Assembly: GCA_964036195.1 (NCBI GenBank)
Contig: OZ038454.1
Span: 5,828,001-5,892,000, forward strand
Reading direction: 5' to 3'
DNA length: 64,000 nucleotides
Source of the DNA: Sphaerolaimus hirsutus
Lineage: Eukaryota; Nematoda; Chromadorea; Monhysterida; Sphaerolaimidae
Position numbers and translations under genes: made by a program. The notes beneath the pieces were generated by a model, which saw only the letters and a program-made list of their open reading frames with translations, did no database searches and was not told the origin of the DNA. Shown here piece by piece: positions 1 through 64,000 of the stretch. Positions within the stretch are counted from its first letter, which is position 1. Every line of letters starts with the position of its first letter.

Positions 1-392
1 CTCGTGCTAACATCAACAAACAAACAAAAAAGTGAACAGGCTTAAATTCCATGAAGCCAGAATAAATTGCTAGATGTTGCTAAATAAAATATGTACATTA
101 AGCTTATCATATATCCATTTGATGTGTTTGTACTTACCATTTTTTCAATATAAAGCATATTTCCAATATAATGTACCCTCTAAGAGAAGGTAAAACTTTT
201 GGCTTTTTTGAATGTGATGAAATAAATATAAGGCATACATCCAATAGAAGGTATACCTCTTATATATGGCACAGCTGGCTGCGTGCCAAAATGCATAAAA
301 TTGTAAAAAAAACGTTGCCAAACAAGGCGGAAAAACATGAAACTGGTGCCGAAGGGCACCCGGACAACTTTATGTTTTACTTGTTTAAGACT
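1..392. other. intergenic DNA, no gene recognised
   Basis: No convincing coding sequence. Bases 220-270 carry a degenerate motif (aaggcatacatcca, aaggtatacctctta) that recurs near 1195-1235, 7985-8080, 10440-10530 and 26020-26110, so it is probably the remains of a dispersed repeat. The short open frame at 171-428 ends inside the foldback that follows and has no recognisable domain. Confidence 0.4.
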
Positions 393-613
393 GGGGCCAG
401 TTCCGCAAGTGGAAAAGTTAAGAGTTAAAACTTAAGAGTTGAGTAAAATGACAAATGACAAGTTATGAGTAAAGTTAAGAGTTAAGAGTTGAGTAAAACG
501 ACAAATCATTTTACTCAACTCTTAACTTTTAACTTTACTCTAAACTTATCATTTATCATTTTACTCAACTCTCAACTCTTTACTCTCAACTTTTCCACTT
601 GCGGAACCGGCAC
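393..613. repeat. foldback element, TTAAGAGT/TTTACTCA arms
   Basis: The left end (gccagttccgcaagtggaaa) is matched in inverse near 595-610 (tttccacttgcggaaccggc). The arms are filled with short direct repeats of ttaagagttgagtaaaa and their complement, so the segment can fold into one hairpin. It resembles the foldback at 20809-21050, which has similar ends. I could not define a target duplication. Confidence 0.6.
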
Positions 614-648
614 CTGCGTCACCATTTTGTTACATTCCAGGGGGCAGT

Positions 649-1069
649 CCCAAGCCCTGTAAAGTGTAAAGTAAAGTGTCAAATGTAAAGTAAAGTGTCA
701 AGTCAAATGTCAAATGTAAAGTCAAGTGTCAAATGTAAAGTCAAGTGTCAAGTCAAATGTCAAATGTAAAGTAAAGTGTCAATTGTGTATCCAAATCGAT
801 TTTTTTTGTATCCAAATCTTATGTTTTTGTATCCAAATCTTGTTTTTCGAAATAAGATTTGGATACAAAAACATAAGATTTGGATACGAAAAATAAGATT
901 TGGATACACAATTGACACTTTACTTTACATTTGACTTGACACTTGACTTTACGTTTGACACTTTACTTTACATTTGACATTTGACTTGACACTTGACTTT
1001 ACATTTGACATTTGACTTGACACTTTACTTTACATTTGACACTTTACTTTACACTTTACAGGGCTTGGG
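649..1069. repeat. long hairpin built of GTAAAGTGTC repeats
   Basis: The left end cccaagccctgtaaagtgta is matched by its complement ending at 1069. The arms are tandem variants of gtaaagtgtcaaat. The centre (about 785-910) carries copies of gtatccaaatctta in both orientations. The whole ~420-bp segment is close to a palindrome. Shorter relatives with a CCCTGTAAA end occur near 13627, 14660 and 38427-38592, so this is a dispersed foldback family. Confidence 0.65.
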
Positions 1070-1075
1070 ATTGGC

Positions 1076-2026
1076 ACCAGTCTGACAAAGTGAATAGCTT
1101 TGTTGTTCACTGTTGGTAAAATGATTGCAAAATCTGGAAAAAAACAATTGAATATAACAAAATATAAGGTATAAAGTTATCCAATAAAAAGCTGACAAAA
1201 TCAATATAAGGTACACTTATATTGGAGGTAATACGGTAGCTAGTCAATAGCTGAAAGGTGCTGGGAAAAATGTGCAACTATATCCATAACAACTGAATTT
1301 TCAAGTATCATATTCTTGGCAGCTCACGCACAACTGAAAGCTGATACCCTTTTTTCAAAGCCCCTGAACTTCATACTTGGATGCATTTTAGAAAGCTGGG
1401 CAAAATTGAACTTTATAAATGTGCCACCATTGTTGTTTATTCTTACTGGTGGCTAAACCTTGAACTGAAACATAGACTGGTTTACTTTGATTACCTATAA
1501 AAATACATAGATTGTGTACATACATAAACATTTGAAAGTAACTGTCAATTTTATTACATTGAATATTGGAACTAAGGAATGCAATGGATCCCTCTGTATT
1601 GGATACAGACTTTTTGCCCGATCCAGAAACATTCTTTTTCTTTGAAAAATACCATCAAGGTTAAATCGATTTTGTGTGGGTCATCATTGGGAGTAAATGG
1701 ATTATTGCAAAAACAAAATTGACTTATAATTTAAGTACTGTTTATGTAAATAGTAGTTCAATGACCCAGATGCAAAAAATAAGTTTAATCAACTACCTCA
1801 CTTTCAAAGAAACGGTGTGCAAGTGTGTTCTTTCCATTATGCACTGCATTGAAAATTGATCATGTCGCAGACTGAAAGGTAAACATTTCAAATGGACACT
1901 GTATTACATTTCATTTGCATATCCATGTTTTGTCAAAATTATGATAAAAATATTTGTGAACATTCATTCATTTCCATAGCAAACTTAATTCCCCATTGAC
2001 TTGAAAACCATTAACAGCTTCAAAGA
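1076..2026. other. upstream region of the channel gene, no clear exon
   Basis: Bases 1195-1240 hold a fragment of the 'ataaggtacac...taatacggt' repeat. An open stretch from the ATG at 1584 to a possible donor at 1660 could be an exon, but its phase does not join the 2027 exon. Otherwise AT-rich, with no recognised signal. A 5-prime exon or promoter of the channel gene may lie here. Confidence 0.35.
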
Positions 2027-4953
2027 ATGAACATCTCAGACATGAACCTGAGCCAAACCCAGCCCAAAATTTCTTTTGGCTTCTATCCAAATCCTCCCAT
2101 GGTGATGGACTGCATACACAATGAAACAGATATCACTCTTGGTCAAAATTGTACACACCCAGGATTGGCTGTGGAGCTAATAGATTACATGACTAACAGT
2201 ATGATGGGAACCATAAATGCTGATTATGTTTTCTTGAATCAACACCCTGAGCTTGTACTCCAAGCTGCCGAGTTTGGCTGGCAGGATGCTGGAGAAAAAG
2301 CCATTGATAATGGTTGTCCAAACACTTGAACATTGTTATGTACCAATAGTGTAGGAATGCACTTTTGATCAATTAACTTTACTTTTTCACAGGAATGATA
2401 GATTGTCTGGGTGAACTGGTGCTACAGTCAAACCCATCATCTAGTACTGCTGCGAACTATTCATATTCAGCCCCACTGCTAGCAGTATTTGACACTGTAA
2501 TTATAATGAAGCCAGTAGAGCCAACAATGTGGCAGTCAGCAAAACTTCTGGTCACACCTTTTAGCTACCTTGTGTGGCTATTTTCATTTACAATGCTTTT
2601 TGCACTCCTTTCATTGAGATTTTATGTTGGCCGCAGTCTAGAATCGAGATTTGGGATGAGAAAAGTTATTCACACAAAGTGGAACCAAATTCGCCAGGTG
2701 CAGGATTTATTTAATATTTTTTTTGCATTATGATGACAACACAACATTTGCACATTAATTAATATTGTCGTTCACCCAGATAATACCAAACTCATCTGCA
2801 CCCAGAATTGTGATGAGCAGTCTTTCTGGCAAAAGTTTGACCATTTGCCTTGCCTTTTTCTACTTGCTAATAATATCAATGTATCAGAAAATGCTATTGA
2901 TGAATCTGACTGTAAACATACAGAATGATGAAATTGTAGATGCCAGCAATGTTTTGCTAGAAATACTGCAGAATGGAGATGCAAAGTTGCTTCAAAGGAG
3001 CAATAGTAGCAGTCTTTTAAAGGCTATACAAAATGGCAAATCCACATTTTGGAAACAGTTGAAAACGATTATCAATATTGATGGAAATGTTGTATTTGAA
3101 TCTAATGTGACAGAACTGTTTAACATGCTTAAAAAGGGTTTGTAAATTTGCTTTTTTTAAATTGGGTACAGGCATATCTAAAAGAGAATGATAGATGTCT
3201 ATGTATTTATTTGAAGCATGAAACCCATCACAGCAAAAAATGCTCTGGTGATCTGCCATGATCTGTGGTGATGTGCCTTCACACAGATGCTCACAGGCAC
3301 TTCAACGCACTTCATGGATTTCTGATTTTTTATTTCTGTAAACAATTCAGTAATAAAATGCCTGAAGTGTTAGTGAAGTGCATTTCATCAGTGATCAGGC
3401 ATGATCAGGCTCTGAAGTGTGATCATGGGTGGTGAAGTGCCTGGTGATCAGGCGTGATCTGGCTCTGAAGTGTGATCAGAAGGGGCACTTCAGACCACTT
3501 CAGTGCACTTCATGAACACATTATTTGCTGTGCATGCACATAGGGTTCAAACGGGATTGACTTTTCGGGATCGGGATCGGGATCGGGATTCACTTTTTGA
3601 GATTTCGGGATCGGGATCGGGATCGGGATTGGGGTTTCGGGATCGGGATCGGGATCGGGATTGGTTTTTTGAGATTTCGGGATCGGGATCGGGATCGGGA
3701 TTGGCCGGATTGGGGTCACGGGATCGGGATCGGGATTGGGATAGGCATTTTTCCGGGATCGGGATTGGGTTCTAGGGATAGAGATTTTGGCCATTTTTCT
3801 GGCATTCACAGTTGTTCATAAAGGTCTCAAAACACTGTTGGATGCCAGAAAAGTGGCATAAAATTGACGCTGGGGGTTTGCATCCACTTTTTTGCATGCA
3901 AAAACGTCATTATTTCACTTCTTATAATTTCCACTAATTTTTCCGGGATCGGGATCCCGGACTTGGGAGTTTCTCGGGATCGGGATCGGGATTTGAAAAT
4001 TTTCGGGATCGGGATCGGGATCGGGATTGGTATTTTTGAGATTTCGGGATCGGGATCGGGATCGGGATTGGGGTTTCGGGATCGGGATCGGGATCGGGAC
4101 TGGTAAATCCCGGAATTTCACGGGATCCGGGATCGGGATCGGGATCCCGTTTGAACCCTACATGCACATGCACCACAGTTCAGTCCTTCCCTATTGCATC
4201 CAATTTCAATGTTTCCTTTGTTGCATTTATGGGTAGTGTGTGCAGATGATGTCTAAACCCCTTCATTTATGGGATATGCATACCTCTGCAAGAAAATATT
4301 ATTTCTCTGGACATTTACATCACTCTTCTCAATCAGGTGACTATGTATTTGTTTCTACTAAAATTGAAGCCAACTACTTATTGTCACAATATGATGAAGA
4401 GTGTGACCTTGTATTTATGACGCCAGAAAGCTCGGTCACTTCTGACAGGGGGACATTTTTGTGCAAAAGCAATTTCACACACTTGGAATTTCTCAATGAT
4501 ATCATCAAGAGGCAGTTTTCAAATTTGTATCGTATTATTGAAAAATATGAAACACAACTACGGGATGCAGGCAGATTTTGTGAAACTGAAACAGGTCCAT
4601 TCACACTTTTCTGCAATCACAGGTATGCATGCATCTGTACTGTGGGTAAAAAGGGTGATGCAAAAGGTAATTTTACATCCAATTTGTGCCACATACCATA
4701 CCTTTGTCATCCAGTTACCATAGACAGGCATGCACATCTGTCTTTTTTCCAGTCAGTATTATTTAATTATGAATTTTAAATGACTTTCTCAGATGGTAGT
4801 GGCATCAAAAAAAGAAGACCGTTGAGTTTCAACATATTATCTGGAGTCTACCTCTTTCTAATGTTTGGATTTGCCATAGCAGCCTTTATTCTGGTTATGG
4901 AAAAGTTGCTGTGGAATTGGCATGATAACAGTGGAATTATTTATCAAAAGTGA
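2027..4953 (+). CDS. ionotropic glutamate receptor-like ligand-gated channel, five exons
   Basis: Proposed exons are 2027-2312, 2393-2697, 2780-3137, 4337-4622 and 4800-4953. All introns are GT-AG, phases agree, and the total is 462 residues ending in TGA. The order fits the iGluR/IR fold: a bilobed ligand-binding region (about 10-150), M1 (about 152-175, FSYLVWLFSFTMLFALLSL), M3 (about 215-236), the second lobe, and M4 (about 425-447, after PLSFNILSGVYLFLMFG). There is no amino-terminal domain, so it resembles insect IRs and the short nematode receptor-like proteins more than AMPA or NMDA subunits. The M1-M3 interval is only about 40 residues and lacks an obvious hydrophobic pore loop. The usual ligand-contacting Arg before the 'FS.P'-like YSYSAP motif is not seen. 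The start Met is provisional because a signal-peptide exon may be missing. It presumably acts as a plasma-membrane cation channel or chemoreceptor; the ligand is unknown. Confidence 0.72.
3541..4160. mobile_element. hAT-like non-autonomous element, (GGGATC)n arms, copy 1
   Basis: Terminal inverted repeats tagggttcaaacgggat / atcccgtttgaaccc plus ta. The flanking 8-bp target duplication catgcaca is perfect (3533-3540 and 4161-4168). Each arm is a run of the hexamer GGGATC in a consistent orientation. A short unique core (about 3785-3940) contains an inverted ttctggcat pair. It lies in intron 3 of the channel gene. The length and 8-bp duplication fit the hAT superfamily. No transposase is present. 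Confidence 0.85.
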
Positions 4954-6486
4954 AATTTTCCTGAATGACAATATTTCACATGTTAAAGTATCAATACTTC
5001 TAAAAACTGTGGTTTTATGTCCAGCTGTATGTTCCATAACTTCTGAATTATTCTAAATTTGTATGTAAAGTTGCAACTGTCTTGTGATTTAAGCTGATGT
5101 ATTTGTGTTTCTATAGGAAACATAACAGCTGTGTTGTTGTTTTTGTATAAATATGCAAACAAATAAATAGGTAGTGAAAGTGTCATTGACAAAAAAATGT
5201 GTCATATTTAATGGGCACCCATATGTACTATTGCTTTTACCTGCCTTGTAATCTCTTTAGTGATAGCACTTCCATTCATTATGACATATGGTTTGTAAAT
5301 AACTAATTTCTTGTCAAAGACTAATGAACACCTAAAAGTAACCCACTGAAATGGACCAAAATGTGCAGGAATGTGTTTTATGTTCTCTAACAGCATGCAA
5401 ACATGTCAGGCAAATAATTGGGTATATATATTTACAAAGGCAAATTATAAAAATGTCAGCCACCTTGAAGTTTTGCACAGTGGACATCCTGATTCCTGAT
5501 AAAATACATGCCAGTAACAACAATTACTCCATAATTTTCTATAATTTTTTACAACCTAAAAACCATATTTATTTGTAAGTTGAAAAAAATCTACTTGTTG
5601 GATTAATCAACACACCTACACAGGAATAGTGTTTAAAATATTTTTAAAAACATGTTTTTCCAATAGAACTGCAATGTTTCATTGACCATCACAATCAGTG
5701 TAAGTGTTGAGATTGGTGTTGGCCAATAAGTGTTGGTTTTAGTAATATTTGTTTTACTAAAATTGTAGTAAACTTTTACAGAAATCTGGTTTTTTATTAT
5801 TTCATCCATGCTTCATTTCATTTTTTTTACTATTCTTCAACTTGCCATATTATTTTAATTTTTTATCTTTTATTTTAGTTTGTGACAAGGGTTGGTATTA
5901 GTATAAAACTGTAGTTAAATTGTATAAAAACTTATCTTATAAGTTATAAACTTATAAAAATAAAAACTTATAAAAAACTTATTTTTTAAATTAATTTTTT
6001 TATCCATTTAATTTTCTTATTTTTTTAGATTTTACCAACCGTGGGTTGACCTGCTTCAAGCTTGCACGCATTACCTGTAAATGTTGCATCTCAAGGTTTA
6101 TCCTCCACCATGATTGTGAACTAGATTATATGACCTCAATACATAGGTACATGCTTCCAAAAAAGAATGCTGACATAGTCAAAATAAAACATCTTGAAAT
6201 GATAAGAACAGAAAAGGATATCGCTTGACTGAATGTTGCCTTTGCATCTAATGGTGTCTGAAATGTAGGGAATCAAAAGGGATGGTATCTGCCCTTGCCC
6301 CCAGCTTTTTTAAGCTGCCAATATTATCAAAAGTTCATAGCAATGGTAGGGAGTTGGAACTTGGATGGGGTTTATATTGATTGAACATTATTAGGTATAG
6401 ATATTATCCCTGGAAGGCTTTGTATCCAATTAAAAATCATATGTCTAAAACAAATTGATCCCATTTTGAAAATGCAAAAACGAAAA
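4954..6486. other. AT-rich intergenic DNA; one possible exon
   Basis: Downstream of the channel stop codon I see only AT-rich sequence and no repeat ends. The stretch 6029-6076 follows a good polypyrimidine-AG and ends at GTAAAT. It reads FYQPWVDLLQACTHYL and could be an exon, but its phase does not join the exon at 6941 directly. No polyadenylation site was assigned with confidence. Confidence 0.3.
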
Positions 6487-6923
6487 TACCGTATTACCTC
6501 GAAATACCCCCATGGGGGTTTATTATTTCGCCAGCAAAATTTGAGGGGGGGGGGTTAATTCGAGGGGGGGGGGTTTATTCAAGGTTTTTTTTAATTTCGC
6601 CAGAAATTTTCATGATATTCATGATAAAGAATACGCTTTTTCTTACACAAAAACAGTAATAAATGTGAGAAAATAGGTTATATTGGGGCTATAGATGTAC
6701 ATCTGTACACAAATGAGCGTATAAGTGTAGCTGCGATGCAAATAAGTAGTAATAAATACATCATGTACATTGCATACATGATGTACATCATTTCGGAGGG
6801 GGGTATTTCGAGGGGGGTTTATTATTTCCCCAGCCCATTTTGAGGGGGGTTAATTCGAGGTGGGGGTTAATTCAAGAGGGGGGGTTAATTCAAGGGGGGG
6901 GGATAATTTGAGGTAATACGGTA
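6487..6923. mobile_element. TA-target MITE, TACCGTATTACCTCGAA ends
   Basis: Begins taccgtattacctcgaaata and ends with the complement aggtaatacggta. Poly-G or poly-C tracts beside 'ttattatttcgccag' blocks make up the arms. The TA at both ends fits Tc1/mariner-type target duplication. Many relatives occur in the window (8115, 8294, 16470, 17392, 25344, 35630, 58824, 62501). Confidence 0.65.
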
Positions 6924-6940
6924 GTGGAAATATATCCTAG

Positions 6941-9900
6941 GCGAACAGTTTCACACTGAACACTTTCAATATTCCAACAAAGGAACTAAATGAGCGGGCG
7001 GCAAGATTGGACGAATGGGGCACCAATGGCATTAATAAACTGCTCGATGCACTCCCAATTGCTGATGAGAGACTCGATGGGGACAGGTTAATATTGACGT
7101 ACCTTGTGATGATCAAATTTTCAAAAATAATCAAAATGACCATACTCTGTCTAGAATGGAAATGCTGACAGACTTGCGTGACAAGGCGATGCAGGGCTTA
7201 TCTATCATAGAGGAACACCAGGTGTGTAAAAGTACTGTATTTCCTCGAATTACCCCTGTTCATTACCCCCCTCGGAGAACGCCAGGTCTGAATTAGGGTT
7301 CAAACGGGATTGACTTTTCGGGATCGGGATCGGGATCGGGATTCACTTTTTGAGATTTCGGGATCGGGATCGGGATTGGGGTTTCGGGATCGGGATTGGT
7401 TTTTTGCGATTTCGGGATCGGGAACGGGATTACCCGGGATTGGGGTCACGGGATCGGGATCGGGATTGGGATTGGCATTTTTCCGGGATCGGGATTGGGT
7501 TCTAGGGATAGAGATTTTGGCCATTTTTCTGGCATTCACAGTTGTTCATAAAGGTCTCAAAACACTGTTGGATGCCAGAAAAAAGGCATAAAATTGACAC
7601 TGGGGGTTTGCATCCACTTTTTGCATGCAAAAACGTCATTATTTCACTGTGTATAATTTCCACTAAATTTTCCGGGATTGGGATCCCGGACTTGGGAGTT
7701 TCTCGGATCGGGATCGGGATTTGAAAATTTTCGGGATCGGGATCGGGATCGGGATCGGGATTGGTATTTTTGGATTTCGGGATCGGGATTGGGGTTTCGG
7801 GATCGGGATCGGGACTGGTAAATCCCGGAATTTCACGGGATCCGGGATCGGGATCGGGATCCCGTTTGAACCCTAGTCTGAATCCTTGGATAAATTTGAA
7901 ATCCAAAGTTATTTTAGTAAAAACATTAAATATTTAAAAACTTTTCACAGAATCTGCAAAGATTATTGCCATCTTACCTCCAAGTGTAGGTATACCTTCA
8001 ATTGATCTCGTCACATTTTTATGTACCTTCAATTAAAGGGTATCTTTTATCAGAGGGTACCTTCTATTGTTTTCACCAGTTTTAACAAACATCAAACTAT
8101 CAAAAGTATCAAACTACCGTATTACCTCGAAATACCCCCATGGGGGTTTATTATTTCGCCAGCAAAATTTGAGGGGGGTTAATTCGAGGGGGGGGGGGTG
8201 TTTATTATTTCGTTAAAAATTTTCGTAAGGATAGTAGTAAAAAGTAGACATTTTCGTACCGAAAACAGGTAATAAATGCGTCCAAATATGATATACCGTA
8301 TTACCTCGAATTAACCCCCCCCCCTTGAATTAACCCCCCCTCGAAATACCCCCCTAAATTTCGGCTGAGGAAATAATAACCCCCCCCCCTCGTAATACCC
8401 CCCCTAAAATTGAGTGTAACGTGAACGTACATGACAAATACCGCAGTTTGTTATCTGTACATGCAGAACACACGTTAAAACTGATGATTAAGTGACGTTA
8501 GGGAAGGGTTTTTGTGTATACCGTAAATCCTCGAATAAGTCCCCAGGGGAGTTGTTTTTTCGTCAGAATTTTTTGAGGGGGGGGGGGCTTATTCGAGGGG
8601 GGAGTTATTCGAGGGGAGGAGTTATTTTTTCATCAGAATATTGTCTAAAATGCATGATCAATGAATTGTATGATTGGGGTGAAATTCGTTCATGAATCCA
8701 TGTTAAATGCAATATAATCAATGCTAGTGAACATCGGCTGCAAAAGAATACATTCTTTTTAATGTACACATATTTACATTTACAACGTGTTTATCGAGGG
8801 GGGGAGTTATTTTTTCCTCAGTCAGTTAACAGGGGGGACTAGTGATGGAAAAGCGCCATGGCGCTGGCGCCTGGCGCTAGCGCCAAAGCAAAAAGCGCCA
8901 TGGCGCTTTTGGCGCTTGGCGCTAAAACGCTCTGGCGCCATTGGCGCTTGGCGCCGGGATCTGAGAAAGCGCCATGGCGCTTTTGGCGCTTGGCGCCATT
9001 TTCTGGTGGCGCTATTGGCGCCTGGCGCCGGCTTTTTGAATGGCGCCAAAAAAGCGCCAACCATGATTATAAAAATTGTGATAATAAAGTGAAATTCGAC
9101 AATCCAATTGATCAATTTTGAGAACAACTTAATAAATATTGAGAAATATAAGGGTGTTATGGGACATTAATAGTACATAATATTTGGGGACAAACGTATT
9201 TACCGTATTTCCTCAAATTATCCCTCCGTTGAATGAATAAAGTAGTTTGAATATGTATATAGGTAGGTATGCATATACGTCCAAAGATATCCGGTTTGAT
9301 CACAAAAATTACCGGTTTTGGGTATGTAAAAGTCTGTTCTATACTGTAATTGTTCACGAAAATTTCTGATGTGATAATAAAGCCCCACCCCCTCGAATAA
9401 GTCCCTCCCTCTAATTTACCCCCTCAAAGTTTGCTGACGAAATAATAAACCCCATGGGGGTATTTTGAGGAAATACGGTAGTTATTCGCCTTCGCCCTTA
9501 TTCATTTTAAACCTCAACTGATAAACGTCGATCACTAAAAGTTTATTGTAAGAAAACGGGATTTTATGTTTCTACTACGGTGCGGCACAGTTATGAATTC
9601 ATCATACTATAAACGAATTGCAGAGAAAAATTTGGCGCTGGCGCTATTGGCGCTTGGCGCCATTACCCTCTGGCGCCATTGGCGCTCGGCGCTGGGGTTC
9701 AGAAAAGCGACATGGCGCTTTTGGCGCTTGGCGCTATTTTGCTCTGGCGCCATTGGCGCTTGGCGCTGGGGGTCCGAAAAGCGCCATGGCGCTTTTGGCG
9801 CTTGGCGCCAAAAGTCTGGCGCTTTTTCCATCACTAGGGGGGACTTATTCGAGGAGGGGAGTTATTCGAGGGGGAGGACTTATTCGAGGATTTACGGTAT

Positions 9901-10687
9901 ACCGTTATATATGCCTATAAACACATATACATCTACGTAAATGTTTGATTTTTCTACGTCTGCGTATGGGGAATTTCCAAAAATTTCTGGCGAAATAATA
10001 GACCCCCCCCCCTCGAATAAACCCCCCCCCCTCGAATTATCCCCCCCCCTCAAATTTTGCTGGCGAAATAATAAACCCCCTGGGGGTATTTCGAGGTAAT
10101 ACGGTATTTGGACATAAAAAACGTAGATTGCTACACAAATAAGTCTGTGTAGCTGCGATACAAATAAGCAGTAATAAATACATCATGTACATTGCATACA
10201 TGATGTACATCATTCTGGAGGGGGGGGGGGTATTTCGAGGGGGGTTTATTATTTCCCCAGCCCATTTTAAGGGGGGTTAATTCGATGTAATACGGTAGAA
10301 TGTAACAAAATGGTGAATCAGGCGTAATACAAGTTGACACAGAGTTGACTTAGTGCCTTTCGGCACCATTTTCATCGTTTTCCACCATGTTTGGCCACGG
10401 TTTTTAAGATGATATGCGTTTCGGCATGCAGCCAGCTGTGCCTTATATTGGAGGCATCCCTTTTATTTATTTCATCACGTTCAAAGAACAAAAACTGTAC
10501 CTTCAATTAGAGGGTATTTACGTGTTATTGGAGGTATGCGTACACTTGTAGTGATCACGGTATGTTTTATATTCACCCACACCCACATCTATTTTGTTTG
10601 TAACTATGCCATGTTTTTAGGACTTGCGAATTAGTGCCCGCAAACGGGTTGAGTTGGAGGCAAATTTGCTGCATGAATTGGATACCG
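6941..10687 (+). CDS. partial multi-exon gene, unrecognised helical protein
   Basis: Three stretches bounded by splice sites join in one frame: 6941-7086 (acceptor tatcctag, donor AG|GTTAAT), 7155-7221 (acceptor ctgtctag, donor CAG|GTGTGT) and 10621-10687 (acceptor gtttttag, donor CCG|GTGAGT). Exon lengths of 146, 67 and 67 keep phase 2, then 0, then 1. The joined peptide is about 93 residues, rich in Leu, Glu, Arg and Asp with no Pro after the first ten or so residues. It includes NERAARLDEWGTNGINKLLD and ISARKRVELEANLLHELDTG, suggesting a long helix or coiled coil. Both gene ends are missing. I do not recognise the family. The 3.4-kb intron holds nested transposons, as expected of a tolerated insertion site. 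The call rests on splice-phase agreement, not homology. Confidence 0.45.
7294..7875. mobile_element. hAT-like non-autonomous element, (GGGATC)n arms, copy 2
   Basis: Same ends and core as the copy at 3541-4160, with fewer hexamers per arm. The 8-bp duplication gtctgaat is perfect (7286-7293 and 7876-7883). The hexamer number differs between the two copies, so the arms expand or contract like microsatellites. Confidence 0.85.
8115..10297. mobile_element. nested stack of TA-target MITEs
   Basis: Left ends of the TACCGTA family start at 8115, 8294 and 8519. Matching right ends fall at 9899, 10106 and 10297. Read inside-out they pair as 8519-9899, 8294-10106 and 8115-10297, a three-level nest. 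The innermost element (ends taccgtaaatcctcgaataa) is itself split by the hAT-like element at 8840-9836. All of it lies in the large intron of the 6941-10687 gene. Confidence 0.6.
8840..9836. mobile_element. hAT-like element, GCGCC-rich arms (TAGTGATGG family)
   Basis: Ends tagtgatggaaaagcgcc / gcgctttttccatcacta, with a perfect 8-bp duplication ggggggac (8832-8839 and 9837-9844). Each arm is a run of ggcgctt / gccaagcgcc motifs that can self-pair. The unique core (about 9060-9610) contains an older TA-MITE fragment. No transposase frame is present. Confidence 0.85.
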
Positions 10688-11119
10688 GTGAGTTGTAAAG
10701 TTTGTTTGAAGCTTTGAAACTGTCCAAAAGTTTCTACAAATGTTTCACTGATTTTTTTACAAAGTCAATAAATGTCACTGAAAAAGTTTTTTGTTAAAAA
10801 CTGAGTTGTTAAAAGTACTGAACTATTTCAAAGTTAATAGTTTTCACATTAAAAGTGCTAAAATCGGGCGGTCTGGAGTTATGTTCAGTACAAAAGTATT
10901 GAATACAGCGGGTGGCATGGCCGTGGGTTAACGGGGGTGCAACAGATGCCATTATGCACTTTGCCAGATTGATGTCACATTTGTAGATATTTATAATGAA
11001 AAATTATTGAGTGCATGATTGCCTGCCACACGATGCATCTTGATAAATCAAGAAAATTTCAAATGCTACATGGAAGCAACGGTTTCGTCCTTTCCCAAAC
11101 ACCGTTGAGCACCCCTGGC

Positions 11120-12129
11120 CAGAGTTGTTAAAATACCGGTATTTTTGGAAAGCGTAAGCGTAAGCGTAAATACACTTCCCAAATTATTAGTATGGATACT
11201 AAAAGCGTAAGGTATTTTTAAAATACCTAGGAAAGCGTAAAATAAAGCGTAAGCGTAAAAATGTTTTTACAAGGTGCTCTTGCTGTTGAGCATCAGATTA
11301 TCGGATTACCGTATTTACTCAAAATACCCCCTCAAAATACCCCTACCCAAAATGTGTCTAATAATGTCCAAAAACTGCAGTTTGGTATCTGTGCAATGCG
11401 AAACACACCTTAAAAAGAATACAGAGTTATATTATGGCAGGGCTTATATCAACTAGGTTAATAGGTACATACTTATGTAAGTGTATACCTAGACGCTTAT
11501 ATTTTGCACTTAGAGAAAAACCCTGGGTGTATTTTGAAGAAAAACGGTATCCATTATCTGACCCAAAATTCCTTATCCTAAGGCCCCACACACGCTAGTT
11601 GACGCCAAAATTAGTGTCAACTCAGAGTCAACTGGTCAAAAATTCAATTGACTCTGAGCCATTTACAATATGTATCCAAAAAATCCCCTTCTTTCATTCT
11701 ACATCAATCGACTTCTCAATATTTCTTAATCAACACAGGTAAAAAATTAAAAATAGTTATACTTCAAACAGTTGACTCTGAGTTGACTAAATCGACTTCT
11801 AAAAAGTAGCGTCAACCACCGTGTGGAGCGCCTAAGCCACAATATTGCTAGACGACACAATTTGCACATGTGCCGCTATTTCCACTCTGTTAGCGCACAC
11901 ACGTTTTTTTGTACGCTTTCTCAATCACTTTCTGTTCCTTTCTTCCTTTTTCAAAAGCGTAAAACTGCGTTGCGTGAAATTTTTTTACGCTTTTAGTACC
12001 CAGGTATTTCCGCCGGGAAAGCGTAATAAAGCGTATGGGTATTTTACAAAAGCGTAAGCGTAAGCGTAAGTATAAATACCCATTTACCCGGGTATTTCGG
12101 GTAAGCGTAAATACGCTTTCGCAACTCTG
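11120..12129. mobile_element. hAT-like element, CAGAGTTG ends, GCGTAA arms
   Basis: Ends cagagttg / caactctg with an 8-bp duplication cccctggc (11112-11119 and 12130-12137). The terminal arms are tandem gcgtaa / ttacgc hexamers. Same family as 21220-24945. No coding frame of transposase size. Confidence 0.85.
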
Positions 12130-12507
12130 CCCCTGGCCCAGGACTCTTCAGTTTGGAGGCCCCCCAGTTGCAACTTACCTTATCAAACCCCAAATAACTA
12201 CCAACTATCGACACAAACACAAAATATGAAACTTTACCCACCTGACCACCTCTACCTCTATTTGGCGGGTAGTTTGAATCCATTCTCAGCCTGCATTTGA
12301 ATGACAGCCTGTTTCAAATGTGGTTCCGAAACTATGTATAAATAGGTAATTTAAAATTTCCGCCCACCCACAGCAGAGAAGTTCAGTTGTAACATCACAA
12401 TGGATCGCCACATGAGTTATTCTTGATCATTGACTCATGTCTCATGCCAAGCACCGTATGCAATACTTTTGTACTGAACATAACTCTATTTAACTGAACT
12501 CGAATCC
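12130..12507. other. unassigned DNA with a TATA-like motif
   Basis: Near 12335 there is tatgtataaatag, and about 65 bp downstream an ATG opens a frame of only eight codons (MDRHMSYS). This could be a decayed promoter and start of an old transposon gene, but nothing confirms it. Confidence 0.2.
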
Positions 12508-13018
12508 AAGTTCAGCCGCATATCGACGCACATGCACCGAGATCAAGGCGGTTCGTAAAATACACGGAACTATCCATTAATGTCGCATATATTGCAATCT
12601 GACGTATATCAGTTCGATTTTGGCACGGAAAACACGATTTCGTCATTTCTTGGTCGTCGGCCAACTCGTTCTTTTTTTTCGGTTTTGTCGGGCACATTAC
12701 TCGCATAAGTTGCGCTTTTGTACGCTCGTGCATGCATTTCTTTCTTGTCGCTGCCCTCATGGTTTCGGTTGCAGACAGTGAACACCTAAAAGTGACCACC
12801 CGACTATACACAAGCGCGACTTATGCGAGTAATGAGCCCGACAAAATCAGAAAAAGAACGAGTTGGCCGACGGCCAAGAAATGACGAAATCGTGTATTCC
12901 GTACCAAAATCGAAGTGATATACGTCATATTGCAATATCGGCGAACTTAAGGGATAGTTTCGTGTATATTACGAACCGCCTTGCTCTCGGTGCATGTGCG
13001 TCGATGCGGCTGAACTTT
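12508..13018. repeat. long imperfect palindrome, ~240-bp arms
   Basis: The sequence from aagttcagccgcat (12508) is repeated in inverse up to 13018 with about one mismatch per ten bases. The centre lies near 12750-12810. Both arms contain tacgtca and gagttggccgac blocks. No target duplication was identified. Partial further pairing of 10865-10910 with 12455-12490 suggests a larger original foldback. Open frames here mirror each other, so they are not independent genes. Confidence 0.65.
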
Positions 13019-14076
13019 GAACAATCTGTCGGGCGTACGCACTACCCTACAAATCTGTAGGGAGAATCACATCTGGCCCCAGGGGAGTTATTTTCCTGAG
13101 ACGTTTTTGAGGGGGGAGTTTTTCAAGGGGGGGGGGGGAGTTTTTCGAGGGGGAGTTATTATTACCTCGTAAAACTTGGTCTTAATTCATTGTATGGGTG
13201 CAGTCTGAAAACTCATGTAATTCAGGTATTTAACTGTCCAACGACAATAAAAATATGTGTATACGGAAAGAGTGCAAAATTGCAATGCCCTCAACAATAC
13301 AATACAATGTATCTGCTGTCGCTGCTCTATGCTAATATTCTTTTGTATTTTTGTATTGTATCGTTTTCATCCGGAGGGGGGCGTTATTCAAGAGGGGGGT
13401 TATTCAAGGGGGCGTTATTTTTTACTCACCTCGCAAACAGGGGGAGTTATTCAAAGGGTTGAAGTTAGTCGAGGTCTTATTCGAGGATTTGCGGTAAGTA
13501 ATTTTGGGTGCATACTTTGCAAACCGCCAAGTACAGTGATCATACCGAAACTCCAGTTTGCTCGCAGGTCTGAAAGTGGTTGCGACTCGCTGTGCCCGAT
13601 TCAGCTCACCAGGAGCCACTCCAAAACCCTGTAAAATGCTGTAAAAAGGTCAAATGTCATGTTAAGTGTCTAACTAAAGTTTAGTAAAATGTCCGTAAAT
13701 TGTATAAAAATAGGTAAACCAGTTTTGTCATATTTCATGAAATTTTACTTGAAATTTTACATTTATTAGGTCATTTTTCAGTGTCTTTGAATGGCAACAG
13801 GCATTGATAAAATCGGCGAAAAGTTGGAACTGGACTGGACCACGCGGCATCTGGACTCTGTTTGGGGTGAACTGCACTGTGCTTTTTTGCATGCGTACTT
13901 GAATGATGAGTGAATGAGTGATGGCTGAAAGTTTAGTGCTAATTGCGTAACGAGGTCTGATAATGATTGAGGTGGTGGAAGACTTTGCGAAGTATCAATA
14001 AAAAGAGTGTTTCTATATGATTTAGTTAAGCGTTGAGGGTTGAATTTTACCAGGGGTTTTAGTTGAGCGTTGAGGG
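13019..14076. other. MITE fragments, no gene
   Basis: 13075-13495 holds a TA-MITE-like piece with poly-G runs, ending 'cgaggatttgcggta'. 13627-13760 shows a CCCTGTAAA foldback end. Bases 13790-14076 show nothing recognisable. Confidence 0.4.
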
Positions 14077-15443
14077 TAGGGCTCGAAACTCGACTTTTTC
14101 CAAACTCGAGTTCGAGTCTCAACCCCAAAATTTTTCCGGTCGAGTCAGCGAGTCGAGTCGGGCGAGTCACTAAAAAGTCAAGTCGAGTCAGGAAAAAATC
14201 TCGAGTCTCGAGTCGAGTCGGATGCGTTACTTTTTCGCATGACACTTGCAGAAATTTCAGGTACTGGTTCCTCTACCAATGTTTTCACACTCACTCTTAA
14301 TGGAGTCTAGATACCAACGGTTCATTTTAATATCAAGATAAAGCAAAAATATAACATTTTGTCACACATGTTCACTTTCTTGATGTTGTCACAAACAAAA
14401 ATAAAGCCAGCCTGGGGATGGAAAACAACATCTTTTAATGACCTAAAAAAATGCCATCCTTAAACCAGCCTACAAGTTACAGGTAAAGCCAATTCAGGGC
14501 AAGGAATTGAAATCAACTTCCCTTGTAAGGAACACGTATTTTTGTATTTTCACAAAGAAGACATGGGCGCTTACCATATGAAGATCATCAGCTACAAGCA
14601 GAGATTTTTCCAGTTATTTTAAATGGGAGTGTTTGTTTACAGAGGCTGGTGTGGTGACCCTGTAAAATTCCCTGTAAAATGTCAAATGTCAGAAGGTGAC
14701 AAAGACACATAAAACTTTACTGCCTAGACATTGGCGATTCATATTCATTCATTCATTCTAATACAAAAGTGAAGTTCAATCAACTACATTACATCTGTTT
14801 GGGTCACTGTCAAAATTGTGAAATGTATTTGAAATGATGTGTTTTGTTTCATTCTGTAGAATTATATAGCAACTTGAGTTAAGAAACTTCATATTAGATA
14901 TCATTCAATAGATATGACAAGCCAATTAATCATATATGCTGCATGTGGTGTGGAAATGCGCGCTTGCGTGCAAATTTTTTGAAAAATATGTTAAAAAGTC
15001 ATATTGGCCCTAACCACTCTAGTTTTCACCGTGACCGATGTGAAAACTGAAATGGCGACATGGGACATCCAGCCTACTCTTTTTGTATGCTATGTGTGTT
15101 TCAGTTTTAAAATTTTCAAAGTTTAACTTTCATTAATTTAAATTCCAATTTAAATTAGATAAAATCATTCAACTGTGTTCATTGATTTCCATTTGAAACA
15201 ATGTCAGTTTTCACACAAAGTCACGGTAAAAACTAGTGTGTGTAGGCACATAAAATTGATATTTTTGAAATGATTCAATGGGTTACCCCGACTCGAAAAT
15301 TTCTGAGTTTTCGAGTCGAGTCGGGCAAAAACCTGGAGTCTCGAGTCTAGGCCATATTTTTCCGGTCGAGTCAGTCGAGTCGAATCAGCAGACCCAATTT
15401 TACCCTCGAGTCACGAGTCGAGTCGAGTCGAGTTCGAGCCCTA
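14077..15443. mobile_element. hAT-like element, TCGAG-rich arms
   Basis: Ends tagggctcgaaactcga / tcgagttcgagccc plus ta, with a perfect 8-bp duplication gttgaggg (14069-14076 and 15444-15451). Both arms are runs of gagtcgagtc. The 850-bp core includes a decayed CCCTGTAAA foldback end near 14660 but no transposase. Confidence 0.85.
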
Positions 15444-15451
15444 GTTGAGGG

Positions 15452-16278
15452 TCCAAAAAGGACCAGTCGAATCGTAGAGTTATTAAAGTTACTGAACTTT
15501 TTTTACAGTTTTACTGAACGATTTAATTCGCCCTACAAATATTTTTAAGTAATGCACTACACCCTACACGCGTCTCCCTACACGCCCGACCAAACTGTGT
15601 ACAAAGCATAGCCGCGTTATGTGCGTACGGCACCCTACAAACAAATTTCGAATTCAATTCTTGCGTTTTGTCAGGCTGTGGCTGACAAAATAAAAAAAGC
15701 AAAAAATAGCTGCCCTCCAGCAAAATGCTCCCGAGCGGTAAAAGTGTGGTTGAAAAATCGATGAAATTTAAAAATTTTGACTACAATTTAATTCCATTTA
15801 GGTACCTATGTTTTTGATTACTCATTCATTTTTGAACGGCCAGCTTTTGTTGGGTACAGTTGATTTCATTCAGTCCATACATAGTGAAGGCAATGTATTT
15901 GATTAATGTGATGAAACAAAATATTTGAGACATTTGAATTTTATTCAGATGGTATCTGGTAAAGTGCGCAGCTGATGAACTGCCGCAGATTCTATGATTC
16001 AGATGGGCACGAAATGCAGTGCGCATGCCTTTTTAAGCAAGCCAACATGAGATGTGAAAAGTGGGTGACAGTTGCGGGATGCGCTCATTTCTTGCCATTA
16101 AAAAACATCAGAAAATACTTGGCAAGATACTAGATACCAAACAATGGCTTCAACCCAATCGTTTCTAATACTGTATAGCAATATAATTAGAAAACATTCT
16201 TATATTTTAAAACATATTTTTCTTCTTTCTCATTTTCATAATTTTCTTTTTTCTATTTTGCAATCATTTCAGTAAGTA
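15452..16278. other. unassigned DNA
   Basis: Short motifs 'ccctacac' and 'gccctaca' recur near 15530-15620 and again at 16310-16440, suggesting a foldback whose arms are spread over this stretch. No coding exon is supported. Confidence 0.3.
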
Positions 16279-16440
16279 ATACGCCCGAAATCGGGCAGCC
16301 TCCCTACAACTTGATTACGTTTGCCCTACACCCGAGAGCGACCTCCCGACATGCAATTGAATTACGGTTTCGCGAGGTGCATGCATGTAGGGCAACCGTA
16401 AACAAGTTGTATGGAGGCTGCCCGATTTCGGGCGCATTAC
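16279..16440. repeat. short foldback with CGCCCGAAATCGGGC ends
   Basis: The left arm acgcccgaaatcgggcagcc is inverted near 16415-16440. The inner arms pair gtttgccctaca with tgtagggcaacc. Confidence 0.6.
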
Positions 16441-16469
16441 GTTCGGGTAGGGCGCATTACACGAGAATT

Positions 16470-16858
16470 AAACCTGATCCCAGGGGGGTTATTTTTTCAG
16501 AGTGGAAATTTTGGGGGTATTTCGAGGGGGTGAGGGGGTCATTATTTCGTCAGAAATTTTCACGAAATTTGTAGTGAAGAGTACGCTTTTATACACCCAA
16601 AACCGGTAATCAACGTGTCCAAGTAGGGTATATTTGGACATATCAATGTGCATCACTACTCAAACTGGTATATGTGTAGCTGCGATGCAAACTGCGACCA
16701 ATATATACATAATGTACATTGCAGACATGATGTACATAATTCCAGACTGGGGGTATTTCGAGGGGGGGGGGTATTTTTCCCCAGCTCAAAAACACCTGGG
16801 GTTATTTCGAGGGGGAGGGGTTAATTCAAGGGGGGGGGTATTTCGAGGAAATACGGTA
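16470..16858. mobile_element. TA-target MITE, degraded left end
   Basis: The right end gaggaaatacggta (to 16858) is typical of the ACCGTATT family. The left end near 16465 lacks the clean TACCGTA start. The interior has poly-G runs and the 'tgcgatgcaaac...atgtacattgca' core shared with 6700-6790 and 10150-10210. Confidence 0.5.
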
Positions 16859-17295
16859 TGGAAAAAATTTTTGTTCTCCGCTGACGCGCTGAGTACAGAA
16901 AATGTAAAATACCTAGATCAGTAATTATAACAACTCTGCTTAAACCGACCCATTTTTACTCCAACAAAAAAAGTCAGGTGACATGATGGAAAGCAATGCT
17001 CTTAAGGTATTAGCGAACGACTGTAACATTAACCCATTTCATGAACACTCCTGTCCTGTGTATTAAACAAATATGTATGGTACCTATCTATTTGGCAGCC
17101 ATGTTTTCTCTGCATTGGAACTTCCCCAGAACAATGCAAGATACCAGATTCCGGACCATGATGAAACATGGTGTATTTTTCATTTTTACTGGGACATAAC
17201 GTAAAAAAAGACTATGATGAAACATAGCGTTTTTCATAACACTTCACAGGGTTCGAGAGAAATGCCAACTATAATTGTTCAACTACACCATGTTA

Positions 17296-18457
17296 ATATC
17301 TCATAAAAAATAGCTAAAGCCAAAAAAAGCAGACACTGCACTGATCTATTGCTGTCAGGTCAGGTGTTTGCATTTGAATGCAGAAAATAAATACTGTATT
17401 TGCTTGAATAGTTCCCCCCCCCTCGAATACCCCCCCCTGTAAGACAACTGAGGAAATGATAATTCCCCCCTTGAATAATCCCCCCTTTAAAGATTTGATT
17501 AATATATTGTACGTTTTTTTTGTTGCAAAAATGGCACATTTTTGTGTTTATTAAGCATATTTCTTGAAATGAGTTGATAGAAACATGCTCGAAAATTATG
17601 ACGAAATAATAATTCCCCCCTTGAATAATCCCCCCTTTAAAGATTTGATTAATTTATTGTACTTTTTTTACAAAAATGGCACATTATTGTGTTTATTAAG
17701 CATATTTCTTGAAAAGAGTTGATAGAAACATGCTTGAAAATTATGACAAAATAATTATTCCCCCCCCCCCCTTCAATAATCCCCCCTTTAAAGATTTGAT
17801 TATTTTATTGTACGTTTTTTTAACAAAAATGGCACATTATTGTGTTTATAAAGCATATTTTTTGAAATGAGTTGATAGAAACATGCTTGAATGTTATGAC
17901 GAAATAATCATTCCCCCTTGAATAATTCCCCCCCCCCCACCCCTCAAAAATGTCTGACAAAATAATAATCCCCCAGGGGGATTATTCAAGCAAATACGGT
18001 ATATCACTAACTATCCTACAGTGTGTTTATCAGTTTGAGCTCTGAAAACGAGTATATCACGTAATGTTACATAATGTGGTTGAGCTCTTAAAAGAGGTAT
18101 ATCAAAGGTTTCTTCAAGGAACAGTGGTGAAATGTAGTACGATTTCACCCAACCCGTGTGAGCTGTGTGAAAATGATCACATACAAAAAGCTCACACTGG
18201 TGTGATAAAGTTGGGTGAAATCGTACTACATTTCACCACTGTTCCTTGAAGAAACCTTTGATATACCTCTTTTAAGAGCTCAACCACACTATGTAACATT
18301 AAGTGATATACTCCTTTTCAGAGCTCAAACTGATAAACACACTGTAGGATAGTTAGTGATATATTTCTTTTCTGCATTCAAATGCAAACACCTGACAGCA
18401 ATAGATCAGTGCAGTGTCTGCTATTTTTGGCTTGAGCTATTTTTTTTATGGGATATA
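17296..18457. repeat. near-perfect long inverted repeat interrupted by a MITE
   Basis: Arms of about 270 bp pair around a loop near 18180: for example ctaactatcctacagtgtgt on the left with its complement near 18340-18360, and gtggtgaaatgtagtacga with its complement near 18215-18240. The outer parts (17296-17391 and 18362-18457) also pair. The left arm is split by the MITE at 17392-18001. Arm identity is high by eye, so this is a recent foldback that could yield a long hairpin RNA if transcribed. Confidence 0.75.
17392..18001. mobile_element. TA-target MITE with internal tandem copies
   Basis: Ends tactgtatttgcttgaata / tattcaagcaaatacggta, with TA at each end. The interior has three near-identical ~145-bp units, each with 'aataatccccctttaaagatttgatta' and 'tgatagaaacatgcttga' segments. 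Removing it restores pairing of the surrounding palindrome, which confirms its boundaries. Confidence 0.7.
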
Positions 18458-18589
18458 CTTCTTTTTAGGGGCCACGGGCCCACTAAGATATGTATTTATT
18501 ATAAATGTGAGCAATAATGTCATGATTCAGAAAACTGTATAGTGTGTGCTCCACAAAGTACTTGGATGGCGAGAGTAGATGGCCACTCC
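18458..18589. other. spacer before tandem repeat
   Basis: Short unassigned sequence; nothing recognisable. Confidence 0.3.
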
Positions 18590-18830
18590 GTAAAAATGGC
18601 GCCATTTTGGAGTAGATGGTGCCACTCCATAAAAATGGAGCAGTTTTGGAGTAGATGGCGCCACTTCATAAAAATGGCGCCGTTTTGGAGTAGATGGCAC
18701 CACTCCATAAAAATGGCGCCATTTTGGAGTAGATGGCGCCACTCCATAGAAATGGTGCCATTTTGGAGTAGATGGCGCCTCTCCATAAAAATGGCGCCAT
18801 TTTGGAGTAGATGGCGCCTCTCCAGCAGCC
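18590..18830. repeat. six-copy 39-bp tandem repeat
   Basis: About six copies of a 39-bp unit: 'gccattttggagtagatgg' followed by 'cgccactccataaaaatgg'. Units are themselves partly palindromic. The repeat reads open in both directions because 39 is divisible by three, so the open frames here are artefacts. Confidence 0.8.
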
Positions 18831-18839
18831 ACTGCATCA

Positions 18840-20104
18840 AATGGCACAAATAGAAATTATAATGGTTGAAAACCCCCATGGTGACAGCAACTCATCAAGC
18901 AGCACTTTCAGCATTCATGCGCGTTTTACACAAAACACGCAAAGTTGAATAACTTTTCTAAATCTTGACCAAAATTAGTAAAATCGGGCTCATTTGAATG
19001 CCCTTGTCTCCACACACATCAAAAATTGTTTTTATTCCCTTGTTTGTATTTAATTTTTTAACGTATTCATGTTTTAAGATTTCAAACCAATACAGTCCTA
19101 AAGTGGGCGGAGCCTGTGAAAAACTTTTTTGAAAATAATAAATGACATCATATGCTCTTTCATATGAGTCATCATCCATGAAAATCGGTTGTGTGTCACA
19201 GAAGTTATTGCACTTAGAAGTTTTTCATCACAACAACAACAACAAGAAACACTACCTCTGAAAGAATCGTGAATAACTTTTTTGAAACTCAACCAATTGG
19301 TCTGAAAATTGGAGCCGGGGTACTTTCCGACACGAGCTTTTCGATGGTTACTGTATAGCTTATGGCGTTCCGAAGTTATCCGTGTTTTTATTTTCGATTT
19401 TCCGCATTTTGCTGTCTCTTACCATATTATGGGTGGGTCGCTTGCGCCCTCCCTTGACAGCGAGGGATGGCGCTGGCACGCCCACCCGATTGACGACAAA
19501 TGAATTTCCTATCAATTTATATCATCGTCACCTGACATCACTTTGAATTTTGTGTTTATTAGCGCTCACTGCACCAGCAGGGGTGGCAAAATCTCAGAAA
19601 AATAATGCACCACTACTGCGATAAAGGGGGTCTAAAAAGTGCACTCAGTTTGTATGGTCACTGCAGCAAGCTGACTTATGCTCAATTAATAATGCTTAAG
19701 CTGACTTATGTCATTTCTAAATGGATTTCTACTGTTCAACACTTAATGATCAGAATAAAGTAAGGATTCTTTAATTGATTAGCTACTTCTATTTTGCTTG
19801 TCCTGCTATATTCAGTTTAAAAACATAAAAATTTAATTTTTTCAAGCAAATTGTCATAAATTTTTTATAAAACAGACTTTTTTATTTTTTTAAATACTAA
19901 CAACATATTTATTTACAGATTATACCCTAAATCCTCGAATAAGACCCCAGGGGAGTAATTTTTTCGTTTTTGCTTTGTCGCCAGCGCCATGGCGCTTTAC
20001 CCTCACTAGGTGTGTTTCATTGAAACCTGAAGGTTTCCCTCTGTAAGTGTCCTCGATGAGGTGCTCTAAAAACTGGTATGTAATCAGCAGTCCGTGGTAC
20101 CATG
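18840..20104. other. unassigned DNA
   Basis: No exon, domain or transposon pair was recognised. Bases 19920-20010 carry a TACCCTAAATCCTCGAATAAG-like MITE end that pairs with the right end near 20715-20744. The element at 20105-20628 is therefore probably inserted in an older TA-MITE. Confidence 0.35.
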
Positions 20105-20628
20105 TAGGGTGTCAACAAAAACTTTTTGGCGGAAAACGGAAACGGAAACGGAAAAAAATTTGCACTTGCCCGAAAACGGAAACGGAAATGGAAAAAAATT
20201 TGCACCTGCCGGAAAACAGAAAAATGAAAAGCCGGAAAACGGTAACGGAAACGGAAACATTTGCTGGAATTATGCCAGAAATGGAAAAAAATTGCAGAAA
20301 TTTATCCAGAAATCAAAAATATTGCAGAAATCTTGCTAGAAATAGAAACAATTCACATAATTGAGAACCTGCATGCATGTTTACCAGTTTGGCTGAAACA
20401 AAAAACAGAGAATTGAGCCAGAAAATGAAAAAAGTTGGGAAAACAGACAATTGAGCTGGAAAACGGAAAAAGGCGGAAAAACTGAAATTTTAGCCGGAAA
20501 ACGGAAAATGAGCCGGAAGATGGAAATGGAAACGGAAAAAAAATTTGGCAGCCGGAAAACGGAAACGGAAATAAATTTGCCCACGGAAAGCGGAAATGGA
20601 AAACGGAAAACGGAAAGTTGACACGCTA
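20105..20628. mobile_element. hAT-like element, GGAAAACGGAAACGG arms
   Basis: Ends tagggtgtcaac / gttgacacgcta with an 8-bp duplication gtaccatg (20097-20104 and 20629-20636). The uninterrupted target is preserved near 25470-25500 (ggtggtaccatgacaatgcc), which confirms the insertion point. Unlike the other families, purine-rich ggaaaac/ggaaacgg units run in the same direction through both arms. Confidence 0.85.
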
Positions 20629-20808
20629 GTACCATGACAATGCCGCTGACGACAGGGTACATGATGCATTCAGGCTTATTGGATACATTTCGACATTTTG
20701 ATTAAAATTTATGTGCATGGGGACTTATTCGAGCATATACGGTATTATATCAGTTTTTTAGACTTTTATAAGTGGACGCCTTAATTGTTTAACGTATTTT
20801 GTGACCAG

Positions 20809-21050
20809 GGGCCAGTTGCACAACATGAGACGTGAGAAGTGAAATGGCAAAGGCGAAGTAAAAGTGCAAAGGCGAAGTGAAACGGCAAGTGAATTGGCAA
20901 AAGCTAAGTAAAAAATAAAAATAAAAAGTACTTCTCTTCGCTCTTGCCATTTCACTTGCCAATTCACTTACCATTTCACTTGGCATTTGCGCTTTTACTT
21001 CGCCTTTGCCATTTCACTTCTCACTTCTCATTTTGCGGAAATGGCACCAG
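20809..21050. repeat. foldback element at a splice-acceptor-like site
   Basis: Arms of gtgaagtgaaatggcaaaggcg type pair across the segment. The related uninterrupted sequence near 26120-26135 reads ctgaccaggtgacagag. Here the same site is split, with accag on both sides, suggesting a short target duplication. Confidence 0.55.
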
Positions 21051-21510
21051 GTGACACAGTCTACAAATTTTAATTTAATCGTGTAAGTACATGATGATTG
21101 CTTCTAAACCTGTCCTGTTTATTTGGTTATTAATTGGAACTTATTTGCACCAATGCGCTGCTGTAAATTGCCCGCCAGTTCAATTTGAAAGCTGGGAGGT
21201 TCTTTCTGGAGTTTTATACCAGAGTTGCGAAAGCGTATTTACGCTTACCCGAAATACCTGGGTAAATGGGTATTTATACTTACGCTTATGCTTACGCTTT
21301 CATAAAATACCTGTACGCTTTATTACGCTTTCCCGGTTGAAATACCCGGGTACTTAAAGCGTAAAAAAGTTTTTCACATGGTCCAGTTTTATGCTTTTGT
21401 AAAAAGTGTAAAACTACAAAAAAGTGAACTAAACTGCATAAAAAAGACTGCATGTGTACAGTAATGCCTTGGAAATAACGGCACATGTATTTTACAAATT
21501 GTGTCGCAAT

Positions 21511-22606
21511 TAGCATTGTAAAAATCTCTGGGAGATTTATATTTAAAAAATCTCAGAAAATCTCAGAAAATATAAGATTTTCTGAGATTTATATTTATTC
21601 CATGATTTTCCAGAGAGATTTAATTATATTTTCTCCCGATTGAGAAAATCTCTCGAGAAAATCTCCCTATATTTGCCCATTTTCACCTTCAAATTCACTA
21701 GTTCATGTGTTTTTTTAACCAATTTTCATATATTTTTACTATATATTTGCATATATACCCATTTTTGACTATTTTCCCCCCTATTTGTGGTTTTTCCTCC
21801 CGTTTTTCTGTTCTATGGCATGAAAGAGCCAATAAAAAAGTTAGGTATCTGAAATACATTGTCTGTACTCAAGTACTTTCAATAAGTATACATAAGAGAG
21901 AGCACTGGTACTTTTTCAGAGGAAATTTAGATGTATTCACTTAGTACTCAAGTATATGTATTTTTGAGTAAATGAACCATACCCCTGAACCATACCGAAC
22001 CCCTGCTGTCCCATGAAAACCCAGTGCTCAGGTACAGGGCTGTACTTAAGCACCAGGTGTTCATTGGCACTCGATGTTGCTACTTGTGCAATGTGTAAAC
22101 TTATGCAGTGGGTTCTGGCCATTTGAACAACTAAAGAGTTGACAGCATGCTTTGGAAATATAGTTACCAAATTTTGGTAAAAAAGTCATCTGATAAATTC
22201 TGTGGGGATCATCACATGTGAAAGTAATGTGTTCTACTATGAGGAAAAATGTGCCTAAACCATATTTTTGTTCATTATTCAAATACTCAATACATGGTAG
22301 TGCAAAGTGTGCCATCAGTAGACAACATGCTGTTATCATATGAAATTGTGAATGAAAAGGTTAAACATCATGTAATGTGCTAAAAATCTACTCTCAATGG
22401 TTCAAACATCTTGGAAATATCGATTAAATAATACTTTGAGTTGAGAGATTCTATGAGATTTTTTTGAACTGCAAGAGATTTTCTCAGAGATTTAATAATA
22501 TTTTCGAAAATGACCCAAGAGATTTAATTATATTTTTTTCTTGAGAGATTTTCTGAGATAATATTTAATTATATTTTCTCAAAATCGGTCGTTTTTTACA
22601 ATGCTA
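21511..22606. mobile_element. hAT-like element, TAGCATTGTAAAA ends
   Basis: Ends tagcattgtaaaa / ttttacaatgcta with an 8-bp duplication gtcgcaat (21503-21510 and 22607-22614). The arms contain repeated 'gagattttctgaga' motifs. It is inserted in the CAGAGTTG element. No transposase is present. Confidence 0.88.
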
Positions 22607-22739
22607 GTCGCAATATGAATGTCTCCTTTTTACTGTGTCGTCTGGCGAAATATTTAGATCGCTTTAGATGGCAGTGGCTTCAGAATAGAAATTTTATGAC
22701 CGAAAATACACGACATCCGAGTTCGAAAATGAAGATGAC

Positions 22740-24554
22740 TAGTGATGTTAAAGGCACCGGGAAAAATGGCACCGCACCGCACCGGCACCTTTGCCAACGC
22801 ATGAAAAGGGCACCTGGCACCCTGGGGCACCGGCCAGAAAATGGCACCGCACCGCACCGGCACCGGTGCCTTTTGGAAAAAATGGCACCGGCACCGAAGG
22901 GCACCGGCGGGTTGCCGGTGCTAGCACCGAAAAGCACCGCACCGGGCTGGAATTTCTGAAGTAAATATCGGGCAGTTTCTCGTGGTCTCACATTTGGAAG
23001 TGCATATCTCCATGAATTTTCAACCGATTTTGATGGTTGAGCACTTAAAATGATCAGAATGATGTGGCAATCACTTTTATTAAGCAATTACAATGATTAC
23101 AAATGAAATATAAAATATTTAATTCACTGCAATGTCCATAGCCACTATTGTCTACTGATCGGAGTCGTTGCTGTACAGAGAATGGAACTATCTCTGTCAT
23201 AAACTGACAACAAATTTTGAACAAACAAGTAAGATAAATATAAAATATAAAAATAATTTAAAATTCAACAAAATTTTAGATTCGCTCATCAGATCACGTA
23301 TCGGGTATAATGGATTTCACAGTAGGTACGTTTATTTGATGGGAGGTTTACAAAATAGGCAAAAACAGTTGGGTAAATATATCGCTGTTTTTTGAAATAT
23401 GAATAAGCACATACTATGGACAAAATTGCACAGCACATGAAGCCTTGGCCGGTGCCTTTCCCGGTGCCTTTTACTTTGGCCCTGGTGCTAGCACCTTTGG
23501 CACCGGCAAAAAAATGGCACGGCACCGCACCGGCACCGGTGCTATTCTGAAAAAAATGGCACCGGCACCGGAATGGCACCTAGTGATGGAAAAGCGCCAG
23601 AAAAAATGGCGCCAGGCGCCAAGGGCGCCATGGCGCCATTCGGAAAGTGGGCGCCAAGCGCCAAGGGCGCCACAGAAAAAGGGCGCCAGGCGCCAAGGGC
23701 GCCATGGCGCCATTCAGAAAGTGGGCGCCAGGCGCCAGGGGCGCCACGGAAAGAGGGCGCCAAGCGCCAAGGGCGCCATGGCGCCATTTGGAAAATAGGG
23801 CGCCAGGCGCCAAGGGCGCCAGGATAAAGAAGTGCCTACAACACCATGTGTGTGCTAAAAATGTTTCTACAGCACCATTGTACGCGCATTCACTTCTTTA
23901 TTCGCGTTCTCCAGGATGTAATGAACAAAAACCAGGCTAGCAACAAAAAAATTTCGAATAAAATCCACATGGCGAATTCAAACACAATGGAAATTGTCAT
24001 TTGACAACAATCCATTCATTACACATAGACCTTTCCAAACAATGTTTCCTAATTGCAACGATTTAAATCCGTTTATTTATGATTTTGCAAATTAACGATC
24101 CATCATTCTTGTCTTCTGATCCGCCAGACAGATCTGATGAACCGTTGGACGAAAGATTTCCACCCACTCACACCACTCAGTCCATTTTTCTGGCGAATTT
24201 AGATCATCCACGGATGCGTTTTTCATTTTTTTTCTTGTTTACACAGCTACCGTGAAACCCTGCTGGCGCCTTTTTGGCGCCCTTCTATAGCAGGGCGCCA
24301 GGCGCCAAGGGCGCCATGGCGCCTTTCAGAATGTGGGCGCCAGGCGCCAAGGGCGCCACAGAAAAAGGGCGCCAAGCGCCAATGGCGCCATGGCGCGGCG
24401 CCCTTTGGCGCCCTCAAATGGCGCCAGCGCCATGGCGCCATTCCATCACTAATGGCACCCCTGAAGATTGCAATGGCACCGCACCAGCACCGGTGCTGGT
24501 GCCCTTCGGTGCCCAGCACCGGGGCACCGGTGCCCCGGTGCCTTTACATCACTA
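22740..24554. mobile_element. hAT-like element, GGCACC-rich arms
   Basis: Ends tagtgatgttaaaggcacc / ggtgcctttacatcacta with an 8-bp duplication aagatgac (22732-22739 and 24555-24562). Both arms are runs of gcaccg and ggcaccggt. It is inserted in the CAGAGTTG element and split by the GCGCC element at 23581-24451. Its TAGTGATG end is shared with the GCGCC family, implying related transposase recognition. Confidence 0.88.
23581..24451. mobile_element. hAT-like element, GGCGCC arms, with conserved core
   Basis: Ends tagtgatggaaaagcgcc / ggcgccattccatcacta with an 8-bp duplication atggcacc (23573-23580 and 24452-24459). The core (about 23825-24265) is the same sequence, in reverse, as the core of 60065-60968. 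It keeps a short open stretch on the minus strand that is stopped early here. Confidence 0.88.
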
Positions 24555-25343
24555 AAGATGACATAAGTGTATTCTTACGTTTACGCTATACGAAGAAATG
24601 TGGTAAGTATTTATGAGAATTATGTATAAATACATCGCAAAAATCGACAGCAGAAAGTCCGAGTTTGGAAATGAAGATTAATTAACTGGTGCTGTCGATT
24701 AAGTGCCATCAACATCTGAGGGCAGATTACCAAGTGGACATCTGAAAAATGTCGCTGAAAGCTTGATTTTGAACGAATTCACTGAGCAAAAACTCCCTGA
24801 AAATTTTTACGCTTACGCTTTATTTTACGCTTTCCTACGCATTATAAAAATACCTTACGCTTTTAGTATCCACACTCAAAATTTGGAAAGTGCATTTACA
24901 CTTACGCTTACGCTTTCCAAAAATACCGGTATTTTAACAACTCTGTTTTATACAAACGTGGATTCTGTTGGTTTATCGCTGAGACTGCAATGTATTGGAT
25001 TCCAGCTGTTGTGGATACAGGTAACTTTTTTGAATGTTTTGCGAAGTTCTGATGACATTTGAGCGCAGTATTTCACACATTCAAAAAGCTAGGTTTACAG
25101 ATTTTACTAGAATTTTTCAAAACTAGTAAAATCATATTTTTTGTTTGGTTTACTCTAACTTTACTGTATTGTGCTTAGGGGGTGCTTATTCAAGAAAATC
25201 TGGGTAAAATTATCAGAGAAACTGACTGAAATCAGAAAAAAATATATCCCATGAGAAAGTACACCATTCATGCTGATTTTTGAACAAGATGAAACCGAAG
25301 CTGATGGTTTCTTGCTTGATGAAATTTTTTTGACCTTTTAATA

Positions 25344-25919
25344 TACCGCATTTCCTTGAATCACCCCCAGGGGGTTTATTTTTTGAGAGTGGAAATTTTG
25401 AGGGGGGTATTTCGAAGTGGGGGCGGGGGTTATTATTTCTGTAGAAAATGATGTGTATACAACAGCAGTCGGTGGTACCATGACAATGCCACTGACGACA
25501 GGGCGCCACACGTGTCACATTCATGCTTATTGGATACTTTTTGACATTTTGATAAATATTCATGTGCCAATGGCTGACTATCAATCATCTAAATTACAAA
25601 CTCCAAATGATCTGCCTACATGGATAATTCATCAAATGTTAAATCTCACTTTCCGACAGCGACAGTTTTTGCAAAACAGATACCGTATTTCCTCGAAATA
25701 CCCCCCCCCCCCCCTTGAATTAACCCCCCCCCCCCCCTCGAAATACCCCCAGGGGTCTTCGAGCTGGGGAAAAAATAAACCCCCCTCGAAATACCCCCCT
25801 CTGAAATGATGTAATACGGTAATACACATCTCGAAAAAGCCCCCCCCCTCGAAATACCCCCTCAAAATTTCCACTCTGAAAAAATAAACCCCCTGGGGGT
25901 ATTTCGAGGTAATACGGTA
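25344..25919. mobile_element. cluster of TA-target MITEs
   Basis: Left ends at 25344 (taccgcatttccttgaa) and 25681 (taccgtatttcctcg); right ends near 25821 and 25919 (taatacggta). Long poly-C runs (25705-25740). Bases 25450-25505 contain the empty target of the 20105-20628 element. Confidence 0.55.
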
Positions 25920-26019
25920 ATACACATGTCGATTCATTTTTTTGTCTGCTTGCCTGCATTGGCTGACTTCTTTTTATTTTACGTTAGTTAAAAATACTAT
26001 ATGCCTCGCTGGTATCCTC

Positions 26020-26112
26020 TGATAAGGTATCCTCTGATGAAAGGTATAAGGAGTTTCAGTAAAAAGCTGACGAAATCAATGTAAGGTATACCTTATATTG
26101 GAAGTAATACGG
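26020..26112. repeat. fragment of 'AAGGTATAC' dispersed repeat
   Basis: Closely matches 1180-1240 (aaaaagctgac.aaatcaat, then taaggtata, then taatacggt). It lies just upstream of the signal-peptide exon. Confidence 0.45.
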
Positions 26113-26166
26113 TTACTATTTTCTGACCAGGTGACAGAGTCTACAAAATTCAATTTAATGTACATT

Positions 26167-29100
26167 ATGATTATTTCTAAACCTGTACTTTTTAGTTGGT
26201 TATTCATTGTAAATGATTTGCACCAATGTGCTGCTGTAAATTGCCCCCCATTTCAATTTGAAAGCTGGGATGTGCTTGCTGGAGTCATATACAAGCGTGG
26301 ATTCTGTTGGTTTATTGCTGAAACAGCTATGTATTGGATTCCGGCAGTTAAGGATACAGGTGACCCTTTACAACATTTTACAACAATTTCGTTGAAAAAA
26401 AACATCAGAAAAAGTAATAAAGTGATGATGAATACAGTAAAGTGCTGTTTAATTGACATAGTTGTATTTATTCACAGTTCAAATAATTGTTTTTCAATAA
26501 TTTACTAAAGTTTGGAGGGACTTAGGAGGGGGTCCCTCAACCCCGGGTCCAAGTTTGTATACTAGGACTTTATTAGACTGAACTGATCTGACAACACAAC
26601 CAAAGTGAGCCCTAGTCAACAATCATTGAAACATAAGTGTCGCGGGTTTGCACAATCTGCTCAAATACACCTACTTAACTCCTCGGGGGCGAACAAAGAT
26701 TATACGACCACGGATAATCAGAAAAGATATGAGAGAGAGTAATATAAAACACATCACACAAGATCACACAAATTGGTTTCACACAAGCGCGCTTATCACA
26801 AACACACATTGGGATTTGTTTACAAAAGGCGAGAGATACAATTTGAGAAAGAACACAATCACAAAATATTCAAATATCAAAATCAACTCTTTGTGAATCT
26901 GGGTTGCAGCATGTTGATCGGCACAGTACAATGCTTGCCATTTGTGAACTTGATCACTGCAGCCTTTAGCGATGGAAACGATTCTATTTCGCCTTCCCGG
27001 GAATTCTGCAAGTCAAGTTTTGCTTTGCGGCTTCCCATGGCAGGTGCATCTCGGATGAATACAGCATCACCAATTTTGAAGCGAGTGTTCGGATTGGTGG
27101 AGAAAGCAGTGTTGGCAGCTTTCTGTTGCGCAGCCTCCACACGTTCGTTGATGCACTTCCAGAAGTCAATCAGCGGAGGTGCTGGTTCAAACTCATGTCC
27201 CGTTGTTGCACGTTTGGAACCACAGTGGACTTCAAAAGGTGTAGCGCCAGTAGCGGAGTGCTCAGTTGCATTGTAGGCAGCTACAGCATCAGGCAGTATC
27301 AGATTCCATGCTCGACCATTGTCAGCTCGTTTCTTCGCAAGAATATCCTGTAGGGTGCGGATGGCACGTTCGCAGATGCCGTTGCTTGTCTTCGAGCCAG
27401 GTGTAGTCGTGTGTAGCTTGGTTTGATGCTTCTGCAGCGTTGACTGGAACTCGTGGCAGTTGAAGTGCGTTCCACTGTCTGTAACCACTTCTTCAGGAAC
27501 TCCATGGTTTGTGACAATCTCGTTAAACATCTTGACAGCATTTTTTGCATCAGTCGCATTGCACGATTTTGCCTCAATGAAGCGCGACATTGCATCGATG
27601 GCAATGAGACAGTAGTGTGGACCTTTGTAGCTGTTCGGCATGAATGTGGAATAGTCCATGTGCCATCGGCGGCGTGGCTGATCTGGAGGCAGCCTTGGCA
27701 GTAGCGGCAGCACCTCGTATCAAGTTGATCGCTGTTTGCAGACATTGCACTGTTTGCAAAATGCTTGCACATCAGCAGCAAGAGTCGGCCAAGTTGCATG
27801 GGAATAGAATGGGCATAGATGCTGATATGTCTTCTGTGCACTCGCATGTGCGGCCCATCATCCCTCGTGATGCCATCGCAGCATCTCTTCTCTTTCCTTC
27901 TTGTCAGCCAAAACAATGTTGTTCACAGCAACAGGCTTTGTCGTCGCCAGTTTTGCCAACATGTGTGACACTTGAATGTTGCACACTGTGTCAAGTGTCA
28001 CTTCAGGTTCATCGATTGACTTTCCTCCCCCCATGCGAACAGGAACGGTGCCCGTAGGTGCACGTGAAAGTGTGTCTGCTACCTGGTTCTTGATCCCAGG
28101 CTTGTAGTGCAGAGTGACATCAAATTGTTGTAGCACTAAACACCATCGGTATAAGTGATGCGAGGGGCTGTTCTTCTGGAACAGGTGAGTCAGCGGGTGG
28201 TGATCAGTGAACAAATTCGCTGAAAAAAACTCAAAAACTCAAAAAACTTTTCTGTGTTTCCATGTTTCAGTGTTTCTGTGTTCTCCAAAAAAAACTCTTT
28301 TGAGTTTTGAGTTTTTCAAAATTTGTGAGTTTCCGTGTTTCTGTGTAAAACAAAAACACAGAAACTCAATGAGTTTCTGTGTTCAATTTCTATGTTTTTT
28401 CCATCGTTGCCTATGTCACGCAACTTTTAATTTATAAAACCTGCAATTCCTTATTTTCTCAAATAATTAGAATTCATCTATTTTAGTTTCTGTAGTGTGG
28501 AATTTTAATTTTTTCAATTTATTTTTTACATTCCATTTTACATTTTCCAGCATCCAAATTTTTTTAATACCCTTCTGTCTTCCATTTTCTGGCAGCTGAA
28601 AAAATTTGCTTTCCATCATCATTTTTCTGGCCCATTTTACTGTTTTCCAGCTATATTTCCAGTTTTCCAGAATTTTCTGTTATTTTTCTAATCATTTTCC
28701 TCTGGTATTTTTAAGTCAAAAATCATCTAAAATTAGTCAGTTCTTCCCGCGATGTGTGGTCAAAATGTCTCCAGTGCGTAAATAAATCACTCCACAAGCT
28801 TCCAATTCAGTAGCTGAATATCACTTCTCAGCAGGCGGAGTGATAAAGCTTGCAAATGCATTTGGTTTTAGTTGACCAGCATCATTTGCATTTGGCATGC
28901 TCCAACATAGCACCAACAATTCCATCAATGCTAGCATTGGTGGTGTAAACTGGTGGAACATTTAAATGAGAAATCAGGTACCTCATTTTTCATAACAATG
29001 TCACAGGAAAACGTGCAGCCCAATATGGCTGCCATTTGTTGCGGGGGTGCCCACAACATTTGCCTACATAAATGCCAAGTGGCACCCCATGGCACCCCCC

Positions 29101-32100
29101 TGTTCTGCTGCTACAGATTGATGAAGATTTTTTGCCAATTTTTTCCCGGAAGATATAAATGAGAATTTTCAAAAAAAAAACACACAAAATATAGCTGTGG
29201 TGAAGTGTGCAGCCATTTTTTGGTGTGGTGACAACACAAGTGATGAATACACTTGTGTTGGTGCTTTTTCAAAAAATTAAAAGTCCTTGTGGTTTTCCCT
29301 GAAGCCATCTTTTGACCCACTGGTAATTAGGGGGTATATTTTGACCCCCTGCCCACTCCCCCACACAAAAATTACCCCCAATATACAGACTTGTGCCACC
29401 GAGCCATGTCAAAAATGATTTTTAACTTTGTGATTACCTAAATTGTGGTTGCGATAAAAACTGTGATTTTTGATTTTCTGGACATGACCTCTTTATTCAG
29501 CAGAGGCAGACACATCCATTTAGGAACAAACCAAGCAATCTGAACTATTTATATTGAAAATTTCTGGAATCTATTTGCAACCGCAGCGCTCTATTCACGG
29601 CTCATCAAAAACATTGATCACAATTGAAAAAGTGTCAAACTCATTGAATATGCTCTGGAAAATGGCAAACCTATTTTTATGTTTTCACTAAATTTGCAAA
29701 TGTTTATTTTTGTTGCTTTTCCTTGTGTTGTATAAACGCGTGACATTCATGCCATGAATGAAATGAAGATGTGGCAAACTGGTCCACAATAGTGCTTTGA
29801 CTATTTTAAATGCCAAATAACAGTGAAAATAAGGTTAAAACGCGATCCAAGCATTCAAACTATCTAAATACAGCATTTGAAGCTTCAAAATGAATATTTT
29901 GAAAAAATCCGAAAATTGCCAAAAAAGATTCAAAAATTCGAAAAATTCAAAATGCGAAAAAAATTTTGGAGAAAAATTCAAAAGTTCATTTTAGAACAAA
30001 CATTTAAAAATTTAAATACGTTTTTCCAGGTGGTTTGCCATTGTTACGGGCAATGTAAAACACATTAAAAATAATGAATTGTTACTTTAGAACAGTGTTT
30101 ATGCCATCTATGTACATACTTATATAAGTCCATAGACTCATATATATATAGCGGTTTTTGTTGCATTTTTCAATGTCTGCTTACATTACAGATGACAATT
30201 TAGTACTGGAATTTCAAAAAATTTCTGGTGAAATGACAAGCTCCCCCCTCGAAATACCCCCCTCGTTTAACCCCTGTCAAAATTCTCACTCTGAAACAAT
30301 CACCTCCGTGGGGTATTTCGAGGAAATATGGTAGTGAAAATGTAATGAGATGGTTGCAGATTATTTTTTCTGCAGATTATCATGGAAAATATTATGATTA
30401 TCTAGATGTGCAGCCGGCAGTCTTACCAGAAGTCCAAATGTTGGAAGAGCTTTTTGTCACTGAGCAGGTTTGTCTCCCATTATTCTCATATACCTTATTT
30501 CCTGGAAATACCCCCCCCCCGCTTGAATAACCCCCCCCTCGAAATACCTCCAGGTGCTTTCTAGCTGAGGAAAAAAACCCCCTCGAAATACCCCGTATTT
30601 GGAATGACATACATCATGTATACAATGTAGTTTGCATCGCAGATAGTGGTATATGCTCAACGATGGGTAAGTTCTCCAAAAAAAACACTTTCTGTGTTTT
30701 GAGTTTTTCAAAAATGAATACTTGTGTTTTGAGTTTTTTATCGAAAAAAAACTTGAGTAACTCTGTTTTTATTTCTGTGTTTTTTGTTAAAACTCGAGTT
30801 TTTTGAGTTTTTTTCTAAAAAACTCGAGTTTTTGACCAAAAAACTCAAATTCCCCCCCCCCCCAAAATTTTTTTTCTGATTTACAGCATTTTGATGTGGT
30901 AACAGCGGTTTTCTTATAAAAAATTGGTTTTGCACATGTTTGAACCCCACATAACATATGTCAACACATTCAAGTGTCGAAAAAGTCATAAAAATGTCCT
31001 CAATGAGGACATCCACCCACATCACAACACCAGCATCAACAAAATGCTCACAAACAACAATTTAAGCAGCACAACAAAATTCTTCAATGGATGTGCACTG
31101 TATGGAAGACTACAGCATTGATTTGAACTACAACTATATTACAACACTAGCAGGATTCTCTCCGACCTTCGGTCGGGTTTTGTGGTTCTCTACAATTAAT
31201 ACCATTGGAGGAAATATGATAGTTTAGTTAAGTTTGCCCACATGCTAGGCATGTGTTTTGAAATGCGGTATGTAATGTACCAACAATAACAAGACCAATA
31301 CCAAAGATGCAATGTTTTGGAATGGATTTTTTGTAAACTTCTGAAAAATGGTTGGGCAGTGTGCATTTTGTGTGGTATAGGTTTTGTGATATGATAGTGT
31401 GGTTTTTGCAAGGTGTCAAACTTTGTTGTTATCTTAAATTGGTTACATTTGTGCTTTCTGTTACATCTGTTCTTTTTGTGTTTGTAAATCCTTGTGGTAT
31501 TAATTGTAGAGAACCACAAAACCCAACTGAAGGTTGGAGAGAATCCTGCTATAGGTACCCACTACTCAGAGGCTTGCAAAAACGGACACCCCAGTGGGGA
31601 CCCCCCTCCAAATGGCATCACCCAGGGAACCCCCCATAAGTGGCACCCCCTGGGAACCGCCCAAAAAGGGGCCCCCTAGGGCCCCACAAATATGGCACCC
31701 CCTGAGGACCACCAAAAAATGGCACTCCTTAGGGACCCCCCAAAAATAGCACCCCCTAGGGACCCCCCAAAAATGGCACCCCCTGGGGACCCCCCAAACA
31801 TGGCACCCCCTAGGAACCGCCACAAAAATGGCACCTCCTGGGGACCCACCCAAAGTTGGCTCCCCCTGGGGACTCTCCAAAAATGGCACCCCCTGGGGAA
31901 CCCCCCCAAAATAGCACCCCCTATGGACCCCCCCCCCCACAAAAAAATATAGCACCCCCCTAAGGACCAACAAAAAACGGCACCGCTGGGGACCACCCAA
32001 AAAATGGCATCCCATGGGGACCCCCTTGAAATGGCACCCCCATATGTGCCTCCAAAAAATGGCACCCCCTGGAGACCCCCCAAAAATGGCACCCCATGGG

Positions 32101-35100
32101 GACCCCCTCTAAATCCTGTAAACACAGCCCCTAGTTTGGAAACTCCTGTAAACTCAGCCCCTAATTTGGAAACTCCCATAGACTCAGCCCCTAATTTGGA
32201 AACTTCCATAAACTCAGTCCCTAATTTGGAAACTCCTGTAAACTCATTTTCAGGTTTATGGTAATGTAGTGTCAAAATAGAATGAATATTTGAAATAATC
32301 GCTAGCATCAATCCACAAATGCATCAATTCACAATCTTCAATTTTTTAGCCCCAGGGGTTAGACTTAAAGGTTATGGTTATGTAGAGTAGAAATGGTGTG
32401 CACATCTCAAATCACTGCAATAAAAAACCCACAAATGCATCATTTCACAAATTGAAAGTTTTTGGGCCCAGGGGTTCATTATCAGGGTTTTAGTAATGTG
32501 GTGTAAAAATTGAGTGTATATTTGAAATCGCTACAATCAGAAACCCACAAACACATCATTTTATGATTTGAAAATTTTTAGCCCTGGGGGTTCATTTTCA
32601 GGGTTATGGTAATGTAGTGTCAAAATGAAGTGCATATTTCAAATCAAGGCAACCAAAAAGCCAGAAATGCATCATTTCACAATTTCTAATTTATTTTCAA
32701 TTTTCAATTTAAGGCTTACAGTAATGTAGAGTTGAAATTGAGTCATTTCGAATCAGTGCAATTAGAAATGCATCATTTCACAATTTGAAATTTTTGGGTC
32801 TAGGGGTTCAATTTCAGGGCTTTAGTAATTTAGTGTCAAAATGGAGTGCATATTTGAAATTGCTACAATCAGAAACCCACAAATGCATCATTTTATGATT
32901 TGAAAGTTTTCAGCCCAGGGGGTTCATTTTTAGGGTTATGGTAATGTAGTGTCAAAATGAAATGCATATTTCAAATGAGTGCAATCAGAAACCCAAAAAT
33001 GAATGATTTCACAAATTGAAAGTTTTTGGCTCCAGAGGTTCATATTCAGGGTTATGGTTATGTAGTTTTCAGGGTTATGTAGTGTCAAAATGGAGTGCAT
33101 ATTTCAAATCAGTGTAATCAGAAACCCACATTGAATCATTTCACAATTTCTAATTTTTGAAGCCCTGGGCATATTTGAAATCGTTACACTCAGAAACCCA
33201 CAAATCCATCATTTTATGATTTGAAAGTTTTTGGCCCAGGGGGTTCATTTTTAGGGTTATGGTAATGTAGTGTCAAAATGAAGTGCATATTTTAAATTAG
33301 TGCTATCAGAAACCCGAAAATGCATTATTTCTCAAATTGAAAGTATTTGGCCCCATGGGTTCATTTTTAGGGTTATGGTAATGTAGTGTCAAAATGGAGT
33401 GCATATATCAAATCAGTGCAATCAGAAACCCAAGAATGAATGATTTCACAAATTGAAAGTTTTTGGTTCCAGAGGTTCATTTTCAGGGTTATGGTCATGT
33501 AGTTTTCAGGGTTATGTAGTGTCAAAATGGAGCGCATTTTATATCAAATCAGTGCAATTAGAAACCCACAATGCATCATTTCACAATTTGAAAGTTGGCC
33601 CCAGGGATTCAATTTCAGGGTTATGGTAATGTACTGTCAGAATGGAGTGCATATTTCAAATCATTGTAATCAGTAACCCACAAATGCATCATATCACAAT
33701 TTATATTTTTTAGCCCCTGGGGCCTCACTGAAGGATTATGGTAATGTTATTGTTAACTCCCATAAACTCAGCCCCCTAATTTGGCAAACACCCATCAACT
33801 CATCAGTGCAATCAGAAACCCAAGAATGAATGATTTCACAAATTGAAAGTTTTTGGTTCCAGAGGTTCATTTTCAGGGTTATGGTTATGTAGTTTTCAGG
33901 GTTATGTAGTGTCAAAATGGAGTGCATTATATATCAAATCAGTGCAATTAGAAACCCACAATGCATCATTTCACAATTTGAAAGTTTTGGCCCCAGGGAT
34001 TCAATTTCAGGGTTAGGGTAATGTACTGTCAGAATGGAGTGCATATTTCAAATCATTGTAATCAGTAACCCACAAATGCATCATATCACAATTTATATTT
34101 TTTAGCCCCGGGGGACTCACTGAAGGATTATGGTAATGTTATTGTTAACTCCCATAAACTCAGCCCCAAATTTGGCAAACACCCATCAACTCAACTCCCA
34201 TAAACTCAGCCTCTAATTTGTAAACTTGTGTCAACAGCCCCTTATTTTTAAACTTCTGTCAACTCAACCCTTATTTATAAACACCCATCAACTCAACCCT
34301 GAATTGAAAACTCAGCCCCTAAAAACTCAAGTTCACCCCCTATACATGTGCAATTGCATTCTTGGGAAGCAACTTTGCCATCTACTAACCCTGTTTGTCA
34401 AGATTGTAACGTGTTTGTAAAGGGCATTTTGTACTAATAAATAGTGACTGCATTGTGTGCAAAAACACACACAAATCGGGCAAAAAATGAGGCTGTGATT
34501 GTGCCCCTATCTTTTGCATTAGGCATCCTTTGCACGCAGTTCATTCGAAAATATATAGGTTTAGATGTCCACCAGGAGATGTGCATGCCATTTTCAATTT
34601 TTTTTTTGTTGTTATTATTAACTCAATGAGTTTCTGTGTTCAATTTCTGTGTTTTTTCCATCGTTGTATATGCTTAATTGTGTAGAGGTGTGCATTTATA
34701 TATCCAGTAAATACCCTATTTGGTCGCATTTATTACCAGTTTTGGGTATGTAAATCTGTGTTCTTTACTGGGAACTTTGCGAAAATTTCTGACGACATAA
34801 TAACCCCCCTTCGAATAAGTCCCCCCCTCGAAATACCCCCTCAAAATTTCCACTCTGAAAAAATAAACCCCCTGTGGGTATTTCGACAGAATACGCTTAA
34901 TAAAGTTGTGAACAAAAACCTGAACTGCAGCTTGGAGCAAACAATTTTATGGACAGGACAGATAAATGGATCAATGTAGCGATGGAAAGGTAAGGAAGAG
35001 ATATGGTACAGATTGGGTGTAAAAAATTTGGAAATGTAGAATTTTCACATACTGGAAAATGGGAATACGCTAAATGCACTGCTAAAAAGCCGAATTTTGA

Positions 35101-35140
35101 GAGTGGATACCTAGATGGCTGTAAATTGTGGCTGACATAA
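26167..35140 (+). CDS. candidate small secreted-protein gene, three exons
   Basis: Proposed exons are 26167-26359 (signal peptide, then NCPPFQFESWDVLAGVIY and KRGFCWFIAETAMYWIPAVK), 30376-30467 (YHGKYYDYLDVQPAVLPEV...) and 35012-35140, ending in TAA (GCKKFGNVEFSHTGKWEYAK...). Acceptors follow polypyrimidine tracts in the second exon (tttttctgcag) and a weaker context in the third. Donors are CAG|GTGACC and CAG|GTTTGT. Phases 1 and 0 agree, giving about 137 residues with five or six cysteines outside the leader. The introns contain a decayed Ty3 pol, foldbacks, tandem repeats and a satellite. The first exon is well supported by its duplicate at 21094. Membership of exons two and three is inference from phase only, and an exon between them may be missed. 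No family recognised. Confidence 0.4.
26883..28214 (-). pseudogene. decayed Ty3/gypsy pol fragment (RNase H end and integrase)
   Basis: On the minus strand the frame starts abruptly at 28214 with the end of an RNase H domain (FTDHHPLTHLF, then KNQVADTLSRAP). It continues through the zinc-binding region (FCKQCNVCK) into the integrase core with D (HMDYST), D (VTDSG) and E (GICERAI), and stops at 26883. Two in-frame TGA codons (27858-27860 and 27720-27722) interrupt it. Gag, protease, reverse transcriptase and 5-prime LTR are absent; the upstream side is cut where an AAAAACTC-rich repeat begins. It differs in sequence from the integrase of the 41-59 kb element, so it is another lineage. Non-functional. 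Confidence 0.85.
28215..30375. other. repeat-rich intron, no exon recognised
   Basis: 28215-28402 consists of AAAAACTC / GAGTTTT runs ending 'ttttttccatcgttg'. The same end occurs at 34621-34668 and, inverted, near 30657, so this is another inverted-repeat family. The remainder is AT-rich. 30236-30333 has a TA-MITE piece (right end gaggaaatatggta). Confidence 0.4.
30488..30870. repeat. MITE piece and AAAAACTC-rich arm
   Basis: 30490-30620 holds CCTCGAAATACCCCC blocks of the TA-MITE family. 30665-30850 holds gagttttt/aaaaactcgag runs related to those at 28215-28402. Confidence 0.45.
31148..31551. mobile_element. foldback with TAGCAGGATTCTCTCC ends
   Basis: The left end tagcaggattctctccgac runs to about 31208 and is inverted at 31490-31551. 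The arms pair over ~60 bp around a ~280-bp centre. No clean duplication is seen. Length and structure suggest a non-autonomous DNA transposon. Confidence 0.6.
31575..32108. repeat. tandem array, ~36-bp GGCACCCCCTGGGGACC unit
   Basis: About fifteen degenerate copies of 'aaaatggcaccccctgggga' plus 'cccccca'. The period is near 36, a multiple of three, so long frames exist on both strands with Gly/Phe- or Pro/Asn-rich repeats. I treat these as non-genes. The array sits in the proposed intron of the 26167 gene. Confidence 0.75.
32109..32262. repeat. short tandem array, AACTCAGCCCCTAATTTGG unit
   Basis: Four to five ~30-bp copies follow directly on the previous array. Related units reappear at 33755-33795 and 34145-34330, flanking the satellite. 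Confidence 0.7.
32263..34150. repeat. satellite-like tandem array, unit ~115-130 bp
   Basis: About fifteen units. Each has 'cagggttatggtaatgtagt', 'gtcaaaatgga.tgcatat', 'cagaaacccacaaatgcatc' and 'atttcacaattt' in fixed order. Units differ by point changes and small indels. Blocks 33410-33760 and 33800-34150 are near-identical, showing a higher-order duplication. No coding content. Confidence 0.8.
34151..35011. other. intron sequence with repeat fragments
   Basis: 34160-34330 has AACTCAACCC-type repeats. 34621-34668 is the 'ttttttccatcgttg' end shared with 28402. 34795-34898 is a TA-MITE fragment (cctcgaaataccccc). An open stretch at 34930-34989 before a GTAAGG could be an exon but does not fit the phase of its neighbours. 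Confidence 0.35.
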
Positions 35141-35153
35141 AATGTATCTGTTG

Positions 35154-35366
35154 TAGTGATGGAAAAGCGCCATGGCGCTGGCGCCTGGCGCTAGCGCCAA
35201 AGCAAAGAGCGCCATGGCGCTTTTTGCGCATGGCGCTAAAGCGCTCTGGCGCCATTGGCGCTTGGCGCTGCGGTCTGAGAAAGCGCTATGTCGCTTTTGG
35301 TGCTTGGCGCTAGTTTCTGGTGGCGATATTGGCGCTCGCCAGCAATTTAAATGGCGCCAAAAAGCG
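35154..35366. mobile_element. single arm of the GCGCC hAT-like family
   Basis: Begins tagtgatggaaaagcgcc and closely matches the left arm at 8840-9065, ending gcgccaaccat. The preceding 8 bases (atctgttg) were not found after any right end in the window, so this is a one-ended remnant or its partner has diverged. Confidence 0.65.
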
Positions 35367-35629
35367 CCAACCATAAAGATAAAAATTTTAAAATACAGGT
35401 ACATAAATAAATACATTGATATTTGAAAATTTGTTGATGATGGTAATTTACTATATATTGATTTTGAAAAACATCTGTGAATCTGGTACTGTAATGTAAT
35501 TATCGTTTTCCTTTGTATTTTCAAGTTCTACTATAAATTTGCCACTATGTGAAATTGTAAATCAGAGCTATTAAAAACATGATAAATTCTAAAAACACAA
35601 AAGTCCTCCGTAATGAAAGTTTACAAATA

Positions 35630-36062
35630 TACCGTATTACCTCGAAATACCCCCAGGGGGTTTATTATTTCGCCAGCAAAATTTGAGGGGGGGGGATAAT
35701 TCGAGGGGGGGGTTTATTCGAGGGGGGGTCTATTATTTCGCCAGAAATTTTCGTAAATTCCCCATACGCAGACGTAGAAAAATCAAACAATTACATAGAT
35801 ATGTATGTGTTTTTAGGCATATATGTATAACTGTATAAACACATAAACGCTTCCCTAACATCACTCAATCATCAGTTTTAACGTGTGTTCTGCATTGTAC
35901 AGATCACAAACTGCGGTATTCGTCATGTACGTTCTCTTTACACTCAATCTTAGGGGGGGTATTTCGAGGGGGGGGGTTTATTATTTCCTCAGCCGAATTT
36001 TAGGGGGGGTATTTCGAGGGGGGGGTTAATTCAAGGGGGGGTTAATTCGAGGTAATACGGTA
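35630..36062. mobile_element. TA-target MITE
   Basis: Ends taccgtattacctcgaaata / aggtaatacggta, with TA at both ends and the usual poly-G blocks. The core contains a 'gtgttctgcattgtacagatcacaaact' segment shared with 8430-8480 and 58975-59015. Confidence 0.65.
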
Positions 36063-36064
36063 AA

Positions 36065-36451
36065 TACCGTAAATCCTCGAATAAGTCCTCCCCTCGAATA
36101 ACTCCCCCCTGTTGCGAGCTTGAGGAAAAAAACCTCCCCCCCCCTCGAATAACTCCCCCCACTGTTCGATGCACCTAAGTCGTGTCTCATAAAAAACATT
36201 TCGATGAAGCCAGACAGACCAAAAAAGCAATGGTCTGATTCATCGAATGCAAAGGCAGTGCTGCGTATGCAACGTAAACACAAAAGAATGTTTTATTTAG
36301 AGCGGCGATGTACGTACATCTGTACTGAATATTCTGAGGAAAAACCAACCCCCCCCCCCCTCGAATAACTCCCCCCCTCGATTAACTCCCCCCTCAAAAT
36401 ATTCTGACGAAAAAATAACTCCCCGGGGGACTTATTCGAGGATTTACGGTA
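36065..36451. mobile_element. TA-target MITE, TACCGTAAATCCTCGAATAAG subtype
   Basis: Ends taccgtaaatcctcgaataa / cgaggatttacggta, immediately after the previous element. Same subtype as 8519-9899. Confidence 0.65.
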
Positions 36452-36715
36452 GTAGGTAAACTCATAAATCAGCTTTGGATACATTTGAGTTTACTGGAAT
36501 CAGTTATCATTACTCTCAATCAAATAGTTGTTAAACATATGATTCCAGTAAATGTTAAAGTTTATTTATGAGTTTACTATCTTTTCAAATAGTAAACTCT
36601 TTTAGTTTACTGGAAGTGAACCAGTGTGTGTGCAACACTTTTGTAGTAAGTTCAATCAACACAACACCAAAAAAAGGGTGGTACAATGACATATGATATT
36701 TACGTCAGATCTATG

Positions 36716-37850
36716 TAAACACCTTCCCGGTCACGTCCGGCACCCATTTTTTTATTTTACTTCTTATATCCTATCCCCAGTTCTAGGGCGCCTTAAAGGC
36801 TGAAACTTGGGGGAGATATTGGCGCAACCCCCCTCTACTTCGCATGAATTTGGGGGGTCGCGGCGACCCCTCTCAGGGTGGGTCGCCCTAAGTGCAAATT
36901 TTTTTTGTAGCTTTTTTGGTGTCCCACAGCAGGTCCGGCACCCGCTGATTTCTGAGCTGTGGGAGGAGTATAAATCTAAAATTTTGGGGATGTGTTACCA
37001 GCACCACTCCCCTACTATACACTATTCAATAATGTGAGATTATTGTGAAAAATTTCTCAAAAAATTCGCTTATTCTCTAAAAAACACCACCCCCCAATAG
37101 ATGGATGACAAAAAATTCACTTTTTGGAACTTTTTTATTAGACACTTGAAGAGCTGGTTTACAATACTGTAAAGGGAATGGTTTGATGTTTAAAGTTATG
37201 TAAAGAACCATACCTCTAAAATGCCTGCATTGCAAAATTTACTTGGGGGGAATTTCAAAGTTTAAATTTTGTAAATTTTTGTTCCTGCGATGATGTCATT
37301 ATGATGTCATAAAATTCAACCTAAGTAAATTTCGCGATGCAGGCATTTTAGAGGTATGGTTCTTTACATAACTTGAAACATTAAACCCTTCCCCTTAAAG
37401 TATCCTAAACCAGCTCTTCAAGTGTCTAATGAAAAAGTTCCAAAAAGTGACTTTTTTGCCATCCATCTATTGGAGAGTTGTGTTTTTTTAGAGAATAAGA
37501 GAATTTTTTAGAACTTTTTCACATTTATCTCACATTATTGAATAGTGTATAGTAGGGGAGTGGTATTGGTAACGCATCCCCAAAATTTTAGATTTATACC
37601 CCTCCCACAGCTCAGAAATCAGCGGGTGCCGGACCTGCTGTGGGACACCTAAAAAGCCAAAAAAAAATTTGCACTTTGGGCGACGCACCCAGAGAGGGGT
37701 CGGCGCGACCCCCAAAATTCATGCGAAGTAGAGGGGGGTTGCACCAATACCTACCCCAAGTTTCAGCTTCTGGCGCGCCCTAGAACTGGAGATAGGGTGT
37801 CACAAGTAAGATCAAAAATAGGGTGCCGGACGTCACCGGGAAGGTGGTTA
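36716..37850. repeat. 1.1-kb palindromic element, ~530-bp arms
   Basis: The left end accttcccggtcacgtccgg is inverted near 37825-37848. Arms stay aligned to about 37250/37330, with motifs such as cagcaggtccggcacccgct, ctatacactattcaataatg and aagagctggttta on both sides. The loop is about 60 bp. Matching open frames on the two arms (GVPQQVRHPLISELWE) mirror each other. Whether this was a coding fragment before inversion is unknown. Confidence 0.75.
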
Positions 37851-37873
37851 CTTATTATTCTGCAAACAAATTT

Positions 37874-38060
37874 GCAGAAAATTTTTTTTCACGCTGGCGC
37901 TATTGGCGCTTGGCGCCATTGTCGTCTGGCGCCATTGGCGCTTGGCGCCGAGGTCCAGAATAGCGCCATGGCGCTTTTCTAGACCACGGCGCCAAGCGCC
38001 AATGGCGCCAGAGGATATTGGCGCCAAGCGCCAATAGCGCCAGCGCCAAAAATTTTCTGC
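37874..38060. mobile_element. short GCGCC foldback
   Basis: Ends gcagaaaattttt / aaaaattttctgc enclose two GCGCC-rich arms (ggcgctattggcgcttggcg and its inverse). Probably a distinct small family using the same arm motif as the TAGTGATGG elements. Confidence 0.6.
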
Positions 38061-38426
38061 TTCTCATATATGCAGCCAAGCTGATGCACTGCTATTAATT
38101 TGTTTTTGGCGCAAGATACAAGTCAACTGCAGTCACTTTTGTTCTTTTTGTCTTGATATTTTGCAGCTGGGTGTTTGGGCTTAAGTATAGCACACCATCT
38201 GTAAAAAGTGATAAGATTTTTTAGGTGTTTTTGAAAATTACTTTTGGAATTTAGTTGTTTTTCCCCAAAAATAATTTTCAAGATAGTTTTCAATTTTTTT
38301 TGGAATACGTTCAATTTTTCTTCTAGAATATTGCAGTTTCAAGTTTTGCTAGTCACTTTTGAACATAGGATTATGAGGTTTCAAATTTTAGATTGCCATT
38401 GCTGGAATGGCTTCAGGTGATTCCAC

Positions 38427-38592
38427 ACCCTGTAAAATCAAGTGTCAAATGTCAAGAAGTAAATGTGATGTAAAATGTCAATAAAAAAAAAAATTTTTGA
38501 CTGAACTTTTGACATTTCGCATGACACTTCACAAAGTTGTATTTATGAAATATTGGATGATGTTTATTACTCAACTTTACACTTTACAGGGT
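38427..38592. repeat. CCCTGTAAA-ended foldback
   Basis: accctgtaaaatcaagtgtc at the left and actttacagggt at the right, with gtcaaatgtc-like arms. Relative of 649-1069. Confidence 0.55.
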
Positions 38593-38737
38593 CATTTGAC
38601 CCTGCTCAAACAAAACTGCAAGGAATGAGCTCAGTATAGCGATTGAGCTAAAACCTATCTGAAGATTGTTACGAGTCCAATGAATAGTCACATAAAGTCT
38701 TACATAATTCTGATTAGATGGGACAAATGTTGAATAG

Positions 38738-39309
38738 GTAAACTCGGCGGACATGAAACGAATCAGTGATTTGGCCCTTCGTTACCAATGACGTGTGTTT
38801 TTTAATTCGAACTTGAATGGACGGATTCCATTCGGTTCATGTACATTTGATTCAATCCGACTTTTTATGCGAGAATGATGTGAATTTGATAGACAACTCG
38901 TTATAGAACGTCCGATTGTTAGGTCTGAGGTAAGATCTTACCGTCGCAGTCCCGACAAATTCATTCAAAAAATTACGTATGAACTTACCGCTGCGTCCAA
39001 GTTAATGAAGCGTTTTATACGAACGAAGTAAAAGACACATGATTTCCGTTCGCGTCAATGATAACGACCGCGGAATGCAATTGAGTCAACATATGTGTCA
39101 ACTCGTGTGTGGGCTGCCATTAGCAACCAATTGTGGTCGCTTAATCGCATTCCGCAGTCATTTTTGTTGACGCTGACGGAAATCATGCGTCTTTCATATT
39201 TGGTAACATTCTCGCAAACGGTAACTTGGACGTGTGCCAACTATGAATATATGCAGTTGTACGAAAATTCCTTAGACCATTGACTTCTATAATGTCCGTC
39301 GAGTTTACC
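38738..39309. repeat. imperfect foldback, GGTAAACTCGGCGGACAT ends
   Basis: The left ggtaaactcggcggacat is inverted near 39292-39309. Inner blocks (acatgatttccgttcgcgtc and gaaatcatgcgtctttcat) also pair. No duplication identified. Confidence 0.5.
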
Positions 39310-39451
39310 CATGCAATCACAAGGAAATTGTGTATAAAGTAATCAAGAATAGGGTATATTGATCCGGGAATACACTGACAGTAGCACATATACTTATGTA
39401 AATTATACTTAACAGGTCTTTCTGCATAAAAAATGATGAATTTTGAGTAAA

Positions 39452-39676
39452 CTTCTTGGCGCTTTTTTGGCGCTTTTTAAAACACTAGCGCCAAGCGCCA
39501 ATGGTGCCACGGCGTCATAGCGCCAAGCGCCAAAAGCGCCATGGCGCTTTTCCAAACCCCAGCGCCAAGCGCCAATGGCGCCACAGCAAAAAGGCGCCAA
39601 GCGCCAAAAGCGCCATGGCGCTTTTTGCTTTGGCGCTAGCGCCAGGCGCCCGCGCCATGGCGCTTTTCCATCACTA
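39452..39676. mobile_element. single right arm of the GCGCC hAT-like family
   Basis: GCGCC motifs ending gcgcttttccatcacta at 39676. The following 8 bases (ccgggaac) were not matched before any left end in the window. Confidence 0.65.
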
Positions 39677-39684
39677 CCGGGAAC

Positions 39685-40996
39685 AAAAATGTTCTCTAGG
39701 TCAAGAAGGCGACAAGTCCATTTCCCTCCCCATTTTTCACATATACGTTGAGATTAGGGGCTGAGAATTTGACACTTTATTGTCAACATATGGAACTTTA
39801 TTAAAACCATGAGAGAGCCAAATTGGACATGCACCACGGGCCTGGAATTGGATCGGAAACTTAAAATGCGATTTACTCAAAATCACATTTTGTGGACTTG
39901 TCGACTTTTAGAATTAGACGCCTCAATTGCAACATCATTTTCTTACGTCCGTTTTCTATTTTTTATTTTTTTGGGGGGTCGCATTATTGGAGGGGGTCGC
40001 ATTATTGGAGAGGGTCGCTTTATACTTAGACAACGTGCCAAAGGGGGTCGTACTATTGGAGAGGTCGCTTTATTGGAGGGGGGTCGTCCTAATAGAGCAT
40101 TTACGGTATACTTAATATAAATACTGTATATCCTCGAATAAGTCTCCCCAGGGGGGGGGGGATTTTTTGTCAGTGATTTTTGAGGGGACTTATTCAAGGG
40201 TGAGTTATTCGAGGGGACTTATTGAAAGATTTATGGTGAATAGATAAAAGATAATGAAATAAAAGATATATAGATAAAAATTACATAAATACAGGGTCAA
40301 ATTGACATAACATTTTTGCAATTACATAATCAGCAAATTTACAACAGAATGGAATGACACAAAAGTCAGGTGGACCCCCCCCCCCCCATAACAGCCACCC
40401 ACAATTCCAGCTATGGATGGACCCGGTCACATTGAGGAATGTGCAGGAATGCACCAAGCACCCATAACTATTTCAACATAACTACTTAACAGCTCAAAGC
40501 TCTTAATTCAATATTTTTGCAAAAAAATCGAAAAGTATGTAAAAAAATTCGAAAATTACCCCAAAAAATTTGAAAATTGCCCAAAAAGATTGGAAAATTT
40601 GATAATTCGAAAATTAAATTTGAAATTCGAAAAATCATTTGAGGAAAAATTTAAAAATTCGAAAATTCATTTTGGAAAAAACACTTAAAAATTTACATAC
40701 TTGTTTTCGGAGGGTTTGCCATCGTTACACCTGTGGCAAACACAAAGGCCAGGGAACAGTGGTAATAAGATAGAACAATACTTAGCAACCTTTGTATTCG
40801 GTCACCACTACCATAATCGGTTTATGTGAATAGCTACAAAATTTCGATGTTTCTGACGAAATAATAACCCCCCCTGAAATAAGCCCACCCCTAAAAAAAA
40901 CCCAACAAAATTTCAATTTTTCTGACGAAAAATAATGCCCCGCATCAATTGAAAATGTGATGTAAAATAGGAATGTCTTGTCACTTGACTTCTCAG
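39685..40996. other. unassigned DNA with repeat fragments
   Basis: 39970-40110 has 'ggtcgcattattgga' repeats, ending in a TTTACGGTATA motif. 40125-40240 is a TACCGTAAATCC-type MITE remnant. No exon supported. Confidence 0.35.
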
Positions 40997-41254
40997 TAGT
41001 GATGGAATGGCGCCATGGCGCAGATGCCCTATAATGGCGCCAAAGGGCGCCAGTGCCATGGCGCCATTGGCGCTTGGCGCCCTTTTATCTGGCGCCATCT
41101 GGTGCCCGGCGCCATTATTTCGAATGGCGCCATGGCACCCTTGGCGCTTAACGCCATTTTCGCTGGCGCCAATTTGGCGCCCGGCGCCATTGTTTTGGAT
41201 GGCGCCAGAAATGGCGCCAAAATTCTGCGAATAAATGTGACCAAATAGGACATT

Positions 41255-42932
41255 TGTCAGATATTTTACGTTTTTACTAACTTTACTACTTTCCGTTTTT
41301 ACCACAAAAATACGCCACTCGTCGAGTTTTGCCGCGGCGGAGAATTGCAAATTCCGGTCCCTTTGCGCTTCCACTTGCGTGCTTAATTAAATAAATAATT
41401 GGTTTTATGGTACGGGGATGTTTACACGCAAATCAGGAACGGCGCCAGTACCCCTTGGGGTCCTGACAGTTCCTGAGGACGGACACGGCAACTTACCACT
41501 CCCTTTCGTAACTGCTGCCAGCGGTTTTACTTCGATTAATTGTTAAAAGCCGTAATTAATGCAAAGCCGAAATTAATAAAATTCAAATTAAAATTCAAGC
41601 AGTTAGTATGCTTCAGGGGGACCAAGTTGGGTTCACGGGAAACTTTATTTTAGCGATGTAGTCAGAGTCAATTTCACAATAGCTCAAGTGAGTCGTATAG
41701 CCTCTAGTGGGTAAAAAGATGTAAAATCAGCGCGTTTTATAATCACCAAAAACCTACCATAATCGAAATGAATACTAAATCAGAGACACAACAATTAACC
41801 GTAATAAGCGAATTAATAAGGCAAATTCAATGATCACTGGAAAACCGTAAACATAGCGTACGAGGCACAAGTAAATTAATTCAATGCGGGAAAAATAATT
41901 AATTAAACGAACGGGTGCAAACGTAATTTAAATCAAGCGTAAAGTAACTGTGGTTATCACTGACGTAATTAAAATGCAATTCATCTCAAAGGTGAGTGTC
42001 GTAAACTGGGTTCTATTCAGAGGTTACGGTACAAATCAGAGCAGGTGGTGTGACACGTGTTATCAACCTGCGCCCCTTTAGGTGAAAAATATTTTTATAG
42101 CGCGCCCGACCAAGGCCACAGAAAGAACGCTCATTTGCGGGGTTTGTTCAAGGTTGTTGCATTGCCGGGTAAGGGTTGGAACTTTGGGACTAAACACACG
42201 CCACAAAACACTAGCACTTGTGAGTTCACCAATCACCCTGGGTGATGGGAATAATTAATTGGCACTACTGTGCTCTTCACTATAAACTGTGCTCTGCATG
42301 TGTCTTGCAGTCGCATGCCGACAATAATTGCCGTTTGCCACTTTTCCACCCATTACCTAGTCCTAAGTAGAAAGCACTTGGTCGGGGAATTTTCTGAATG
42401 TTATCTATCGGGGCGTCTGAGCATTTAACAGAGTCAACACCTGTTAGCTTAACTAGAAACATAAAGCCTTTCTAACCCATTCCCAGACACTGCACCCTTT
42501 TGACCAAAAATGTGAACTTGATAAAACCTAAAAATTATAACGCTCGAAAGTACATATTGGGAAATGCAAAAGAAAAACGGAAGTATTCACTTAATTAACT
42601 CAAAATGCGGGTAACCTAATTAGCTTAATTAATGAATCACTAAAATAAAAATTAAAAATTAGCGTCACACGGGAAATAATTAAATAATTAACGGAAAAGA
42701 ACCAATTAATAAATTCATGGCCGCAGTAGTGTCCATTCGGGCGTACCGTCCTGGGGCTGCGGCTTCGTTGGCGGATTTGCAGTGCACAGCGAACCGCACG
42801 TTCACTGTGACTTCCCTGTGCACCGCGGGTCGTTATTCGGTCGCACATGGTCGTTCTCGAGTCGTCAGAGTGTCTGCGCAAAGTTGTCGTTACGTTTTTA
42901 CGCATGATTAGTTAGCCATATTTCTACCTACA
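41255..42932 (-). repeat. 3-prime LTR (plus-strand left copy)
   Basis: Same length as the other LTR, with an offset of 15871 throughout and no gap seen. In the element's sense it starts TGTAGGTAGAAATATGG and ends ATATCTGACA. The preceding sense sequence contains a weak purine stretch (ggaggtaaaaaa about 20 bases away, and ggtggga next to the LTR), so the polypurine tract is not clear-cut. Confidence 0.93.
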
Positions 42933-43506
42933 ATCCCACCAGCCATTAATTTTTTACCTCCGGGCTAAAAACGACATGTTCAAAAAGTGTTTTGCGCCGT
43001 TTTTTGATTATTCAAAAATCATGCCTTCTCTGCATTTTTCGGTGGACGGCTGTGGAAGTCACATGCCCTGGGGGTGCAAATATGGTTCGTCTTCATTCGA
43101 ATTATGGCATCAGCTTTCTGCCGTGCCGGCTTTTTGTGCTCGGAACTTCGAAATTTTGGTTCCCGCTCAGGGCTCGATGTGAGAAAAAGCTTTTTCTTTT
43201 TTGATTTTGGAAAACTAATTAATCAGACTACTAATCTGTGTTATTTCACAGCATCGTGCCACTGTTGGATGGGCAGTTTGGAATCAACATTCAAGTTACC
43301 TGCTCGACCGACATGTCGCAGTCCGTGCGTGTGAAAATTGATCGTCGACAAGATTTTCTAATTGTTTTCATGGAATATTAACAAGTATGTTTTTAATTAC
43401 TGGTTTCTGTTACAAAGTTGTCTGTTTCTCCTGATGACAAAAAGTTGTGCATGAATTATTACGTTGAAACTTTGATAACTGGTTTTTTGACAAAAATTGT
43501 TTCATA
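42933..43506 (-). other. 3-prime internal non-coding tail of the retroelement
   Basis: Lies between the helicase stop and the LTR. No long frame is supported. It contains the possible polypurine tract next to the LTR. Confidence 0.6.
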
Positions 43507-46500
43507 TCAATTTTCACAATTACCATTTTCCATGTGGTGTTCTACCTGTTGCGCTGGAGCTTCCTCCGGTGGCAGTGGGATGGCCTCGACCGCGTCGTGG
43601 TGCTCGGGCGGCGGCGAGGGGGGCTCGGCTACGTTCTGCAGTGCCATGGCCGCCATGTCGTTGCTAATGGGGGAATATTCTTCATTAGGGCGGTAAACTG
43701 GTTCGACAACGGGCACCACTTCCTCCAACACCGGCACACCCTCCTCCCGCGCGTCTGCGGAGGAGTCAGAGCCCGCTGTGGCGGTTTCAATGTCAGACAA
43801 ACATTCCGCCTGCAGTTCTTCTTCGAGGGCCGGGTATCTGTCCGGTCCGACTAGTTCTTTCAAGTCGGCCCGCGGGCGCCATTCCGGAGGCCAAAATCCC
43901 AACACGTTTCCCCAAATTTGGCCTGACTCGTAAGAGTAAATCCGGTCGGCTTTGTGCTCGACCGTCAGAAACCGGTGGAAAAAGGTTGACCACAACATGG
44001 TCTCGGCGTTGGCCACCACGATGCGCACACATTTGGCGCGGGAGGTGGCTACGTTTCCCCGGGGCAACTCCGCTACAAATCCAACTCTACCGTACGCCTT
44101 CTTGGGATCGGCATCCAGCTGGGCGGAGTCGGTAGGCGGGCTGCCGCGCACGCAGGAAACGATGACCACTTCCGCTTCACGGGCCTGTGCCTTGTCGGCA
44201 GTGATCACGCGGGTGGCCCAGTAAGCCGCGTCGTGTTCTGTATGGGCTACTAGTCGACTGATTAGGGCGCGCGCCTGCGCCGCATAAAAACAGACAATTA
44301 GCAAACTAGCGGGATCGGTAAGATCTGCCCAGGGCAGGGTGGGATCTTCTTTCACTGTGGCCACGAGGTAGTCGTACAGGTGCAGGATGATGCGCAGCTC
44401 CTTTTTGTTGATTATGGACATGCCTTCTTTCGATTCGCAGCCCTGGTGCACCAGCGTCGATGACAGCATGACGCCATCCTCGAAGTCGCCAGGCGCGGGC
44501 AACATGGTGGCGCCGTGCGCTGCAGTGTCGTTGTAGGCGCGTAGCAGTCCATTGTACGCCGCCACGGAGTTGGCCTGAATGAGCTGGCGATGCCCGCGGA
44601 ACACTGTTTCCAAGTGAACCACGGGACATAGTTGGTATTGTGTGAGCCTATCAATGAGGGTGGGGTCGGGTTTCAGGACAGGCTCCACCCAGTCTTGCAC
44701 GCGGATCATACGCGTCAATTGTTTACTGTCTCCAAATAGAAGCAACATGCCGTTCACTGGGAGCTGAGCCGCCTGAGCCACGCTAATTACTGCAGCGTCA
44801 GACGCCAAAGACGCTTCGTCAATAATTACCGCGCACGCAGTCACACTTTTTATACGGGCGTCGTGGGCGGAGTCCAAAGTGACATGGATTTGACCGGGCT
44901 GCACCACCTCCAAGAACACCCGGTGCAGCCTGACCGTAGCCCTGACATATTTAGACAGCGCCCTACGCAGCACCTTACCCCAAAATCCCTGATCAGCTAA
45001 ACTAGCCTCACCAGCCCGGGCGCCCGCCACGCCTGCCTCGAAATCATCGAATGGCTGCTCGTCTCCATCGTCGGCGGTGAGAAATGGCACTTGTTCGGTC
45101 AGCTGCGCGCGTATGACGGCGTCGTCCGTGCAGTTGTTGATGATTTCGTCCACCAGTTCGTAGTCCCTCTTGGCGCCGTCGTACTTTTCCAGCGCTGCCG
45201 TCCATTCGGGGCTGAGGCGGACGATGTTGTGGCCGGTTCGCTGTGCTAGGGTGTGCAGTGTTGGCAATTGGGTCGCGGGGGTGGTGTTGTAAGTGGGGTC
45301 AGTTTCCCACATGGGACTCAAAACGCGCACCGGAAATGCCGCTCTTAATTTCAAAAATTCTTCAAAACCCTCCAGTTTTTGCATTTCAGCAAATGGCGTA
45401 TCAGCCATGGCGGTCCATTTCGCGCGCTCCCGCAATAAGACTTCTAAAGCCCCAAAAATATCCCGCTGCCCTAATTTATTCAGGTTGGCCAGGGCCCTGC
45501 GAGCGCCTTCGTCGGCCGCCGAGTTGACCGTGCACGTGATGAGCGTCGAATGGTATTTGGCGTTCGGCTGCTTGTCCGATGGCAAGTCGGAGCCCGCGCG
45601 CACCCTGGGTCTCGAGTTATAATAATTATAGCCGCGTGAACACACATACGCCAGTTGATTTTGTGTGGTCGTCTTCCCGGACCCGAAAGGCGAGTCACAC
45701 ATAATCAAAAGGGGTTTGCGCATTCGCACGGCTGTGATCACAGCTCCTAAAACTTCTACCTGCCCCTGCTGCGGCAAAAACTCACCTAATTTGGCCTGAA
45801 TCATTTGTTCGTTTTTTCCTCTGAACAATGATTCGTACAACTCACTAGCCTCGCGGCTAATGAGCGCCCAGTCAGTTTCGTCATCCAGCAGACGCAAATT
45901 CAATATCACAGCTAATTGGATTTGCGCCTCCAGGGTGAGTACTTTTGACCCCTGGACCACTTTCGGCACCCAGCCGACCGGCGCTTTGTTCAGGGCGGCT
46001 TGCAGTGATCGCATGGTTCGGTCGTAATTGGGCGAGTCGTTCGAGCCGCGCACCATGTATCTTCCACTCTCCAGGGTTCGGGGCAGTGCTGATTGCGACG
46101 CCGCCATGTCCAACTTCGCACGCAGCCTTGTAGTGGTTGGCTCTGATTCCACGCTGGTAATTCTGACTGATAGGTTGGGGCTGCCCGCCGCTGGTTTGTC
46201 TTCGTCCGGTCTGGCCAGCACCAAGCTCAACACCGACATGGGCGTCGCCTGGTTCAACAGCTGTGTCTGCGTGTTCACCTGCTCCAGCAAACGCACGCGC
46301 TGTTCTTCTGGTCCTTCGAAAGTGTCAGCTTGCAGCTCTTCTGGGTCCGGGCGGCGCACCATAATATCGCATGCAGTGCCCTGCGGCGTGTGCTCCCAGG
46401 ACACATGCGCGCACACGTCCGTTGCGCGTTTCGCCCGAAATCGCAAAAATGACTCGTTATAGCAGTGAGCCGCTGCTAAAATGCCCAATTTATACCTGAG

Positions 46501-47478
46501 AAACGAGTCCATGTTGTCTCTGTTCTCTGTGTCTGGCTGGATGCCCGATGTGCTGATATCCTCGGCCGTGGCGACCTGCAGCCCGTACGCATGGCCGTAG
46601 AATTCGTCGCCAAACACGTCCAGATCATTCAAGTCGTGATACTCGACGTGGGCCAGCCCCAACTGTCCCGCACTCAAATTTTCCACTCTGCTGTCACTCA
46701 CATATTCTCTGTGCAAAATGACCAGCTTTTCCGGCCCGGCATCACCTCGCTCCGCCGCGCCCAGCGGTTCCAGATTTTTGTAATTCGACGGCGTGAAGGC
46801 CGCTCGCAGCCGCGCTGTTTTCCAGTCGCTCGTGTAGGGCTGGTAGCCGGAAGTGTCGCCACGCGTCAATGTACGTGCCGCTTGAGTGACGCGCCGCGTG
46901 CCCTGCGTACTCACGACCACGGGGGCGGCAACGTTTAAAGGGCACTTTGTCTGATTACCCCATATCGCGACACCGGTAAACTCCCAGTACCGGGGATTTT
47001 CTATTTTTTGTGCGATTGCGGTCGCCGAGAAACGCATCCCGTGGCGCACTAGGGGCAGGAACATCGAGGGGTGTTGTTTCTGAATTTTCGCGCACAAATC
47101 CACCAACTGGGTGGTCCGCTTGTCCCTAGCCGCCTTGGCCCGCTTATTCGAATAATAAAAATACGGATAAGCTTCATCCGCATTCACCCACTGCTCGTTT
47201 TCGCTGAGTATCGCCATCGTCTGCTCAGAAATTCTCACATGGCACTGATACTCAACATGCCCGTCGGCGCCCGAGTCAATATACACCCTATCTACCCAAC
47301 CTTCGAATTTCCCTCTGCTGGGGTAGATTTCCGGTCCATTTTGCATCTGCTGCGCGCGGTAAAGTTGTCGCGGGGGAATGGTTCCGCCGCCGCAGGCACC
47401 ATGTGTATTTGTCTCCTTGGATTTAATGGGCGGGGCGTCTGCACCTTCAAATGGGCGTTTGCGAGAGGCCGAAGCCAT
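43507..47478 (-). CDS. UPF1-like superfamily 1 helicase (third frame of the retroelement)
   Basis: A 1323-residue protein with an ATG start. The C-terminal half shows the superfamily 1 motif set in order: Walker A (DSPFGSGKT, 595-603), DEAS box (887-890) with VIIDE before it, GDSKQL (916-921), ETVFRGHRQL (957-966, motif IV-like), VITADKAQAREAEVVIVSCV (1091-1110, motif V-like) and GNVATSRAK (1141-1149, motif VI). This matches the UPF1/SMG2-type SF1B pattern of ATP-driven 5-prime to 3-prime RNA or DNA unwinding. Spacing between motifs I and II is large (about 285 residues), so an insertion is present. Residues 1-570 show no domain I can name; the last 100 are acidic and Pro-rich. It starts 228 bp after the integrase stop, where env lies in insect errantiviruses. 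All motif residues look intact, suggesting selection. A role in genome RNA handling, reverse transcription or evading decay is conjecture. Confidence 0.85.
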   Translation of the reverse strand: MASASRKRPFEGADAPPIKSKETNTHGACGGGTIPPRQLYRAQQMQNGPEIYPSRGKFEGWVDRVYIDSGADGHVEYQCHVRISEQTMAILSENEQWVNADEAYPYFYYSNKRAKAARDKRTTQLVDLCAKIQKQHPSMFLPLVRHGMRFSATAIAQKIENPRYWEFTGVAIWGNQTKCPLNVAAPVVVSTQGTRRVTQAARTLTRGDTSGYQPYTSDWKTARLRAAFTPSNYKNLEPLGAAERGDAGPEKLVILHREYVSDSRVENLSAGQLGLAHVEYHDLNDLDVFGDEFYGHAYGLQVATAEDISTSGIQPDTENRDNMDSFLRYKLGILAAAHCYNESFLRFRAKRATDVCAHVSWEHTPQGTACDIMVRRPDPEELQADTFEGPEEQRVRLLEQVNTQTQLLNQATPMSVLSLVLARPDEDKPAAGSPNLSVRITSVESEPTTTRLRAKLDMAASQSALPRTLESGRYMVRGSNDSPNYDRTMRSLQAALNKAPVGWVPKVVQGSKVLTLEAQIQLAVILNLRLLDDETDWALISREASELYESLFRGKNEQMIQAKLGEFLPQQGQVEVLGAVITAVRMRKPLLIMCDSPFGSGKTTTQNQLAYVCSRGYNYYNSRPRVRAGSDLPSDKQPNAKYHSTLITCTVNSAADEGARRALANLNKLGQRDIFGALEVLLRERAKWTAMADTPFAEMQKLEGFEEFLKLRAAFPVRVLSPMWETDPTYNTTPATQLPTLHTLAQRTGHNIVRLSPEWTAALEKYDGAKRDYELVDEIINNCTDDAVIRAQLTEQVPFLTADDGDEQPFDDFEAGVAGARAGEASLADQGFWGKVLRRALSKYVRATVRLHRVFLEVVQPGQIHVTLDSAHDARIKSVTACAVIIDEASLASDAAVISVAQAAQLPVNGMLLLFGDSKQLTRMIRVQDWVEPVLKPDPTLIDRLTQYQLCPVVHLETVFRGHRQLIQANSVAAYNGLLRAYNDTAAHGATMLPAPGDFEDGVMLSSTLVHQGCESKEGMSIINKKELRIILHLYDYLVATVKEDPTLPWADLTDPASLLIVCFYAAQARALISRLVAHTEHDAAYWATRVITADKAQAREAEVVIVSCVRGSPPTDSAQLDADPKKAYGRVGFVAELPRGNVATSRAKCVRIVVANAETMLWSTFFHRFLTVEHKADRIYSYESGQIWGNVLGFWPPEWRPRADLKELVGPDRYPALEEELQAECLSDIETATAGSDSSADAREEGVPVLEEVVPVVEPVYRPNEEYSPISNDMAAMALQNVAEPPSPPPEHHDAVEAIPLPPEEAPAQQVEHHMENGNCEN

Positions 47479-47706
47479 TATAATTATAATAATGTGATAA
47501 AATAATTAATTGCGAAGTTTTATGAACGGGGAAAGTAACAAGAACTCGTGCGGTCCAGTCGCCCGTGGGCAAAAGGGGTGCACGAGCTTCCTAACAAAAC
47601 ACACACACTTTCACACACACTTCATACCTGTTGTACCTGGTTTCGTGTTGTTTGACGCGGCGGCGATGATCGTAACGGCTAATTAATCAGCTAATTAATC
47701 AATTTT
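47479..47706 (-). other. 228-bp gap between integrase and helicase frames
   Basis: AT-rich beside the helicase ATG (taattataataatg-type sequence) and more GC-rich further away. Such gaps often hold splice acceptors for a subgenomic RNA; I cannot assign one with confidence. Confidence 0.4.
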
Positions 47707-50454
47707 TTAGTCGTCGCCGTATAATTCACTGTAAGAGGGGGGAATTAAATATTCACTGGTTGCCTTGCAACGATCCGCATGAACTACATAAATTTTCTTA
47801 TTAATATTGTTGAATAAAGTCACTAATGGGTGGGCATAATCAATGCACTCATACGGGCCGATAAAGCGAGGCGCGAATTTCTTACTGGGGCCCGTCAACT
47901 GAGTAATACGCGGCGTGTATACGCGTACCGCTTGCCCGCGTTGCACATTCAATCGGCGCGCCCGGCGATTGGCGTAAAATTGCTCTTTTTGCTGCGCCTT
48001 TGCTAAAGCGGTATGCGCTGCTTCGCGTGCTGTGGTCAGACGCGCGCCTAATTCATTTATAAGAGCGCGCTTATGCGGCAATGAGGGCAATGCCTCGTTG
48101 TCAGGGGGAGGCTCGATCATTCGCTCCCACATGGACGCAGCAGGCTTGCCAAATAGCAACGCATAGGGGGTGGTTTGCAAGGAAGGGTGTTTCGATGTAT
48201 TGTACGCGTGTACAGCGGCGCCTAAATGTATGTCCCAATCGTCATGTGTACGATTTACATAGTGTGATACTATTTCCATCAGAACACCATTCCTACGTTC
48301 CACCATTCCGTTGCTCTTGGGGGTGTACGCAAATGATGTATGTTGGGTCGCGTTCAAATATTGTAGAAGCTTGGCAAAAGTGCCCTCGGTAAAGCTAGGG
48401 GCGTTATCACTGAGTATAATGGCCGGCACACTAAATATAGGCAAAATGTGCAACAGAAATGCAAATGATACTGTGTCTTGTTTTATGTCGGGAACGGGCA
48501 CAGCAATTCCAAAACGTGTGCACTGATCAACAAATACTAACACATGTCGGTTTCTGCGTTTCGTGGTTAGTAAAGGTCCTATTGCGTCTACCGCTATCAC
48601 ATCACCTGGCCTTTTGGCTACCTGGCGGCACACCATTTGAGTTCGCATTGCCGCTCTGAGACCTTTCTTGGCGTTGCACGAAGGGCAGGTGGCAACCCAG
48701 CGCGCACTTTCTGGCCGCATTCCTGGAAACCACGCGAATTCCTGCAACCTTTCGAATGTTTTTATTATTCCTAAATGGCCCGCCGTAGGGTGATTATGAG
48801 CTAATTCTAACACGAATGGGACTAATTCCGATGGAATACATACGGGGTCGTATAATTGTATACCTGGTATCTGGGACGTTCCCGCTTGGCGACGTAATAA
48901 ACCGTATTGGTCAATAAAATACGGCGCGGCGCTGTAAAAATTATCTGCGCGACACACTTCTATAGTTGTAGCTATGTATGGTTCTTCTGCTTGTAGTCGC
49001 TTCAATTTGTCAACCGAAGTCATTGGAGGTAGTGCCATGATTGTACTGCGCTTAGTTGCACTCGTCAAACCCGGAACAACTTCATTTCCGGCTCCTGAAC
49101 CACCAGCCATTGTTCCGGTTCCAGGCGCTTCCGCATTCCGCTGCCGCTCTCGCAGCCCGGGTGACTCCGCCTCTTTTCGCCCGCGCGTCCGGTCGCTGAT
49201 TGGTCGCAGTAACTCCGCCTCCTCGTTTACGCTGATTGGCTGGTACGCTGTCCTGCTTGCCGCAGCTACCGTAACCTGCCTATCGTGCGGGATAGCGATT
49301 TCACGGCACGTAACTTGTGCGAACTGCTCAAAGGCCTCGTCCAGGTCCTTTTTCTCGTCGAATACCACTGGTGCGTCTTGCCTTCTGGATAATGCATCTG
49401 CTAATTCGTTGCTTTTTCCCCGCAAATGCTTGAACGTGATTTGGTACGGCGTAATTGCTAAAGCGAACTTGTGCAGCATGGCGTGCGGGGTAGTCTCTAA
49501 ATTAGGATTCTTTACCCACGAAATACTCTTGGCGTCAGTCCAGACTTCAAAGGGCCGTCCCGCCAGATAACAATGCCAGTTACGTATGCTTTCGTAGATT
49601 GCACACGCTTCCAGAGAAATCGCTGGCCATTTGCTTTGGGTTGCACCTAACTTCCGGCTGTAAAAGGCACATGCATGTAGTATTTTCTCGTCCTCTGCTC
49701 GTTGTGCTAGCACGCCTGCAACAGCAATTTTAGAGGCGTCCGTGATAATTATAAACATACGTTTAGGATCGGGAAATTGCAGACATGGGCTTCCTAATAA
49801 TGCTTCCTTGAGCTTATGGAAAGCTTCCAGTGCCTTGGGTTTCGATGTCAAATCCACCGGGGTGTCGCTATTGTAATTTTCTCTTGGTCCCGTACGCGTG
49901 AGATTTGACAAGGGTACAGCTAGCTCTGCGCATCTGTGAATCATGCGTCTGAAAAAACCGATAGCTCCCAGAAATCCCTTTACCTCTTTTACGGTAGTGG
50001 GTACCGGCCAGTCCTGAATAATGTGCCGTTTATCATCTGGTACGCACACGCCGTCACGACCAATCATAAATCCTAGAAAGCGTACAGCGGTGACGCGTGC
50101 GAAAAAACACTTTTTCGGACTAATTTTGAAATTATTCCTAATTAATCTTTCCAACACCTGTCCTATGTCATATAAATGGGTTTCCCAGGTTGCACTATAA
50201 ATTAGTAAATCGTCGATGTATAGTAACACATTTCTATGTATTAAACCGGCCATGGCTAATTCAAAACAGCGCTGCGCTAAACTAGGTGAGCATTTTAATC
50301 CCATGGGTAAACGTTTCAGTTGAAATTGTCCAAAAACATTTCTGAATGACGTGATGTGTCGATCATCTGGATGCAAAGCAATGTTATAGAAAGCTTGATT
50401 TATGTCAGCACTGCTAAAAATACTTGCAGCTACATAAAGATTCGACTGTTTCAT
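47707..50454 (-). CDS. pol: Pol, second part: reverse transcriptase, RNase H, integrase
   Basis: 915 codons, counted from an ATG that is probably not the true start because the frame should continue the upstream one. Reverse transcriptase: motif A Asp at 17 (SSADINQAF), LPMGLKCSP near 49-57, catalytic YIDD at 79-82. RNase H: D239, E282, D307 and D353 in the expected order. A Ser/Gly/Glu-rich linker (about 360-480) precedes integrase: zinc finger H553 or H555, H560, C590 and C593; core D623, D683, E719 with the normal D-35-E spacing; GPY/F module near 863-869. The end carries PPSYSELY; PPSY (905-908) has the form of a PPxY WW-domain/ESCRT-recruiting motif, unusual at this position. All catalytic residues are present. 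Confidence 0.93.
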   Translation of the reverse strand: MKQSNLYVAASIFSSADINQAFYNIALHPDDRHITSFRNVFGQFQLKRLPMGLKCSPSLAQRCFELAMAGLIHRNVLLYIDDLLIYSATWETHLYDIGQVLERLIRNNFKISPKKCFFARVTAVRFLGFMIGRDGVCVPDDKRHIIQDWPVPTTVKEVKGFLGAIGFFRRMIHRCAELAVPLSNLTRTGPRENYNSDTPVDLTSKPKALEAFHKLKEALLGSPCLQFPDPKRMFIIITDASKIAVAGVLAQRAEDEKILHACAFYSRKLGATQSKWPAISLEACAIYESIRNWHCYLAGRPFEVWTDAKSISWVKNPNLETTPHAMLHKFALAITPYQITFKHLRGKSNELADALSRRQDAPVVFDEKKDLDEAFEQFAQVTCREIAIPHDRQVTVAAASRTAYQPISVNEEAELLRPISDRTRGRKEAESPGLRERQRNAEAPGTGTMAGGSGAGNEVVPGLTSATKRSTIMALPPMTSVDKLKRLQAEEPYIATTIEVCRADNFYSAAPYFIDQYGLLRRQAGTSQIPGIQLYDPVCIPSELVPFVLELAHNHPTAGHLGIIKTFERLQEFAWFPGMRPESARWVATCPSCNAKKGLRAAMRTQMVCRQVAKRPGDVIAVDAIGPLLTTKRRNRHVLVFVDQCTRFGIAVPVPDIKQDTVSFAFLLHILPIFSVPAIILSDNAPSFTEGTFAKLLQYLNATQHTSFAYTPKSNGMVERRNGVLMEIVSHYVNRTHDDWDIHLGAAVHAYNTSKHPSLQTTPYALLFGKPAASMWERMIEPPPDNEALPSLPHKRALINELGARLTTAREAAHTALAKAQQKEQFYANRRARRLNVQRGQAVRVYTPRITQLTGPSKKFAPRFIGPYECIDYAHPLVTLFNNINKKIYVVHADRCKATSEYLIPPSYSELYGDD
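50414..50420 (-). other. frame break in reverse transcriptase
   Basis: The first frame carries conserved RT sequence up to CKYF and then TAG. The next frame carries motif A directly after. The change is one base, located in a homopolymer (aaaaa at 50416-50420 on the plus strand). It is either an inactivating indel, a sequencing or assembly error, or (less likely, inside a folded domain) a programmed shift. Confidence 0.85.
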
Positions 50455-53400
50455 CTAAGCGGGGTAATGGGAATTGGGGAGCGTGCAAAACAGCGTTCAG
50501 GCGTCTGTAATCGATTACCATCCGCTTTGATCCATCCGGTTTGGATACCACCAGCGTGGGGGCACAATACGGGCTCGTACTGGGTTCCACGATGTCGTGC
50601 TCGATGAGGCATCTCAAATGATTTTCTAAGTATTGCTGATCATCCAGACTCAACCGGTACATTCTGCAAGCAATCGGCTTTTTGTCCACCAATTGCAACC
50701 GGTAGTCCACTAATTCGCTGTAGCCGATGTCATACTTGTGTCGGGCAAAAGCTTCTTTGTACTGCAAAATCACCTTTTTCAGTTCCTCTCTGCGTTCGTC
50801 CGTCAATGTTTCTGGCACAGTAAATTCCATCACGTGTCCATCTGGACATGCAACTTGCAGTGGAGGTCCTAATTTGTCTTCGGCTACTTTGGGGGGAGGT
50901 TCAGTCGCTTGAACCTGTCGACACACATCTCTGTCATAGCACTGCTTCACCCATTCAGCGGGAGGGTCTCCAGGTTTCACCTTCAGCACGCAGTCCACTG
51001 GTTCGACCACTGCAATGCGCTGTCCTACCTGTAGCACTACGGGCTGGTTTCGTACATTTGCACATCTCACCTGAAACACAGGGGCACTAGTTTCATAGGC
51101 CGCTGAAGCAGCCATAACGCCACAGCGTTCACCTACCGTATCCAATCCCATGACCGTAAATAACCTCTCATCCATGGGGGCAGATAATTTTGCGGTCACT
51201 AGCGCTTCATGTCTAGCCAGAATTTCTATTTTTTCATTCACAATAGCGTAAATTCTGCGCTGCTGCACTTCCGGGTCTGGGTTATCAAAGGGAATGATCG
51301 CATTAGCCGTAGGGATTCGTAATTCCCTTGCAGGTAGGTCCACTACCATGTGCCGTAAGACATCTGCACCAATTAGAATTTCACCAGCTAATCCGTTCAC
51401 TGCCTGAAACACAATCCCGAAGGTGTGGTTTCCCATGGTTACCGGTACTTCCATCTGTCCCAATACCAAAAGTTTCGAGTCCGCTGCACACCTAAGGGCT
51501 CCAATAGGTGAAACTTCATCATGCTTAGTAGCCTTTTCCTTGTGTCGCATCAGCACGTCTCTGTTGCATAATGAACGCATGGCGCCTGTGTCCAGTAGAC
51601 ATCTTCGATATTCTCTCCCATCAATGGTTATGGTAATGGATGGGCTGTAGTACACATGCACAATCTCTTCACGTCGATTGGCTACTTGATGGATGTTGTC
51701 TCTTTCTTCCGTCGAGAAAGTGATCATGCACACCGATTCTTCTTCCAGATCGCATTTTCTGTTGATACTGTATTGTATAGCGGGAAAACGACGCGCGCCC
51801 GTGAGTGCGGGCATGCCACTTGGCATTCCCACGCACGGGTTAATTACCGTTCTTACCTTTACCTGTTCGCTAGGGCGGTCCTCAGCCAATTCGACAATGA
51901 TATTGGACTTTTCTTCTGTCTTTGGTCGCCTTTTGATTTTTTCCTTTGCCCTGTTCACCAAAGTCACGGCCGTTTCCGGCGCTGCAGCCATGAGCGCGGC
52001 TAGCAAATACTGCATGGTGACCAGTGCACATATCAGATAGATCCATACTTGTAGCCAGGTGCGCCAGGTGTCAAAATCCCACCATCCCAGCGCTAATACC
52101 GATTTTGCCAAGGTTCGATGTCTTTGCATGTGTGATTCCACTCTCGGCTCCGCCCCCTGCGTAATTTGCCGCACGATTGAATATGCATGCCATACGTCAT
52201 TCAGGGTGGTCGTCGGCAATAATTCTGACAAGTTGTACATAGTCGTGGCGGCAAAAATCTGATGATGCACATCCCTGACTTTTTCCTGCTGCCATTTCTG
52301 CGGGAAACTGTGGGTGTTATACATAGGCAAATGTTCCAGGCCGCCGACTTCCGGTAGATATTTGTACCATTGTCCATTTAACATTACCACACGATTGTGC
52401 GCATTGGTGCATGAGCCCGGGATCGCTTGAAAATGCAAAATGTTTGTCAACCTATTCATGTGCAACGTCACATTCTGCCCGTGTACGCTAACTTGCACAG
52501 GTACTGTTTCATAACATTCTGGAGACTTCTTCTCTTTCATGATCTCGTATGTTTTTACCGCAAAACATTTGTGAACCAGAAATCCGTCCGGCGCGGGTTT
52601 GGCAATTATTTCGTTATCATTCATGTACCATCGGGCTGTCGTAGTTGCGTGTTCGCTCATAGCCAGGCGCACAAATTCTTGGAAGTGTTGCACATTCTTG
52701 CAGGTGGCTACGGCCTGCGCGCGCATGGTTTGTTCTGCTGTTTCGTATACCGCCTGCATGCTGGCTGCTAATTGGCCTGCGCTCACTATTCCCAGCGTGG
52801 GTCGACCTTGCGCTCGTTTTTGTCTGACGCTTCGAATCACTGCCTTCGCAAATGGCGCCACTACAATATCCTGGTCCGATTTCCATAATTTAATGCCGCA
52901 TGATTCAACCTCTTCATGTGCTCTGAAGGACAGTGATAGTGTATGATCATCAGCTAGCCAGATGTCCTGTCTAATGCGTCCATGCATTTCACGCCATTTT
53001 TCATAAGGGCATTCCGCCTTCGGGTTCGGCTTCCATGTTAATTGGCTGCCGTCTTCTAGTGTGCATGCACCCAATTCATAATTGCACTTGCTAACCTCAC
53101 CCAGCGTGCTTTGCATGGTGTTGGCTCCATATCTCATTCGTACTTCCCCTCGAAACAGCCCACAGTGTGGCGTCGTTTCACTCACCCATTTGCAACAGTA
53201 TAATCCATGTCCTGAGTAGCTAACATTGGTGGGGTACTGGGTGTCCCATGCGTTGTCCAAATCACTCACAGGGGTCATGGGCCCATTGTTGCACTTGTGA
53301 TATTTAATCATGCCTTCGCACTCGGCGGCGCCCACAGATCGGGGGTTAGAATCAAACTTTTCCAGCGTGACGTCGCCCCAGAAGTTCTGATACGTCTTTG

Positions 53401-56400
53401 CCGTTCGGGTAGAGGCCACACACCTGTGCGCTGCCGCACGATATTCTACCATATTTCGCTTGTAGATTGTCAGTGTCAATTTTCGTGGCCGTTCTAGTGA
53501 CGCCGTAGTGTCCACAATAGCCGTGCAATTGGGTAGAGGGGGGTACGTGTATAAATCGTAGTGATCTGTCAGATCGCTGCAGAGCAGTGGAAACGAGGGC
53601 ATGGTAGTCGCGCCCGCGCCCGGCAAAAAGGCTAATCCCATTATAATTAACCCAACTGCCAATACGAAAAACAGCGACTGTGCGACCTGAGGCATGTAGG
53701 GGGGTTCTGAATATGCGCGCGGCGCGGGGCGCACCCCTTCCTCAGTAGACAGAAAACCCATATACCTGTCTACCTGGTTGCTGGAGCCAGTACGTGGCGG
53801 CAGGGCGGCCGGCGTGGCGTACAAAAACGGGTCCAGGCTGATGTTCATGAGCACATCCAAGGGCACCTCAGTCAGCGTGTCCGAGTGGTCGTCCGCAGGG
53901 CAATTAGGCCACAACGTACAGTCCGTTTCTCTCAAGTCATGCATTCCAATCCTGCGTAGAAAAGCCAGCCAGGTAGTTCGAAACAGGTAACCTTTTTCAG
54001 TTCGCATGTATGCCCATGGTTTGATCCAGAATTCCCGCTCCTGCGCGAGCACATGCATTCCAGTAGTGCGCTGCTGCTCTTCGGGTGACTCCGGGACCAG
54101 TTCGTCAGGTTCCTCATCCTCTAATTCCAGGCCTTGCATCACCGGGATTAGTTTATTAACGGGACGTATCATCATGCAGCGATCATCTTCGCGCACATGC
54201 ATGGTCATTCCAGTCGTACTGGACACTCGCGTGGGGTTCAGCGACTCTACGTGTGGGTTACTTACCTGTACCGGTTGCATGTTATATTGTTGCATGCGCC
54301 CATCCGGTCCCATAGCCATCCAGTTAGCTGGCGGCGTTTGATAAGCCATCATTTGCGGTTGCATGTTCATATCGCCAGCCCTCTGTACCGTCTGCGCTGG
54401 TTGTACAGGCATCGGCTGCGCTGGTTGCCACTGCGGATATGCGTATTGCATGGGCATCATGCCTGGCTGCATCGCTTGGGCTTGATTATTTCCCTGATAG
54501 CCACCACGTTGTCCTCCGCCGCGCCCACGTCCATTTCCTCTGGATGCTCCGCCGCCGCGGCTCCTTTTGAAATACTGTTCCCTTTGTTCTGGGGTTAGTT
54601 TGGGGCACTCATATCTGATATGCTCTTCAGAGCCACATTCCCAACATCCTTTGTCAAATTTTCGTGGGGGCAATTTAGGGGGGTCCCTATTCAATCCCAA
54701 AAGTTTACCTTCCAACGCGCCCAGCTGCGCTAATTTCTTCGCTATCTCTTGGTGTACAGAGTCGAATTTGGCAACACTCTCAGTCATTTTCTGTTCCATC
54801 GTTTCTAACGTCTTGTCGGCCTGGGACGGCAGTCCAGCCATGGCGGGCATGTTTAGCGCCATCAACCTGTCCATTACCTTGTCTGTAGCGCTGGCAACCA
54901 CATCCTGTTTGGATTTTTCTCCCTTATTCTGGCTCTGTTCTGCTTCCAGAAAGCTCTCTTGTGCGCGTGCGTTGTCAACCATCTCTTTCCAAGTGATAGA
55001 CGCCGTGACAGGTACATTGCGCCGAATTTCATTTCTCAGTCCTCCATGAAATTTTATCATGCATGTGTCACCTCGTTTTTCATGACCCATGCCTGGATAG
55101 GCGCGTTTTATCAACTTTTCCAAACGTACCGCCCATTCCAGTACCGACTCATCTGCGCCCTGTCGCGTCTCAAAAATCTCTCTCTGTGCATGATGTTTGT
55201 CATTCGGATTTTCATAGAACTTTTCCAGTGCCTGCATCATGTCCTTGTAGTTCAGGTCGCGCAATTCTCTGTACCGCGTGTTGAAAATGGCTCTGGCACT
55301 GCCCTTCAGAAACAATTTCACCAGCGGCTTCCGCTCCTGTAGCTTTATGCGCAGCGCATCACATACCGTGTCCCAGCTCCTTCTCCAGTCCCTGAAACCC
55401 TCATTTGGCTTGCCGCGAAAATATCCACATTGCTGTGCTAGGGCTGTGATGACTGCCGCATTACTTTGCTCTAACTGCCAATTTTGTCCCGGGTCCGTGG
55501 GCCACGCCACTTCCGATGTAGCTGACGAGTTCCTGGAGGATGCTGGCGAACGGGATCGAGCGCGTCGCTGCGTAACAGTTCTCACCTGGTTCGTTCCAGC
55601 TGCCGACGGGGGCGCCGCTGGTGCCGTTGATGACTGTAAGGGCGCTGCTTGACCATTGGTCAACACTATCGGCTGCTGGCCACTAGCCGGTGAATTTCCT
55701 CCCAGCGTCGCATTCTGATTTTGTACGGCTTGATTGTGCTGTTGGTACGCAGTCGTCAGGTCAGCTATATCGTCGCTATGTACACTGTGGTGCGCTTCGA
55801 ATTCCTGCAAAAAATGTTCCACCCTAGGTACCTCGGCGACTGGGTCACTTCCCCATAAATTCATAGCAATTTTAATTAATGCCACCATACGCAAGTCCCC
55901 TGGTTCACCATTCTGTGAGAAAGCACCAACCGGTCTCGCTTGACTCATCATGTTTGCCCATTTCTTCGCCGCTGCACATGCCTTTTTAGGTGTCCATTGT
56001 GCACAAGATGGCGTTGTTTGCACCGGGTCCAGGTCCATTATGGTAGCTTGGTAAATTAAGTCCGTATTAGTGACCTTTGCGTACCTATCTTCCAGTGCCG
56101 GGGCCGCCGTCTGGTTCGCGCCGTTGTTTGTCATTCTGCTTGCGGGGCTGCTAATGATTATCACGGGGGGATTATTTGAAATTTCAGTCTTAATTAACTG
56201 GCGTCTAGCCTTTGCAGTTGCGCTCTGCGATCTCGACTGGTCGCTCGATAAATTCCGGCTACTGTTACCTGATACGTCTCTCGGCGTCGAAGTGCTCTTC
56301 GGTGGGCTTAACTGCAGCGCCGGGGAAGTGTCTCCACTCTGCGTCGCTGTCTCCAACAGTTCCGCTACGGTATTTTCAATCACGGGAAATTGATCTGCAG

Positions 56401-57010
56401 TAGCTCCAAGCTCAGCTGCAATCACAGGGTAATCACGTTGAATCGACGGCTGCCCTAGAGGCTCGCTGTCACCAACGTATCCGTCTGAACCGACTTCAGA
56501 ACCCGATCGCACTCCAGGCGATATGGATGAGCTGCCCGCGCTCCAACCCAGTGTCCTCCGAAGCTTAGACCACTTACCTGTCTTTCCTGCTTCCTTTCCT
56601 GCAGCTTGTCTGCTTGTCCCAGGCGCTTCTTCCGCTTCTGCGCTGGACGTTAGCTGCCGCGCCGCTGCCGGTACAGCTGGCGTCTTCCACTGACTGAAAC
56701 TGTCTGGCGCAGGCCCTGCACCTTCAACCGTTGATAACCTGATTACCGGGGTGTCCTCAGCTGTCTGTCCAGACCAGCGTTGACTTTCACTCTCCTCTAG
56801 CGCTTCCGGCGCCTCTGTTTCAGGGTTAACCGAATCGTTCGACTCACTGTCTCCTGCTTGACTCTCAGCTGCAGCAAGTTGTGCGTCCACTTCTTGCCCA
56901 GCCTTCTGTTGTCGCGCGCGCCTTCGTGCTTGTTTCTGCTTCTCCAACGCAGCGTGCCAAACTTGTTCTATGGTGTCCCCTTGTAAGCTTGCTGGCCCCC
57001 TCGATCTCAA
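50414..57010 (-). CDS. gag-env-pro: Gag / Env-like / protease / reverse transcriptase start, one frame
   Basis: 2198 codons, numbered from a TTG at 57010. No ATG precedes the frame; it is open from about 57088 and the first in-frame ATG is codon 293 (56134). Residues 1-300 are Ser/Ala/Glu-rich. 325-410 and about 528-692 look like helical Gag matrix/capsid. A CX2CX4HX4C knuckle has C789, C792, H797 and C802. An RGG-rich stretch (about 815-840) and Gln/Met/Pro-rich low complexity (about 845-920) follow. 1106-1690 is the Env-like module. Protease has LLDTGA near 1805 and ILIGAD near 1877. RT begins near 2086 (VSKPDGSKRMVIDYRRLNAV). The frame stops at TAG (50414-50416) just before RT motif A, so pol is cut by a frame change in a run of five A on the plus strand. 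Gag and Env in one continuous frame is unusual. Confidence 0.88.
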   Translation of the reverse strand: MRSRGPASLQGDTIEQVWHAALEKQKQARRRARQQKAGQEVDAQLAAAESQAGDSESNDSVNPETEAPEALEESESQRWSGQTAEDTPVIRLSTVEGAGPAPDSFSQWKTPAVPAAARQLTSSAEAEEAPGTSRQAAGKEAGKTGKWSKLRRTLGWSAGSSSISPGVRSGSEVGSDGYVGDSEPLGQPSIQRDYPVIAAELGATADQFPVIENTVAELLETATQSGDTSPALQLSPPKSTSTPRDVSGNSSRNLSSDQSRSQSATAKARRQLIKTEISNNPPVIIISSPASRMTNNGANQTAAPALEDRYAKVTNTDLIYQATIMDLDPVQTTPSCAQWTPKKACAAAKKWANMMSQARPVGAFSQNGEPGDLRMVALIKIAMNLWGSDPVAEVPRVEHFLQEFEAHHSVHSDDIADLTTAYQQHNQAVQNQNATLGGNSPASGQQPIVLTNGQAAPLQSSTAPAAPPSAAGTNQVRTVTQRRARSRSPASSRNSSATSEVAWPTDPGQNWQLEQSNAAVITALAQQCGYFRGKPNEGFRDWRRSWDTVCDALRIKLQERKPLVKLFLKGSARAIFNTRYRELRDLNYKDMMQALEKFYENPNDKHHAQREIFETRQGADESVLEWAVRLEKLIKRAYPGMGHEKRGDTCMIKFHGGLRNEIRRNVPVTASITWKEMVDNARAQESFLEAEQSQNKGEKSKQDVVASATDKVMDRLMALNMPAMAGLPSQADKTLETMEQKMTESVAKFDSVHQEIAKKLAQLGALEGKLLGLNRDPPKLPPRKFDKGCWECGSEEHIRYECPKLTPEQREQYFKRSRGGGASRGNGRGRGGGQRGGYQGNNQAQAMQPGMMPMQYAYPQWQPAQPMPVQPAQTVQRAGDMNMQPQMMAYQTPPANWMAMGPDGRMQQYNMQPVQVSNPHVESLNPTRVSSTTGMTMHVREDDRCMMIRPVNKLIPVMQGLELEDEEPDELVPESPEEQQRTTGMHVLAQEREFWIKPWAYMRTEKGYLFRTTWLAFLRRIGMHDLRETDCTLWPNCPADDHSDTLTEVPLDVLMNISLDPFLYATPAALPPRTGSSNQVDRYMGFLSTEEGVRPAPRAYSEPPYMPQVAQSLFFVLAVGLIIMGLAFLPGAGATTMPSFPLLCSDLTDHYDLYTYPPLPNCTAIVDTTASLERPRKLTLTIYKRNMVEYRAAAHRCVASTRTAKTYQNFWGDVTLEKFDSNPRSVGAAECEGMIKYHKCNNGPMTPVSDLDNAWDTQYPTNVSYSGHGLYCCKWVSETTPHCGLFRGEVRMRYGANTMQSTLGEVSKCNYELGACTLEDGSQLTWKPNPKAECPYEKWREMHGRIRQDIWLADDHTLSLSFRAHEEVESCGIKLWKSDQDIVVAPFAKAVIRSVRQKRAQGRPTLGIVSAGQLAASMQAVYETAEQTMRAQAVATCKNVQHFQEFVRLAMSEHATTTARWYMNDNEIIAKPAPDGFLVHKCFAVKTYEIMKEKKSPECYETVPVQVSVHGQNVTLHMNRLTNILHFQAIPGSCTNAHNRVVMLNGQWYKYLPEVGGLEHLPMYNTHSFPQKWQQEKVRDVHHQIFAATTMYNLSELLPTTTLNDVWHAYSIVRQITQGAEPRVESHMQRHRTLAKSVLALGWWDFDTWRTWLQVWIYLICALVTMQYLLAALMAAAPETAVTLVNRAKEKIKRRPKTEEKSNIIVELAEDRPSEQVKVRTVINPCVGMPSGMPALTGARRFPAIQYSINRKCDLEEESVCMITFSTEERDNIHQVANRREEIVHVYYSPSITITIDGREYRRCLLDTGAMRSLCNRDVLMRHKEKATKHDEVSPIGALRCAADSKLLVLGQMEVPVTMGNHTFGIVFQAVNGLAGEILIGADVLRHMVVDLPARELRIPTANAIIPFDNPDPEVQQRRIYAIVNEKIEILARHEALVTAKLSAPMDERLFTVMGLDTVGERCGVMAASAAYETSAPVFQVRCANVRNQPVVLQVGQRIAVVEPVDCVLKVKPGDPPAEWVKQCYDRDVCRQVQATEPPPKVAEDKLGPPLQVACPDGHVMEFTVPETLTDERREELKKVILQYKEAFARHKYDIGYSELVDYRLQLVDKKPIACRMYRLSLDDQQYLENHLRCLIEHDIVEPSTSPYCAPTLVVSKPDGSKRMVIDYRRLNAVLHAPQFPLPRLDETVESLCSCKYF
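51940..53695 (-). other. Env-like membrane glycoprotein module inside the Gag-Pol frame
   Basis: Residues 1106-1690 of the first frame. A Met (1106) precedes a hydrophobic segment (SLFFVLAVGLIIMGLAFL, about 1112-1129). The ectodomain has about 15 cysteines and four N-glycosylation sequons. A basic RQKR (about 1396-1399) looks like a furin site. A second hydrophobic segment (about 1656-1678, WIYLICALVTMQYLLAALM) is followed by a basic tail. The part after RQKR is helical and has a Cys-Gln spacing, then HKCFAV and ECYETVPV. I find this reminiscent of the central helical domain of class III fusion glycoproteins (herpesvirus gB, chuvirus type). That family link is a hypothesis from pattern only. 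It would make the element potentially enveloped. The frame shows no stop within it. Confidence 0.7.
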
Positions 57011-57105
57011 TTCCCTTTGGGGTGACTCGTTATCCGTGAAGCCGTTTTTTGTAGAGGCGTTGATCAGGCGCCCCAGACAGAAAACTTTATGGCTTGCTTA
57101 GGAAA

Positions 57106-57123
57106 CCACTCGCTACGCTACCA
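57106..57123 (-). other. putative primer-binding site
   Basis: Two bases inside the 5-prime LTR the sense strand reads TGGTAGCGTAGCGAGTGG. It starts TGG as expected for pairing with a tRNA 3-prime CCA end. I could not identify the tRNA from memory. Confidence 0.55.
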
Positions 57124-57125
57124 GT

Positions 57126-58803
57126 TGTCAGATATTTTACGTTTTTACTAACTTTACTACTTTCCGTTTTTACCACAAAAATACGCCACTCGTCGAGTTT
57201 TGCCGCGGCGGAGAATTGCAAATTCCGGTCCCTTTGCGCTTCCACTTGCGTGCTTAATTAAATAAATAATTGGTTTTATGGTACGGGGATGTTTACACGC
57301 AAATCAGGAACGGCGCCAGTACCCCTTGGGGTCCTGACAGTTCCTGAGGACGGACACGGCAACTTACCACTCCCTTTCGTAACTGCTGCCAGCGGTTTTA
57401 CTTCGATTAATTGTTAAAAGCCGTAATTAATGCAAAGCCGAAATTAATAAAATTCAAATTAAAATTCAAGCAGTTAGTATGCTTCAGGGGGACCAAGTTG
57501 GGTTCACGGGAAACTTTATTTTAGCGATGTAGTCAGAGTCAATTTCACAATAGCTCAAGTGAGTCGTATAGCCTCTAGTGGGTAAAAAGATGTAAAATCA
57601 GCGCGTTTTATAATCACCAAAAACCTACCATAATCGAAATGAATACTAAATCAGAGACACAACAATTAACCGTAATAAGCGAATTAATAAGGCAAATTCA
57701 ATGATCACTGGAAAACCGTAAACATAGCGTACGAGGCACAAGTAAATTAATTCAATGCGGGAAAAATAATTAATTAAACGAACGGGTGCAAACGTAATTT
57801 AAATCAAGCGTAAAGTAACTGTGGTTATCACTGACGTAATTAAAATGCAATTCATCTCAAAGGTGAGTGTCGTAAACTGGGTTCTATTCAGAGGTTACGG
57901 TACAAATCAGAGCAGGTGGTGTGACACGTGTTATCAACCTGCGCCCCTTTAGGTGAAAAATATTTTTATAGCGCGCCCGACCAAGGCCACAGAAAGAACG
58001 CTCATTTGCGGGGTTTGTTCAAGGTTGTTGCATTGCCGGGTAAGGGTTGGAACTTTGGGACTAAACACACGCCACAAAACACTAGCACTTGTGAGTTCAC
58101 CAATCACCCTGGGTGATGGGAATAATTAATTGGCACTACTGTGCTCTTCACTATAAACTGTGCTCTGCATGTGTCTTGCAGTCGCATGCCGACAATAATT
58201 GCCGTTTGCCACTTTTCCACCCATTACCTAGTCCTAAGTAGAAAGCACTTGGTCGGGGAATTTTCTGAATGTTATCTATCGGGGCGTCTGAGCATTTAAC
58301 AGAGTCAACACCTGTTAGCTTAACTAGAAACATAAAGCCTTTCTAACCCATTCCCAGACACTGCACCCTTTTGACCAAAAATGTGAACTTGATAAAACCT
58401 AAAAATTATAACGCTCGAAAGTACATATTGGGAAATGCAAAAGAAAAACGGAAGTATTCACTTAATTAACTCAAAATGCGGGTAACCTAATTAGCTTAAT
58501 TAATGAATCACTAAAATAAAAATTAAAAATTAGCGTCACACGGGAAATAATTAAATAATTAACGGAAAAGAACCAATTAATAAATTCATGGCCGCAGTAG
58601 TGTCCATTCGGGCGTACCGTCCTGGGGCTGCGGCTTCGTTGGCGGATTTGCAGTGCACAGCGAACCGCACGTTCACTGTGACTTCCCTGTGCACCGCGGG
58701 TCGTTATTCGGTCGCACATGGTCGTTCTCGAGTCGTCAGAGTGTCTGCGCAAAGTTGTCGTTACGTTTTTACGCATGATTAGTTAGCCATATTTCTACCT
58801 ACA
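57126..58803 (-). repeat. 5-prime LTR (plus-strand right copy)
   Basis: In the element's sense this is the promoter LTR. A TATAAAAATA box lies near 57960-57970 (about 835 bases into the LTR) and a TATAAAA near 57606-57612. An AATAAA occurs near 57515-57520, so the R region may lie between. These signals also occur in the other LTR. The short plus-strand frames within the LTR are not genes. Confidence 0.9.
57955..57972 (-). promoter_or_regulatory. candidate TATA box of the LTR promoter
   Basis: On the minus strand: GCGCGCTATAAAAATATT, in a GC-rich upstream context. A single strong match at mid-LTR supports promoter function, but no start site can be seen from sequence. Confidence 0.35.
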
Positions 58804-58823
58804 CATTTTTGGACATTTTATCG

Positions 58824-58960
58824 TACCGTATTTCCTCGAAATACCCCCCCCCCCTCAAAATACCCCCGCCCCCTCGTTTGACCCCCCCCCCCTCTCGCGA
58901 CTACTATGAAACAATCACCCCCCCCCTCGAAATACCCCCCCCCCCAGATTGAGTGTAAAG
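58824..58960. mobile_element. TA-target MITE, left part
   Basis: Begins taccgtatttcctcgaaata, then long poly-C runs. The right end was not located; it probably continues into the gttctgcgtggtgcagaaca block near 59000. Confidence 0.5.
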
Positions 58961-59379
58961 AGAACGTACATGACAAATGCTGCAGTTTGTGTTCTGCGTG
59001 GTGCAGAACACACATTAAAACAATGTCAGAATTAGTGATGTAAAAAGCGCCAGACTTTTAGCGCCAAGCGCCAAAAGCGCCATGGCGCTTTTCCGGAACT
59101 AGCGCCAAGCGCCAATGGCGCCACAGCAAGATGGCGCCAAGCGCCAAAAGCGCCATGGCGCTTTTCTGGACCTTAGCGCCAAGCGCCAAAGGCGCCAGGA
59201 GGCCATGGCGCCAAGCGCCAATGGTGCCAGCGCCAAAATGATATTGCATTTAAGGACACAGGTGAGACAAAGTACTATTTTTTTTCACTTTCAATAACTT
59301 GTATTGGAAATCAATAAATTTTCTTGCTCCACAGTGAGAATGATACCTGTTTCTCATTGATTTTTACTTCTCAGGTCAC

Positions 59380-59590
59380 CGGGTCTATACTCGGATGACA
59401 TTACACCTACATTTTTCGGGAGGAAACACTCCATCATGACGTCATCACTTTATTAAATTCTGGCATTTAGCTTTTCTTTTTTTCTTTTTCTTTTTGCGAT
59501 GTTGATTCATAAGTTTTCAGTTGGCCGTCTGCCAGCCGAAGACATAAATCATATCTATTTGTAGAGTATCATGTCTGCCGAGTATACCAG
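59380..59590. repeat. possible foldback, GTCTATACTCGG ends
   Basis: gtctatactcggatgacat at 59386 pairs with atcatgtctgccgagtatac near 59568-59587. The latter end recurs at 63829-63847. No duplication identified. Confidence 0.4.
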
Positions 59591-59766
59591 GGCATGTCAA
59601 GTTGCATGGGGAATTTTTTTATTGATATTGTTGCACTTTTTGCATCAGAAGTTCAATTTCTGTATGTTAGAATATAATGATAACCTGTAATATGTTTTTC
59701 AGATATTGAGTTATACCCCTCATCACACCACAACATCGACACACAATGGTAACTAAGACGACAGTG

Positions 59767-59991
59767 TAGCATTCCGCAAAAAAGCCCATTCCGCATTTTT
59801 GCCCATCCCGCAAATGTGCCCATCCCGCACATATGCCCATCATGCATTTGTGCCCATTCCGCATCATGGCCCATCCCGCAAGTTGCATCACCTGTGTGCG
59901 GGATGGGCACATTTGCGGGATGGGTCACATAATTTGCGGGATGGGCACATGTGCGGAATGATTTTTGATGCGGAATGGGCCCTTGCCACTA
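59767..59991. repeat. hairpin of GCCCATCCCGCA repeats
   Basis: Left half: direct repeats of tgcccatcccgcaaatg. Right half: their complements (gcgggatgggcacatttg). Ends tagcattccgca / tgcggaatgggcccttgccacta are only partly complementary. It fits the same pattern of repeat-armed hairpins, but no duplication was found. Confidence 0.6.
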
Positions 59992-60064
59992 AGACTGGTT
60001 CAAATAGATAGCAAATTGCCTCTCTGAAGTGGTAGAAGCTGAAAGATTGTCTGGGGGTTGGGGG

Positions 60065-60968
60065 TAGTGATGGAATGGCGCCATGGCGCTGGCGCCATTT
60101 GAGGGCGCCAAAGGGCGCCGCGCCATGGCGCCATTGGCGCTTGGCGCCCTTTTTCTGTGGCGCCCTTGGCGCCTGGCGCCCACATTCTGAAAGGCGCCAT
60201 GGCGCCCTTGGCGCTTGGCGCCCTTTTTCTGTGGCGCCCTTGGCGCCTGGCGCCCTGCTTTAGAAGGGCGCCAAAAAGGCGCCAGCAGGGTTTCACGGTG
60301 AGTGCTGTGTACACGAAAAAAAAATGAAAAACGCATACATGGATGATCTAAATTCGCCAGAAAAATGGACGGAGTGGTGTGAGTGGGTGGAAATCTTTCA
60401 TCCAACGGTTCATCAGATCTGTCTGACGGATCAGAAGACAAGAATGATGGACCGTCTAACTTGCAAAATCATAAAAAAAGGATTTAAATCGTTGCAATTA
60501 GGAAACATTGTTTGGAAAGGTCTATTTGTAATGAATGGATTGTTGTCAAATGACAATTTCCATTGCGTTTGAATTCATCATGTGGATTTTATTCAAAAAT
60601 TTTTTGTTGCTAGCCTTGTTTTTGTTCATTACATCCTGGAGAACGCGAATTAAGAAGTGAATGCGCGTACAATGGTGCTGTAAAACATTTTTAGCACACG
60701 CAGGGTGTTGTAGGCACTTTTTTATCCTGGCGCCCTTGGCGCCTGGCGCCCTATTTTCCAAATGGCGCCATGGCGCCCTTGGCGCTTGGCGCCCTATTTC
60801 CGTGGCGCCCCTGGCGCCTGGCGCCCACTTTCTGAATGGCGCCATGGCGCCCTTGGCGCCTGGCGCCCTTTTTCTGTGGCGCCCTTGGCGCTTGGCGCCC
60901 ACTTTCCGAATGGCGCCATGGCGCCCTTGGCGCCTGGCGCCATTTTTTCTGGCGCTTTTCCATCACTA
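60065..60968. mobile_element. hAT-like element, GGCGCC arms, second copy with conserved core
   Basis: Ends tagtgatggaatggcgcc / gcgcttttccatcacta with an 8-bp duplication gttggggg (60057-60064 and 60969-60976). The core is shared with 23581-24451 in opposite orientation. It contains an 82-codon open stretch (60324-60572, plus strand; NSPEKWTEWCEWVEIF) that is stopped earlier in the other copy. Confidence 0.88.
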
Positions 60969-61477
60969 GTTGGGGGTTGCAGAGGTTCAATCTATTGGAT
61001 ATTTCAAGATTTAAAGTGCAAACTGTGAGATAACAGGGTAAAAATAGCTAAATTACATACCTGAGTAAAATACCTATGTAAAATAAGTACATACATGGCC
61101 AAAAATTGCTGAAAATAGGCAATGAGGCGCATGAGCACCACGGCGCAATTATCACTCTCTGGCGCTTTTTTGGCGCTTTAAAAAATGGTAGCGCCAAGCG
61201 CCAATGGCACCACTGGAAAGTAGCGCCAAGCGCCAAAAGCGCCATGGCGCTTTTCGGAAACACGGCGCCAAGCGCCAATGGCGCCACAGCATTTTAGCGC
61301 CAAGCGCCAAAAGCGCCATGGCGCTTTTTGCTTTGGCGCTAGCGCCAGGCGCCAGCGCCATGGCGCTTTCACATCACTAGTCAGAATCACGTGAGAGCAG
61401 TGTTTATATCATCTACGTACTAATATTTGTATACAGGAGTCTATACATGTCAGTTATTGATGCATTTTTCCCCTTTT

Positions 61478-61573
61478 CCTGTGACGCCCTTGGCACCTGG
61501 CGCCCAGTTTCCGAATGACGCCATGGCGCCATTGGCTCTTGGCGCCCTTTTTTCTGGCGCTTTTCCATCACTA
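61478..61573. mobile_element. short right arm of the GCGCC family
   Basis: GCGCC motifs ending gcgcttttccatcacta at 61573. The following gtcggcac was not found before a left end in the window. Confidence 0.5.
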
Positions 61574-61754
61574 GTCGGCACTGAATTTGTCGCTTCAGCT
61601 CCTATTTATCGTTGTGCTGTAAAACCGGCTTAAGACTAGTTTGTGTAGCCACCTACGTTGATACATGTAAATATATCCTGTTTTGTCACTTTTTTATCAG
61701 TTTTGGGGATGTAAAAACCCATCTTTACTACGATCTGTCTCGAAAATTTCTGGG

Positions 61755-62002
61755 GAAATAATACACCCCACCCCCTCGAACTGTGACATAACTTTGCACT
61801 CTGAAAAATAAATCCCCTATGGGTATTTCGAGGAAATACGGTATAGCTGCGATTTAGATATCATGTTCATTGCAAACATGATGTTTTACCTTATTACAGA
61901 CGGGGGTGTCGGGTGGGGGGGGGAGTATTGTTCCCCAGCTCGTTCAGACCTGGGGGTATTTCGAATGGGAGTTTATTCAAATGCATTTGGAGGAAATACG
62001 GT
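61755..62002. mobile_element. TA-target MITE fragments
   Basis: Two right ends (gaggaaatacggta to 61843, and ggaggaaatacggta to 62003) around the 'atgttcattgcaaacatgatgt' core. The left ends are degraded. Confidence 0.45.
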
Positions 62003-62286
62003 AACATATTGCTATTCTAAAAAAGCTTTTGTTATGATATACGTGCTAAAATAGTGACTCTTATCTTTGGCGCCATTTTGGCGCCCGTTGCCATTTTTCC
62101 TGGCGCCATTTGGCGCATGGCGCAATTTTTTTAGATGGCGCCATTTTCTCTGGCGCCCTTTGGCGCCCGGCGCCAATATTTTAAATGGCGCCATGGCGCC
62201 ATTGGCGCCTGGCGCCATTTTTCCTGGCGCTTTTCCATCACTACTTCTCAGTCAACTGAAAAAATCATGTTCTTGAGTGACTCAAC

Positions 62287-62965
62287 CAGAGATGTTAAAA
62301 GTACTGAACTTTTTTCAAAGTATACGTAAATGTAAAGTATTTATTTTTTACTCACCCCTTGAGTACAGAAAACAGTACAATTTTTTTATTTTACTCATGA
62401 GTAAACGTGAGTAAACGTACTTTTCACCGCAGAAAACGTAAACGTAAGTACGTTTGAGAAATGTCGCCAAAATTTCCGAGAAATGTCGCTCAAAATTAAC
62501 TACCGTATTCCTCGAAATACCCCCCGGGGGGTGATTGTTTCATAGTGGTCCCGAGAGGGGGGGGGGGGGTTAAACGAGGGGGGGGGGGTATTTCGAGGGG
62601 GGGGGGGGTGATTGTTACATAGTGGTCTCGAGAGGGGGGGGGGTCAAACGAGGGGGGTATTTCGAGGGGGTGGTATTTCGAGGAAATACGGTACCTATTT
62701 TCATTAGTTTTTGCCTATTTTACGCAATTTTTGACTATATTTTTGGTTCTATACCCATTATCGACTAGTTTCATGTATTTTTAGCTAATTCTCTCCGTTT
62801 TTTTTTTCCTTTCTATGCCTTCTATATCTAAATTACGTTTTCTGTGCTCTCAAAAAGTATACGTAAAAGCGAGTACCAGAACTTTTTTCGGAGGAAGCGT
62901 ATATTTACTCTGTACTCGAGTATACGCATTTATCGAGTAAAAGTAAATACGTTTTAACACGTATG
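62287..62965. mobile_element. hAT-like element, degenerate ends
   Basis: An 8-bp duplication gactcaac (62279-62286 and 62966-62973) flanks ends cagagatgttaaaagtac and gttttaacacgtatg, whose inner parts pair. The arms contain 'gtatacgtaaa' and 'agtactgaac' units. It contains the TA-MITE at 62501-62693. Confidence 0.65.
62501..62693. mobile_element. compact TA-target MITE
   Basis: Ends taccgtattcctcgaaatac / gaggaaatacggta with TA at both ends. The interior is two poly-G-rich units containing 'gtgattgtttcatagtggtc'. Confidence 0.65.
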
Positions 62966-62973
62966 GACTCAAC

Positions 62974-64000
62974 CACCAAGGGTTACGTACCCTATCCCCC
63001 CATGGACATCTTCCCCCCTGGGTCGATATAGCCCTCGAGGACTACTTCCGCCCGAGGACTACTTCACCCTGACTTTTATAACGTGGGCGGAAGTAGTCCT
63101 CCATACAAAATAGTATTAAATAGTACATTGAAAAGTCCCCCGCCCACTCTAATTACTCTATTGTGGCGTCTGTTTGGCCACAGGAATGTGTGCTATGTTA
63201 TTTTTTCTTTTATCTAATGTGATGCAAGAACAACACTTGCATCAGTTTAAAATTATTTATTGACGCGTGGCGCTCCACAATTATGCATGCGTCTGTTAGG
63301 CCCATTGGCATCGATTATCGATTGTGTGAGTGCATGAAGAAAAATGCATGCAACTTCAAAACTCAATTTCTCGGCCATTTCTCAGCCGTTCTCTCAGGTG
63401 TTTTGTCTGTGTTGCATTGATGTTTTGTCTGTCATGATTACCATAATGCAACACATGCAACACCGCTGCACCATGAACTGCTCTCTTCCTGTTCAAAAAG
63501 CGGATCGGTATTTCAAGTGGTCCGTCGGCACAAAAATTGGAGTAAACGAGTGCGTAAAGAACAGCACATTTTTATTTTCCTTCTTACTATCTTTATATTT
63601 TCTTGATTACTAATTTCCTTTCTCGTTCGCTCTACAAGAACAAAACATAACTTTCCGATTTTGTAGAATGATATGTCTGTTGACTAAACAGATTTATATA
63701 TTCACAACCCACTGTGCACCGTTTTTCTACTGTATTTAAGATGTATCGCACTTCGCTGTACAGTAAGGCGCTGAATTTCTTTGACGCTCAGCGAAGCGTA
63801 ACATAAGTAAACCAAACTTGTAGATTATCATGTATGCCGAGTATACATAAGTGGGGGGGGGGGGGGCTGTGGTCAAGTTTTGAGGTAGATTAGGCGGTGA
63901 AAAAAGAGATCAAACGATAGGAAACATAACATTATCGGGGCGGATTAGCGTTGAAAGTCGATGCCCCTGGGTCGCGGGCAACGTGTCAAATGCAAAGCAA
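62974..64000. other. unassigned DNA at window end
   Basis: 63030-63105 shows a short inverted pair (aggactacttccgccc and gggcggaagtagtcct). The open frame at 63344-63613 has a hydrophobic end but no recognisable domain or exon boundary. A poly-G run lies near 63853. No gene called. Confidence 0.3.

What the first reader, a model, noticed from the sequence alone, without database searches (positions are those of the whole stretch)
43507..47478. LTR retroelement carries a complete UPF1-like helicase downstream of pol
All superfamily 1 motifs are present in order in a 1323-residue frame flanked by pol and the 3-prime LTR, within a single CATT-flanked insertion. Helicases are not part of the standard Ty3/gypsy or retroviral gene set. 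An own UPF1-type helicase could act on the element's RNA (unwinding, countering nonsense-mediated decay, or helping second-strand synthesis). The retained motifs despite the large size suggest it is useful to the element.
Basis: partly seen in the sequence, partly recalled or inferred. Interest (0 to 1): 0.92.

Follow-up and report, generated by a model that had tools for sequence, protein, structure and literature searches.

The report
Retroelement carrying its own helicase gene
A very recently inserted virus-like retroelement, in what is probably an animal genome, carries a complete gene for a large helicase of a cellular type, an enzyme that such elements do not normally bring along.

Summary
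A 1323-codon ORF (43507-47478, minus strand) with superfamily 1 motifs I-VI lies between integrase and 3' LTR of one 17,549-bp element with identical 1678-bp LTRs and a CATT duplication. The helicase belongs to the UPF1/Sen1/IGHMBP2 superfamily (AAA_12, 88 bits) but is not UPF1: the CH zinc domain is missing. It is also not the RNA-virus-type helicase known from insect retrotransposons. Its subfamily is unresolved. The carrier is Ty3/gypsy-like, with a mononegavirus-type envelope in frame between gag and protease, the layout reported for planarian Burro. An ATG-free leader with a donor-like site, and an acceptor-like site 112 nt before the helicase ATG, suggest a spliced helicase mRNA (inferred).

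Open: whether other copies carry it, and whether selection keeps it. The genome search did not answer in 12 tries, and the other searches found no relative but have little power. This copy is too young to show selection, and its RT frame is interrupted. Captured ORFs and viral-type helicases in retrotransposons are in print; my 10 paper searches showed no UPF1-type helicase in an LTR element. New variant of a known kind.

The parts
41251..41254 (.). target site duplication CATT, left
   Evidence: alignment and flank
58804..58807 (.). target site duplication CATT, right
57126..58803 (-). 5' LTR (TG...CA), 1678 bp
   Evidence: identical to the other LTR over 1678 bp
41255..42932 (-). 3' LTR (TG...CA), 1678 bp
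56135..57125 (-). leader of 991 nt without any ATG; TGG at 57123-57121 may start a primer binding site (no tRNA matched)
56570..56579 (-). splice-donor-like AGGTAAGTGG in the leader
   Evidence: one of 4 pattern matches between 58803 and 55000; inferred site
50414..57010 (-). ORF A, 2198 aa as listed from TTG: gag, CCHC knuckle, envelope, protease, start of RT; first ATG at 56134 (aa 293)
55082..55321 (-). gag capsid region (Retrotrans_gag, aa 564-643)
51980..53674 (-). envelope-like region, aa 1113-1677, from signal-like to membrane-like segment; Monjiviricetes_fusion on aa 1298-1555
   Evidence: 26.6 bits (cut-off 27) in the whole ORF; 28.4 bits with the piece alone; hydropathy, furin-like RQKR near aa 1399
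51362..51634 (-). aspartyl protease region (aa 1793-1883), weak
   Evidence: below Pfam cut-offs
47707..50454 (-). ORF B, 915 aa: RT, RNase H, integrase; overlaps ORF A in another frame, the break lies inside RT
47591..47605 (-). splice-acceptor-like tract ending in TTAG, 112 nt before the helicase ATG, no ATG between
   Evidence: inferred site, one of 5 YAG in 47720-47470
43507..47478 (-). helicase ORF, 1323 aa
44005..44661 (-). second RecA-like domain (AAA_12, aa 940-1158)
   Evidence: 88 bits

Best explanation
A recently integrated Ty3/gypsy-like, envelope-carrying LTR retroelement whose own gene set includes a separate full-length SF1 helicase of the UPF1/Sen1/IGHMBP2 superfamily, placed where retroviruses keep accessory genes. 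Shown: the anatomy. Inferred: the helicase is made from a spliced mRNA joining the ATG-free leader to the acceptor near 47591, so that the helicase ATG is the first ATG. Inferred: the lineage acquired the gene long before this insertion and keeps it. Most likely action (inferred from the superfamily): an ATP-driven translocase on single-stranded nucleic acid working on the element's own RNA. The pol stop codon lies more than 4.7 kb before the 3' LTR, which makes the genomic RNA a natural target of nonsense-mediated decay; the helicase would strip or remodel host decay or silencing complexes, or help RT through structured RNA and RNA:DNA hybrids. Rough odds: RNA protection 0.4, help to reverse transcription 0.3, something else 0.3.
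For: Intact 1323-codon ORF with motifs I-VI inside one LTR pair and one TSD. AAA_12 88 bits; superfamily-level matches to the IGHMBP2 model (50 bits, cut-off 348.9), PADLOC MkoA (57.9 bits) and solved UPF1/IGHMBP2/Sen1-type chains. Leader: no ATG in 991 nt, against 9.8 on average and at least 3 in 1000 dinucleotide shuffles; donor-like site within it; 112 nt without ATG after the acceptor-like site. No near relative among the scored candidates (7995 for the core; 7992 for the N-terminal part) fits a long separate history better than a fresh copy of a conserved host gene.
Against: No second copy was seen, and other copies, transcripts and selection are untested. Third-position GC (0.65) and codon usage set the helicase apart from pol (0.46; correlation 0.65), less from ORF A (0.525; 0.82), while ORF A and pol agree better (0.88): a passenger would also look like this. 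RT of this copy is interrupted. The splice sites are consensus matches; an ATG at 47625 rules out the three acceptors upstream of it, and AGGTAAGT occurs once more in the element.
Confidence: 0.55

Rival explanations
1. Hitchhiker: the element took up a host helicase transcript once, and the gene is cargo without use to it.
For: Only one copy seen; different third-position GC and codon usage from pol; a 12-bp direct repeat CTGATTAATTAG flanks the cassette and occurs nowhere else in the window.
Against: No intron or poly(A) remnant was noticed and the frame is intact. A fresh copy of a conserved host helicase should score far higher than 88 bits to AAA_12 and 17.6 bits to UPF1 (expectation recalled). 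Capture from a fast-evolving host helicase is not excluded. The flanking repeat has mixed controls.
Confidence: 0.25
2. A second mobile element or viral fragment carrying the helicase inserted between pol and the 3' LTR.
For: The same 12-bp flanking repeat: 25 of 2000 shuffles and 0 of 165 LTR-LTR piece pairs reach 12, but 17 of 46 comparisons of either flank with LTR pieces do.
Against: No terminal inverted repeats and no transposase frame in 42933-47800; the spacing of acceptor and ATG suits the element.
Confidence: 0.12
3. Assembly artefact joins a host helicase gene to a retroelement.
For: One assembly only; the frame break in RT shows that this stretch may hold sequence errors.
Against: Identical LTRs with matching TSD on both sides and an open 1323-codon frame without introns.
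Confidence: 0.05

Closest known systems
Burro, giant gypsy-like LTR elements of planarians (PMC6431247, section 7 read in full)
   Same: gag, then an envelope with similarity to mononegavirus fusion proteins in frame before protease, then RT-RH-IN; very large; accessory ORFs
   Different: Burro exceeds 30 kb and carries MATH, BCL2, BIR and dUTPase-like motifs; no helicase is named in that section. Here 17.5 kb, none of those domains in ORF A at E <= 1, but a helicase ORF.
SF1 helicase domains in insect retrotransposons (PMC5563155 and PMC6338049, passages)
   Same: A helicase with the SF1 motifs carried by retrotransposons, two of them fused to Ty1/copia proteins; the authors propose silencing suppression, help to reverse transcription or RNA quality control
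   Different: Those are of plus-strand RNA virus type and fused to retrotransposon proteins, mostly LINEs. Here the protein is a separate ORF of UPF1/Sen1 type; Viral_helicase1 stays below its cut-off (13.6 and 15.3 bits, cut-off 21).
Accessory ORF3s of bdelloid rotifer LTR retrotransposons (PMC5408684, passages)
   Same: An extra enzyme gene downstream of pol
   Different: DEDDy exonuclease and GDSL esterase; 'helicase' occurs only in a reference title.
Anakin, Pao elements with chuvirus glycoprotein (PMC7642597, passages)
   Same: Envelope from the same broad group of negative-strand viruses
   Different: BEL/Pao type; no helicase named in the passages seen.
UPF1, Sen1, IGHMBP2 (cellular SF1 helicases)
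   Same: Superfamily and motif order
   Different: No CH, R3H or nuclease domain found; only remote similarity.

Membership tests
Ty3/gypsy-type LTR retroelement | paired LTRs with TG...CA and a short TSD | tested here: met
Ty3/gypsy-type LTR retroelement | pol order RT-RNase H-integrase with H2C2 and rve domains | tested here: met
   22 pol proteins of that make-up at E <= 0.001 among 7996 scored. No RT tree was built.
SF1 helicase, UPF1/Sen1/IGHMBP2 superfamily | motifs I, Ia, II-VI in order and AAA_12 domain | tested here: met
   AAA_11 stays below its cut-off
UPF1 proper | N-terminal Cys/His-rich (CH) zinc domain | tested here: not met
   no CxxC in the protein; no Pfam match in aa 1-560
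Sen1/SETX | closer to Sen1 than to other SF1B proteins | tested here: inconclusive
   the best of 12 chains are labelled only 5'-3' RNA helicase-like protein (Sen1 of a fungus as I recall it); yeast SEN1 itself is last of the 12 (10.4 bits)
Dna2 or IGHMBP2 | RecB-like nuclease, or R3H and zinc finger | tested here: not met
   no such Pfam match at E <= 1 (a ZFAND2-type match at E 0.26 is below cut-off)
nidovirus helicase | N-terminal zinc-binding domain | tested here: not met
   Cys/His patterns
RNA-virus-type SF1 helicase of insect retrotransposons | Viral_helicase1 domain | tested here: not met
   13.6 and 15.3 bits, cut-off 21
Burro | mononegavirus-type envelope in frame between gag and protease | tested here: met
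   26.6 bits in the whole ORF, 28.4 bits alone, cut-off 27
Burro | MATH, BCL2, BIR, dUTPase-like domains in ORF1 | tested here: not met
Burro | sequence kinship of RT | not testable with these tools
   no Burro sequence at hand

The most novel reading that the evidence does not exclude
A lineage of infectious-type Ty3/gypsy retroelements with the gene order gag-env-pro-pol-helicase, in which a cellular-type UPF1/Sen1-superfamily helicase was acquired long ago, is made from its own spliced mRNA and shields or remodels the element's RNA: a retroelement that brings its own RNA-surveillance helicase.
Probability: 0.4. Interest if true: 0.82.

Novelty: new variant of a known kind. Interest (0 to 1): 0.62.

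Why it matters
Cellular UPF1, Sen1/SETX and MOV10 are known as host factors that act on retroelement RNA (recalled; MOV10 and UPF1 papers appear in the listing). An element that owns a helicase of this superfamily would make testable whether retroelements fight RNA decay and silencing with their own copy of such an enzyme, and would add a new class to the genes that LTR elements can capture.

Tried and rejected
Relatives: helicase core (none of 7995 candidates at E <= 0.001) and N-terminal part (none of 7992 at E <= 1). Viral contigs with helicase (6 pattern matches, none confirmed), envelope (2, none) and pol (9, none); genome contigs with helicase (11, none). Even the common pol found nothing in viral contigs, and these scans need close relatives, so the blanks say little. 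tblastn of the core: 1 phage record (47 bits) and 102 plasmid records; the 10 listed have 24-29% identity over 43-48% of the query, which is superfamily-level similarity and was not followed.

Structure: AlphaFold2 on the core alone gave mean pLDDT 33.5; useless, so no fold search was made. Envelope against solved structures: CD44 at E 0.44, meaningless; NCBIfam none.

Capture scar: the 12-bp repeat CTGATTAATTAG on either side of the helicase cassette occurs only there in the window. Controls are mixed (25 of 2000 shuffles, 0 of 165 LTR-LTR pairs, 17 of 46 flank-LTR comparisons reach 12). Not used.

Troyka (PMC12440569, outline and passages) was considered and dropped: it has 3-bp TSDs and CG...CG termini, here 4 bp and TG...CA.

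Host: not identified. No tRNA and no Rfam match. A weak ligand-gated channel match (15.2 bits, cut-off 30.8) hints at an animal. The guess of a mermithid nematode behind rests on nothing tested.

Full report
What is there. On the minus strand lies one LTR element of 17,549 bp, 41255-58803. Its two 1678-bp LTRs are identical and the flanking tetranucleotide CATT is duplicated, so it inserted very recently. In element order come a 991-nt leader, ORF A (50414-57010) with gag, zinc knuckle, envelope, protease and the start of RT, ORF B (47707-50454) with the rest of RT, RNase H and integrase, and ORF C (43507-47478), the helicase.

The helicase. ORF C has 1323 codons; shuffles of its bases reach 315 at most in 200 trials, and the other five frames have 31-56 stops. 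Motifs I, Ia and II-VI are present in order. Pfam finds AAA_12 at 88 bits and AAA_11 only below its cut-off. NCBIfam's IGHMBP2 model gives 50 bits (cut-off 348.9), PADLOC's MkoA 57.9 bits, PHROGs one family of unknown function at 23.4 bits. Among solved chains 12 match at E <= 10: three labelled 5'-3' RNA helicase-like protein lead with 29.7 to 27.2 bits (I recall these as a fungal Sen1), then UPF1 (17.6 to 16.2), NAM7 (14.9), SMUBP-2 (13.0) and, last, yeast SEN1 (10.4). So it is an SF1 helicase of the UPF1/Sen1/IGHMBP2 superfamily whose subfamily is open.

What it is not. It has no CxxC pair at all and no Pfam domain in its first 560 residues, so the CH domain of UPF1 and the zinc domain of nidovirus helicases are missing. 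No nuclease or R3H domain appears. Viral_helicase1 stays below its cut-off, which separates it from the helicases described in insect retrotransposons.

Does it belong to the element? It lies within one LTR pair and one TSD. No transposase frame or terminal inverted repeat is seen around it. A 12-bp direct repeat flanks the cassette, with mixed controls. Third-position GC is 0.65 for the helicase, 0.525 for ORF A and 0.456 for ORF B; codon usage correlates 0.88 between A and B, 0.82 between A and C, 0.65 between B and C. That may reflect a different origin. No close relative was found; the searches are weak for eukaryotes, as the equally blank pol scan shows.

Expression (inferred). The leader from the LTR to the first ATG at 56134 has no ATG in any frame; 1000 dinucleotide shuffles had 9.8 on average and never fewer than 3. 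It holds a donor-like AGGTAAGTGG at 56579. Before the helicase stands an acceptor-like tract ending at 47591, followed by 112 nt without ATG. Joining the two would make the helicase ATG the first ATG. Of five YAG sites in 47720-47470, the three upstream of an ATG at 47625 would not serve. Of the two left, 47591 has the pyrimidine-rich tract. There is no transcript evidence.

How it may work (inferred). Cellular relatives are ATP-driven translocases on single-stranded nucleic acid (recalled). The genomic RNA of this element carries a stop codon more than 4.7 kb before its 3' LTR and would be expected to attract nonsense-mediated decay. I think it most likely that the helicase remodels host complexes on this RNA; help to reverse transcription is the next best idea. 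The authors on insect retrotransposon helicases raise silencing suppression, help to reverse transcription and RNA quality control (PMC5563155, passages).

What cannot be said. Retained motifs in this copy show only that its source was intact, since the LTRs have not diverged. Copies elsewhere in the genome could not be searched.

Compared with what is known. [quoted passage not shown] SF1 helicases of RNA-virus type occur in insect LINEs and, fused, in two Ty1/copia proteins. My ten paper searches (open-licence PMC only) listed no UPF1-type helicase gene in an LTR element; that is not proof of absence in print.

Verdict. Observation confirmed, interpretation partly supported, new variant of a known kind. 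Interest 0.62. It would rise if other copies carry the gene under purifying selection and fall if this is the only one.

Noticed in passing
51980-53674 (-): Envelope-like region with signal-like and membrane-like segments and a furin-like RQKR site, in frame between gag and protease; Pfam Monjiviricetes_fusion just around its cut-off (26.6 and 28.4 bits, cut-off 27).
   Followed up: partly
56135-57125 (-): The leader lacks any ATG yet is open for 321 codons in the frame of ORF A (1000 shuffles: mean 102, maximum 223). This may mean a non-ATG start or a spliced-on start upstream of gag.
   Followed up: partly
50414-50454 (-): ORF A and ORF B overlap in different frames inside RT, although the LTRs are identical: a young lesion or a sequence error.
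   Followed up: no
47679-47690 and 43215-43226 (-): 12-bp direct repeat CTGATTAATTAG flanks the helicase cassette and occurs nowhere else in the window; mixed controls.
   Followed up: yes
26883-28238 (-): Remains of a second retroelement: integrase core (52.8 bits) and part of an RNase H domain just below its cut-off.
   Followed up: no
35153-39677 and 59100-61360: Many dispersed copies of a GGCGCCAAGCGCCAA-type repeat, some as long inverted pairs.
   Followed up: no
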